From Anas platyrhynchos (lineage: Eukaryota > Chordata > Aves > Anseriformes > Anatidae): a DNA stretch of 64,000 bases. The DNA is taken from NCBI RefSeq assembly GCF_047663525.1, contig NC_092606.1:4834501-4898500 (forward strand), given 5' to 3'. The position numbers and the translations under genes are program-made. Below are positions 1-64,000 of the stretch, one piece after another. Within the stretch, counting starts at the first letter, position 1; the number at the start of each line of letters is the position of its first letter. The notes under the pieces are model-generated. The model saw only the letters and a program-made list of their open reading frames with translations, searched no databases and was not told the DNA's origin.

Positions 1-620
1 TGTGTTGTTCAATAACCTGTTGCCATCCCTGCTCCCACCTGTGGCGGCCGTGCTCCCCTCTGGCAGAAGGGAGGCTGTAAAGATTGCTCCTGCAGCGCGT
101 GCTCCTCCTCGCTGCTCTTTTCCATAATGATGCCTCTTAATCTTGGGCGCAGGGTACAGTTAGCGTCTTCATAAATATTCCAGCTCATAAATGCAACCTG
201 CGAGCGGCTGGCTATAGTTATTTTGAATAGGTCTCTAAAGACCTACTGTGACTTAATTTTTTTAGGGGCTTAATTTAAGCGGAGCAGCCTTCTGTCGCTT
301 CTTAATGCCAACGAGGAGAACATTTAACTTCCTTGTTACTCCGTAGGTAAACAAGGGCAGGCACGTGCTCTTCCAGTGAGGGCTGGGGGGGTCGGGTTGG
401 TTTTTGTGCCATGGTGGAAAACTGGGGAAGGAGCCACGTGCCGCTGGAGCATCGCTCCCTGGTGTCTGCCGGTGCTGTTTGGCAGTGGCCTTGGAGCAGT
501 CATGGCACCGCCACTTATGGTGTCGTATCACACTCCAGAAATCAAAGCCTGTTTGGGGTTGTCTGTAAGTACCACCCAGATGCACCTAGTAACAATGGTC
601 TTCTCGTTTTGTCTTCGCAG

Positions 621-653
621 AAATGGAAACGATTTGGAATTTGCAGAAGCAAG
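621..653 (+). CDS. NUFIP2: NUFIP2 penultimate coding exon (partial gene)
   Basis: A 33-nt exon flanked by a pyrimidine-rich acceptor (cgcag) and a gtaagg donor reads (E)METIWNLQKQ and leaves one base for the next exon. With the next exon it gives WNLQKQDPKRIITYDEAMD, which I recognise as the C-terminus of NUFIP2 (82-FIP), an RNA-binding, FMRP-interacting and Roquin-cooperating protein of cytoplasmic granules. The rest of the gene lies upstream of the window. Positions 1-620 are therefore intron; I see no further exon there. Recognition rests on remembered human protein sequence. Confidence 0.85.
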
Positions 654-1251
654 GTAAGGATGCAGGGAATAACAAGCAAACCCGGTCACTGTCCTGCTCT
701 GACCTCTGGGATGGGTCTTGAGAGCCGGCCGTGCCGGTGTCTGGAGATGCTCGAGATTTTTGGCGTTTGCTGTTTGCATCTCCTTGGGTTTATCTGTGCT
801 GGGATCTCTGAAAGCCAGGCCAGCAAGCTGTGCCGTGGCTGTGGGAGGCTCTGAGTGAAGCAGAGCACCTGAAAGAAAAACAGAGCCAGTCTAGATTTCA
901 TGAGTCTTACGCATGTGCATGTCATAATTGTTCTATTTTTCTGGTGCTGGGCGTCACACCCAAGATTAAGCTTTAGATTTGGGTGCCTCCCCCCCCATTT
1001 CAGCTGTGACCACAGTGTGGGGAGAGCGTTATGTGGGGCCTTGTGCTTCCCATGGTGTTGCTGCACGTGATGCAACGAGGGCAGCAAGTGCAGATCTGCA
1101 CGGAGCCAATGACCTGCCTTTAATTGCACCTCTTTTCGGGGTGGGAGGCTTTTGGTAACAGCTGAGGATCTTGCAGGTCTGTTGGGAATATCTTCAGCCA
1201 CGGGTTCTGGAAGTAGCTTGCCGAAAACTTAGGATTTTGCTTTCTTTCCAG

Positions 1252-1304
1252 ATCCCAAAAGGATAATCACCTACGATGAAGCCATGGATCACCCGGATCA
1301 ATGA
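1252..1304 (+). CDS. NUFIP2: NUFIP2 last coding exon and stop
   Basis: The acceptor tttctttccag precedes an exon that completes an Asp codon and then reads PKRIITYDEAMDHPDQ followed by TGA at 1302-1304. This matches the conserved NUFIP2 C-terminus. Position, strand and convergence with CRYBA1 agree with the vertebrate gene order. Everything after the stop is treated as 3'UTR. Confidence 0.88.
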
Positions 1305-2607
1305 AGGTAGCAAGACAAGACTGCCTGTTATAACCTTTCTGCAGCACTCGTGCTGTTCGTGGGGGACAAAAGGCTTTTATGCTCCTTCTAAATCTTCAGT
1401 GCAGCAGAGGAACCATAACTAGAATCACAGGATAATATATACAAATATATAATATAGTTATTTAAAAATGGCGACTGAAAGTAATTAGACTTCTTAAGGA
1501 ATCTGAAAATTTATTTCAACGAGACTACACACGTGATTATTTAATCTCCGGTACTGAATAGATTTTTTTTTTTCTTTTTTTGTTTTGTTTTGTTTTTGTT
1601 TAAAGAGTGAATGCAAGTGATTAACAAACACAGACTCGATTTACAAGCCCAGTTCTAAAGTTCCTGCTGTCGTCTACATGGGCAACAGCAACCCACTGGA
1701 GAGGCATTTCCACTTGACAAGGTCTCTGTTTCTCGTTCTGTGACTGTAGTGACACACTAATCACAGGGAAATCAGGATGATTCACCATCCTTCATCTCCC
1801 CTTTCCCTTCCACCTCCCCCCCTTTTTTTTTCCTGTTTTGTTTTCCATTGAATGCTGGAGAAACACCTTGAAGTTTGCAGAGTTTCTTTTTTTTTTTTTT
1901 TTTTTTCCAGAGAATTATAACATATTTTTGCCAGGAGTAAAGCAGCCAGTCCTATTTTGGGAAAATTGTCTTAAAGCATCGTTCTTCTGGGGGAAAGATG
2001 GTAATACTGCAGTTCTAGGATGCATGGTGAAGTCACACAGTTGACCTGGCTCCGGTTACACGTTGGACTATTGCAACTGAAGAGTTGTTTCGTTTTAAAA
2101 GACAACATGGAAAACTAAATAATTGGTTTAGGCATTTAATATGGTTTAAAAAAAAAATACAAAACAGACAAAAAAAAATCAACAAACACCACTGTTCCCA
2201 CAGGTTAATGCCGTTGTATTACTGGGAGCAAAAAAAAAAAAAAAAATCTCTTGCTTTCAACGTAGGTGCTTCATACTTGCTCTGTCTGTCTCCTAACACT
2301 ACGTGTGCTGGATTTTTTTTCCCATTTTCATTGAAAAACTGAAGTGGAATTGAGATCTGCTAACTCTCACCCTTCTTTAATTATTTTTTTTTCTCTTAAA
2401 AAATTGAAAAAAAAAAAAAAAAAGGAGGAAAAAAAACCACAAAAATTTTAAAAAGAAAAAAAAAAAAAGAAAAATGGGAACTTGAATCCTTTTCAGTTTG
2501 TCTGTAGATCACCGATGGCTGGGCTCCCCGCACCTGCCCGTTGGAAACGCTCTTTTATATTTTAACGCAGTCTGTGTATTTCCGGGCTCTGCTTCTAATT
2601 ATCTCTT

Positions 2608-2613
2608 AATAAA
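2608..2613 (+). terminator. NUFIP2: Internal AATAAA, possible proximal poly(A) site of NUFIP2
   Basis: AATAAA occurs about 1.3 kb into the 3'UTR. No strong GT-rich downstream element follows, so use is uncertain. Confidence 0.35.
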
Positions 2614-3250
2614 AATATATTTTATTACAAAAAAATGGAGGGCTTAGGAATGAAAATAATAATTTAAAAAAAAAATAATGAACGAAAGGAGAGCTTTCTA
2701 GCAGTGGTAGCGAAGGCTGCTCAGCCTGCAGGCTCCAGCTGTGTAACCCGCTCTGTCCCGTTGCAGCTTGTGTGTGGCACGTCCAAACCGTCTGGGGGCT
2801 GCGTGGTTCTCGTGGGGGGGCTCCCGGTGGGAGGATCGGAGGGTCCAAGGCGAGAGCCAGCAGTGAATAACCCCAAAAGCAACCCCGAGGGGTTTCTGGC
2901 CCCTCTGAGCTCAGCTGAGCCTGGGCACCCAGCTCAGCAGAGGCGCTGAATCCTCCGGTGAGGCTGGATCCTCTGGGGCATTACAGGAAGCAGAGAAGCC
3001 CAAACCTTTCGTCTACCCCTCGTGCTTAGATTTATCCACTTTTTTTTTTTTTTTTTTTGTTAACGAGTATGTAGCATGCCTTTTTAATTGTTTTTCTTCT
3101 TTTCATGAGATTGTTCCTGGACGAAGCGCTTAGGTTCACGGTGGGACATGGAAACTGAATTCTGTACCTTTTGTAAGAGTGCTAGCTTTCTGCAATGCTT
3201 CGTTTTAAAAGTTTGACTCTGGATTGCCTACTCCATTTTCTGTATTAAGT

Positions 3251-3288
3251 GCTATATAGTATAATACCCTGGTATGGTACTATATAGC
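3251..3288 (+). repeat. 38-nt near-perfect inverted repeat (RNA hairpin) in NUFIP2 3'UTR
   Basis: The left arm is 3251-3268 and the right arm 3271-3288. The outer 11 bp (GCTATATAGTA / TACTATATAGC) pair perfectly, two positions mismatch, then 5 bp (ATACC/GGTAT) pair again around a 2-nt turn. In the transcript this would form a compact stem of about 16 pairs. No such structure was seen in the flanking UTR. Function is unknown. Confidence 0.7.
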
Positions 3289-3746
3289 GGCGATGTATTG
3301 TATCAGTCCAAGCTCAGAAATTTGTGGTTGGCCAGTCGCTGGTAGTTCTGTTTCACCTCTAAACTGTATCACCCTTGCAGGTGTGTGTAACTTGCAGATG
3401 TACAACATGTTTACAGATGTGCCCTACATCTAGTCCTCCTACCTTCCTGGTTTTACTTCTGTTGAGTCTCCCAACTGCTTGCCAAAAGTCGGAATCGCCT
3501 CCCGCTCCGCTGCGAAAGAGCCGGGGGCGTTCCTGAGCTTTAAGGTGTTGAACAAACTGGACAACGGGGCTGGTGGGAGGGGTAAGGGAGAAGAAAACAT
3601 TTTTTTATTATTATTATTTTCAAAATGGAAGAAATGTTGAAGGCTGATGGCAAAGTTTCCAGTTTGTTTTACTGGCTTTAAGGCTCTGCTGTGTATTTAT
3701 TTGCCTTGTGTAGTCACTTGTCGCCTTAAGGGCTGGGTTCCATTAC

Positions 3747-3777
<31 letters not shown>

Positions 3778-6550
3778 CAAAACCAAGACCTGTTTTGCTC
3801 CCCTGGGGGGTCTGAGCTGTCCTGGTACCCTGCCCCGGCTAGGAGCTCTGAAGGAAGCACGGTGCACACGATGGGTGGGTTGGTTGGTCCCCGACGTCCG
3901 TCCCCGCTGCTCTGTCTCGCGGCCCCGTGCTGGCCGTACCCACGCGGAGACCCCTCCTCTGCTGTGTCTCTGAACATCCCCTCTTCAAACACCCGTCTGT
4001 CTGTCTGTCTGCACGAGCTCCTCGCCACGTGCTCGGCACGACGTGGTTAGGAAATCCTTTTTCCAAGCTCTCGTGGTCGCAGCCCCGCCACTGAAGGCAG
4101 CGCAGGTTTGGTTAGGTAGCGCCCGGAGCCAGGCAGGACCGTGGCAGAAGCTTTTCTCTGTGCTTTGTGTAACTCGCCCTGTCCATCTGCAGTCCTCCCC
4201 AAGTCCTCACACAATTCCTTACTGAGCACTTATTAAAAATATCTTAAGATTTAATCTGTTTTCTGATTATTTTTGTGTAAACTTATAAAAAAGAAAAAAA
4301 AAAAAAAAGGAAAAAAAAAGTGAAATTGAGCTGTGACTAATTTTAGCATGTTGAATTAATGCTAAGGTGTTCCTGATCGGTCTCATGGTTTGTTTGTTGG
4401 ACTCAGAGTTTTAGTACTGTAGCATAAACCAAAAACAGCCCGCAGGGGGTGCGCAGCCCCTTGCCCAGGGCTGGGGGCGTCCGCGGCGCGAGGAGGAGCG
4501 TGTGGCTCTGGTGCCATGGCTTTGGTTACGCTGAGCTGAGGAAGGTCAAAACCAAACCCCTCGGATGTGTGCAGTGCTGGGAAGTGGCTCTAAGGGTGAA
4601 ATTACCACCTGGTTTTGTAATGGCTACGAACTAATTCAGGTTAAGGCTTCTTTCACCTTTCTGTTCTCCTCGGAGGCGCTACGTGTCCCTTTCTGCCCGG
4701 TTCCCTTTTTTTTTTTTTTTGGCTTCCTATTTATTTGAGTAGTGATTCCTGCCCGAGACGGGGGATGTGCAGGTGTGTGGGCATCCCTGCGGCGCTGCTT
4801 TCTTCTCTGGACAGAGGTTTGGTCTTTCCTCACCTCTTCTGCTTCCCCAGCGGGTCCTGTAGGGTGTCTTTGGGGTCTCGTGCACCCAAGGCTTGGGCGC
4901 ATGCTTTCTTGGCAGGTTGGGGAGCGCTTGGTGTGCTCCCAGAAGCTGCTCTGTGCAGAGGAAGGCTCTCCAAGCCCCTCAGTCCCCTTTTCTGGGCCTG
5001 TTTGCCAGGTGTTCAGCTTCCAAGGTCCGCTTGCGTTTTGGTTTTGTTCTAAACCCATCTGCGAAACCCGTTTCCAAAATCTCTCCAATTTCAGAAAGCT
5101 CTCTGATAACACGGGTAGCTCCAGCATCTGCTTTCTGGTGCTCACCTGCTTCAACCCATCCCCCTTCCCGAGCCTCCAGCGCCGCTGTTTGCCTTCCCTC
5201 GCTGCTGTGAGCTTCTTTTAAACGTGGATTTTCTTCTAAAAGAAAATTCTCGCTGGGTCGCGAGCGTGCCAGCTGCTTGACGGGGGTCGGTGACGGGGAG
5301 AGCCGGCTGGCTAAATCAGAAGGGAACTCGCTTCCTGCTTGGAACAAAATTAAGAGATGGAAGTTGTCCTCTGAGCCGCGTGTGTAATTAGTGCTTTTCA
5401 CCTTAAAGAGAGCATCACCTCAGCACGACCGCATCCTTTCCAAAAGAGGCTGGTGGGTGACTGCGGGAGCACCTCGGGCCGATTTCGGGACTGCTCGTGC
5501 GCAGCCGGTGGCTTTCCCCTGCATCCAGTTTTTGCTCTTGATTCAGCATTTTCAGTGAATTGCCAAGGTGTCCGGAGCTTTCAGGAGTCTTGTCCCTAGC
5601 AGATCTTTCTGTATGTCTGTGTGTAGTGATTTGTTTTCCGTGCAGAGGCTGTTTACAAGGGAGGCGAATAAGGTCAGGAGGGGAGAGAACGAGGCTAACC
5701 GTAACTTAAAGCTGCTACAAAAAACTTCACCCGGGTGCAGAAGGCAGAGGAGGGCTGAGGCTGGGAGACTGCTGGCGTGGGGAAAGGAGCGAGGGTGATT
5801 CTGGCTTCGGCCACCACGAGGACGAGGTGTGTTCGGCCTTTCCTTGTGAAAAAAACCCCAGCGCAGGCAGCCGAGAGCCGCGAGCCTGGACTGGGCGCAC
5901 GGGAGCAGATCTGGGTCTCCTCTGCCGGCTGCGCCGCCGTCCAGAGCTCACAGAGCTTTAGAAATTTGCACAATAGGTGTGACGCCGCAGGGTGAGGCTG
6001 GCTTCCTTGTATCCTGCTGGAGGTCCTCGCGAGTGGCAGCGCTCGGCAGCGCGGTGCCGGGAGATGCGGGAGCTCCAGGAGCAAGGCGTTACCCGTGCCG
6101 TCACCAGGGGATGCTGACCTGTATTTATCATGACTGTTAATCAGAAAGCTTCATCGCGACGTGTCCAGAGCCCTAAAGCCATTTTGTAAGATAGCAGTAT
6201 CCCTTTTCTACAGCCTTATTAATGAGTAGAGTATCTTTAAAAGAAAAAAAAAAAAAAAAACGGAAAAAAAAAAAAACAAAACTAGTTCATTTCTTTCTGT
6301 GGTATGAAACTCGTGTACTGCGAACATATGAACGTTTAGCAGAAATACAACTTACAGTTTTCTTAAGAAAAACAAACTAAAAAAAAAAAAAGACAAAAAA
6401 ACCTGTCTGCTTTCCATACAGTCTTTCCTCAGGTGCTAAATAAGGGTTCCAAAAATGGATACTGCTTTAGGAGTTTCTGCTTTATTCTTAAAATACATAT
6501 TTTTTTGCTTAGGTGTTGTAAAGATATTTTAACAAGAATGTTTTTTTTAA

Positions 6551-6558
6551 TGTAAATA
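6551..6558 (+). promoter_or_regulatory. Pumilio response element-like TGTAAATA
   Basis: An exact match to the UGUANAUA Pumilio consensus inside the NUFIP2 3'UTR, in an AT-rich stretch. The motif is short and could occur by chance in about 9 kb. Confidence 0.35.
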
Positions 6559-8470
6559 AGATTATGCGTCTTTAATTTTGTTGGTTTATCTCCTTTTTGT
6601 CTATATTAAATAGTCTAATTTTCATTTTATCCTTTTGAGAAGGACCCTCTCGTGACCTTCCTCGAAGACATTTCATTGAGTGTTGCTGCATTTGAGAATG
6701 AATCTACAACTGTTCATGTCTTGGATTAATGCTGCTGCTGCTATAAGTAACCCTGAAAATCAAGAATGTGTGATGCACTTTTTTTACATGACCATGTAGT
6801 TCCTCTGAGGATAGCTGAACCCTCCTGTAACACAGCCACTAACTGCGGGGAGCTGGGAGCTGGGGTGTCGGAGAGGGCTGTACCCGATCCTGGTGCTGAA
6901 TTTCTATGCAAACGCAAGCAAAAGGAGAACTCTTAACTTGAAAGAACACTGTGCTTTTTTCTTTTTTTTCTCTCCTTCCTTTTCTCAAGCTGCTATTGGA
7001 AGGGCAGTGCAAATCCCCGAGGTTTCCACCTTCTCCTTCCTCGATGGCTGGCGGTGCGGGAAAGATGCCGGAGTATTTGTGAGGTCAAAAATCTCAATGA
7101 GCTATTGTCTCGTCTCCGCTTTCAATATTTTGTTTTCTGTCTGAATAGATCTTTGGAAGGAAATTGCTCATCTCTGGAAAAAAAAAAAAAAAAAAACGGA
7201 AAAAAAAAATCTTTTTAATGCTTTATCTCAATGTGAAGTTAACCAGCAGTATTAAAAATCGCACGGCCTCCTTCCTGCCTGGCTGCCTCCCCGAGGCTGG
7301 CGCCGTGTCCGATGTCCTCCCTGGAGGAAGCCCTGCAGCAGGGTGGCCTGAAGGCGTGTGGCAGGGGAGGAAGGGCCCTGGGGCGCTGCCACGGGGCGTG
7401 GGTGGCTCCAGGACCTCTCCTTCCCCATAGGGGACACCCAGGCCACCGGGGCTGGCAGGGGGGTTTGCACACCACGGAGAAAGACAGAATTGACTATCTA
7501 TAGAAAATCCTTTAAAAAAATCATAGTAAAGTGAGGGAAGGGCTAAAGTGTAGGAAAAAAGCTTTGGGATTACAACTGCCTGGAAAATAGCATATAAATG
7601 GGGTAGAGCAGAATTCCCCGCCTGCTTAATTAGTTTATCCAGCATCATCTTTTGGCCAGCGTTTGCTCTTTTACACACGTGCGTGTGTGTCCCTATCCTG
7701 AACGTGCCTTGCGCGTGTGCTCGCTCCGTCTGAACAGACCTGGAAGTGGCTCGCGAGCTGTCGGAGAGCTGGGCTGCTCACTCGCAAGTCCCATAACCAC
7801 AGCGACCATCTCCCATACCCCGTAACCCTGCCCCATCTCCAGCCGGCCCATCGGGTCTGCGGTGCAAACGAGGCTTTGAAGCCAGTCCGGCTAGTGGCTG
7901 TCTTACAGTTTGGGGAAAATGTCCTTCAGGATGGCACCTTTCCTTTCCTAACATGACCTGTTTTCTGCGACTTTTCGAGGGGAGTGGGGGTGAGAGAAAG
8001 AATCTGCTTTGCTGTTCTCCTGCAGACAGAAATAAGCGTTGCCGTGCTTGGCCTGCAGAGCAAAACCAGGTGAAGGTCCAGAGCCAGCGCCACTGGAACT
8101 GGGGGTTCTCTGCAGCAGCCGGGATCCCCATTGCCCAGGGGATTTATTCCCTTCCAGGCTGTGGTTCTTGTTACTGTGGGTTTTTTCATTTTTATTTTTT
8201 TTTTTTGTAAAGGAAAAGTAAACATGCCTTGCTTACAGTTAACGAAGTAGAAATGCTTATGTTTGCAGTCAGTGACTCAGAATATGAAGCTGTGCAATTC
8301 TTGTTTCTTCATCTCTCTCTCTCTCCTCGCCCGTCCGTGTGATTTCTGTTAGTCTTTCCGTACTTCTGCCACTGTAAATGTGAAAGCTTGCTTGCATTAT
8401 TTTTTAGAAATGCATTTTGCACACTCGGGTTTCGCTGAAGCTCCGTGAAAAGGTTAGTTTGAAGCAGATG

Positions 8471-8476
8471 AATAAA
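8471..8476 (+). terminator. NUFIP2: AATAAA poly(A) signal, possible intermediate NUFIP2 end
   Basis: AATAAA is followed within 40 bp by a T/GT-rich stretch (tttaatttgtgtctc), a reasonable cleavage context. Confidence 0.5.
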
Positions 8477-8680
8477 GCTATGCACATGTTTTGAAAGTTT
8501 AATTTGTGTCTCATTACCAGAAGTGACTTATCTGCCCTCTTTTGCATTCCTGTGCTGTCATTGCCTACATTATCTTCACCATCTCGGAGGGTATGATGTA
8601 AGGTGACAGTTCTTTGCTGACAGCTGTAGCAGAAAACTGGCGCTTCTTGATTTTTTAGTAGCCTCTCTCTCCTTTGCTTT

Positions 8681-8732
8681 CTCTGTCTCTCTCTCTCTCT
8701 CTCTGTATATCTATATAAATATATATATTATT
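8681..8732. repeat. (CT)n plus (TA)n microsatellite
   Basis: A run of CT dinucleotides to 8704 passes into TATAT/ATATA repeats to about 8730. Simple sequence in the NUFIP2 3'UTR. Confidence 0.8.
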
Positions 8733-10164
8733 TTTTTATTTTAAAGAGCCTACTTTAGTAATTGGAGGGAGAGGGGTGAGCTGGCTTGTTTCGGATACAC
8801 TTCGTGCTGTTGGATGAACGAGTGCCCTTTTCTCTCTGCTCGGGAGCACGGGGGCCGTAGCCGCGCCGGTTGCGCTCTCGTGCCGGGCGAAGCAGCTTGG
8901 AGGAGGGGCTGGAGATCTGCCCGCCGGGCAGAGCTGGTGGCACGGGCAAACTTGAGGCTTCTAACGGCAAAATAACCGAAGAGAAACCCTACCGTTTTGT
9001 ATTCCCACTGTGAGCGAGAGGGACAGGCTTCCCTGCTGTCCCGCTGCGGGTGTGTGTGCGCGGGGTGCGTGCGGTTTGTGGCCGCCGGAGCGGAGCAGGG
9101 GCTCCCTCCCGGCCTGCGGGGTGAGAGCTTTATTTTGGCTTTGTTTTCCTGAGTTATGTGCGTTGGGTTGCAGGTGCCCCCTTTGAAAACTTGTTGCATA
9201 GCCCAGAGCCTTTGTGCAGAGGCGTCTGGATTTTGTGACGGGAGAAGGACCCCGACAGCTTTCTCCCCGTGTTCCCTTCACCATGGCAGAACTTTGTACT
9301 AACTTGACAGCTTTTTTTTTCATACAGAACAGGGCTGCTTTTCTATCTACCATCACACGTGTACTTACACACCTTCAGTGGCTCGCAAGCCTCTGGAGGT
9401 CCTCAACTTGTTTACTCGGGGGACGGATGCCCCTCTCTCCCCCTCCCCGAATACTTCAGTGTTAATAGCGGTGCAAAACACCACCGCTTGCTTCGACTCC
9501 GTGCTGGGCTGGAGAGCTCTCTCCAGGCAGACCCGCAGGAGCAGGGCACGGCTCTCCCGGGCAGGAGCCCTCTCCTCCTGCCCTGCCGATAGTTCTCATT
9601 TCCTTCAGTTCCCTGGTGTGTATTAAAATCGCCGCGAGGGGTTGTGCTCTACCTGCTCAGGAGCTGAATTACCTCTGACCTGCGGAGAGGGGCAGCCCCT
9701 CTTTGTCGTCGATGTTGTAGTGTGCAACCAGACGAAACAGGAAAGGTCGGTTTTGTTTTCTTCTCCCCTTCCTGGTATTTTTGGAATAGGTTAACGCACT
9801 CTGTGTGCCCAGCTGGAAAAGTAGGCGTTTTCCCGATCGTGAGAGGGTGGCTAGAAGAGTTAGTGTAATACCTGCTGTAGCTGTGTCCGGCGCAGCCCGC
9901 TGCGCTGGTATGGGTGATGTCACGGACTGTAAGGATAGGTAATGTCCATGAGCTGTAATGGCATGATGTATCTTTACCAATGATGTCATACTTCACACTA
10001 AATGTTTAAAAAAAAAAAAAAAAGTTACCTGAATTTTGTTTATTCTGCACCAACAGGTCTTCAAAATTTATCCAAATTTTATTATTTTATCAGGAAAAAA
10101 AAAAAAAAAGAAATTTGTGTAGATCGAATACGTTAAGACAGACAATAAGTGATGTAAATTGTTG

Positions 10165-10170
10165 AATAAA
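10165..10170 (+). terminator. NUFIP2: Distal NUFIP2 poly(A) signal
   Basis: AATAAA is followed immediately by a strong GT-rich element (tttgtgggcgtcggtgtgac) and a T run. The AT-rich character of the UTR ends here and GC-rich DNA begins, so this is the most likely distal end of NUFIP2. It lies about 330 bp from the convergent CRYBA1 signal. Confidence 0.75.
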
Positions 10171-10499
10171 AATTTTAAAGTTTGTGGGCGTCGGTGTGAC
10201 TTTTTTTTTTGCGTTCTTACGGAGCATCCCCCTGGCCCTGGGGATGCTGCGTGGCTGCTGGCCGGGTGACGCTGCCCATGGAGCACACGCGTGGTTGTGG
10301 CTGTGTGTACGTGAGTGCTGGGCACTGCTCGGCCTTGCAGGGCAATGGGGTGAGGTGTCCCGAACCTTCAGGGGGACGGGGAGGGCTGGGAGGAGGAAGG
10401 GAGCCCTGCAGGGGCCGGGATGGGGACGCGCGACTCCGATTCCAAGCGCACAACAGCAAACACCCACCAAGCTGGTTTTATCTTTTTCTTTCAGTCACA

Positions 10500-10505
10500 T
10501 TTATT
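10500..10505 (-). terminator. CRYBA1: CRYBA1 poly(A) signal
   Basis: On the minus strand AATAAA lies 170 bp after the CRYBA1 stop, giving a short 3'UTR as usual for crystallins. Cleavage is expected near 10,480. The interval 10,190-10,480 between the two convergent genes holds nothing else I can support. Confidence 0.8.
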
Positions 10506-10674
10506 GGCAGTTGTGGCAGCTGGTACCGTTTAGGAGTGTTGTTCCATAAAGCAGTTGCAGTACAAGAAGGGGGTGTTATTTTAGGAGGGGAGTATTAGCA
10601 CCAAAAGGGAGCCGGTGAGCTTTAGAAACCTTGCAAAGATGTGCTCGAGAGTTGGGGGGCCGGGCGTCGGGCAG

Positions 10675-13600
10675 CTACTGCTGGATGCGCCTGATGGACT
10701 GGATCTGGGAGGTCTGGGCGTGCGAGCCCCACTCTCTCCAGTGCTTGTAGTCTCCCCCGTGGTGGTCGGCCTCCAGGACGTACTGGTAGCCGCGGTACCC
10801 GGGATACTGGTAGCAAACCCAGCTGGAAGAAACGGAGTCGTCAGGCGGCCGTAAGGGGAACGAGAGGTAAGCAAGGGAGTTACGGGGCGTCCCCCCTCGG
10901 GCTGTGGCAGCAGAGCGGTGGCCGTGGTTTGTCCCTGCTGCTCAGCCCAGGCACGTTGGTGCTTGGTGGCCCTTTGCCCGTCACTTACGCGCCGCAGGGG
11001 ATCTTCATGGAGCCCACTTCGTTGTTGGCCCAGCCCATGGCCTGCAGCGAGGGGTAGTCGTCGCTGATCTCCCACTGGCGGCCGATGAAGTTGTCTTTCT
11101 CGAAGACGGTGATCTTGGATTCCTTGTGGTTCTGGGATGGAAGAGCAGCGGGTGAGGGGGAGGCAGTGCGCCCTCCCCAGACACAATTTGGGGCAGCAGC
11201 ACAGCACAGTTTGGAGGGTTTCCTGGGGGCTGTGTGCGCAGCCCAAGGGATGGAGGCGTTCAGAGCCCCTGGGGCTGGTGTGAAGGTGCTGGGGCAGGGT
11301 CAGGGCTTGTCCTGGGAGGCATCAGTAACAGCTGTGCTCTTTTACAGCAGGCACAGAAATTCCCTTTAAAGCTTTAGAAAACAGAAAAGCTACAGCAAAT
11401 CCTTCTGGGCACCAGGGGAGGAGCTGAGCCCACTCTCAGAGCCTCTGCTGCCTGCAAAGCCCCTGGCACAGCAGTTTTGCCCTTCCTAACCTCAGTCTCT
11501 TGGTCTGAGGGTACTGCCTGGGAGCCTTCGCTCTGCCTGGGCTCAGAGATGTGTGAGCTGGGAGCTGCTGTGCAGCCCGCTGCTGCCTCCAGCCCCCTGC
11601 CTGGCTCCGTGCTGGGGCAACAGAGGTTGCTGCAGCGCAGACACCCGGGGGGCAGCTCCTGCCCTGCTCGGGGCAATTCCTGCCCTGCCTGGGGCAATTC
11701 CTGCCCTGCCTGTGCCTCTGCTGCTGCCGGGACAGGAGGCTGCAGGCAGCCCAGGAGCAGGGGCACTCACGGCAGAGCAGACGGGGCGGAAGGACATCAG
11801 GCGCTCGATGTGGTAGGCGTTGCTGCCGCTCCAGGCGTCCCAGCGCGGGTACTCTCCCCTCTCCAGGATGAACTGCTGCCCGCAGAAGCCGGTGTGCTCG
11901 TAACCGACCCAGCTGCAAAAACAGAGCAAGGGCTGCCAGGGCTTCCTGCAAGCAGCTCTGGGCATCCTGCTCAGGGCTGGCACCAGGAGGTGGATGTAGG
12001 TGCAAGGAGGAGGTTGAGGTCTGGCCTCTGCCCGCAAGCCCGAGTGCTTGGGAGGAGAGGAAACGGTGCTGGATGTGGGCAGAGCACCCGGAGAGGGTGT
12101 AACAGCCTGGCTAGTGCCAGAGAGGCGTTCAGCATGGCAACACCAGCATCCCCTGGCTGCTGCAGGAGGTGGGATCCCACCCTCAAGGGGCCCAGCCTGC
12201 AAACCTCGGTGGGGATTCGCTTCCCCAGCAGAGCTCTGTGGCTGTCTGCGTGGGCTGGCATCACGTTAGGGTGCCAAAGGACGTCTCCAGCAGGCTGTCC
12301 TCTCCCAAACACCTCATTTCTGCCTTACTTCCTAATTACAGCCTGGCACAGCTGGAAAGACCTGAATTCCTCATGCCCAAACCAGGCAGAACCAACCTGG
12401 CTCTGGGCAGGCCTGGGAGCTGTCGCCTGTGCCCTTTTTGGGTCCCTCTACACTGAAAACAAGGAGGTGAGAGGGATGCCTCCACCCCGCAGGATGCAGT
12501 TTGCACACTCACACGAGAGCCTGCCCAGCACCTGCCCCCACCCCGGGCACCCCACAGGGTGCAGATCCCTCCTGGGCACGTCCCCGTACAGGGACTGGGG
12601 ACGGGACATCCACAGCTGAGGGGAGCAGGGAGGCAGAGACTGGGCTGGGGGCTGGGAGGAGGGAGGCACAGAGCTGTGCATCCTGCAGGCCTGCTTATGG
12701 GGTAGAGGGGATGCTGAGGGGCACGCCGAGTGGGGGTTTTGAGGATTTCTTGCCACTGACCAAAACTCAGCCCTGGTCCCATGCCTTGCAGTCAGCCTCC
12801 TAGGAAGCAAGGTGAACAGCCTGGCTGGGAACACGTCAAGTGGAGCAGTGAGCTGATTACGGCGCGAGCACGCATGCTGCGGTAATCCCATTAGCATTAC
12901 AAATCCTAAATATAGCAGTGCAAATCTATCTTGTCTGCTTCCCCAGCCCCAGCGGGATGTTTGCCATGGGGACTGCTCCTTACGCACAGCATCTCGGAGC
13001 AGCTCGAGAGCTGTCTTGCCTGTTACAGGAAGGTTCCTGCGTGCAGGGAGAAGCCTGGCTCTGCTCCATACCCTAACAGTGACCGGGGCAGCTCAGCACA
13101 GGCTGCAGGAAGGCTCTGCTATGGCCCTAAGGAGCAGGGTTGGGCCCTGGGCTGAGAAATGGGGTTCTTAGGCATGGTGCTTCATGGGGTTACACGGGGG
13201 AACGGGGACCAGGCTGAGCTTGTGAGCCAAGAGCCCCTCACTGAGCACTGATCTTTGCTGCATCCTCGGGCATCATCCATGCTGGGCACTGGGGAACAGC
13301 AGCACGACTGCTCCCAGACTGCAGGAGGCAGTTTTAGATGATGCCAAAGGTGTTGCTGCTGTCCCCTGGCCCTGTGTCTGTGCTGGTGGTGCCCAGAGCT
13401 CGCTGCTCTGCCCTGGCAGGGTGGGATCCCAGTACCTGGCTTCCCCCGGCTGCAGTGCTTGGCTCCAGCTCAGTGGGGTGAGACTTTCCAGCCCTGCACG
13501 TGCTCAGGCACCCCTTGCCCTGCCAGCCCCACACCTGGGAAAGCACCCACGCCACGGGCAGCCGGGTACTCACGCGCCACACTCCACCTTTAGGGAGCGG

Positions 13601-15321
13601 ATGTTGTCGAAACCACACTCCATGATGTTTGGACAGGCCGAGGTGAACTCCATCCTCTTGCCCTGGAAACTTTCTTGGTCGTATACGGTGATCTGGAACA
13701 GAGAACGAGCTGCCAAGTTGCGAACTGCCCGGCAGTGGCCCCGAAAGAACCAGCAGCTTTTCCAGAGGGTCATGCTCCATCTGGGGAAGAGCCAGCTGGC
13801 ATCCTTTGGGTTTTGATGCAGAACCACACGCCTTCGTGCATCCCGGTGCTGCTGGCCCCGCAGCGCCCTGCCTGGTGCTGGGGGAGCCGCATGCCAGCTC
13901 CACTCTCCTGCTCACCCCTGCGGAGATCAGTCCCAGGGGCAGCGGCACCATCTGGAGCCATTCTGGGACGGGAGGGTGGCAGAGCTGTGGCTGGCATTTC
14001 TCCCAGCCTCTGCTCTGAACACTCGAGGGCAAAGAGGATTAATGGGGAAAGGGTGAGGGGGAACTCCCCGGGGGCTGCGGCTGACGCTGTCCTCTCCATG
14101 ATTTGGCAGGATTTTGTCCCACTTGCACACGTGCTTCTCCTTTCCCTCTCGGTTCCCTCTGCGAACTGGCTTTGTCCTCAGTGCTGTCACCATCCCTGGT
14201 GCCCTCAGGGCTGCTCTCCACCTCGCCCTGCCATGCCCAATGCCCCTTTTGCAGCCCTTGTGCCCTGCAGTCCCATGCCCACCCTGCCAGCCTGCCTTCA
14301 CCCACAGGGGAGGGCAATAAGAGCGTGTGGCTTTGGGGGACTGCGGTAGCTGCCTGGCATGGCACAATTTGTCACAGCAGGGCACGGCCAGGCCAGGGTG
14401 CTGCAAAGAGGCTTATGAACCCCCCCGGGGGTGTTTGAGCAGGCAGGAGGCATGCTCCAGTGCCTTGTTTTCTTGGCTCCCCCGGCCTCACTCCCTGCGG
14501 TGCAGCTTTTCTGGCTGGGGAGGACCGGCTTCGCCCCCTCCCTGTCTCCCACCACCACACCTGAGAGGCAGCGGGTGCAAGGACGTACCTTCCAGGGGCC
14601 CATGGGGACAGGCAGAGGGTTTGTCTGAGCCATCTTTGCTGCTGGGAAGGTATCTGGGGAAGGAAGGAAAAGCAATCGGTGTTGCAGAGCACTGCCACGC
14701 ATCCCCCTGCCCGCTCACGGGTCTCTCCATGAGATCCTCGCCAGCTGCAGGACGGTGTGGGGGGCACAGAGGTGGCTCAGGAGACACAGACAAAATGGGG
14801 TGCCCCATCCTGCCCGCAGCCTGCCCACCACCACCATGGGGCCCCTTCCCTCCTCCCAGCCATGGAACGGAGCCCGTGCACCCATTTCACACCGGGATGC
14901 AGCGCTCGGTCCACTTCTTCTTCCCCCAGCCATGGCAAGGAAACCCCAAGACAGTTTGGGGAGCACACTCTGCCCAGTTACTGGAGAGGTCCAAGGGACC
15001 CTCTGCTCCCATCCCTACCCTGGTGATGCCTCCCTTGGGCACTCCTTCCTCACATCGGGACAGCCTGAGGTGCCAACAGGGGTGCTGTGCCCCACCAGGC
15101 AGGTGCTGGGCACGGAGATACCCCACACCATGGGGGGCTCTCTGCCACCCGCTGTGCCCGAGCTGCCAGTGGGGACGTGTGAGCCCTCCAGGTACCTCTG
15201 GCTCCTCTCCTGCCACCGGAGAGGAGCATCCGCACGGCAGCAGCGGGGCGAGAGGGGCTGGGGTGGAGCGGGGCCGGCCCCAGGACTCACCTAGCTCAGG
15301 CGGTACTGCTGCTTCGCCCAT
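10675..15321 (-). CDS. CRYBA1: Beta-crystallin A3/A1, six exons, 215 aa
   Basis: Structural lens protein of the beta/gamma-crystallin family. Coding exons (minus strand, in order) are 15321-15291, 14653-14589, 13692-13574, 11912-11771, 11131-10989 and 10822-10675. All junctions are GT-AG and all phases fit, giving 215 residues. Exons 1-2 encode the N-terminal arm. Exons 3 to 6 encode one Greek-key motif each, starting [45 protein letters not shown] and [14 protein letters not shown] and ending SIRRIQQ. The one-motif-per-exon layout is the family hallmark. The protein makes beta-crystallin dimers and oligomers in fibre-cell cytoplasm. A second start, Met18, yields beta-A1. Introns of 0.17-1.7 kb hold no other gene. 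Confidence 0.97.
12838..12935. other. AT-rich candidate non-coding element in CRYBA1 intron
   Basis: A stretch with GATTA/TAATCC and ATTAGCATTA homeodomain-type motifs and CTAAATATAG stands out inside a GC-rich intron. No ORF or splice sites fit. Candidate enhancer only. Confidence 0.3.
14631..14633 (-). other. CRYBA1: Second translation start (beta-A1 form)
   Basis: The ATG of [10 protein letters not shown] in exon 2 is Met18 of the long form. In vertebrates one CRYBA1 mRNA is known to give both beta-A3 (first ATG) and beta-A1 (this ATG) through leaky scanning past a very short leader. The short leader seen here supports that. The short form would have 198 residues. Confidence 0.8.
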
Positions 15322-15326
15322 GTCAT

Positions 15327-15357
15327 GTCTGCCTACTTCAGCGGCCCCGCTTTTATA
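15327..15357 (-). promoter_or_regulatory. CRYBA1: CRYBA1 core promoter: TATA box and very short leader
   Basis: On the minus strand TATAAAA lies at 15357-15351. A start 30 bp downstream would fall near 15327, only about 5-7 nt before the ATG at 15321. Such an extremely short leader is the reported basis for dual beta-A3/A1 translation (established for this gene, from memory). An out-of-frame ATG at 15326-15324 lies at or just inside the predicted cap site. Confidence 0.75.
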
Positions 15358-15400
15358 GGGCGCTGCTGGCCAGGAGCCGCTGCCAGCATTTGCGGAGCCG

Positions 15401-15435
15401 TCAGCACAATGCTCCGGCTGGCATTGTTCTGCTGA
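15401..15435 (-). promoter_or_regulatory. CRYBA1: Inverted SOX/MARE-half-site array upstream of CRYBA1 TATA
   Basis: TCAGCA-CAATGC (15401-15412) is mirrored by GCATTG-TTC-TGCTGA (15421-15435). The inner arms are SOX-like (ACAAT/ATTGT) and the outer arms are MARE half sites (TGCTGA). SOX and large Maf factors are established activators of crystallin promoters. The element starts about 45 bp upstream of the TATA box. Confidence 0.5.
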
Positions 15436-15582
15436 TCCCCAGAGATTTCAGCAGCTCATCCCCATGGGCCCGGCCACATTCTTGGGGAAAAAAAAAATAA
15501 TAATAAAGGAAAAAAAAAAAAAAAATTGATCATAACAAAAATAATCGAGGCGGCTGTTTGCACAGATAATCTTGGGCGTGAA

Positions 15583-15589
15583 TGACTCA
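15583..15589 (-). promoter_or_regulatory. CRYBA1: AP-1/CRE-like site TGACTCA upstream of CRYBA1
   Basis: A perfect AP-1 motif lies about 256-263 bp upstream of the predicted start. I recall that the chicken beta-A3/A1 enhancer depends on an AP-1/CRE element at about this distance, so this is probably the same site. An A-run and AT-rich DNA (15485-15550) lie between it and the promoter. Confidence 0.5.
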
Positions 15590-15748
15590 ACATTTTGGCT
15601 CTTCTGGCATTTTCCAGGGGCAATGCACTGCGCCGTCACGGGGCTGGCCTGGCCTGGGTGCAGGTGAGCACGGGGGGGGACAGCGTGGCACCGTCTGGGT
15701 GAGCCTCACTCCGCCGGCCATAGAGGGTCCCTGCCTCCACCCCATGTG

Positions 15749-15796
15749 CTGTGGGGTGGCACAGGGGCTGTGGGGTGGCACAGGGGCTGTGGGGCA
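15749..15796. repeat. 19-bp tandem repeat, about 2.5 copies
   Basis: The unit ctgtggggtggcacagggg at 15749-15767 is repeated exactly at 15768-15786, followed by a partial third copy. Probably slippage-derived. Confidence 0.8.
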
Positions 15797-16009
15797 GCCA
15801 CAGCCCCATGGCAGCAAGGGGGCCGTGAGGCTGCTTCTTCCAACATGGTGGGAGCTGTGGGGCCCCCTGCCCACATGTCCCCAGAGCCACACCAGGCCCT
15901 TGGTACGGTGCTGGCTCCCTGAGCTCACACAGCACCACCATGGCCTTGGTGGCGAGCCCGTGGGGGTGGCAGGGCCGCCATAGGCCTGGGCGGCACTATA
16001 GGCCTTGCG

Positions 16010-16065
16010 GTAACCATGGCAACCTGGCGCACCTAGGCCTTAAGCCTCACAGTAACCATGGCAAC
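16010..16065. promoter_or_regulatory. Two perfect palindromic RFX X-boxes
   Basis: GTAACCATGGCAAC occurs at 16010-16023 and again at 16052-16065. Each matches the RFX X-box consensus (GTNRCC, short spacer, RGYAAC). Both are preceded by TAGGCCTT, so a unit of about 42 bp looks duplicated. They lie about 0.7 kb upstream of CRYBA1 and 3 kb before the MYO18A CpG island. Target gene unknown. Confidence 0.6.
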
Positions 16066-18539
16066 CAGGTCCTGCTCCCCCTTCCCCACAGGGCTCTCTC
16101 GGGGCCATGGCAGGGCGGGTGGCGCAGGGTGGGGGATGCAGGCTGTGGGGTGCCATGGTGGGCACGGGCTGTGGGTGCCATGGCGGGCGTAGGCCGAGCC
16201 GCCGGGGGTCAGGAGGCGAGCGTGGCGGCGCGGGCTGCTGCCTCAGCGCATGGCTGCCGGCACAAAGCGCCGCCCGCCCGCGTCTGACTGCCCCTTTTGT
16301 CCTCGCAGCACAAAACAAAGCGCCCCGTCAGCACGGCCTGCAGCCCGGCCTGGCGCGTGGCCTGCAGGGACCCCGGCAGGGCGGCATGGCCGGGGTGGGG
16401 TGTGCGGGGAGATGGGGCAGCCCGGCTTTGGGGTCGTCCTTGGGGATGGGGATGGGGGCATCCTGAATTAAGGGGGTCGGGGTGGTGAAATGGGGGGAAG
16501 CAGAGCGCTGCTGAGGTCTGACACTGACACAATGGCTGATTTTGTTGTCACATCCCAGTAAATTCGGGGTGGGGGGCGGCTGCCCTCTGCCCAGCCATTG
16601 AGACACAGCCCACAAAGTGTCCCCAGGTGAATCGGGGCACCCTCCCCAGCAGCACGTGAACCCCTCTCAGCACACACATCCTCCAGCGTGCCTTTTGGGG
16701 ACCCTGCCAGAGGGGCATGGAGGCTTTGCCAGGAGCGTGGTGCCGCTAGAGGGAGAGCTCAGCCCGGCCAGGCAGCGCTGCAGCTGGCGCATGCGGGCGT
16801 GCAGCAGTGTGCAGGGGGTGTACGGCACCGCTCACCCCTACACCCACACACAGCCAGTCTGTGAACAGAAAACACCACAAATGGGCCTTGGGCAAAGCCC
16901 CGAGCTGGCAGCCAGCACCGGCCACAAGCAGGGTGGGGAAGAAACCCCCCTTATGCACCACCTTGTGTCGGGCATGGCCACAGCGTGGCACCCAGGGGTG
17001 CTGCAGGTCCCCCCTGCAGCTCACAGCGAGCCCCTGCTGGGGACAGATCCCCCCGCCGAGGACATGGGAGGATGGGAGCGAGGGCCTGGGGAGCCACCGC
17101 TGCTGCCACAGCGCTGTCGGTCCGCGGGCTGTCAGGAACAACTGGTTTTTCTAGATCCCGGAGACTATAAAAAAGCAGTGACCTATTTAGCAAACCCCGT
17201 GGCGCTGCGAAGCGGCTGCCTCCCCTCCCAGCCCAACTCGGGGCCCTCGCTGCCGTGGCCAGACGTCTGAGCCTGCCGTGGGCACTCCAAAATGCTGCCA
17301 GCACCCGCTGCCCCCCGTAAAGCTGTGAGCAGCACGGGGAGTTTGTAGGGTGTGGGATTTGAGTAAAGCCCCGCACAGCTCCGTGCCGAGGAAGGGCTGC
17401 TCAAGGCAGGGCTGGTGGGGTCAGACAGGCTCCCGCAGACGTGTGCTGGGCATTTTGCCATGTGCACAGAGGTGTTCATCATCGGGGAGGTGCACACAAG
17501 GCTCCGTGAGCCCCTCGATGCTGCCCTGAGGCTCGGTGGCCCCAACCAACGTCAGCTCCAACCGACGTCAGCCCCGCTGCTGCCTGCCCATTGCGATAAG
17601 GGAGCAGGAGCTGCCGCAGGCTCTAACTGTCGGCCGGGCTGTGCCGGGAGGCAGGGCACCGAGGTAGAGTAGCATGACACGTCCCCTTGCAGCAGGACAA
17701 GCCACCTCAGCCACCGACCCTCCGTCTCGCCCGTCCCCCTTGCCGCTCTCCAGCTGGCTGCGGCTCCCCGCGCTCAGCGCCACGTGCCCAGGACAAAAGG
17801 AGAGCACCACAAAAGCAGCAGGCAGCTGCGCTCACGGCTGCCGGCCTCCATCGCTGCAAGGGCTGGGCCTCATCTGCCACTGGGATCCGGGGCTGGGAGC
17901 TGAGGGAGGAACTGGGGGCAGATCCCAGTGCCATGGGTCCCTCTGTCCATGCAAGGCTTTGGGGCAGAGATGAACACTGAATAGTGATTTTGGGACGAGC
18001 TTGTGGCTGCCCAACTATGCGGTCCCCATTCCCTAAGCTCTCTCCAGCTTCCCCAGGCTGCCAGCCTTTACCGTGCATGCTGGGGTGCCCCAACGGGGGT
18101 TTGCAGCATTTCTGGGCTGTGCCTAACCTTACAGACACACCGCCCGGAGCTGGACACGAGTGGAAGGGGCATAACAAAGGCACTGCGGTGCTTGGTGCTG
18201 GTTGCTGGCCACGTGCTGCCTCCTGTCCGAGGCAGCGGGCATCCTCTGGAGCCATCAGCTTCCTGCACCCAGGGGACAGGTGCCATGGGGAGAAGCACCG
18301 GCTATGAAATGGTTCTGCAGGCAGCTCCTCCACCTCCTGCTTTGGATTCTCCAGCTCAGCCCACACCAGTGGATACAGGGATGGTCAGCCTGAAACCCTC
18401 CTCTTGCCGGGTGGACTGCCCTTGGTTAGATCCTTACAGCACCAGGGTGCTTTCCATCGCGGGGTGCGATGTGCCACGGGGTGGGGACTGCGTGCGCTGG
18501 GGGGCTGCAGAGATGTGCCATAGGATCGCGTTGTGCTGC

Positions 18540-18990
18540 ACTTCCAGGGGGGGGTGAGCGTGCTCTGCGTGCACCAGCAGCGTGCGCGTGGCTGTGCAAG
18601 AGTGCGCGTGTGTGCTGGGGGTGTTGGGGGGGGAGTGTGCAACCCAGCTTATGGCCCCGTGGGTACATTGCTGGGTGCACCGGGCTGTAAGTGCACTGGG
18701 GTGGGTGTGCGTGTGTGCACTGGGGGTGTGTGCAATTTGTGTGTGTGCACCGGGGGTGTGTGTGCAAGCACCAGGGTGTGTGTGTGTGCACTGGGGGTGT
18801 GTGCACTGGGGGTGTACCTGCACCAGGGGGTGTGTGTGTGCACTGGGGGTGTGCACCAGGCTGTGTGCGCACTGGGGGTGTGCCAGCACCGATGCGTGTG
18901 TGCGCGCTGCCTGTGCACCAGGGGCGCGTGCCACCTCCGTGCGTGCGTGCACCGGCTGTGTGCGCGCACCGCGTGTGCGTGCCCGCGTGC
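18540..18990. repeat. GTGTGCACTGGGGG minisatellite
   Basis: Many imperfect copies of a 12-24 bp GTGTGTGCACYGGGGG unit run along this stretch just upstream of the MYO18A CpG island. Long ORFs on both strands here are products of the repeat and not genes. Confidence 0.8.
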
Positions 18991-19650
18991 ACCGGGTGCA
19001 CGCGCACCGGGGCGAGCCCCGCATCCCTCGCACCCTCCCGGGGGGGGGTCGCAGCACCTCGCCCCCCCCCCACCGCCCCTCTCCATCCCATCCCCTCCCG
19101 TCCCGGGGCCGCGCCCCGGTGTTGCGGGCGGCGCGCGCAGAGCCGGCAGTGCCCGCCCCGGTACGGAGCCGCCCCCCCCAGCCCCTCCCCGCCCCGCCCC
19201 GCGCCGCCGCCGCCGCCGCCGCCGCCACCGGGGCCCGGCCCCGCCGCCGCCGCCGCCGCCGCTGCCTCCAGCGCCGGGGCCCCGCTGCGCCTCCGGGTGA
19301 GTGAGCGAGCGCCCGGCACCGGCACCGGGACGAGGCTGCGGCTCCTGCAGCGCGCTCCCCCCCCTCCCCGGATCCCTTTTTCCCTTCCCTCCCCCCGGTC
19401 CGGGCCGCGCCGGTGTGCGTGCGCGCGCGTGCGCGTGCACCCCCCCGCCGGCGTGCACGCGCACGGGGCGCTGTTGTCTTGCGGTGCCCGTGTTTGTGCA
19501 TCCTCCTCCCCTTTCTTCTTTCCTGACCCCCCCTCCCTTCCCCTGCTGTGCGCTGCGCCCTTGGGTGCCCCCCTCCCCGTGCCAAGCCGTGCCGTGCCGC
19601 AGCACCCCCGGGGTGCCCCCACCCCGTGCCGGGAGCTGTGCGCGCCCCCC
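18990..19650 (+). promoter_or_regulatory. MYO18A: MYO18A CpG-island promoter and 5'UTR exon 1
   Basis: Very high GC and CpG density with no TATA box. A GTGAGT donor at 19297 follows a GC-rich segment, so exon 1 (non-coding) probably ends at 19296; its 5' end is not visible. The presumed leader contains two GCC-repeat tracts (about 19202-19226 and 19242-19262). It would splice to the acceptor at 23248. Intron 1 (19297-23248) shows TATA-like TATATAG at 19960 and TTATATATAG near 22417 but no exon I can support. Confidence 0.65.
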
Positions 19651-22600
19651 ATGGGGGGCATTTGGGGGTGTCTCCCTTTTTTTTTGGGGGGGTATTTGGG
19701 GACAGGCAGCCTGGTCCTGCTCACATGGGTGTCAGCAGGGAGAAGATGCAGGTCTGGGCCCCCCCGTGCTGCCAGGGAATTGAACTCAAAGCCATTCGCC
19801 CGGCTCACCGCTAAGCAGTGGTCCCCTGGCACCTGGGTCACCTTGCTGGGGGTGCAGTGGGGTGCCCAAAGGGGTGGTCTTACAGCAAATGAGGGGGGCT
19901 GGCAAAGCCCCTGGGTGCTGCAGTGCCTGCCGGTGCGTTAATTTGCCCGGGGAGCAATATATAGAGCGGCGAGGGCTGGGACGCGTGTCCAGAAATAGTG
20001 TGGTTTCCAGCTGGCCTCTGAGATGCAAATCGCTTGGTCAACGAGCGTTGGAGCTAAACTTAGGGCAGATGCTGAAAAGCGTGGGCCCACATCACGCCAG
20101 GAGAGCAGCAGCCACTGTTCCCTTGCCTCGGAGGTCCCTTGGAGCTGGGGGACCCCCACCCTTGCACCGAGCCCTGGGCAGAGCCAAGCATCACCGCAGC
20201 GCCTGCGCCGGCCCTGGACTTTGCCCGCTGACGAGCTGTGGCTCAGCTCTTTGCTGTGGGCTGGGCCCTGCTGGGGGTCACGCTGCAAAACGGGGTCCCA
20301 AAACGTTTGGCGGGGCAGGCAGGTGGCTGCTGGCGACCCTTCATGTGGGCAGTGGGGTGAAGCCCCCTTGCAGGGGGTGTCCTGCAGTGGGGGACTTCTC
20401 CTTCCCCGCCAGCCGGTTGCTGAATCGCTGCCGTTCCCAGCACAGAGCCCGGCGGGGTCACTGCTCTGCAGCGGTGTTTTGTAACGCTCAGACTGTTTTA
20501 TTGCCCCGGTTTGGGGCGAGGCGGGCGCTGGGGCGCGCCGGGCACGCACACCCCACAGCCCAGGGTGACGCGTTGAAGCTCTCCCGGCACGGCGACGCGT
20601 TTGCCAGCCAGCCGCGTCCTCTGCTGCCGGGTTCCTGCACGGGAGGACCCAAAATCCAGCTTTGGGCAGAGCCTGGTGGCGCTGGAAGGAGTTGTTCTCC
20701 TCCTGACGCATCCCAGCGTTGTCCGTAAGGGCAGGCAGAGTGGAGAACTTTGGAAACCCCCTAAATCTTCTGCGGAAATCTTGTGCCGGCGTCCGGTGAG
20801 GAGGCGAGGAGCTGTGGCACAGGTCAGCCGCTGCATGGGAACAGCTGGACATCGCTGCCAGCAGCTCCCTGGTCCTCAGGACTGTCCCCAAACCTGGGGC
20901 ACAGCCGGGGCATGGGGGTCCCAAGGGGGTGGGTTCCAGCCTCTAGGTCCCACCGCCGGCACTGTGGGGCGGGCAGGGGCCGGCAAACTTGCGCTTCAGG
21001 TCCCCGTGTCGGGAGCGCGTCGGACGAGATTGCGTCGCGGGGAGGGAAGGAGTGGCCCCGAGTTTCAGTGAACGCCTTCCTCCCTGCCGGGAAGCTGCGG
21101 GGTCATGGGGCTCAGCACCGCAGCGGGGGAGCCCTTTGGGGGTCTCCGGGGGGTGGCTTTGTGGTCGGTTCCCTTATGGCTGTGACCTTGTGGGTGATGT
21201 CCTCCCTGCCCTGACAGCCCGCGTGTCGCAGCAAGCACCTTGCGTGCAACGAGCGAGCAAAGCTGGCGCCCGCGGCCGCCTCTCCCCGCCGTGTGCTGGC
21301 TCATGCACGGTGCCACCCCAACATGCCTGGAGCTGGATAATCCCGGAACGAGCCCGGGCTGAGCCTGGGAGGGTGCACGGGGTGATTCAGGAGCAGGGGA
21401 ACGCTCAGCGGCCACCCCCTGCTCACAGCACCCGCCTGCGCCCGGCTTTTTCCAGTGCCTGCATCCCGTTGGCATCCTTGGGATCATGGAGCTTCCTTGG
21501 GGACAGGCAGTGACCCCATAAGAGCCAGGGGGAGGCCGGGGGGCTGCGCTTGGCCATGCTGGGGGGCCTCGTGGCTTCCAAAGCTCCTGCCCCTTGTGCA
21601 CAGTGGCCTTGCGTGGGGTGCGCGTGGCGGTGCTGCGGGCTGGTGCTGCTGGCTGGTTGGCGCTGCTGGCTCATTAGCGATGCAGCTCGTAACGCTCCTT
21701 CCCCCTTTTTGTCGAGCATACAAAGGCCCGGAGGGAGCATGTGTGCGGGGGAGAGGAACGGCCGAGGACAAAGAGCGGTGCTGGCCGACGGGCTCTGAAG
21801 GGCCTCGTCCCTCAGCAGCACCTGCCCGGCGGGCTGCGCCGGCCGCTCTGCCCATGGGGTTCCCCGCGGTACCCGGGGAGGGTCCCGGCAGCCCCTAACC
21901 CCCTCACTGCCCCATGGTGAGCTGGGGGTGCCTGGCACTGCCCTGGCCAAACCGTGCTGCTCTGGGGATGCCCAAGCAGGTGGGGTCACCGGTGGCACAT
22001 ATCAACAGGAGGGGTGCCGGTGGTTCCCTCGCTGCCATTGCTGGCACCGAGGCCACGGTGGCACTGCCCTCGTCCCCAGCATGAGGAGAGCTCGGACACG
22101 GGGCACAAAGGGCCCTGTGTCCTGCTGGGTGCATCTGGGGGCACGTGGCCCTGCGGGGAGGTGGCACAGGAGGTGGGGATGCTGCGCTGGAGCTGAAGCA
22201 TGGCTCTGCAGGCACGGCACGGCACGGCATGGCACACGGGCATTTCGGGTGCCCACGGAGCCCATGCTGCTGGCGTGGGGACCGTGCCCGTCCCCATGGG
22301 TCCCACAAACCTTTCCCTGCCGGATTGCTCCAGCGCAGATGCTTGGAACGTGGGGACTTTTCCTGTTGTCCTTTGTGCCGAGGTTCAGTTCCTGCGCGGC
22401 GCGGCTTCCTGCTCTGTTTATATATAGCTGTCAGTCCGTCCCTCGCTGCTTTTCCACCCAGCTGTTTGATTTTTGAGTTGTTTATCCGCAGCCCAGGCGC
22501 ACAATGGAGGTCGGTGGGTGGCTGGCGGCCGCGCGGGGAGGCAGTGCTCGCCCCGGGGCTGAGGCTGGGGGTGCCCCGGGGCTGTGTGGGGGGCTCCGGG

Positions 22601-23248
22601 GGGGTTCAGGCTGTGCGGTGGGGCCCGGGGCTGGCCGTGCCATGGCTTTGCTGCAATCTGGGGCCCTCCCCCTGCGCGGGATGCCCTAATGAAAGAGCGA
22701 CTGTTCCTGGAGGTCGCCGCAGCGTCACGAGTTCTGCGTCGTCCCGGCTAAAATTAGGCGTTTATCAGCCTTTCGGAGGGATGCGATTTCACAGGTTCCT
22801 GTTTGTTAGGGGGGCACTCGGCCAGGGCTGTGTTTGGGGGGCTCCCTCCCTGCTGTCCCCCCTGGGTGGGGACACTGCGCTGCTGTTCCCCGCGGCCCTG
22901 CTGGCTTTGCGGTGGCCGAGGCTGGGGCCAGCCCCAGAGAGGCCTCTGTGCCTTCGACAAGGGGCTTTTGAACCAGCAGGCGAGGTGTCTGTGGTGCCGC
23001 AGGCTTTATTGCCTGGGGGAACATCCACACCAGCAGAAACCGCTGCAAACATCATGGGCCCTCGGGAAACCTCCCTCTCCTGCCTGCCTGTGCGGCTCCC
23101 AAACTGCCTGAGGGGTCTGTGGGGGTCTCTGCTCTCATTTTGGGGCATCCCAGACGTGGCCTGGGCTGGGGGTGGCAGCAGGTGACCCTGTGGGGACACG
23201 GGGTCGGTGCTGGCCGTGGTCTGACCGTGTCCGTGTGTCGTTCCGCAG

Positions 23249-24340
23249 GCAGGCGGCCGTGCCGTGAGCAGCGCCCCCAGCAGCACCCTGCCGCGGGGGC
23301 GAGCGCGCCCCGAGCCCCCCTCCACCATGTTCAACCTGATGAAGAAGGACAAAGAGAAGGATGGGGCGCGGAAGGAGAAGAAGGAAAAGAAGGAGAAGAA
23401 GGAGCGGATGTCGGCGGCCGAGCTCAAGAGCCTGGAGGAGATGAGCATGCGCAGGGGCTTCTTCAACCTCAACCGCGCCTCCAAGCGGGACTCCAAGGCG
23501 CGCCTGGAGATCTCCAACCCCATCCCCATCAAGGTGGCCAGCGGCTCCGACCTGCACCTCACCGACATCGACTCCGACAGCAACCGGGGCAGCGTCATCT
23601 TGGACTCGGGCCACCTGAGCACGGCCAGCTCCAGCGACGACCTCAAGGTGGACGACGCCAACTTCAAGGGCTCGGTGCTGCAGCGGGCGGCCAAGTTCGG
23701 CTCGCTGGCCAAGCAGAACTCGCAGATGATCGTCAAACGCTTCTCCTTCTCGCAGAAGAGCCGGGACGAGAGCGCCTCGGAGACCTCCACCCCCTCTGAG
23801 CACTCGGCAGCCCCCTCCCCGCAGGTGGAGGTGCGCACGCTGGAGGCTCAGCTCGCCAAGCACGGGACGCCCCCGGGACACCCCCGTACCCCCCCTGCCA
23901 CCTCCTTTCGAGCCCGGGTGCCGGAGCTGGTGGGCAAGAGATTCCCCGCAGACCTGCGGCTGCCCGCCCTGGTGCCCCCGCAGCCCCCCGTGCCGCGGCA
24001 GCTGGAGCTGCAGAGGCGCAACACCGGCGATTTCGGCTTCTCCCTGCGCCGCACCACCATGCTGGACCGTGCCCCCGATGGGCAGGTGTACCGGCGCGTC
24101 GTGCACTTCGCCGAACCCGGTGCCGGCACCAAGGATTTGGCGCTGGGGCTAGTGCCGGGCGATCGGCTGGTGGAGATCAACGGGAGAAACGTGGAGAGCA
24201 AATCCCGGGATGAGATCGTGGAGATGATCCGGCAGTCGGGGGAGACGGTGCAGCTGAAGGTGCAGCCCATCCTGGAGCTGAGCGAGCTGAGCCGCTGCTG
24301 GCTGCGGGGCGGCGAGGGGACGCGCCGCGCCACCTGGGAT
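23249..24340 (+). CDS. MYO18A: MYO18A first coding exon: KE-rich segment and PDZ domain
   Basis: The acceptor ttccgcag ends at 23248. The ATG at 23327 (ccaccATG) opens 338 codons, beginning [13 protein letters not shown]. Residues about 5-26 are a Lys/Glu-rich block, the KE motif that binds actin and directs localisation. Residues about 226-316 form a PDZ domain with the carboxylate-binding loop GDFGFSL at 234-240 and the later [15 protein letters not shown] strand-helix. The exon ends in phase 0 (TGG GAT then gtgagt), joining to AKTEEQ at 33170. This start defines the alpha-type isoform. Confidence 0.95.
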
Positions 24341-27300
24341 GTGAGTAGCGGCGTCCCTGCCACCCGGCTGGTGCCCCCGGGTTTCTGCCGGCCGCCACCG
24401 TCCTCGCGGCGGGTGTTTGGGTTGGCACAGGGCGTGGGAAGCAGCGGGCGTTGCAGCTGCTCCCGGCTGCAGCAAGCGCAGGGAGGAGCGGGCGGCTGTG
24501 GCGAGGATGCGGGGGCGATGCCTGCTGCGCTCCGGGAGGCAGGATGCTGCTGAGGAAGGAGTCTGCAGCTGGCTCGTGAGTTCATACTGGTGGGTTTTGG
24601 CCCCAAAATGCTCAACGTGAGGCTGGTTTTGGCCTTTCTCCTGCTGGAAGGGCTCTGGAAAGGCTCTCCTTTGGAAAGCCTGTGCGTTGACCCAGGTATA
24701 AGTGAAGGCAAAGCATCCGTGCCAGCGCTGGGACGCAGCACGATGCCTACCAACCCCAAAGCCCCCCGTGCCCACCTCCCCCTGCCTCTCCTCCCAGGGA
24801 GGAGTGAGGTTTGGCAGGGAAAGGAGCTCGGGGGGAAACTTGTGAAGCTTTGCAGGAGGGGAGTGATGAGATTCCCCTCCTGGCTGCAGGAGGGTACGGT
24901 GGGGGCGGCGCGGCGTGCAGTGCCATGGGGAGACGGAAAGTTTGCAGAGCCCGATGTGCGTGGCTGGTGCTGTATAAATAGAAACTTAATGGCTGCGTGA
25001 CCCACATCTTCCGCGTGTGCCGCTGGCTCCGCTGACCCTGCCGCGGGCTAACCATCACCCCGGCCAGCTTCCAGCTGGTTCCCTGGATGCTGAGACCCTG
25101 CAGAGCTGGGCCTGTCCCCACCGTGTCGCTGGTGGCCGTGGTGTGGGGAGGCTGCTCCTTGAGCTCCCCAGGCAGGTGCCAGTGCTGCAGGGTGGAGCCT
25201 GCACCGAATCTGGGTGCTGGCTTTCCAGCAGCTCCTCCTTGGAGCCCTGCAGCGTGGCCAGCTCTGGAGAGCTGCTCAGGGCACTGCTGGCTCCAGGACA
25301 GCCCCAAGAGGCTTGGGCTGGGGGCTGAGGGGCACGGCTGCCTGCCTGTGGCTGCCACTCTTGCTGCAGCACGCCACTGTGGGTGCAGGTGCATGTTTGA
25401 TGTAAGCACGTAGGGGCTGGTGAGGTGCTTGTGGCACCAAAAACGCAGTGCTGGGGCTGGGGAGGGGAAGGAGGAAATGCCAGTGCCCTTGGAGCAGCCG
25501 GGGCTGCGGGGGAGATGCCGCAGCATATGGCCTCGTGGCGGGCGCTGGCAGCGGCTATCTGCTCCCACTGTGCATGGAGAGCACAAGGAGAGCTCTCTGC
25601 CTGCCCTCTCCCTGCCTCCCCCATGCCTCTCCGGGTTTCACTTTTCCAAAAAGCCACCAGAAAGCCGAGGGGAGGCTGTCAGGGCTCTGCGGTGGGCGCG
25701 CTGTGCTCGGTAACAGCGGTGCCCTTCCCTTTGTGCTGCGACCAGGCCGTGCCCGGCGCTGCGGGGTCAGTGCCTGCAAGGGGTTAAAGCATAAATCATA
25801 AATCATGGCAGGAGCAGTTCCTGGAAAGGAGCCGTCCCGTGTGCTGACCACAGACCGCTGCTTATCTTCAGGATATGCAGCGTAACGGGGCGGGCGCCTG
25901 GGCTGCAGCCAGCTCCCCACCGCCATCCCCAGCCCTGCCGGCCCCGTGCTCCCTGTCCATTTTCTCTGGCTCGGGGTAGGGGCACCTCTCCACATGAGCT
26001 CGTCCTGTGTCCTCGCTGGGGACCCTTGACCCTCAGCAGGGACACGGGGGGACACTCCATGGCTTTGCAGGTGGAGCTGGTGCCAGCGGCCGTGCCGGGG
26101 AGCTGGGGCAGGCAGCGGGTGCAGCCGGGGGCCGTGCAAGGTGCCGGCGCGCGCAGGGAGGCCCGGCTCTCCCCCAGGCCCAGCTAAGCTCCCTGGAATG
26201 CTTCTGGTCCTAATTTAAATAAAAATGATCCTTTTTGAAACAGGAAATTATAGGCATATTTTGGGCTGTTGCTCTGGGAGCCCCTCCCCGGCTGGAGCAG
26301 GGAAGGTGCCGGGGTTTAACCCCTCCACGGAGGGGCCCCCACCGAGCTGCCCCTGTCCCTCTGCCTGTCCCCGAGGTGGGGACACGTGCTGGAGCCAGGA
26401 GGCAGAGGGTGCGATGCTTGGGGTGCTTTGGGCAGCCCCAATCACTCTGTGAGGTTCGTGGGGTCTGGCTGGTGGCACAGCACTTTGATGGGGAGCGGGG
26501 GAAAGCCCCACCACATCCCAGCCGCGCTCCCGGCGCTGGGCAGCCGATCTGGCTGGGCTCCACGCTCCTATTTATTTATTTACCCTCGAAATTCCTCGGG
26601 CAGGGCCCAGGCATGCGCCGTCCGGCTCTGGTGGGGCAGAAATATTCCAGAAACGCGCCCGACCTCTCCAGCACTTCAGCCAGACCACAGGCATCCGGCG
26701 GCCGTGCCGGCGCGCCCCGCGTGCCCTGGTTGCCCTGCGCTGGCCTTTGCTCGCCCGCCGGCACCCGGGGCGCACGGCTGACGTGCCGTGGTGCAGCTGG
26801 CTGCCAGCTCCTTGCTGCGCCCAGTGTCCCACCGGGGTGCTGGGACATGGGTGGACGTGGCGGTGGGACGCGTGTGGTCCCCAAAGCGGAGTGGTGGGGA
26901 GGTGCTGGGGGCTGTGGGGTTGGGGCTGTGGGATTTGCAGTGCCCCGATGTGATTCCTCCTTCCAGCACCCTCCACCACGTCACGGCAGCAATGCCAAGG
27001 GCGTTTCAGTCACCTGTCCCTGCTCTGTGCCCCAAGAGAGGCAAGTGGGGAAGGTTTGGGGCTGCCCTGTGGGGTCAGAAGGGACGTGGCCTCAGGCAGG
27101 GCCGTGTGTGTGTGTCCCCAGGGTGGGCACACCTGGGATCCCCGCCGTGCCCGTGCCCCGTGCTCGCTGCCCTCACCACGCATCTCCTCGAGGTTTGGGG
27201 CAGTTTCTGTGGTGCTGCTGGTTCGCTCTGCTCCCTGCTGCCGGCCCCTTCCCGGCACGCACCGTGTGGGGAGGCCCCGGCCTCACTCGCCCTCGGTGCC

Positions 27301-30300
27301 GGTCCCGTGCCTCCGGGGAGACCTCGGTGCTCGGAGGGAGCTTTGCAGTGGACGCGGCCATACGGGGGCCGTGACACCGTGCTGGGGGTGGCTGGACTGG
27401 CGTGGTATAAGCAGGGTGCTGACCCTCATCCCTGTCCCACCGGCACGGTGACAGCCCCCCTGTGCCACCCCCCAGGGTGCACAGGGCTCTCCACCCCCGG
27501 TAGCATTTCGGGGGGCTGCCACGCTCTTGGCAAAGCAACGCTCTCCGCCGCTCACCCCCAGCAAGCAGCAGCGGGGCCACGGGGAGTGCGGGAGCACCCG
27601 ACCCCACTCCTCGGCACACAGATCCCGCTCCACAGGGGCGGGCAGTGGGACATGAGGGGGGGCCGGACGCTTCCCCCCCGCGGCGCCAGCCTGCCGCGGG
27701 CCCACATCACTTCCTCCAGCGGCGAAGAGGCCCCCGCTGCCCGAGCTTCCCCCCCGTGCGCCCTCCGCCTGCTGCGCGCGCCGCCGGGGCCCTCGCATTC
27801 CTCGGCTATTTTTAGGGTGGCCCTATCAGCCCAGCTGTCCCCGCGCCGCCGCGCGCCTCTCCCACCACCCTGAGCCCTGCTCGTCCCACCGGGAACCCCG
27901 CTGCCGGCCCCGCGGTAAGGTGGGGACCCCGGCACGGCTGGGGGGGACCCCGAGGGGGACGCGTGGGGGCCACCCCCTTGGTGGGATGGGAGCTGCCGTG
28001 GTGGCCGAGGGCTGCTTGTGGCAGGGGACCCTGGTGCTGGTGCCGTGCGGCATGGAGGGGAGGGCACCGGGGGCAGAGGATTTGGGGGCTCCGTGGGCAG
28101 GTTTGTGCCCAGACCCCCGTGTCTCGGTGGGTGGGAGGGGGCCTAGGTGCTGGGGATGGGGGGAGCAGGGTGCTGTGCCCCCAAACGGGTGGTTTGGGTG
28201 CTCCTCTGCGCCCTTTATTGTCAGGGGTGGTGCTTTGTGGACCCCCCATGGGCAGCGCAGGATTGGCCCCGCTGGGTTTCGGAGACCCCACTGGGTCCCT
28301 GCTTGGTCTGCCCGGCTGCTGGCACGGGGTCAGGCTCAGAATAGCCCCCCCGGCGTGCCGAGTGCGTGCCCAGGGCAGAAAATATCCCTTCCCTCACCCC
28401 GCAGCTGCTTACTGCAGCGGGCTGGCCCGGCATGGGGGGAAAATTGGGCACAGTGCTGCCGTATGAGCAAAGGGGCTTTTTTTGCACAATGAGTTCTGTG
28501 CCTGTCCCCGAGCGGTTCCTACAGGCTCCGTCTGCTCGGAGGCTGCATGGGGCTGGGTCAGCTCAGGGTCCTGAGACCCCCGAGCCTTCCCTCTCACCTC
28601 TCCCTCTCTCCCCCAGCCAGGGCTGCGGCTCCATGAGACATCGCCATGGCCTTCTCATCCCGCTTTGCGTTCTGGGAGCAGAAGGGAAGTCTTGCTCGCG
28701 TGTGCTCGCACCCCACGGTGCCCACCAGCTCCCCCCCTTTGCCCAGCACGTGTGCCGCATCCAGAGCAGCGCTCCCGGGGGGCCAAAATTCCCCCCTCCG
28801 GCACATCAAGTGGCCCTCGAGCTGCCCTCGTGCCACGCTGAGCAAACAGGCAGCCGCCCCACACCCCGTCACTGCATGGCTGCGGCCACGAATGCACCCA
28901 CTAACACACTAACCACCTGGCTGGTGCCTCCCCTAACACGGTGTGAACCCCCTCATGCTCGACATCGCCACCCAGGACACCCCAAATTGGCAGTGCTGAG
29001 CCCAGAGAGCCCAGAGAGCCGAGCTGGTGCCACCTCCGTGCGCCGTGCCGCCAGGGTGGCGGCGGGCGGGATCGCTTTCCCCCCCGCGCACCTTGCCTGT
29101 TGCTCAGCGCTGTGTTTAGCTCAGCTGTCAGAGCTAAGTTGAGCAACGTGCGAAAAGCCAGAAGCCCGCGCGGGGAGGAGCGAAGGGGCTTTATTTACCA
29201 GCTCGCTCACCAGCTGCCAACGCAGCCCCTCCTGCTGCAGGGAGCGGGGCTGCGCCACGTTTTGGGGTTTGCGGGGCGCGCCTCGGAGCTTCGCCCCCTT
29301 TTCTCAGCTGGTGCCGTCCTCGGGCTGGACCGAGGCCTCGTGCTCAGCAGCGGGCTGCAAATTTGGGCTCTTTCACCTGCTCACACAAAGGCTTCCTCCC
29401 CCCGAAGCACGGAGGGCGCCGGGCTGCGTGCCTTTCCCCATGGTGCTGCCGGAGCAGGCGGCCGGCACCGAGCCCACCGGGTCGCCGCGTCCCCCCGCGG
29501 CGGCTGAAACTCGCCCCTCTTGTTTGTCTGACCCTCAGGTTAAGGACGAGGACAAAGCCTTAGCTGTGAAAAGACCCGGGAAGGAGGACGGGGCTGTAAG
29601 TGCTGCAGGGCACGGGGATGGGGGCTCTGTGCCAGGATGGGGCTCGCCCTTGGCTGCGGTGTGGTGGCACCTCCTGAGAGGGTCGTGGGCTCAGCGTCCC
29701 CCCTCCTGGAGCTGGTGTAGGGCAGCGTGCGGGGTTCGGGTGGTTTTGGTGGTGGTGGGAGCTGGCACCTAGCCGCAGGGGTGCCCGGCTGTAGGTCACA
29801 GCAATTTTTGACCCTCTGGCTCACCAGGACTCGTCCCTGTCCTGCAGAGCCCAGCAGGACAGAGGCTCGGTGCTTGCTCTGAGTGACCGCAGGGAGCTGT
29901 AGGATGGTTCAGGGAGGGGACTGGATGTCTGGATGTCTCCGACACGCATCCTATGGTGCCTGAAATCTGGCCAGGAGCCGTGCTGGGACCCCAGGCACCA
30001 GCCCAAGCTGCCCAGCACAGCCACATCCCGCAGCACAGGGGTTCAGAGTGGGCACAGCACCGTCAGACCTCCTCTAACCCACCCCTATCTTTGTGGCTGC
30101 AGCCAGAGAGCCCGAGCGCCGCGAAGGATGCGGCACCCGCACCCCCAAAACCTGAGCCCCCGAAGAGCCCCGAACCGCCCCCGGGGACAGGGAAGAGCCC
30201 GGAGCCGGTGCTGAACGGGGCCGCCAACGGGCCCGAGGGTCCCGCAGCGGGCACCGAGGCGCAGGGGGACGACGGGCAGGGCCTGTCCCGCCGCAGGGTG

Positions 30301-33300
30301 GTGCGGGTGGTGCGCAAGGTGGTGCGCAAAGTCCTGCCGGGGGAGGATGCCGGCGGTGCCAGGGAGCCGGCGCGAGACGTCAAGTCTCCCGAGCCCGTGC
30401 CACCCCCCAGAAAAGAGGAGCCAGGTCCCCCTGCGCCCCCACCACCGCCCCCCGCTGTGCCGGCCGCCCCCGCCAAGCCGGAGCCCAAAGATGAGATCTC
30501 AGCGGGGCTCAAAACCCTCATGGCCAAGGGCAAAACCAAAGAGCACCGCCCGCGGCTCCGGCTGGGAGACAGGCGAGAGGAGAAGTCCCCCGGGCCCTCG
30601 GGAGGCAAAGGAGCCTCTGCACCAGGCTCCCCACCTGCTGCGGGGGACACAAAGCCATCTGTGTCCCCGGGTGCCAAAGCCAAGCCGGAGCCTCTGGCGC
30701 AGCCTTCGGGAGGCAAAGCGGAGCCGCCAAAGGCACCCGCCCCCAAGCCCACCGCCCTGGAGAGGCACAAGGTACCGCTGTGTGCACGGCTCTAACCCGG
30801 CGTGGGTGTGCGGCACGACCCGCAGGGACGCCTCGTCCCGCACGGCGGAGCATGGTGTGAGCTCACCAGCATGGTTTGCAGTGGTTTTGGGGTGTTTTTG
30901 GGGTGTGTGGTGCCGGGCGGGGGTCACTTTTTGGTGCGGCCGGGTGGGTGATGGCCACCGCATCACGCTGCCCCTTGTCTCCCCACCCTGCTCGTGTGGA
31001 GAAGAAGCAGCAGCCCGGCGAGAAGCGACAGACCCCCGCGAAAACCACCCTGGGACCCCCCCAGCAGGTGCGTGGGAGCAGGGACCCGGGATTTGTGGTG
31101 CCAGGGGCCTGCCAGGGCTGTCCAGGGCAGTGCTGGGTGCCTGCGGGTGCCCCAGCACAGGTGCAGGTGGGCAGGGCGCTGTAGGGTCTGCGCAAGGGAG
31201 GTGCCCTGCGTGGTGTCCGTGGGCTTCAGGGCCAAAAAAAAGCACCCGTGATGTCCCCCGTGCCGGCGACGTGCCGGTGCCAGCCAGCCCGCTGCTAACG
31301 GTGCTCTGCCTCCAGGCTGCCCCCGGCCCCGCTCCCCAGCTGAGCCCGTCGGAAGAGGCGCAGCGCCGGCTGGAGAGGATCTTCACGGCTTCTGTAATTC
31401 GGGGAGGGGGGTGGGAATTTGGTGATTGTGCGTGGCCCGGTGCCCGGTGCTGGATGGGGACGCTGCCCCGTCCACGCCGTGTGCTCTCCCTTGGTGTTTG
31501 CACCGCCGCTTGTGGCCGCCAGCCCCGTGGCCCCGCTCTGGGTGCCGCTGGCTTCTGGGTTTGGTGATCGCTGCCCCGAGCAACGTGCGTGGCCGTGGGG
31601 AGCTGCGGTGCCCGCAGCGCCGTGCCATGTCCCTGTGTCGGTGTCCCCGCTGCAGCCCGAGCACGGCTGTGCCAGCTGGGGCGATGTCTTGGGGGGTTTT
31701 GGCCATGCCGGGGCCCCGTGGGGTGTCGCGGTGCTGTTGCTGCTCTCTGCCTCTTACCCCTCTTTTCTTTCTCTCCTCCTCCCTCGCTGCTGTCAGCTGG
31801 ACCCCGCAGCCTCCGCCCCGGCACCCAGCCAGGTACCGTACCCCTGTCCTCAGGAGCTCTCTGCTTCCACTGGCAACCTCCCGCTGTCCTCTGTCTGCCG
31901 CTGGGCTGGTGTCTGCGCCCGCGCCTCGTGCTGGAGCGTAAGGCTTTCCCCACCCAGGGCTGCTGCAGAGAGTGGCCAGGGTGGCCCTGCGTCTTCATCG
32001 CGCTCCCTCGGTCACAGCAAGCCGAGCCAGCAGGGCACGGCCGGGGCTGGGTGCCTCTCCCCGGGCTCACTTGTTGCAGCTCCGGGCTCCCCGTGGCCGT
32101 GCTGGGGCACGCGGTGGAGAGCCAGGCACCCCGGCTGCTGTCAGTGGAGGTGGCAGGAGGACGGTGGCTCTCAGCCTGGCTGGGGAGGGCAGGGGCTTCC
32201 AGCGGGCAGGGAAAGGGCAGAGCCAGGCTGAAGGGCCGGTGAGCATCAGGGAGAGGTGGAGGAGGGGGGACAGTGCCCTGGTTCCCCGCGTGTCCCTGCG
32301 CTGGCACTCGCTGGGCATGCACCAGAGTATCCCAGGCGCATGGCACAGCCACCTCCAGCCCCGGGGGCTGTGTCCTCACCCCCAACCTGCGCTGGGAGCT
32401 TGGCCACCCAGCCTCATGGCCACCTTCCCAGCTCCGTGCATGTCCAGCACTGTGCTGGAGCTGCTGCTGTGCTGGCAGAGCTGTCCCAGCTGCGGTGTCC
32501 GCGTGGCCGGGGGCTCCAAGGTGGCCGCGCTTCGCCGCACGCCTCCGCTCGCTTCCCCCACCGCTTCCCGTGCTCGCTGCGGGGCAGAGCGTGGCCCTTC
32601 TCGCCCTCACGCCCCATCTCTCGGCCTCGATAGGGACAAGTGGACGATGTCCTGGCAGCCCCCTTTGGCCCCGTCCCTGCTGCAGCTCAGGTTTGGCTCC
32701 GGGGCTCGCCCTGCTCGCGGGTAGCGGGGACGTCCCCCACGTGCCGGCTGTGCCAGCCCGACCTTACCCATCCCCGTGGGACTGTGCCACTGCTGTGCTG
32801 TGTCCTGTGTCCCTGCGTCATGTTCCCACGGCATGTCCTGTGTCCCTGCAGCATGTCCTGCGTCCCCACAGCACGCCACGTGTCCCTGTGTCCCAGCACG
32901 GCTACACGAGTGGCACGGGGGTGCCGTGGGTGCCGGGGCTGCAGTTCGGGAGCACAGCCAGGGTTGTGTGTGGTGACTGCATCCCAGGGTCATTGTGGCT
33001 TTGTGTCTTCCCCCGGCTGTGTCAGGGACAGGGGGGCTCTGCAGCTCCAAACCCTCTGGGGTCCCCGGGACAGCAGACAAGTTGGGGACACGTTTCGGGA
33101 GGGCTCAGGGCTCATGGAAGGTGGCATGGCGCCACGCTCCCTCCAGCCCCACGTCCCCCTGTCTCACAGGCCAAGACAGAGGAGCAGATAGCTGCCGAGG
33201 AGGCTTGGTATGAGACCGACAAAGTGTGGCTGGTGCACAAGGATGGCTTCTCCTTGGGTGAGTTGGGGTCAGGCCAGGCCGTGGGGGTGCCCGGCACGGC

Positions 33301-36300
33301 CCCGCTGAGCCCCGTGTGCCCTCGCAGGCAGCCAGCTGCGGCCGGAGGAGGCCAGCGCCCTGCCCGAGGGCAAGGTGAAGGTGAAGCTGGACCACGACGG
33401 AGCCGTCCTGGAGGTGGAGGAGGACGACGTGGAGAAGGTAGGGCCGCGGGATGGGGGGCCGCGGGGCGGTGGGGACCCCCGTTCCCCGCCTGACCCCCGG
33501 CCCCGCTCCCAGGCGAACCCTCCATCCTGCGACCGCGTGGAGGACCTGGCCAGCCTCCTCTACCTCAACGAGTCCAGCGTCCTGCACACGCTGCGGCAGC
33601 GCTACGGCGGCAACCTCATCCACACCTACGCCGGCCCCACCATGGTCGTCATCAACCCGCTGAGCTCCCCCTCCATGTACTCCGAGAAGGTGACACCGGG
33701 GTGGGGGGGACGGTGGCGCACGCTGGTGGCACCGGAGCTGTGTCACCCTTCAGAGGTGCTCCTGCAGGGCCGCAGGGTGCTGAGCGTCCCCCGTTTGTCC
33801 CCCCAGGTCATGCACATGTTCAAGGGGTGCCGCAGGGAGGACACGTCCCCGCACATCTACGCCGTGGCCCAGGCTGCGTACCGCAGCATGCTGATGAGCC
33901 GCCAGGACCAGGCGGTCGTGCTGCTGGGCGCCAGCGGCAGCGGCAAGACCACCAACTGCCAGCACCTCGTCCAGTACCTCGCCACCATCGCCGGCAGCAC
34001 CGGCAAGGTCTTCTCCGGTGAGTGCTCGCCTCGGGGCCCCCTGCCACCTCCTCACGCCCCTCGCTTCGCGGTCACGGTGCTGCTCTCTCACTCGTCTCGC
34101 CGCGTGCACGCCGCCGGCCACGCGCACCCCACCGCCCCGCTTGTTTCCTCGCAGCGGAGAAGTGGCAGGCTCTCTACACCGTCCTGGAGGCTTTTGGCAA
34201 TAGCAGCACCAGCATGAACGGCAACGCCACGCGCTTCTCCCAGATCATCTCCCTGGACTTCGACCAGGCTGGGCAGGTGGCGTCCGCCTCCGTACAGGTG
34301 AGGGGCCGGGGTGGCCCCCTCGGCGCAGGAGCCGGTCCGTCCCGAGGGCGTTTTCTCCTGCCAGCTCTCCTTTCTAACCCGCTCCTGCCAGCCAGGCCGT
34401 GTTCGCAGCCAAGCGTCGAGCTCGTGGCTTTGTTTGCAGCCAGTCGGGGTGATAACAGCAGCCCTTAAAATGCAACAGAGCCACTTCGTGCTCCAGTGCA
34501 CCTGCTGATCGAGCCCTGCGCCCCCAGGAGAGATGCTCAGGGTTTGCGTGGGTGTTTGCCTTACTGCAGCAGGGCCAGGAGACCTCCACGTCTCCTTGGG
34601 AGCCCAGGGAAAAGGATCCTGGGCTGGCAGCAAGGATGAGGCTGGGGCTGGGGGGTCTTGGTGGGAGCTTGGCCCTCGAGGATGGTTCCCAACCCCCCTG
34701 ACCTCTCCCAGACGCTGCTGCTGGAGAAGCTGCGTGTCGCCCGGCGCCCTGCCAACGAGGCCACCTTCAACGTCTTCTACTACCTGCTGGCCTGCCCCGA
34801 CAGCGCCCTGCGGTGAGCCTGGCCCCGGCACGGGGGTCTTGGGGGTCTCCCGGCACCTCGGGGACCAACCTGGGTGGTGTTTCCCCCAACAGGACTGAGC
34901 TCCACTTCAACCACCTGGCGGAGAACAACGTCTTCGGCATCGTGCCCCTCGCCAAGGTCCTGCCTGCTGCGGGGCTGGGCAGGGGGCTGCAGGGGGGTGG
35001 GGGCTTGGGGAAGGAGATGGGAGAGCCAGGGTGGCCCTGTCCCTGCGGGCAGGGGGACTTCTGCTGGTCCCCAGCCCCTCTGGGTGCTCGTGGCCTGGCC
35101 AGAGGCACCGGGAGCAGTCACCCTGTGCCAATGGCTCCCGTTGCTCTCCGCAGCCCGAGGAGAAGCAGAAGGCAGCCCAGCAGTTCAACAAGCTGCAGGC
35201 TGCCATGAAGGTGATGGGCATCTCCGGCGATGAGCAGAAAGCCTTCTGGCTCGTCCTGGGGGCCATTTGTCACCTGGGGGCTGCCGGAGCCACCAAAGGT
35301 AACGGGGCTGGGACGCGTTGATCAGCAGAGCTCAGGTCTGCTGGCTGGTCGGGGTCCAGATTGATGCTGGCACCTCTGCGCCTTGCAGACAGGCTCTAGG
35401 GGGGCTTTTGGGGTTGTGCAAGCTGACGGGCAGTGCTCTGGGTGCTCCGTGACACCTGGATTTGTCCCCTTGGTCGGGGCGAGCCGGGTAGCTCCCAGCC
35501 AGCAGGGATCAAACACCCCGGGCACCACCAGAGCGAGACCCTGGCACCGTCCCTGTCACATCAGGGAGTTTTGTGGCTGGGGACAAGGGAGCATGGGGGG
35601 CGCACACATGTCGTCCCCCCCACCTAACGCCGTTCCCTCCCCTGTCCTCCCACAGAGCCACTGGCAGATGGAGCTGGTAATTGGAGCCATGCAGGGCTCT
35701 GCTCCGGGCTTGGTGGTGGTCTGGGGGCTAAGAAGGGGCTTGGGGTGCTGCTGGTGTGCTGGGAGTAGCCCCGGGCTGGGCTCTGGTAGCCCTGGGGTTA
35801 CCTCTTGGCAACCCAGCACAGGAGTGCACCGTGGGCTCGCCCTGATGGCACTGGTTCACCTCTCCACTGCTGGGGGGCTCAGGGTGCCTCTGCAGCTGCT
35901 CTTCTCCCCGCTGGGGGTCTTGTGTTACCCCCGAGGTGCTGGAAGCCCCCTCTGCTGCCTGCCCTGGGCTCTGCATGCTCGCAGGAGGCTTGGATCGAGG
36001 GGTTCAGCAGCTTGGGGGAGGGAATCAAGATGGAAATGGGCAGAGAGCCCCATTTGTGCCACGTTTTGGAGCGGGTTTTGGGTGCTCGGCGGGCACAGCG
36101 TGCTCCCAGGGGCGCTTCGAGGCACTAGAGGGCAGCAGGGCCCCGCTGCAGCACCGCTGCAGGGACGCACGGCTGGTGCAGGAGCCTCTGCGAGGGGCTG
36201 GGGGATCCCCAAATCCTGCTCAGGGGGAGCATCCCCAAATCCTGCCTTGAGGGGGGGAGCATCCCAGCCCAAATCCTGCTCCCGGTGCCTTCCCTGCATC

Positions 36301-39300
36301 TCTGGGGATGCTCAGCACCAGCTCGGCCACCCCAGCCCCCTTTTTCCTGGGGCTCGATCTGGTGCCTGTGGTGCTTGCTGTGGGGCAGGGGCAGACCCCA
36401 CAGCGGGTCTTAGCATCTCACATCTCGCCGTGGCGGTGCTCAGGGGGTCGGGGGGGGGTTAGGAACCAGGTTCGGTGCATGTGGGGTTTTGGCAGGAGGG
36501 CGTCCCCGCGTCGCGTGCCCGCGCTGCCGCGTGCCGGTGTTGCTAACCCCTGTCTCTGTTCGCATGGTGCATGCTGCCCTTTTGCAATGCAGACGCCGAC
36601 GAAGGTAAAGTCCTGTTCTCCGCGCGGCTCTGGCTTCCCTGTCCCGTCCCATTCTCGTGTCCCCCCCTCCGTGTCCCCATTAACCCGCTCCCACCTCCCT
36701 TCCCCACCCTGTGTCCGTGTGTCCGTGTCCGGCAGCCGCGGTCTGTCCCTGTCAGAGCGGGGGGCAGTGATGGAGAGGGGCGTCCCCATCTCCCAGCATG
36801 GCTCAGCCTTGCAGGGAGGCGAAGCCACTTACCCCCCATCTCCTCGAATCGAGCCCCAAAATTTTCCTCTTGGTGCTGGCCACGTGCAAGCCCTGGGATC
36901 ACGCTGCGCCAGCCGTGCACAGCGTCCCCGCCTCGGGGTTGGCTTTTGTGTGCCACCCCTGTCCCCATCCCACCGTGGGGGACCCAGTGACCAGCCGGGG
37001 TGCACCAGGAGAGCCCCAAACGTGGGACAGCCGGCGCTGAGCCTCCTTTTTTCCCCCCTCAGCCGGGAGGAAGCAGTTTGCGCGGCACGAGTGGGCTCAG
37101 AAGGCCGCCTACCTGCTGGGCTGCAGCCTGGAGGAGCTCTCCTCCTCCATCTTCAAGCACCAGCCCAAGGGCACGCTGCAGCGCTCCACCTCCTTCCGAC
37201 AGGGCCCCGAGGAGCAGGGCATGGGCGACGGCACAGGTAGGGCGCGGGGAGGGGCGGGTGGCCCCCGGGGGGGACGCCTGGTTGGGGACACTCAGGGCGC
37301 AGCCGTCCCCTCCGCCAGGTCCCAAGCTGACGGCGCTGGAGTGCCTGGAGGGCATGGCCTCGGGATTGTACTCGGAGCTCTTCACCCTCCTCATCTCCCT
37401 CCTCAACAGGTACACGACGGGATTTGGGGTGGGGGGTGCCGGGGGAGGTCGGTCAGCACCCACCCACCCCGCTTGTGTCCCCCGCAGGGCGCTCAAGTCC
37501 AGCCAGCACTCAGTGTGCTCGGTGACGGTGGTGGACACCCCCGGGGCGCAGAACCCCGAGGTGGCGGGGCAGAGCCGCGGGGCCACCTTCGAGGAGCTGT
37601 GCCACAACTACGCCCAGGAGCGCCTGCAGCTCCTCTTCCACCAGCGCACCTTCGCCCAGGAGCTGGAGCGCTACAAGGAGGTAGCGGGGACGCCCCCGGG
37701 GGCACTGTCACCCCCTCCTCTCTCCTTTCTGCTCCAGCATCTCCTGTGACCCCCCCCCTGCTCCCCAAATTTCTTAACAAGTGGTCACTCAGGACCGGGT
37801 CCAACCCAATCAGCTCTGACACCGCGCTCTCTGCTTCAGGGGTATCCGGGGGGGTTCCCACCGCTGATGGTGCCGGCAAATGTGTCCTGGGGGGGGGCTG
37901 CTGCGGGTGGTGGGAGGGCGACGGTGGCCGCTGCTCCATCTCGGCACCACCTGGGTGCCCACGGGGACCCTTTTTGGTGTCCTGACCGCCCCCGGCACCT
38001 CTCCCTGGAGCAGCGGGGCGGTGGGACGCCCGGGAAACCCCCATCTCCTGTCTAGATCCGATTGAGACTAACGTACTGACCGGCCCGCGGGGGCCCTAAC
38101 GCTGATCTCCAGTCACACAGGCACTAATCGCTCCTCTGTCCGTCCTCTCCAGGAAAACATAGAGCTTGCACTGGCTGACACAGAGCCCGCTACCTGGGGC
38201 TCTGTAGCCACTGTAGACCAGCCCTCACACCAGGCACTGGTAAGCACCCACGGCGCTTCCTCGCGGCCTCCGTCCCGGCCGTGACCCAGCTCCTCTGTGG
38301 CCACCTCCGTCCCCAAAACCCGCTCCTGCAGCACGGACGAGGGCTGGGACAGCGGGGCTGGAGGCGGCTGCTGCTGCTCCTCCTTGTAGCCGAGCGGCTG
38401 CTGGCAGCCCCGCGATCCATTACGGCGGGTTATTGAGCATTAGGCGCGGCGATAGCATCGGCCGTGCTGCTTTGCTGTCCTTTTAGCGGTAATTATGGGG
38501 AAGGAAAGGTGATTTCCTAAGTGCTTGGCAATGAGAGCGTGACTGAGCGTGCGAGCAGCGGGCAGCCCTGGTGCATCCCCGGCACCGTGCTCCCCGGTGC
38601 CTCCGGGAGGGGAGGATGAGGGCAGGATGGCCCTGGGGCGATCCTTGGCATGCTCTGGTCCCGGGGTGCTTTGATCCCGAAGGTGCTTTGATCCCTGGGA
38701 TGCTCCGCTCTGCAGGGTGCACCCATCCTTGGGGTGCCCTGGTCCTTGGGGTGCTCCGTTCCCTGCTGGACGAGGCTTTCAGAGACTGAGTGTGGCTGCT
38801 GGCGCTGGCCCCACACCGGGTTTGATCCCAGGGGTGCCAGAGCGCAGCGTTTGGCTCGCCACCGAGCTTGGCGCGTTACGTTTGCCTCTTTCCCTGCCAG
38901 GTACCCATTAAGCAGGGGCCGTTTCGCGCGGCGCCGCTTTGCCGTGCTGCTGGCAGCAGAGGAGGTTGCATGCTCCCCGCGTCTCCCCCGGTCCCCCCCC
39001 CCCATCCCTGCCCACCTCCAGGTCCCGGTACCAACGCGGTGTCACCCACAGGTCCGCTCGCTGGCCCGCACCGACGAGGCGCGGGGGCTGCTGTGGCTGC
39101 TGGAGGAGGAGGCGCTGCAGCCGGGCGGCAGCGAGGACACCTTGCTGGAGCGGCTCTTCGCCTACTACGGTCCCCAGGAGGGGGGCAAGAAAGGTCTGGG
39201 GGTGCGACCGGCACCGCGTTGCTGCGCCGGCTGAGCTGGCTGCGGTGCCCGTGCCCAGCGGTGCCGTGTCTCCCCGCAGGGCACGACCCGCTGCTCCCCA

Positions 39301-42300
39301 GCGACAAGCCCCGGCACTTCTTCCTGGGCCACAGCTCGGGGACCAACTGGGTGGAGTACGATGCCACGGGCTGGCTCAACCACGTCAAGCACAACCCGGC
39401 CACCCAAAACGCCTCCGTCCTGCTGCAGGAGTCGCAGAAGTGAGTGGGGTCCCCCGGGCTTGGGGAAGGAGCTTGGGAAAGGGGTGATTTTGGGGGTGAC
39501 GTCCCCTCCGTGCCCCGCAGGAAGGTCATCAGCAGCCTGTTCGCGGGCCGGGGCGGGTCGGCGCTGGTGCTATCGGGTTCGGTGGCGGGGCTGGAGGGGG
39601 GCTCGCAGCTGGCCCTGCGCCGCGCCACCAGCATGCGCAAGACCTTCACCACCGGCGTGGCCGCCGTCAAAAAGAAGTCGCTGTGCATCCAGATCAAGCT
39701 GCAAGTGGTGAGTGGGGGGCCCTCAGGATGATTGGGGGGGTCCCAGCACCCTGCTTTGGCACAATGGCACGGGTGTGTGTCCCCGGGTCCGGCTGGGGCA
39801 CTGCCCTGTGTCACCTCTCCCCCGTCCCCGCAGGATGCCCTCATCGACAGCATCAAGAAGTCCAAGCTGCACTTCGTGCACTGCTTCCTGCCCAAGGCGG
39901 CGGGGGGCGGCGGGGACCCCCGGGGGCTGCCGTGCCGGCGGGTGAGCGGCAGCGAGCTGGAGCTGCCGGCCGAGCACTGCGAGGCTGCGGGGCTGATGCA
40001 GCTCGACGTGCCCCTGCTGCGCGCCCAGCTCCGCGGCTCCCGCCTGCTGGACGCCCTCCGCATGTACCGCCAAGGTGAGCCCCCCCCAGTCCAAAATTCG
40101 TGTCCGATCTTACCACCCACGGGCGTGGCAGGAGGGGAGCAAATCCCCCGTCTGCAGCGCGGGGCCCCACGGGGAACCCCTTTGGCACGCGTCCTCGCGC
40201 AGAGCCCGGCTGCTGCCAGCTTTTCCCGTCCCGGGGGGGCTGGCCCCGCTCCCCCCGCGGGGCTGTTGTCACTTCGGGGCTCGGTGCCGGGGACAGGCAT
40301 GGCCTTACTTGGGTGTCTGCGCCGGTGCTGCCCGGCTGCTGGCAGCGATCCCACTGGCAGCCGGCCCTGATCCCGACGGGGAGGGGGGCTCCGGGTCGCG
40401 CTCAGCCAAGTGCTGGGGGATGCGGCCGCCGAGCCCGGGTTTAGGGCCTCGGGGCCAGACCCTTCCTGCAGCCTTTGGAAATCGATGCTGGGCGCACACC
40501 TCCCCGCAGCGATGAACATGACCCCCCCCCGGCTGTGGAGGGGTCAGCCTCTCCATCAGCACCCCCCTCGTTAATTAAGATGGGGAGGCTCGGCAATTAA
40601 CTGCGGCTCAGGACGGACCCGTAGCGGGGCCCGCCTGCTTGCACGGGTGACACACGTGTCCCTGCTCTCCCCTGGGGCAGCAATCTGGCTGCTTTCACCC
40701 CACATCTTGGCTGAAATTATTAAACAACAAGGCCAAGGAAAACCTCCAGCAGCCGTCCTGGGTGGCCCCGTTGAATCTCCCAAAAGACAGGGGAGGGGGC
40801 AGCGTGCGTGCGGGGGCACGGGGCTGTCCCCGGCCGTCCCCCAGGCATCCTGGCTGCCCCATGGCCCCCCTATCCTCTGCTCCCCCCCAGGCTACCCCGA
40901 CCACATGGTGTTCGCCGAGTTCAGGCGGCGTTTCGACGTCCTGGCCCCACACCTGACCAAGAAGCACGGGCGCAACTACATCGTGGTGGACGAGAAGCGG
41001 GTACGCGTGCCTGGCACCCCTTGGGGTCCTGTGCCCTGGGGTCCTGCACCCTGTTCCTGACCCCTGTCCCTCCCCACAGGCAGTGGAGGAGCTCCTGGAG
41101 TCGCTGGACCTGGAGAAGAGCAGCTACCACATGGGCTTGAGCCGGGTAGGACCCCGCTGGGGCCGTCCCTGCCCGCTGCAGGCTTCGGGGTCTGGCTGAG
41201 GGCAGGGTGGGCGCAGCGGCACAAGGGCAGCAGTGTGCACTCCCACCCACGCCATTCCTCACGCCTTGGGAATAAAAACCCCGAATAAAAACCCCACACA
41301 GGACGGGGCCAGGGGGCTGGGGAAGGGCGAGGACGTGGTGGGGACAAGGAGACACAAGTGGCACATCCCCACCGGCCAGCACAGCGGGATGGTGGCACCG
41401 CATCTCCCCCCTTTTCTTTTTTTCCCCCCTCCCGCAGGTGTTTTTCCGGGCGGGCTCGCTGGCCAGGCTGGAGGAGCAGCGGGACGCACAGACGAGCAGG
41501 AACATCACCCTGTTCCAGGCGGCGTGCAGGGGCTTCCTGGCACGGCAGCTCTTCAAGAAGAGGAAGGTTCGTGGCGCCTCTCCCCTCCCCGCTCCGCTGC
41601 ACAATTTCGCCTAAAATGGGCAGCACAGCTTTTCTGCCGCCGCCTGGCCCAGCGCCTCCTCCTCCCGCCTCTCTCTCCCCCTCCCCGGGAGCCGTGGGGA
41701 GCCGTGGGGAGCCGTGGGGCCAGCCCCGGGGCCGTCGGCTCCGTCCTGCCCCGCCGGGCTGCCGGGATGAAGCGGCCGTGCCAGCTCCTGCTTTTTATTA
41801 TTAAGGAGCGCGTAAAATAGGCACCGCAGCGGCGCCTCGCCCGCGGCGAGGTTAGCTCGTGCGGGTGCCGGAGGTAATCGGACAGCAGATAAGCCAGGAG
41901 CAATTAGCCCACATGCTAATGAAGGGGAGTGTGCCGGGGTGGTGGTGGGGGTGCTGAGCACCCGTGCGTCCTGCTGGGCCGGCGGCGCCCCGCGGCAGCC
42001 GTGCCGACGCCGTGTGCCCCGCGCAGATCCAGGATTTGGCCATCCGCTGCGTGCAGAAGAACATCAAGAAGAACAAGGGGGTGAAAGACTGGCCCTGGTG
42101 GAAGCTCTTCACCACCGTGCGGCCCCTCATCGAGGTGCAGCTCACCGAGGACCAGATCCGGGGCAAAGACGTGGGTACCGCTGCGCCGGGGGGGGGTGGG
42201 GATGGGGCAGGATGGGTCCGGGTGCACGTTGGAGACGGGCAGGGACCCTCAGTGGGGTGGGCTGCGGGACCCCACAGAGGGTGGGCTGCAGGGTCACCTC

Positions 42301-45300
42301 TGCCCCGTGCCCCCCAGCATGAATTGCTCCCTAATTTGCCAAGCAGCATGTCGTTAGCATCCCGAGAGCCCGGTTACAAGGCGTGGAGAATGGAAACGAA
42401 ACCGGGCACCGTGCGCGGGGGGCTCTGCACGGTGCAGGCAACCGGACACCGTGCCCCCCCGCCTGGCACCGGGCCGCTGCCGGCTCAGCTTTCACCTCGG
42501 GTGCCCGGGGTGGGGGCTCTGAGGTCCCCTCCTGTCCCCCCCAGCCTGCCTGCTGGCACCAGGGGACAAGGGAGAGAGCGATGCGCTCGCAGCTGGCAGG
42601 CAGCACGGAGCCCTGTGCTGGTTGGGCATCCCCCCAGGATCCCCTCCCTCTCCGCCTGGGCTGGGTGCCCTAAACCCTTTGGGTGCTAGGGGAGGAGGAG
42701 AGCAGCTTTGTTTGCTCCCACCCCTTTTCCCGGGGGGGGGTGCAGGGACCCCCCTCTCTGCCGGAGGCCAACTTTGCGTGGCCTCCGGGTGTTTCGGCAC
42801 CATTTATGGGGTTGGAGTTGGCCGCCGGAGCCAGCACAGGCTGGGGAAAGTCCCTGCCCAGCCCTTGGCAGGGGAGAGCCCCCGCACCGCCAGCGCCTCC
42901 CAGCCCCGGGGAGCCCCCACCCGGCCCTCCCCGTGCCGAGGGGGAGGGTGCTGGGGGTGCAGAGCATCGTGCCTGCCAGCCCCTTCCCTCGGCGCCTGCC
43001 CCCTCCCTCACCGCCCGCCGCTGTGTTGCAGGAAGAGATCCAGCAGCTCAAGAGCAAGCTCGAGAAGGTGGAGAAGGAGCGCAACGAGCTGCGGCTCAAC
43101 AGCGACCGCCTGGAGAGCAGGGTAGGTCCCAGCCGGCCCCGGGTGGGCTCAGCGCGTCCCCAAACCCCGGTGCCTGTCCCCCACCACCACCACCACCACC
43201 ACGTCCCCGCTGCCCCCAGATCACGGAGCTGACGTCGGAGCTGACGGACGAGCGCAACACAGGCGAGTCGGCCTCCCAGCTGCTGGACGCCGAGACGGCC
43301 GAGAGGCTCCGGGCCGAAAAGGAGATGAAGGACCTGCAGGTAACCCACCGAGCCTCTGCCCGGCCCCCCTGGCACCTCCCCGGGTCCCCGCGGGGCTCAC
43401 CGGGGCCGTGTCCCCTGGCAGGCCAAGTACGATGCCCTGAAGAAGCAGATGGAGTCCATGGAGATGGAGGTGATGGAAGCTCGGCTCATCCGGGCAGCCG
43501 AGCTCAACGGCGAGCTGGACGACGATGATTCAGGTACCGTGGCACAGCGGGCACCCAAAATCTCGGGTGCACCCTGGGATGCCCCTCCCGGAGTGTCGCC
43601 CACCACAGCCCCCTGGTGCCCCCCGCACAGGAGGCGAGTGGCGGCTGAAATATGAGCGGGCGGTGCGGGAGATCGACTTCACCAAGAAGCGGCTGCAGCA
43701 GGAGCTGGAGGACAAGCTGGAGGTGGAGCAGCAAAGCAAGAGGCAGCTGGAGAGGAGGGTGAGTGCAGCTCTGCCCCGAGACCCCCCCCCTCCCCAATTT
43801 TTTACCCCCTCCTGCCCACCCCACGGCCCTGAGCACCCTGCCTGCCCCTGCGCGCAGCTGGCGGACCTGCAGGCGGACAGCGAGGAGGGCCAGCGGGCGC
43901 TGCAGCAGCTGAAAAAGAAGTGCCAGCGCCTGGCGTCCGAGCTGCAGGACACCAAGCTGCACCTGGAGGGCCAGCAGGGACGTAACCACGACCTGGAGAA
44001 GAAGCAGCGGAGGTGGGGTGGCGCGGGGACGGGGACGGGGTGGTGGCACCCCCCGCCGGGTGGCTCTGGGAGCCTCTCGCAGCGTGGTTTTACCATTTTA
44101 GCTGGGATTTGGGCACTTCACCAGCTCCCGCTTGGGCGAGGCGCTTCGCACGGGGAAGATGAGGCTCCCTTTTCCCTGGGTTGTGGTGTGGGGGGTGCTC
44201 GGGGCTGGGGAGCCCCTTCCCCACGTGGGGGACCCCGTTGTCCCCCCAAGGGTCCGGGGCTGAGCGAGCCCCCGGTGGGGCTGTGCCCTGTGGCTCTGCT
44301 CCGCGCCCGCTCTCTTCCCGTCTCCTCTCCCAGCCCCAAAGTTTGCTAACGTTATTAAGCAGCAGGGACGCTTTCATCTCATTATGGTAATGATCACACA
44401 CACAAATACAGCGAGAGAATCCAATCTAATTAATTTCAATTTCCGCGGATTGGAGTCTGTGTTAATGCAGCTGTTTATTACCCAGCGCGAAGAAAAATGG
44501 GGATTAGCTGCCGGGGTGTGTAACACAGGTCACAAACCCGAGCGCAGGGTTATTTTCCAAGCCCCAGAGGCAGCGATTTCAGAGCAAACCCCTCTGATCC
44601 TCTCTTGGGGGCACTGGGAGGGGCTGAGCGCTGCCACGCCGGGGGCTCACGTCCCTGTGGCTACCCGGGGATGGGACCAGGGAGCCGAGGCACTGCAAGA
44701 GCCCCTCTCTGCTGAAGACCCCTGTGCGTTGTAGCCCCTCTGCGTCCTGCTTCAAGCAGCCGTCCCCACGTAGCCAAGCCCCCCCACCAGCAGCCACGGT
44801 CCCACCGGCACACGACAGCCCCATGGGGAGGCTGCTCGGGTGCGCACCGCAAGCGCCACGCTCCCGAGGAGCCGCTGGGTGAAGGTGCTGGGAGGATTTG
44901 CTCCGAGCATCTCCCTGCTGGAGACAAAAGGGCTCGTAACCAGCACGGCCAGCAGCGATGCCAGGTGGAGCAGGGCTGGTGGGGGCACGGGGCGCTGAGC
45001 TCGCCGCGCTCTCGCTGCGCAGATTCGACGGCGAGCTCTCGCAGGCGCACGAGGAGGCGCAGCGGGAGAGGCTGCAGCGGGAGAAGCTGAGCCGTGAGAA
45101 GGACGTGCTGGTGGCCGAGGTCTTCGGCCTCAAGCAGCTGCTGGAGGTGAGAGGCACCCGGCACCTCGCTGCTTGCCACACCGGGCACCCCCAAAATCTC
45201 CCCCGGCTCACCGCCGCTCCCTGTCCCCGCAGGATAAGGACTCAGACATCGCCGGGCTGACGCAGCGGGCAGAGGCGCTGGAGGCCGAGCTGCAGGACAT

Positions 45301-48300
45301 CTCCTGCCAGGAGTCGAAGGACGAGGCGTCCCTCGCCAAGGTGAAGAAGCAGCTGCGGGACCTGGAAGCCAAGGTGAAGGACCAGGAGGAGGAACTGGAC
45401 GAGCAGGCTGGCACCATCCAGATGCTGGAGCAGGTACGGCGGGGAGGGGCGAGGGCTCGGCCGCCCCGCGTGCGCGTGGGTTTCTGGGCGGGGTGGTTTC
45501 GTGCAGGGCTGTCATTACCTGGGCCGGGCTTGCCCGGGGAGCGGAGGCGACCGCCCTCACCCCGGCGTCAGGCCAGGCTACGGCTGCGGACGCAGCTCCC
45601 GGCCCTTGGCGCCGCCACCATGGCACGGCAGGTCACCACGGGGCGGGCGGCGCGGTCGGCCGAGGAGCAGGGGGTTTACTGGGTGAGCAGGGCAGCGGCG
45701 TGGGGGCGTCCCCGTGTCCCCTTGGATCTTACCACCCCCCCTTCTCTCCCCTTTTTTCCAGGCCAAGCTGCGGCTCGAGATGGAGATGGAGCGGCTGCGG
45801 CAGACCCACGCCAAGGAGGTGGAGAGCCGCGACGAGGAGGTGGAGGAGATTCGGCAGTCGTGCCAGAAGAAGGTAGGGCTTGGCCACGGCCCCGCTGCCC
45901 AAAGGAGAGGCCGGGATGCGTCCCGTGCCCCAGCTGGGTGCCGGGGAGGTGCTGGGGACACCATCACACAACGCCCGGCTCCCACGCGCCCGCTGCCCGG
46001 CTCCAGCAGGCTTGGCAGGTCCAACCGGTCCCGCTCACACGCCGGGCACCTCGCCGCCCATTGCGCAAATGGGTGCTCACCGTGTCCAGCCCGAGGGGTC
46101 ACCCCCTGTCCCCGGGGCACGTGGCACACATTTGGGGGGTTGTCCCCATCCCTGTCCCCCCTGACCGGGCTCCCCGGGCTCTCCGCAGCTGAAGCAGATG
46201 GAGGTGCAGCTGGAGGAGGAGTACGAGGACAAGCAGAAGGTGCTGAGAGAGAAGCGGGAGCTGGAGAGCAAATTATCGGCCGTCAGCGACCAGGTAGGGC
46301 ATGGGGACACCCAGGTGCCGTGGGGGGGTCACCACAGCACGGTGCCTGGTACGGCTTTTTCCCTCTGCAGGCCAACCAGAGGGACTTCGAGACGGAGAAG
46401 CGCCTGCGCCGCGACCTGAAGAGGACGAAGGCGCTGCTGGCTGACGCACAGATCATGCTGGACCACCTGAAAAACAACGCGCCCAGCAAGAGGGAGATCG
46501 CCCAGCTCAAGAACCAGGTGGGTCCGGGCTGGCCGCCCCCACAGCGTGTCCCCCGAGGGGCTGGGGGTGTCCCCGTGCCCCCAGGCCAGGTGCTGAGCCG
46601 TGTCCCCGCAGCTCGAGGAGTCCGAGTTCACCTGCGCGGCCGCCGTCAAGGCCCGCAAGTCCATGGAGGTGGAGATTGAAGACCTCCACCTTCAGATCGA
46701 TGACCTCTCCAAAGCCAAGGCAGCCGTAAGTGATTTCGGGGTGCGCCGTGCCGCGGTGGGGACGTGCCCCCAGGGGGAGACCCCTTCCCCATGCCAGCAG
46801 AATGAGCCTACACCCTCTGGGGTTTTTTTTGGGGAGTCCCTGCTGCGTTCCAGGGTGGGTGCCCCCTCCCCAGGGGCTCGGCCAGGTGTAGGGGGGCAGG
46901 AGGCACAGCGGGAGGTGCTGTTTTTTCCCCCCAGCTGGAAGAGCAGCTGAGCAGGCTGCAGCGGGAGAAGAACGAGGTGCAGAGTCGCCTGGAGGAGGAC
47001 CAGGAGGACATGAACGAGCTGATGAAGAAGCACAAGGCGGCGGTGGCCCAGGTGAGGGGGAACCCCTGCACCCCATAACGTCCAGCCCCTGCCGGCCCCA
47101 CTAACAGCCCGGCTCGTCCCGCAGGCATCCCGGGACCTGGCGCAGATGAATGACCTCCAGGCACAGCTGGAGGAGGTCAACAAGGAGAAGCAGGAGCTGC
47201 AGGAGAAGGTGAGGAGCAAAGCTGGAGGTGGGGGGACCCAGAAACACGCTGCTTGCCCCATGGGACCCCGCAACATCCCGGGGACTATCCCAGGGGGTCC
47301 CCGGATCTCTCCGTGGGGATGGCGGGGGGGGGAAGGCGCAGGGGGAGCTGGCACTGAGGCTGCCTGCCCGCAGCTACAAGCGCTGCAGAGCCAGCTGGAG
47401 TTCCTCGAGCAGTCCATGGTGGACAAGTCGCTGGTGAGCCGGCAGGAGGCCAAGATCCGCGAGCTGGAGACCAGGCTGGAGTTCGAGCGGACGCAAGTCA
47501 AGCGCCTGGAGGTAGGCGCAGGCACCCCCCGAACAGGCTCAGGCTGGGTCCGACACCCCCCCAGTCCCCACAGAACCACCACGGCGAGGTGACCAAGGCA
47601 CGAAGCAGCCCAGGGGTCCCCTGGGGACATCCCCGGTGTCCCCATCCCCGGACCCCCCACACCGCCACGGTGCCGCCAGCCCCACCGGGGAAGCTCCCGC
47701 GGGCGCTGATAACCGTAATCCGCCACCCGGCCCGGCAAAGTGCTGCTATTTCCCTGCATCGACTAAGTGAAATTATAGACTCTCCCGGCCCTGCTAAACG
47801 CAGCCTGCTTTATATTCTGCCTCTGCAGCTCTCTGCCGAGGGAGCTGAGCAGCTTAGCTCTCCTCTTAATATTTTCCTAGCTGTTATTTCCCTTCCCGCT
47901 CTCTCTGCCGGGGCCATAAATATGCAGCGGCTGGCTCAGCGGCTGCTGGAGAATGGAAGCTATTTTTTCCCTACATTACATGCTGTAATTACTTCACACA
48001 AAGTTAAATCTATTTTTCCAATTCACCAAAGCCCTTGCAATTGTTCTACCCCTTCCCTGGCCTGGGGGGGTGTGTGTGTGTGGGGGGGGGGGTTCTCCCC
48101 GGTGATGCCGCTCTTCCTCCCGCCTCCTTCCCTCATGTAAATTCATGGGGACGGGATCTGGACGAGCCCTCGGGGAGGGTGGCGCAGCACCCGTAACCAC
48201 AGCAGGTTGGGGGGGGATTGATGCGATTTGGGGGTGCCTGGGGGGGACCAGGGCATCGGGGTGCCCCCAAAGCCACACGGATGCCCCGCAGAGCCTGGCC

Positions 48301-51300
48301 ACGAGGCTGAAGGAGAACATGGAGAAGCTGACGGAGGAGAGGGACCAGCGGGCGGCTGCTGAGAACCGGGAGAAGGAGCAGAACAAGCGGCTGCAGCGGC
48401 AGCTCCGCGATGTCAAGGAGGAGATGGGCGAGCTGGCCAAGAAGGAGGCGGAGGCCAGCCGCAAGAAGCACGAGCTGGTGAGGGCATCGCTCCGGAGCAC
48501 CCCCAAAAAACGGGGCTGCGAGGGCAGTGGGGTCCCTGTGCCCCACGCCCCCGATGCTCACCCCGCACCGTCCCCGCAGGAGATGGACCTGGAGAGCCTG
48601 GAAGCCGCCAACCAGAGCCTGCAGTCGGACCTGAAGCTGGCCTTCAAGCGCATCGGGGACCTGCAGGCTGCCATCGAGGACGAGATGGAGAGCGACAGCA
48701 ACGAGGACCTCATCAACAGGTGAGCGCGCCCCGCGCATGGATCCCGCATGGGGCACCTCACCCGGGCTCACCGCTTCTCCTCGCCACTTTGGAAATGCCA
48801 CGGGGGTGGGGGGGGGACACCTCAGCTGTGCCCAGCCTTGGCAGGGCGCTGTCCATCCATCCATCCATCCATCCATCCATCCATCCATCCATCCGTGCAT
48901 TGCTGCACGCGTGCATCTGGCCACCCGTGCATCCATCCATCCATCCATCCATCCATCCATCCATCCATCCATCCACCCACCCACGGACCCACCCACGCAG
49001 CCCCCCACGCAGCCCCGCACCCGGCCATCCCCCCCCCCTTCCACCCGCAGCCCCCCTGCAGCTTGCGGAGGTGCCCGGAGCACGGCCGTGGGCGTTACGG
49101 AGCACCCCCAGCCCCAAATTTCTGGGGTCAGCCCCAGGACCCCCAGGGCGCAGGAGGCTCAGGGCGCTGGGATCCAGCCCAGCCCAGCCCTGCAGAAGGG
49201 GTCAGAGCAGCCAAATCCCCCCCCCATCCCACCCCCCGTTTTGATTTACTCCCTTTTCATCCCCCCTCCACTTGGTTTCTTTCTTTTATTATTATTTTAA
49301 ATTCCGTTTGAGTTCATTCTGTTATGTTTCTCCCTCCCCACCCCCTCCCAGTTTGCAGGACATGGTGGCAAAGTATCAGAAAAGAAAGAGTAAACTGTGA
49401 GGACCTCCTCTTTCCTTCTCCCCCCCCCCAATCCCCATCCCCATCCCCTAACCCCAGCTCACCCCCCCGGGGCCGGGGCCCCCGCATGCCACTGGCCCAG
49501 CTCCGCATGCAGCTAACAGCACCCGCGGCCTCACCGCCTGCCCCTAACCGCCTCCGCGGGGCCGGGGACGGATCCTGCCACGCCACCGGGCACCGGGAGG
49601 GCACAAAGCAGCTCCGGGACCTGCCGGAGCCCCGCTGTCACCCGCAATTAATGTCCCGCGCCACCCGGGCTGCCTCGTGCGCTCCCCCGCGACGCGGGTC
49701 CCGGTTAACTAATGGCACTCTCCTCCAGACATAAATTGCGTTTGACGGCGAGTTTAATTCCTCCGATTTAAAACCTCGGCTGCCCCCTGAGTTTGTTTAT
49801 GGGGCTTGTGTTTTTATTAGTTTGTTCCTTCTTTTTTATTTTTTTCCTTCTTTTTTTTCCTTCTTTTTTATTTTTTCCTTCTTTTTTATTTTTTTGCCTT
49901 CCTTTTTATTTTTTTGCCTTCTTTTTTATTTTTTTCCTTCCTTTTTTATTTATTTATTTTTTTTTAAAGCCGAGCGTTGCCTGGATATATTGCAGGGGAG
50001 GGAGCGGCGTGTGATGAAGTGCAGCTCGTTGCTTTGAATGTAACGAGGAGGATTCATACGCAGGGTCTATAATAGCCTGTCCGTCCCCCCCTCCCCTCCG
50101 TGCTGGTCCCCGGGCAGGGACTGAGCCCAAAGCCGTGTGGATAAAGCACCCGTTTAGGATGAAATTATCCATCCCCGTGCTGGCCAGCAGCAGGGAGCCC
50201 GGCAGGGTCGGGGGGGGACACGAGGCTTCGATTTCCTCCCGGGCGCCGCGATAACCCTAATGAAAGCAGTGAGCGGTTGGGTATTAGCGGAGATTTATGC
50301 AGGGATGCTTTTAACGCGGAGCAATGGATTTTTGCGACGCGCCCGGCACCTTCTTTCCAAAGGCAATCAATATGGTTATGAACGGCCATTATAAATTAGA
50401 TGTTTTAAGCCAGATAGGGCTTTTTTTATGCCTGGGTGTAAATCAGGGGTTCTCCGTCACGGCGGGGCCGTAAATCTGCCCGCCGCGCTCGTGCGCCCGC
50501 CTTGCCGGAGTCATTTCAGCTCTGCCTGCTAAACTCCTGTTTACCCAGAGACATCAACGTGCCTCTTCCCCGCTGTAATTCTGCGCCTGACGGCGGCCTA
50601 TAAAACGAACCCACTTATTTCCTCCCCGGCCCCGTGCTCTCGGCAAGCCCGAAATCCACCCCCCCAGGTTTCTGGAGCCGTGCCCCGCGTGGTTCCTCTC
50701 GCTCCCCCTGCGCCTCGTCGGTATTTTTCCAGCCACGTCGCTGTGCGCAGCCAGGGCTCTCCTGCTGCTGCAGCGAGAAGCGCCGCGTGCCTGGGGCAGC
50801 CGGCACGCTTGTGCCGAGCCCCCTCCTGCCCAGCATCCTTGCATCTTCCTGGGGGGGCTTTTTGGGGGTCTTGGGGGGGGTCGTGGCACGGCTGTGCCTC
50901 GGGGAGCCTGAAGCATGCGGGTTTGTGCCCCCGAGATGGAGCAGGATGGGTGCCAGGAGGTGGCCACGCCGGGTGCACGGTGGCACCTCCCTGGCACCCG
51001 GTGCCCCCCCGCTCACCGTGGGGCTTTCTCCCTCTGCCAGCGACGGAGACTCGGACGTGGACTCGGAGCTGGAGGACCGCGTGGATGGGGTCAAGTCGTG
51101 GCTGTCCAAGAACAAAGGCTCCTCCAAAGCGCTCTCGGATGACGGCAGCCTGAAGAGCAGCAGGTGGGTGCAGGTCGGGGGGTCAGCGTGCAGGAGAGGA
51201 CGGGGATGGCCAACGAGGGGCCGGGGCGAGGGATGGGCATCACCCATGGGTGCTGCATGATGCTCGTGTGGTTTTCTGGGGCAAACGCTGGTGAGAGGCT

Positions 51301-54239
51301 CAGTCTCTGCTGGGGACACAGGTGCCCAGGTGCTGGCATGTCCTCAGCTCCCCACATCCTTTTTGGGGACCTCCCTGGTCCCCCAGCATCCCAGCCACAG
51401 CCCCCTCCCCTGCCTCCCTGCTCAGGTACCTGTGGTGGGCTCCTGCCCCCACAACCCCTTCCCATCCTCCCCTTTTCCACAGCTCCTCCATCTCACACCC
51501 GTCCCTGGCTCATCAGCCAGCCTCACGCCCCCCAGCTGTCCCCGAGGGGGGACACGTGGCCCTGCTCACGTCCCCCTGCTGCGGCGGTCAGGGCCGATCC
51601 CCGGGGAGCGCGCTCGCCTGATGAGTGCAGATTGCTTTCATCCAAACCCAATTTCCTGGCAGGGCTTCGGGAGTCCCGGGGGGCTCCCCCCCTCCTTCTG
51701 CTGAGCAGGGGGGAAAGATCTGAGCCAGTTTTTCTTAATTGGTTTAATTTATTCAGCGGTGCAGATGTAAAACATTTTGTTATTGGAGATAATTCCACCT
51801 TTTTCTGAAGTCAGGAATCAAACGCGGCGGCTCCAGGTAGCTGACAATGAAATAAATTGAACGCAGCACTTTAAAGGGGAATCAAAGTGACGGGCTAGAA
51901 CAATACCCTAATTTGCATGGCGTTTTCCATGAAGCTGTTTTCCGCTGACGCAAATTATTTAGCCTGCCTCGCCGCACGCTGCTTCCCCCCCCCAAGCTCA
52001 CCTCCTTTCTCTCTTCCCTCCCCGGCGCGCGCCCGCTGCCCCCCTGCCCAGATCGGCCCCCGCGGACGGCCCGGAGGCCGAGGAGCGGCCGGTGTCGGTG
52101 GCGAGCAGCCTGAGCTATAGGAAACGGCCCAGCCTCAAGGACTCCATAGGTGGCCGCGGGGACGAGCAGACCCTTTTCAGCGCGCTGAGCGAGCGGCCCG
52201 AGTCCCCCGAGCGCGCTGCCCGCAGGGTGGCCCGCGGCGCCGAGCACGAGGACCGGGCGGCCGTCATCGCCCGCGCCTTTGCCGACGCCAGCGGCCGGGC
52301 TCGGCAAGGGCTGGGCAAGCGGTGGTCCCTCTCGGCTAACACCGAGGGTGACAAAGCCTCCGTCGCTTCCGCCCCGGTGAGCCGGGCATCCTCGGCCTCC
52401 TGGCGCGGGCCGGAGGATGGGGACGAAGGGGACGAGGGCTGCTCGGTGCTGAGCTTCGCCCTCTCCAGCCCCGGCAGCCTGCGGAGCCGCCGCAGTGGGG
52501 TGGATGGACGCCCCGAATCGCGGCTTTCCCTCGCACGCAGCCGCCTGGATGAGGCGGACGAGGTGTCCCGGGGGCAGCCGCCGTTGGGGCGCAGCTTCTC
52601 CGTGCCCCCCCGGCCCCGCAGCGCCGCCTCCGAGGATGGGCCCCCCGGGGATGCCCGCCCGGTGGGGCACCGCTCCTACCTCGACCCCGACCTGGAGGCT
52701 GCCATCCAGGAGGTGCTGAGCTATCGCTCGCCGCGGGCCGGGGGCTTTTCCAGCCCCGAGGCCGACTCGGGGGATGACGGCCGCAGCGTGCGCAGCGTGA
52801 AAAGCGCGGCCCCCCTGGGCGCCGCCGACCGAAACCCCGGCAGCCTCCGCCGCTCCGCATCCACCCTCGAAGTGTCCCGGTCGTCCCGGCACGCCAGCCG
52901 GCACCGGAGCAGCTCTTCCTCAGAGTCCTCCTCCTCCTCGGAGGAAGAGGAGGAGAAGAAGAAGAAGAGCTCCAAGAAGCGCGCCAAGAAGTCCAAGAAG
53001 AAATCCAAGAAGAAGAAGAAGAAGGCGTCCTCCGAATCGGGCTCCTCCTCTGATTCCTCCTCCGATTCCTCCTCCGGCTCCTACCGGAGCACGTCCAGCG
53101 TCAAGAAGGGCCCGCGGGCGGCGGGGGGGGGAGGCGAGGAGCCAGCACGCCCCAGCCGGGGCAAAAAGGAGGAGAAGCAGCGCAAGAAGCAGGTGGACAG
53201 CCTGATGATGAAGTACCTGTACCGCCCCGAGAGCGACTGAGGCAGGAGGTGGGAGCGGGGTGTGCAGTGCAGCATGAACCTCCCCGTGTGCCACTAACCG
53301 CTCGCCCTAACCCTCGCCCGGCCCCGGATGGTTCTGGGGACCCCCCCGAAGCAGCATCCCTGCTGGGACCCTCCTCGTGTTCAGCCGACACACCGGGATG
53401 ACGCCGGGGAGCCCTAAATCCCCTGCCGGCTCCCCGCCGGCACCGTGGGGAGTTCTCCAGGAAATTTGGGGTGGGCAGGTGGGGGCCGCAGCCCTCCCCG
53501 TGGTACCCGGGTACTAACACGCACCTGCTGCAGTGTGTGGACGTGGGGGGGACGCGGGTGAGTGGCTGGGGTGGGCGGCTGTGCCTTGGGTGTGTGGGGG
53601 TCCTCAGGGGCCGTATCCTGCACCCTATCCACCCCGGAGCATGGGGGTGCAATTGATTTCGTCCTGGGGTGCTGCACCCCAGAGGGAAGGGTGCCGGGGG
53701 CTCACCACCCAGCCCAGCAGCAAGTTTTGAGCGGGTTCAATCCTTTCCTACGGCTCGGACAGGAGAAGGGCTGGAGGAGGAGGACAGAAAGCCTTCAGAA
53801 AGTTGTTGGATCGCTGCCCAAGGCTGTCACCCTGCCCGGGGCTGTCCCCAAGGGCTGGGGGCACAGCTCCAGAGTCAGCGGGTGCAGCCCAGCACCTCTT
53901 TGAGCCCAAACCCGGTGTTTTTAGGACGTGGGGTTGTGCACGTGGGGTCCCAACAACTGGGCACACAGAGCGAGCAGGCGATGGCAGTGCCCAAATCTCT
54001 CAGAAATAACAAAAAAAATAGACCAAGGCAGCCCCGTTGCAGGGGGCGGTGGTCTGGCAGCTGCCCCGTCCCCCCCTAACCCCTTTTTTCTCCCCCCCAG
54101 CCCCACGGGCTGCCGGAGATCCTTCACCTACGACCGATGGGACGAGGACCTGGACGCCACGGAAGGTGCTGAGCGCTCGTCCCGCAGCCCCACCAGCGAC
54201 GGCGAGACGGAGAGCCGGGCCGCCGAGACCCCCGCGTAG
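23327..54239 (+). CDS. MYO18A: Unconventional myosin XVIIIa (MYO18A), alpha-type reading 2055 aa
   Basis: Myosin-18A is an actin-linked, largely ATPase-inactive motor-family protein that binds Golgi GOLPH3 and co-assembles with myosin II. Exon starts/ends: 23327-24340, 33170-33257, 33328-33437, 33513-33689, 33807-34017, 34155-34297, 34712-34812, 34893-34956, 35154-35298, 36593-36604, 37063-37236, 37319-37409, 37488-37680, 38153-38239, 39052-39193, 39280-39439, 39521-39707, 39834-40074, 40891-41000, 41080-41145, 41438-41566, 42027-42170, then the coiled-coil exons and tail listed separately. All phases join; the total is 2055 aa (human 2054, from memory). Order: KE-rich segment, PDZ, motor, IQ, coiled coil, acidic tail. 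Alternative N- and C-terminal exons are given below. Confidence 0.96.
24341..27790 (+). other. MYO18A intron after the PDZ exon, no exon recognised
   Basis: No coding exon is supported. Notable are TATAAATAG at 24973-24981, an AT-rich patch with GGAATG (MCAT-like) and TAATTTAAATAAAAAT at about 26195-26230, and CTATTTATTTATTTA near 26568. The muscle-type cluster at 27796 closes the interval. Confidence 0.4.
27796..27837 (+). promoter_or_regulatory. MYO18A: Muscle-type MCAT/MEF2/GATA/E-box cluster, candidate alternative promoter
   Basis: In 42 bp: CATTCCT (27796-27802, MCAT/TEAD), CTATTTTTAG (27806-27815, exact MEF2 consensus), CTATCA (GATA, about 27823-27828) and CAGCTG (27832-27837, E-box). 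A GTAAGG donor at 27915 follows about 80 bp later, so a short non-coding first exon ending at 27914 is plausible. It would splice to the acceptor at 28616 before the ATG of the gamma-type exon. Confidence 0.55.
28617..28684 (+). CDS. MYO18A: MYO18A gamma-type start exon (donor altered)
   Basis: After a pyrimidine-rich acceptor (tctctcccccag) the ATG at 28646 has a strong context (tcgccATGg) and reads [13 protein letters not shown]. This closely resembles the MYO18B N-terminus (MAISSRLALWEQK, from memory). The next exon continues in phase with VKDEDK, again as in MYO18B (IREEDK). The expected donor after AAG reads ggaagt, so the invariant GT is GG. A weak in-frame alternative, gtgtgc at 28700, would add GSLAR. 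A short upstream ATG at 28633 opens another frame. Confidence 0.65.
29539..29595 (+). CDS. MYO18A: MYO18A gamma-type exon, 19 aa
   Basis: Acceptor accctcag and donor gtaagt flank 57 nt in phase 0 encoding [19 protein letters not shown]. It follows the MAFSSR exon in the same way that MYO18B continues after its start. Confidence 0.75.
30103..30771 (+). CDS. MYO18A: MYO18A gamma-type Pro-rich exon, 223 aa
   Basis: Acceptor gtggctgcag and donor gtaccg flank 669 nt, open throughout in phase 0. The product is rich in Pro, Ala, Lys and Glu with repeated KSPEP motifs. A central basic segment, [15 protein letters not shown], lies at about 30298-30342. It is probably disordered and replaces the KE/PDZ region in this isoform. 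No enzymatic motif is visible. Confidence 0.8.
31002..32690 (+). CDS. MYO18A: MYO18A gamma-type short exons (four) before the motor
   Basis: Four phase-0 exons: 31002-31067 (22 aa, [20 protein letters not shown]...), 31316-31393 (26 aa, containing [15 protein letters not shown]), 31797-31832 (12 aa, [12 protein letters not shown]) and 32634-32690 (19 aa, [19 protein letters not shown]). Each has AG before and GT after. Together with the exons upstream they give 334 residues before AKTEEQ, close to the 338 of the PDZ form. The first acceptor (gtgtggag) and the last exon are the least certain. Confidence 0.6.
33170..41145 (+). CDS. MYO18A: MYO18A motor domain exons
   Basis: Nineteen exons encode residues about 339-1172. 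The P-loop reads GASGSGKT (about 504-511, near 33,927). The switch I region reads NGNATRFS where active myosins have NxNSSRFG. The switch II region reads DTPGAQNP (37,537-37,560) where active myosins have DIAGFE. Both differences fit the known near-absence of ATPase activity in myosin-18. The converter ends with [13 protein letters not shown] and MGLSR. Introns here are 70 bp to about 1.8 kb. One donor (gtcctg at 34957) is weak but required by phase. Confidence 0.93.
35656..35676 (+). CDS. MYO18A: Candidate 21-nt cassette microexon in MYO18A motor
   Basis: Flanked by ccctgtcctcccacag and gtaatt, it keeps phase 1 and would insert EPLADGA after HLGAAGATK. That is the surface loop where conventional myosins have an acidic EPDG-like insert. 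No human counterpart is recalled, so it may be alternative or spurious. Confidence 0.4.
36593..36604 (+). CDS. MYO18A: 12-nt MYO18A microexon
   Basis: The sequence acgccgacgaag, between gcaatgcag and gtaaag, supplies DADE between ATK and AGRKQF. Human MYO18A has four residues (EAAE-type) at this place, so the microexon is expected. Standard gene finders would probably miss it. Confidence 0.75.
41438..41566 (+). CDS. MYO18A: MYO18A neck/IQ exon
   Basis: Encodes 43 residues, [14 protein letters not shown] followed by an IQ-like light-chain site [16 protein letters not shown]. It links the motor to the rod. Phase 0 at both ends. Confidence 0.92.
42027..49396 (+). CDS. MYO18A: MYO18A coiled-coil rod exons
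   Basis: Exons: 42027-42170, 43032-43121, 43220-43339, 43422-43533, 43631-43758, 43858-44012, 45023-45146, 45233-45433, 45762-45872, 46189-46293, 46371-46517, 46612-46725, 46935-47051, 47125-47208, 47374-47511, 48292-48477, 48580-48719 and 49352-49396. The product is a nearly continuous heptad coiled coil of about 700 residues starting at the [15 protein letters not shown] junction typical of myosin tails. It drives dimerisation and co-assembly with non-muscle myosin II. The last exon ends QKRKSK and shares a Leu codon with the next. Confidence 0.95.
44335..44490. other. AT-rich candidate conserved element in MYO18A intron
   Basis: Contains TAATTA, ATTATGGTAATGATC, and an inverted pair TCCAATC/GATTGGA about 20 bp apart. 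It contrasts sharply with the GC-rich intron around it (44013-45022). No exon signals. Confidence 0.35.
47690..48060. other. AT-rich candidate conserved element in MYO18A intron
   Basis: Includes CATAAATATGCAG, TTAATATTTTCCTAGCTG, TACATGCTGTAATTAC and CTATTTTTCC. Non-repetitive and AT-rich between GC-rich flanks. No coding exon. Confidence 0.35.
48851..48980. repeat. (ATCC)n tetranucleotide microsatellite
   Basis: Two blocks of ATCC repeats (48852-48893 and 48930-48974) are separated by an imperfect spacer, in a MYO18A intron. ORFs reading IHPS or WMDG repeats are artefacts. Confidence 0.95.
49397..51040. other. Long MYO18A intron with AT-rich islands and T-rich tract
   Basis: Holds a CT/T-rich low-complexity tract (49833-49968, repeated TTTTTTATTTTTTCC units). 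It also holds unique AT-rich islands at 49640-49830, 49975-50170 and 50230-50440 with TAATG, ATAAATTAGATG and GATAAAG motifs. No exon seen. Confidence 0.5.
51041..51163 (+). CDS. MYO18A: MYO18A acidic non-helical tail exon
   Basis: Encodes (L)[16 protein letters not shown]... to DDGSLKSS, 41 residues, conserved with human MYO18A ([20 protein letters not shown]). It ends in phase 2 and can join either terminal exon. Confidence 0.93.
51600..51990. other. AT-rich candidate conserved element with octamer site
   Basis: A non-repetitive block before the alternative terminal exon contains TTAATTGGTTTAATTTATT, a perfect octamer ATTTGCAT at 51911-51918 and AACAATA (SOX-like) at 51899-51905. Candidate enhancer. 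Confidence 0.35.
52052..53240 (+). CDS. MYO18A: MYO18A alternative terminal exon, 395 aa Ser/Lys-rich tail
   Basis: The acceptor ccctgcccag ends at 52051; the phase fits the preceding exon. The frame stays open for 1189 nt to TGA at 53238-53240. The product is Ser/Arg-rich with [14 protein letters not shown], then a Ser/Glu/Lys low-complexity block (about 52,908-53,080), and ends [15 protein letters not shown]. The end resembles MYO18B (VASIMKKYLQK, from memory). Dense codon-like periodicity and the open frame argue for real coding. No AATAAA was found before the canonical signal at 54789, so this exon may extend to the same poly(A) site. Confidence 0.8.
54101..54239 (+). CDS. MYO18A: MYO18A canonical terminal exon
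   Basis: The acceptor tcccccccag ends at 54100. The exon reads (S)[18 protein letters not shown] and continues to AAETPA and TAG at 54237-54239. It corresponds to the human short C-terminus (SPTSYWKSLAPDRSDDE, ending SDTEAKLTETNA), diverged but of the same size and acidity. Confidence 0.8.
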
Positions 54240-54788
54240 CCCCCACCGCCCTTCCCCTCATGGCCCCGAAATACTGGGCCCCACGGGCTCCTCGGGGCCC
54301 CCCCGGGCAGCCGGTATTTCTGTTTTTTTTTTTTGCACGGTGAGGGGGGAGGACACAGACAGGGGGGGTCCCGGCTCTCTCCACGGGGGGAGCAGCCCGG
54401 CCGGCTCGCTGGCTGCAGCCCCCGTGCCCCCCTCCCTCTGTCCCCGGCGGCTCCGTGCCCCTCGGTCTCTTCCTCAGTGCCTGCTGTCTCCTTATTTTGT
54501 AACTTAAAATCCCCCCACCCAAAAAAAACACCTCCAGCAGCCCCCCCCCCGGGCACTCCCCGTGCTCCCCATCCCCGTTTAGTTGAGCCAAAGACGTCTC
54601 CGGCCGGGCCCCCGGGAGCAGCCGCCCCGCAGCCGGGAAGGGGACGTGGGGACGGGGTCCCGTGCGCCCCCCTCCCCCCCAGGGCTGTGTGTGTCCCCCC
54701 CACCCTCACCGGCCCCCCCACTCCACCTCTTTTGGTTTGCACTAGCCCAGCTGTGCGTCCTTTCTCAGCCCCTTCCTTTCTGTATGAA

Positions 54789-54794
54789 AATAAA
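54789..54794 (+). terminator. MYO18A: MYO18A poly(A) signal
   Basis: AATAAA is followed by GT-rich DNA (ctggctggtgatg, then cctgtgtcctgggggg). It closes a 3'UTR of about 570 nt. Confidence 0.85.
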
Positions 54795-54810
54795 CGTCAT
54801 TTCTGGCTGG

Positions 54811-55813
54811 TGATGCCGCCTCCTGCCTGCCCTGTGTCCTGGGGGGTCACCCCTTTTTTTTGGGGGGGGGGTGAGGATGGGTTTGTGGGGTGCAGCGGGA
54901 CACCTCCTGCTCGGGGTGCACGGATGGGATGAGCCCAGCGCCTTCCCTGAGCCCACCCCACCCACGGGTGCTGGGGAAGGAGAGGTGGGAGACGGCCCCC
55001 GCAGGGTGCCGGGTGCCGACTCGTTTATCAATCTTCATAAATATGCAGATGAGCGGCGGAGATGGGAGCCCTCCGCCTGCCGCTGTTAATTATTTAACGA
55101 GGAGGAGACGGCGATGTGCGCCGCTGGCCGCCTGCGCTGGGCTTCGGCACAGGCACCCACCGGGTGCTGCCCCCCAAAATCCCCCACCCCAGGAGCTCCC
55201 TGCACCCTGGGGACCCCTGGGGACCCCTGGCACCCTTGGGACCCCCCCAGACCATCCCGTTCTGCCCCCCCCCAGCATCTCTTCGAAACAAATGGGCCGA
55301 GCTCGGCGCTCGCTGCTGTTACAGCCACGCTGCGCTAATGCGCTTTCATTAAGTGGGAGCGATCTAATGATAATAAAATGGCACATTTAACATTAAAACA
55401 TTTAACTTGACTCCTAAGTGAGTGTGTCTCGCCGCGCTCTTCCAGCTCCGTCAGGCTGACAAAGCTCCCGGGGAACGGGCGCTTGGCAGAGCTGGGCTGG
55501 CACGCATGGCATGGGGGGTGCAGGGAGGCAGGGACCGGGATATAGGGACACGGGGGTGTAGGACACCAGGATATAGGGACACTGGGGTGCAGGGCACCAG
55601 GATTTAGGGTCACTGGGATGCAGAGGACCAGAAAGCTGGGGTGTGGGGCTGCTGGAACAGAGGGGTGCCAGGTGCTGGGGTGCTGGTCAGTGGGGCATGG
55701 GGATGTGGGGATGCAGGGTATTGGGATTCCAGGCTTTGAGGATGCCGGGATGCAGGGAGCTGGAGGTGGTGGCATTTTGGGGTGCAGGGATACGCACAGC
55801 AGGGCACAAGCAC
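54811..55813. other. MYO18A-PIPOX convergent intergenic region
   Basis: Two AT-rich patches (55020-55105 and 55310-55420, with TTAATTATTTAA, TCATTAAG and TAATGATAATAAAATGG) and a degenerate GGGATGCAGGG-type tandem repeat (about 55520-55800). No gene. I found no AATAAA on the minus strand for PIPOX, so its exact 3' end is unknown. Confidence 0.5.
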
Positions 55814-58081
55814 CTACAGCGCAGCCCGGAGCGCACCGGGGAAGCGGCTGATGGCAAAGGGGGCCGTGCTGTGGGACGGCTCCTCGCCCAGGCTCAGCTC
55901 GCACAGCAGCTTCCCCACCACCGGTGCCAGTTTGAACCCATGGCCTGCGGGGAGGAGAAGTTGGGGGGGACGTGGCCGTGCCCAGGGTGCCACTGGGGGG
56001 GGGGCCGGGTGCCCCTCACCTACCCGAGAAGCCGGCCCCGATGACAATGTTGCTGTGCTTGGGGTGCCGGTCCAGGATGAAGTCTCCATCTGGGGTGTTC
56101 TGTGGGGTCACAGGGTGAGCAAGCGGGGCTGGGGGCTGCACCCCACGGGCACAGGGAGGGCACCGGGGGCGTTTCTTGGCCCCGTGGCCGGGGACAGAGG
56201 GGGCAGCGAGGTCTCACCGTGTACATGCAGGTCTCCAGCACCGCCGGCTGCGGCTCCAGCCCGGGCAGGTAGCTGCTGATGAAGCTGCTCAGGAGGGCGA
56301 CGTCGGGGTGGGGAGCACCCGGGGGGGCCCGGTCCCGATCCTCGGGGTCAACGGGGCTGCCGTGGTGGTAGCACACCTGGGGACAGCCGCTCAGTGGGGA
56401 CAAACAGGGGGGGAAAACGCGGTGCCCCCACCACCGTGCCCCGCTCACCTTGACCAGCCCGGGGTACTCGAGGGCAGGCAGCCCGTAGATGCCGTGGGGA
56501 GCCTCGGGCAGCCCCAAAGCCATGAAGCAGGGGGTGGCCGTGCCTGCGCTGTAGCTGCCGGGCTCCTTCTCCCTCCAGTAGCACACGTTGATGCGCAGGG
56601 GCTGCGGGGGGGGGACACCGGGTCAGCCGTGCCCACGGCCACACCGCCCCGCGGTGCCACCAACCCTCACCTGCAGCGGCAGGCGGAGGCCCAACGGTGC
56701 CAGCACGGCACTGGTCCAGGCTCCGGCCGCGATGATGAGCCGGGGGGCTCGGTACACCCCGCCGGTGGTGGTGACGGTGAGCACAGCACCGGGCTGGATG
56801 CTCAGCACCTTCTCCCCGTCGCGCAGCGTGCCCCCGTGCCGGCGAAACACCTCCTGGGTGCGGGCAGCAGGAGGTGGCTGCGGGGATGGAGATGGGGACA
56901 CCCACCCTTGTCCCCCGTCCCCGTCCCCCGCGGTGGCACCCACCTGCACTGCCCGCAGCGCCCGGTCTGCCCGGAGCACCCCGCCGCTGCCGTCCCACAG
57001 GGTCACGTCCCCGGCACGGGGCCGGAGGCCGGGGAAGCGCCGTGCCAGCGCCGCGGCGTCGAGTGTGTCACCGGGCCCCGTGCCGCGCCGGCAGCCCTCC
57101 AGCTCTGGGTCACCCGCCGGCCCCAGCACCACCAGCCCCGTCCGCCTGCGTCCCCACCACCACGGTGACATTGGGGACAACGGATGGCACCGTTAGCCGC
57201 CTATTTCCTTAACAGCTCCTCCTTTAGGGAGCCCCAGAAATTAGCCGGAGCCGCGGGCTGCCTCCCCGCACAGTGCTGGACCCCTCGCCACCCCCAGCCC
57301 GGTTCCCCAGGGAGGGGACAGCGCCCGGTGTGGGGGCTCTGTCCTCGTCCCCGTCACCTGTAGAGGCTGGTGCCGGCCTCAGCCTCCAGCCTCTGCCAGA
57401 GGAGGAAGCTGTCGGGCATCATGCGGGCGTAGTGCGCCTGCGGGTAGGCGCTGCGGGTGATGCGGCTCTGCCCGTGCGAGCTGCCCCGAGAGTGGGGCAG
57501 GACAAACTGTGGGGCACGGGGACATCGGGGTGACCACGGCTGCAGGGTGTCCCCGAGCCCCAGCAGGTAGCGGGGTGCGCAGCCCACCCTGATGGACACT
57601 GCTCTGAGAAACAGTGGGGCTGGGGGGTGGCACTGGGGACACGGGGGGACTGGAACTGGGGATTTGGGGGTGCTGGTATTGGGGACATTGGGGGGTCTGG
57701 CACTGGGGATATGGGCGTCTTGGTACTGGGGACACTGGGGGCCTGTTGCTGGGAACACTGGGGGACTGTTACTGGGGACACAGGGGTCCTGGTACTGGGA
57801 ATATGGGGGTCCTGGCACTGGGGACACTGGGGTCGTGCCACCAGCACACCCTGGCTCTGTGCCATGCGCACGGCATGGGGCCAGGCACAGTGCAGCCAGG
57901 TCCCTGTCCCCATGCGGTGGGGTTGGGGACACGGCGGGGTTGGGGACGCCGGTACCTGCTCCAGCAGGAGTGTGTCCCGGTGCCGCTGCGCCAGGTGGTA
58001 GGCGGCGAAGGAGCCCTGGATGCCAGCCCCGATGACGATGGCATCATAGGACGCCTGCTGGGGCTGGCTCAGGGCAGCCAT
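55814..58081 (-). CDS. PIPOX: Peroxisomal sarcosine oxidase / L-pipecolate oxidase, 392 aa
   Basis: FAD enzyme oxidising sarcosine and L-pipecolate in peroxisomes, producing H2O2. Coding exons (minus, in order): 58081-57956, 57506-57358, 57145-56944, 56853-56671, 56601-56449, 56376-56218, 56099-56024 and 55944-55814. All junctions are GT-AG and in phase; 392 residues (human 390). The N-terminal dinucleotide fold shows GAGIQG (18-23). [11 protein letters not shown] is the conserved sarcosine-oxidase motif. The covalent-FAD cysteine is Cys321 in LETCMYT, followed by [23 protein letters not shown] is the C-terminal FAD motif. The start MAALSQ matches the family; an in-frame ATG six codons earlier is possible. 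The C-terminus is AAL rather than a typical SKL/AHL signal. Confidence 0.96.
57630..57850. repeat. GGTACTGGGGACACTGGGGG minisatellite in PIPOX intron 1
   Basis: About eight imperfect copies of a 25-28 bp GGNACTGGGGAYAYKGGGG unit. The repeat generates long false ORFs on both strands. Confidence 0.85.
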
Positions 58082-60969
58082 GTCCGTCCTCGTCCCCATC
58101 CCCTGTCCCTGTCCCCGTTCCCCTCGAGCTGCCAGGAGCCGAGCCAAGGGGAGGGCCGGGGCAGAGTCCGGCCGGGTGGAGCTGGCAGCAGAGCCTTGGC
58201 CACCCTCCAGCCTGCAGCGGGAGCACGTGGGGACACGCTGGGGACAGCTCCTGCCTCTCCCCATCCTCAGAGCCCCCCCCGATTCCCCACCAACACCACA
58301 GCCCCTGCTCCCCGTGCCACCCCTACACCACTGCCACCCTGCTGCCACCCGCTGGCACCGCGGGGACCCGTCACCCCCTGCCCGACCTGCACCCAAGGGT
58401 GCTGCTGGGTGCCCTGGAGGCAGCCAGGAGACATCGGAGCGAGTGGGCAGCATAAACACGATGGAAAATTATTTTCCCTAAATCCCCCACTCCTACCCCA
58501 CTGTTTTGTGGCTGCTCTCAGGACAAGGGGCTGGCCATAACCCGGCCGCGCACCGAGGGGCCATTTGTGTGCAGATTGCAGCCCGTGCCGTTTGTTTCAG
58601 GGGAAACATTTTTTTTTCCTCCGGAGCAATTTATTATATCCATAAACTACTGGGTTGCCATCTCCGTTTTTTTTTTTTTCTCCCCCTCTGCCAGCAGATA
58701 GCCGTGATTTAGGGCCCGCCGGGCGGTGGGTGCACGGCCAGGCACCCGCATCGCCCCGCTGCCCGCGGTGCGTTTTGCAAGCGTGCAGATTTGGGGTGCG
58801 ATTTGGGATGCGGGGACACACGGGGGGGACACCACAGGGGGGATAATTCAGGCAGGGGCTGCGCTGAGCCCCCCCAGCTTGTGCTCCCTGCCTGCTAACT
58901 CGGGGAAGTAATTTACTCGGGCTCCTGTGGTATAACAGGCATTATTTACCAGCGAGCTGTCATTATTAGGAGATGTTAAACGCCGTTATCCATTTTGCTG
59001 CCCGCCCGCTCACCTCTGGTGAGCACACGGCGGGCTCGGCACCAGGCGGGTGCCCGGGGGCTGCGCGCAGCGCGGGGCCCCATTACGGCGGCGCCGCCGC
59101 CCCCTCGCCTTTGATGCTGCGAATAAATTCACCAATTTCCCAGGGTTTCAGCTCGCTTTTCCGCTGGCGCCCAGCCTTTGAACAGCCCGTACCTGCTTCT
59201 GCTTTTCGCCGGGAACATGAAGAATAATTAATTATCCATGAAATGTTAAATGGCAAAAACGAACTCCTCTCCCACTAACGGCGCCGTAATGGATCGCGCT
59301 GGAAAAGCCCGGGGAGGCCACCACGGCCGTGGGGACAGCCGGGGACACCCGCCAGGGCACGCACCCCAAAGCAGCCACATCTTCCCGTGCTTTTGGGGAC
59401 CCCCCCCTGCACCTCCAGCCCCGCATCGGTGGCAGCAGGACGTGGCTGGAGGGGGTAGAGCCCTTCCCATGCCCTGCCACCGGCCTCTTGACCTGGGTTT
59501 AACGTAACCACAGGCGATGCTCACGGCAGCAAGAAATCAGCTCCCCAAAGGAGCCGGTGCAGGTCAGGAGAGCGGTGCCGGGCCGCGGGGTAAGAATGAA
59601 ATATTCCCTGCCGAAACTGCCTGGATCGGGGCTGGAGGGATTGGGAATGAGGAGGTGCAACCAGAGCCTGGTGGGGCTCGGCACTGGCTTGCTGCACCCA
59701 CTGCGCGCACTGCGCCCACTGCACGCTGGAGTTTCCCCAGGGCCACCAGCACCCACGCAACGCTCCCTGCTGGGCTGTGCCACCCTCAGCACCCAGCCCT
59801 ACAAAATCCCTAGAGAAATTCCCCGAGGAGCTCCAGGAGCTGAGGCGTGCGGGGTTCGGGCTGCTCTCGCCCTCCTTTGCCTCTCCCCGTCCCGTGCCAC
59901 CCGCGCCGCCCCGAAGGCTCCGAAGGCATCCGCGCGGCGCTTGTTTGCTTTGTCTCAAAATCCACAGCCGTTTAAGGCAGCCCCTCATTAGCAGTCCAGG
60001 TGCGTGCCGGGGGAAGCGTCGGGCGGATTAAAATTTGTTTGAATATCGGCACGTCAGAAACTTCAGTTTGGCCTCAAAACGCCCGTCTCCCCAGCCCTGC
60101 CGGGGTTCGGTGCGTGGCAGGTGTGCCAGATCCCTGCACGGCACCGCCGAGGGACCCCCCCCACACCGAACCAGGCCGTGGGTCCCCGTGGCAGGGCCAG
60201 GCTCCCCCCCGGTGCCGGGGGTGGGATTGAAGCCCCCCCCCGGGATGCCCCAAGAGCCGCGTTTGCCCCCAGCCCCATCTTTTTGGGGCTGCGGGGGCTG
60301 CGCATGGCGCGGCGTCACCAAGGCGAAGCCATCTGGGCTTTCACGGAGACGTGGGGGGTGGGGGGTGGGGGGGTTATTAAACAAAGAGCCCTTTTTTTTT
60401 TTTTCTCTTTTCTCTCCTTTTTTTTTTATTATTATTTTTAACACAACGCAGGAGCCGTCCAGCAGCCAGCACCGAGCAGCTCTGCGCTGGTGCCAACGCC
60501 ATCTGCCTGCTGCAAGGATGGCTTCCCCCCCACACTGCCAAGCCCCCCGGGGGCCGTGCTGCTGATGGGGGGGGGGGGGGGGGCTGCAGCCCGAGGGAGG
60601 GGTCCTGGGGGGGGCAGAATTCGGCCCCTGGATGGGGGGCAAGGAATGAAACGGGGGTGGGAGGGATGGGGAGGATGGTGCCCAGCTGTGCGAGCTGCCA
60701 TCGCCCCCAGGTTTTGCTGCTTGGGCGTGATGAGCCCGGCCCTAATTGGGGCTATTTAGGGGTGGGGGAGGAAGGGGGGGGGTGTGCAAGGTTGGGATGG
60801 GGTGGGGGTCCTTGGGGGGGGGGGGGGGGGAAAAGAAAAAAAAAAAAACACAAAAAAACAGAGGATGCGATGCGCAGCTCTGCCTTTCCCCCTCTCCATC
60901 CACAGCCCTCAATAGCTCCACCCCACCAACATGGGGGTGTGGGGGGGGGCACTGGGCTTTATTATTCTA

Positions 60970-61002
<33 letters not shown>

Positions 61003-61200
61003 CCTCCCCCAGCCTCCCTCTCCCAGCATCACGGCGCTGGGCGGGGAGGAGGAGGCGGTGGTGGCGAAGGGAAGGGGGGGGGGGGGCGCAGGGAGGAGCC
61101 CCCCCTTTCGCAGCCCGCAGGATTGGCGGGCGCCGCACTCGGGGCGTTGGGAGGGGAGGGGATGGGTGGTGGTGATGGAGGGGGGGGGGAGGTTCCCGTT
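58082..61200. other. PIPOX-SEZ6 divergent intergenic region
   Basis: No coding exon supported. AT-rich unique islands: 58440-58680, 58900-58995, 59105-59300 (AATAATTAATTATCCATG) and 59995-60080. G/A/T homopolymer runs near the SEZ6 promoter: T-rich 60390-60440, G-run then A-run at about 60810-60866, T-run then G-run at about 60969-61000. PIPOX has no clear TATA box. Confidence 0.5.
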
Positions 61201-61223
61201 GCCCCCCCCCCCGCCCGCAGCGC

Positions 61224-61244
61224 GGAGCTGTCCGCGGTGCTGCC
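61224..61244. promoter_or_regulatory. SEZ6: RE1/NRSE-like REST site at SEZ6 start
   Basis: Both RE1 half-sites are intact (GCTGTCC and GGTGCTG) at canonical spacing; 17 of 21 positions match the consensus on the minus-oriented form. It lies 11 bp before the ATG, in the 5'UTR. REST silences neuronal genes in non-neuronal cells, fitting SEZ6. Confidence 0.55.
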
Positions 61245-61254
61245 GCCGCCGGCC

Positions 61255-61318
61255 ATGGGCGCGCTGCTGCTGCTGCTGCCGCCGCTGCTCGCCGCGCTGC
61301 TCCGCGCCCCCGCGCACG
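61255..61318 (+). CDS. SEZ6: SEZ6 exon 1, signal peptide (partial gene)
   Basis: The ATG at 61255 (ccggccATGg) opens MGALLLLLPPLLAALLRAPAH and ends with one base of a Gly codon before gtaaga. It is a classic signal peptide. Human SEZ6 exon 1 has the same length class and ends ...LLAHG at the same phase (from memory). SEZ6 is a CUB/Sushi neuronal membrane protein that shapes dendrites and synapses and is a BACE1 substrate. Its position after PIPOX, on the plus strand, fits the conserved gene order. The remaining exons lie beyond the window. Confidence 0.8.
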
Positions 61319-64000
61319 GTAAGAGACCCCCCCCCCCCATTTAACATTTTACCACCCCCCCCCTTTCATTTTACGACCCCCCCGTACCCATTCTGCACCC
61401 CCCCGTGCCGGTGGCCCCGCTCCAAACTTTGCCAACTTGAGCCCCCCCCTCCCCATCTCCTCTCCAGCCTCCCCCTCTATGCGCACCCCCCCACACCAAA
61501 CGGTAATCTTGTGTCCCCCCCCCCTTCCCCAAAAAAATATCCCCCGGTGGGGCTTTGCAGCCTGCAACGCCGCCCCCGGTGGGCTCCGGTGGCACCCCCC
61601 CTTTTACCGGGGTGTGAAATATGGGGGGGGTACACGGAGCACGGTTTGGCACCGCCCGGGGGGGACCCGCTTCTCGCAGCCCCCCCCCGCCCTACGGGCA
61701 GGCTACGCCCCATTGGGGTCTGCTCCCTCCGTGCAGACCCCGCTGTGGGGCTGGGGGATGATGTGGGGGGGGTGTTGGTGGGGGGGGCTTTTTGGTTGCT
61801 GCATCGCTTGGGGTGACCCCGAGGTGCGGGGAGGGCGGTGGGGAAGGGCAGGGGGTGGCTTTTCCCAGGGGGGGGACCACCACCTGCATCCCCCCCCCCA
61901 CCTCACCAGCCCTAAAACCCCCCATGGGTGCGGGCACCTTCACCACCATGCAGCTCACCAGCCCCCCACCCCAAAAAAATAAAAAATAGGGGAGCTGGAA
62001 AGCTTTGGGGTGCCCTGATCCGGCACGGCGCAAGCGATGGGGGTCTGGTGAGGGGGTCTGTCCCCAAGGGGGGGGGGGTCTGTCCCTGTTGGGGGGCACA
62101 TCCCCATGGGGTGCAGGCTGCGTGGAGGAGCCAGCCGCAGGGAGCAGCCGTGCGGGGAGTTACATAAACTCCCATCTGGCCGCCGAGCCCAGCCGGGAAG
62201 GACGCCGTGGCCCCGTGCCCGCTGCTATTCCCGGCTCGCCAAACCACCCCAAAGCTGCTGGCCTGGCCCCATTCCTCAGGGGAATGTATGGGGACCCCCC
62301 CGTGGGGTGAAAATTGGGGTGAGGCTGCGGGGAGCCCTGTCCTGCTGGGGGGGGGCGGTGGGGATGCAGGGGGGTCGCGTCCCTGGTTCTGTTTGGGGTT
62401 GGTTCTGTCCTAGGAGAGGGGGCCCTGGGTAGGGCAGGATTTCCCCGGAGGGAGGCTGGTGCTTGCCGTGTCAGTTTAATGATTTCTAATGAGCAATTAC
62501 CTCCAGTCAGTCCCCTAATTTCTGAATATCAATAAAGTTAATTAAACTCCGCATGTGTATTTCCCCGAGCCGTAGAGGTAGGGATGCCCTGGGAGGTGCT
62601 GAGCTCTTCCCGGGGCTGGGAGCGGCGAGGTCCCATCCGCCCTGTGCCCCCCTTCGATGTGGTGTTGGGGCTGGGGGCTGCCTGTGGGGTCAGCCCCCCC
62701 CAAAAAATCCCCGTTAGATGGGGGTCCCAGCCTGGCACTGACTTTTGTGGCACTGCCACGCTCGGTGTGGCCTTGGCTCGGCCTCGGGGCCGGTGCGTGG
62801 TGGGGACGTGGCACGGGGACAGGAGGCACGGGGATGGGGGCTTGGGGCCCTCAGCCAGGCCGGGGGATTGGAGATGCTCTCAGGTGGTGGTGAGGAAGGG
62901 TCTGACCCTGTCCCCCTCCTGCCAGCCCCCCTGTGCTGTCCCCTCCTGGGGGCAGCTCTGGCTCCCCCCTCCCCAGTGCCCACCGGGGCAGCTCCGTGGC
63001 GCTGCCGCAGCGAGCGGCTGCGGTACCAGGGCACGGCTCCATCCCACCTTCCCCGCAGCACCCGAGCTCTGAAACCTGCTCAGCCTGGATTTTGGAGGCT
63101 TTTTTGCCACGCTGAAGGGTCCAGCTTGTGAGGAGGGGTCCTAGGAGCACAGGCGGGCGGCGTGGATCGAGGCTGGGGGGCGCAGGGCCTGGCGGTGCCC
63201 CCCGGTTCTGCTGCTCCATCCATCCTCAGCAAGGCACACCCGGTAGCAACGCGTTTTGGGGACCTGTGTGCGTGCCTGCCGGGGGGGGTCTTTGTGCCCC
63301 CCCTCGGAGGGGCTTTGCGTGCGAGGAGGCGGCCGGGGAAGGAAGCGAGCGAGCATCTGCTTCGGTAATTAACCGAGCGCGCTCTCCTCCCCTGCGTGCC
63401 TTGGAGGAGTGCATCGCCGCCACGCCGCCGAGCTGCCAGGCCGGGATTATCTGGATAATGCTCTTAAGCGGGGCTGGGGTGCCCCACGGGGACGGCGAGC
63501 GTGGCTGGGCCAGCGGCAACCCCTCAATTGGAAACTCACCGGGGATGGAGCCGGCGCTGGGCACTGCACTGGGCACGGCGCTGCCGCAGGGTGCCAGGAG
63601 GCTGTGCGCTGCGAAGGGCACGGCAAGGGCATGGGGACACCCTCTTCGGATGTTTTGGGGACCCCCCAGGCTGGCACGGGGCTCGCCGGGGCCGTCGGGT
63701 GCTGTGCGGTGCCTGGGGTGGGCTGGGGGCTTCGGGGGGGCGCAGGCGGCTGCCCCCGGGGAGGTGGATGAAGTTGTGTCTCCGGTGGATCCGGCAGGAG
63801 AGGATAATTTAGCTTCCAATCAATTCTTTAAATGCGCACAATTGAAAGATTGCCTCTGAAAGCTGCCTATAACCAGGGAGGTAATGGATTCTCTCCAGTA
63901 ACAGGCGGCGGCGGCGGCTCGGGAGCGCCAGGATCCCTTCCTCGTGCCGGGGTTCTGCTCCCCAGAGGGCTCCTGGAGGGGGGCCGGGGGTGTCCCCAAG
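61319..64000 (+). other. SEZ6: SEZ6 intron 1 (start), no exon recognised
   Basis: GC-rich with long C and G runs to about 62,100. AT-rich unique islands at 62465-62580 (TTTAATGATTTCTAATGAGCAATTAC), 63355-63480 (GGTAATTAACCGAG) and 63785-63905 (CCAATCAATTCTTTAAATG). No sequence resembling the next SEZ6 exon was found. Confidence 0.45.

Follow-up and report, generated by a model that had tools for sequence, protein, structure and literature searches.

Gamma-type N-terminal exons of MYO18A in Anas platyrhynchos and a GG donor site common to the start exons of MYO18A and MYO18B

The window, a 64,000-nucleotide stretch of the Anas platyrhynchos genome (NC_092606.1, positions 4,834,501 to 4,898,500 of the forward strand), contains MYO18A with an alpha-form start exon, a chain of gamma exons, the body exons, and a gamma as well as an alternative last exon (Table 1). 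The upstream alpha-form exon encodes the PDZ domain (PF00595, E 7.8e-10, residues 226-313). In 28617-32690, seven phase-0 exons, whose ends were read from the sequence, together encode a Pro-rich head of 334 codons (67 of 334 residues are Pro) that lacks a PDZ domain and in which a profile search detected no Pfam family at E up to 1. This head runs in frame into the MYO18A motor exon at 33170 (AKTEEQ...), and the joined gamma model, comprising head, body and Ser-rich last exon, forms a single 2,401-aa frame of 47 exons with its sole stop at the end and the P-loop at residue 500. The ends of the body exons were placed by eye at GT-AG, the single terminal stop of the joined frame serving as the check. 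The initial annotation had proposed both this chain of exons, with its phase-0 joins, length and continuity with 33170, and its interpretation as an alternative MYO18A N-terminus of gamma type that lacks PDZ, and both proposals are borne out.

Table 1. Coordinates of MYO18A features and candidate elements, numbered from the first base of the window
Feature	Position	Strand	Basis
Alpha-form start exon, KE-rich and PDZ	23327..24430 (stretch searched; donor end approximate)	+	PF00595 match
Candidate muscle promoter: M-CAT 27796, MEF2 CTATTTTTAG 27806, GATA (minus strand) 27823, E-box 27832	27796..27837	+	Motif scan
Candidate untranslated first exon, ends GCG/GTAAGG, 5' end undefined	27838..27914	+	Best donor score locally
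Gamma start exon, ATG 28646, 13 residues	28617..28684	+	Acceptor ccccag at 28616; 33/39 coding bases identical to MYO18B
Non-canonical donor GGAAGT	28685..28690	+	Same six bases after WEQK in MYO18B
Gamma exon 2, 19 residues	29539..29595	+	Acceptor AG and donor GT, phase 0; VKDEDK opposite IREEDQ in the MYO18B alignment
Gamma exon 3, 223 codons, Pro-rich	30103..30771	+	Phase-0 joins
Gamma exon 4	31002..31067	+	Phase-0 joins
Gamma exon 5	31316..31393	+	Phase-0 joins; weak donor GTAATT
Gamma exon 6	31797..31832	+	Phase-0 joins
Gamma exon 7	32634..32690	+	Phase-0 joins
39 body exons: motor, neck, coiled coil	33170..51163	+	GT-AG ends by eye; joined frame, one terminal stop
Gamma last exon, Ser-rich, stop at end	52052..53240	+	In frame after 51163; end motif resembles MYO18B
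Alternative last exon, ends RAAETPA and stop	54101..54239	+	In frame after 51163

The open frame alone was set aside as weak evidence for the gamma exons: the DNA here is GC-rich, and open frames also arose in 239 of 2000 dinucleotide shuffles of exon 3, the largest of them, and in 202 of 2163 equally long background frames. Support for the exons derives instead from the 19-residue homology to MYO18B and from the continuity of the 47-exon frame.

The paralog comparison covers one genome, in which MYO18B lies on the minus strand of a separate contig (C16). Over the first 19 residues the gamma form and MYO18B are identical at 12 positions, a score reached by none of 500 shuffles, which upholds the N-terminal likeness to MYO18B described in the initial annotation. 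In MYO18B a phase-0 intron likewise follows WEQK at codon 13, with the same AAG/GGAAGT at the junction. Beyond this start, residues 14-334 of the gamma head compared with residues 14-342 of MYO18B gave a score reached by 430 of 500 shuffles, and homology of the whole head was dropped. Extended conservation of the intron after the donor was also rejected: likeness past +6 is unexceptional, with 5 of 8 bases matching from +7 to +14 (3 of 22 control junctions as high) and 7 of 14 from +7 to +20 (5 of 22 as high). These 22 controls were hand-picked from 39 junction rows, 17 of which were left out, as those scoring at least 5 above the runner-up, with GT in both genes and in order, so that their GT is by construction. 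No PDZ exon was detected at E up to 1 in 130 kb at MYO18B, including 27 kb upstream of its start, in a search that did recover the motor exon used as a yardstick.

At the C-terminus, the motif V-S-M-KYL is terminal in both the gamma last exon and the MYO18B last exon, albeit with weak statistics (the score was reached by 25 of 500 shuffles for the whole exons, and by 3 of 500 when the comparison was confined to the last 40 residues), and homology of these exons is retained as suggestive. This gamma C-terminal exon had been overlooked in the initial annotation.

GG donors are very rare. The start exon of the gamma form ends in one (CAGAAG/GGAAGT), the remaining 45 of the 46 donors in the model being GT, and the intron that follows carries GG at its donor and AG at its acceptor, with an exon junction conserved between MYO18A and MYO18B. 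A GT is present four bases inside the intron, the use of which would break the frame in both genes. The donor context is U2-like (AAG/GGAAGT), and the U1 duplex energies of the MYO18A site (-6.5, in a four-way tie and placed 34th among the 46 donors) and of the MYO18B site (-8.4) both fall inside the range of the gene's GT donors; among background 11-mers, 57 of 1367 pair with U1 equally well. The weight-matrix score of the GG site, 2.72, hinges on the pseudo-frequency and carries little meaning. The site had escaped notice in the first reading of the sequence.

A candidate cluster of MEF2, M-CAT, GATA and E-box motifs is located 0.8 kb upstream of the start exon, ahead of a donor-like site. 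A MEF2/M-CAT pair within 50 bp occurred in none of 2000 shuffles of 27617-28616; when the whole window was shuffled 100 times, one shuffle contained such a pair. These figures apply to a cluster seen post hoc. The donor-like site at 27914 is the top-scoring of 47 GT sites in 27700-28610 under a weight matrix, and 27816-27914 contains no ATG. This candidate promoter region (27796-27914) was likewise overlooked earlier. At MYO18B, 5.6 kb were scanned and no MEF2/M-CAT pair within 50 bp occurs among the sites listed, the two motifs being found 60 bp apart about 4.3 kb upstream of the start exon; a promoter common to both genes was accordingly dropped.

With a probability of roughly 0.78, these exons would constitute the striated-muscle gamma N-terminus of this genome, served by an internal promoter and containing a GG-AG intron whose GG predates the split of MYO18A and MYO18B. 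Judged by sequence, the exons in 28617-32690 are the counterpart of the published heart-and-muscle gamma isoform of MYO18A. Transcription would begin beyond the PDZ exon at an internal promoter, probably formed by the MEF2/M-CAT cluster at 27796-27837; splicing would then connect a short untranslated exon to the start exon, and the latter would be joined to exon 2 by removal of the GG-AG intron. The predicted product, presumably expressed in muscle, combines the 334-aa Pro-rich head with the MYO18A motor, the coiled coil and the Ser-rich tail. The ancestor of MYO18A and MYO18B would already have carried the first 19 codons, the phase-0 intron that follows codon 13 and the GG donor, and both genes would have retained them. 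Because the start and the odd donor are common to MYO18A and MYO18B of one genome, both are probably older than this gene pair. The initial annotation had held that the architecture as a whole predates the split, which stands for the first 19 codons, the first intron and the GG donor and more weakly for the C-terminal exon, but not for the rest of the head; the old part of the head thus appears limited to those codons and that intron. A more speculative and rather doubtful extension is that the GG was already present in the single ancestor and was kept for function, removal of the first coding intron being dependent on splicing conditions in muscle, which would confine production of the sarcomeric N-terminus to that tissue.

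Other readings of the start exon and its donor can be set against this one. Use of the start exon with extension to a later GT (28699 or 28717), which would add 5 or 11 residues after WEQK and leave the GG as no splice site, is unlikely: both GTs are in phase 0 and precede the in-frame stop at 28910, but their scores of 1.2 and 1.14 are low beside the donor median of 7.8 in this gene, and their use would insert residues between WEQK and VKDEDK, whereas mouse gamma and Myo18B are reported to be similar over a single stretch of 19 residues (PMC11112018). Furthermore, GGAAGT is identical in both paralogs. The scored GTs are those of MYO18A. An assembly base error, or a recent individual or species-specific mutation that broke the start exon, would explain why the rest of the donor is near consensus (AAG/G-AAGT), the pattern expected after a single substitution. 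MYO18B, on another contig, carries the same GG at the corresponding junction, so that two identical independent changes would be needed, and such an origin is very improbable. A GG-AG intron predating the split fits best, and error or private mutation is unlikely.

The Pro-rich exons might also be used without the start exon, in transcripts from upstream that skip 28617-28684 and are translated from an in-frame methionine encoded in exon 3 (model residue 172). The good score of the upstream donor at 27914, the GG of the start exon's own donor and the in-frame ATG in exon 3 agree with such skipping, which nevertheless seems quite improbable, given that three out-of-frame ATGs precede that ATG in exons 2-3 and that the retention of the start exon in both paralogs would be left unexplained. 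That the gamma exons yield no product, being remnants or frames open by chance, is scarcely credible: open frames are common in this GC-rich stretch, but the 19-residue homology, the seven phase-0 exons, GT donors in 6 of the 7 and the fit in length to mouse gamma all speak against it. A gamma N-terminus with an ancestral GG-AG intron remains the preferred interpretation.

Gene structure, beyond the 19 residues, now connects MYO18B with the MYO18A form of muscle. Software for gene finding or read mapping that accepts only GT-AG introns may miss the true start exon in two genes for muscle myosins, and two paralogs keeping an off-GT donor would offer a good natural test of donor reading. If the GG has indeed been kept for regulation, the pair would amount to a replicated natural test of how the spliceosome handles a GG donor.

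Among known systems, the gamma isoform and its 19-residue likeness to MYO18B are already in print for mouse, a review describing residues 1-19 as one stretch similar between mouse gamma and Myo18B (PMC11112018), and a sarcomere role of gamma has also been published for mouse, striated-muscle expression and A-band location being among the traits that define the isoform. Set beside the published description rather than the mouse letters, the form described here agrees in having a Pro-rich head without PDZ, a MYO18B-like start of 19 residues, a Ser-rich tail and nearly the same length (2,401 versus 2,409 aa; PMC7900500), and it differs in a head about 27 residues longer, as the P-loop lies at residue 500 compared with 473 in the mouse model. 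The accessible text of PMC11112018 and PMC7900500 contains no discussion of the start-exon donor. MYO18B of the same genome resembles the gamma form in its start peptide, the phase-0 intron after codon 13, the GG donor and the V-S-M-KYL end; in contrast, its N-extension consists of three exons and is otherwise unrelated in sequence to the gamma head. A GG-AG splice site has been mentioned for a vertebrate myosin in the description of Scipio (PMC2442105), which matches MYO18A in its dinucleotides and in being a vertebrate myosin, but whose class is unnamed in the text available; it can be inferred to be class 18. The 2007 myosin survey (PMC2375034), in its accessible sections, makes no statement on AT-AC. 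U2-like non-canonical introns include a GG-AG intron in human CPSF3 and conserved GA-AG introns in FGFR genes (PMC4176328), and these share with MYO18A a non-GT donor in an otherwise U2-like context. The CPSF3 and FGFR cases are proven at the RNA level, whereas the GG of MYO18A and MYO18B was observed in genomic sequence and is common to two paralogs.

MYO18A gamma, the PDZ-less form of the gene, begins with seven head exons (28617-32690) that lie where the initial annotation had placed them and share one frame, as is read directly from the exon chain. The head they encode comprises 334 aa, 67 of them Pro, matches no Pfam family at E values up to 1, and joins the motor exon at 33170. The remainder of the gene was traced by eye and by reading frame: 39 exons make up the body, and a Ser-rich exon at 52052-53240 closes the complete gamma model, a single 2,401-aa frame whose sole stop lies at its end. 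The gamma ATG stands in the context GCCATGG, and another ATG at 28632, 14 bases 5' of it, is out of frame with it. Of the neighboring genes, we take the crystallin to be CRYBA1 and the oxidoreductase to be PIPOX. GC content is 44-53% at 1-10000 vs 58-71% in the remainder of the window. A cassette exon of Myo18a controlled by QKI has been described in mouse (PMC5062968).

Features of MYO18A and its neighborhood (window positions)
Feature	Position	Strand	Remarks
Beta/gamma-crystallin exon	within 11543-12265	minus	PF00030, E 2.5e-11
KE-rich/PDZ exon of the alpha (PDZ) form	within 23327-24430		upstream of gamma exons
Candidate promoter	27796-27837		42 bp holding consensus sites for M-CAT, MEF2, GATA (minus strand) and E-box
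21-nt stretch bounded by AG and GT	35656-35676		before the 12-nt microexon; could be an optional in-frame exon
12-nt microexon	36593-36604		used in gamma model
45-nt cassette-like exon	49352-49396		precedes tail exons; frame kept with inclusion or skipping
Alternative last exon of MYO18A	starts 54101		other tail
FAD-dependent oxidoreductase pieces	within 56626-58468	minus	PF01266, E 9.7e-10 and 1.3e-06

The start exon of gamma ends in CAGAAG and its intron opens with GGAAGT, the lone exception among 46 donors of the model, the other 45 being GT. An initial reading of this GG as erroneous or as a defunct site was dropped when the same AAG/GGAAGT junction was found in MYO18B. Searching this genome at the protein level returned MYO18A itself and one further gene, on contig C16, which is read as MYO18B on the basis of its start, motor and large pre-motor exon. 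There the start exon MAISSRLALWEQK likewise ends AAG/GGAAGT, so that the GG donor is seen directly in both genes, and exon 2 (IREEDQ...) is preceded by an AG acceptor in phase 0, as in MYO18A. The two start exons are identical at 33 of 39 bases, and the N-terminal likeness to MYO18B that the initial annotation had noted is borne out directly as homology over 19 residues (12 identical; score reached by 0/500 shuffles).

The GT that follows the first four intron bases offers no alternative donor because its use breaks the frame in both genes, running into a stop after two further residues in MYO18A and departing from the IREEDQ frame in MYO18B. Farther on, in-phase GTs with low positive scores occur at 28699 and 28717 (scored for MYO18A only). 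With a U1 duplex energy of -6.5, the GG site lies inside the span of the gene's remaining donors (rank 34/46, tied with three), a strength equaled by 57 of 1367 background 11-mers. As intron controls, 22 of 39 MYO18A body exon ends have a clear counterpart among those of MYO18B, at the same position and phase, their GT donors being a consequence of this choice rule. Between the start-exon introns, all four bases match at +3 to +6 (likewise in 2/22 controls), 5/8 at +7 to +14 (3/22 as high) and 7/14 at +7 to +20 (5/22 as high), and thus there is no unusual conservation past the donor itself. The best reading of these sequences is a GG-AG intron inherited by MYO18A and MYO18B from their common ancestor.

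Introns of the GG-AG kind do exist, though rarely: a human RNA survey (PMC4176328), whose main text contains neither "MYO18" nor "myosin", reports a testis-restricted one in CPSF3, and a few are of U12 type (PMC2831892). The Scipio paper mentions a GG-AG splice site in a vertebrate myosin class, classes being without names there, which we infer to be class 18 (PMC2442105). Patient variants of MYO18B have been described (PMC11234750), and the accessible portions of the open-licence literature on MYO18A/MYO18B non-canonical splicing and GG-AG introns hold no statement of a donor common to both class-18 genes.

MYO18B has been reported only from vertebrates and probably arose by duplication of MYO18A (PMC7900500). 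The start would predate the MYO18A/B split. The initial annotation had extended this age to the whole architecture, which stands for the start and its intron but not for the rest of the head: the heads after residue 13 align over their whole length no better than shuffles (430/500 as high), so that an ancestral origin can be claimed for no more than the start and its intron. Speculatively, a role in confining splicing to muscle may explain why the GG donor was kept. At the C-terminus, the last exon of gamma, which lies outside the coordinates of the initial annotation, is entered in phase 2, as is that of MYO18B provided that the TTTAG before 79514 (fetched reverse strand) serves as its acceptor, and both stop shortly past V-S-(I/L)-M-x-KYL, the gamma end VDSLMMKYL resembling the VSSIMRKYL with which this genome's MYO18B ends. 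The statistics of this similarity are weak (25/500 shuffles over the whole exon, 3/500 over its final 40 residues); the two termini of the muscle form may both be of common descent in the two genes. No PDZ exon was found in 130 kb around MYO18B, including 27 kb upstream of its start.

An internal promoter would drive gamma transcripts, which would carry an untranslated first exon and have their first coding intron spliced at GG. The candidate motif cluster was noticed after the fact; a MEF2/M-CAT pair within 50 bp came up in 0/2000 shuffles of the 1 kb preceding the start exon and in 1/100 shuffles of the whole window, and the scanned stretch of MYO18B holds no such pair. The window itself contains CTATTTTTAG once. 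Because the top-scoring of 47 GT sites in 27700-28610 lies at 27914, downstream of the cluster, and an acceptor precedes the start exon, a predicted untranslated first exon ending at 27914 is likely.

Mouse Myo18A gamma, a 2,409-aa isoform without PDZ that carries a polyproline N-extension and a Ser-rich C-extension, is found in striated muscle at the A-band (PMC11112018, PMC7900500). In view of these descriptions, the PDZ-less isoform proposed initially is real and already published for mouse. Publications assign negligible ATPase to this myosin class, and in the mouse primitive heart tube the upstream block is reported to be excluded (PMC11285346). The first 19 residues of mouse gamma and Myo18B are highly similar, according to a review (PMC11112018), and this stretch has the length of the 13-residue start peptide plus VKDEDK in the duck gene.
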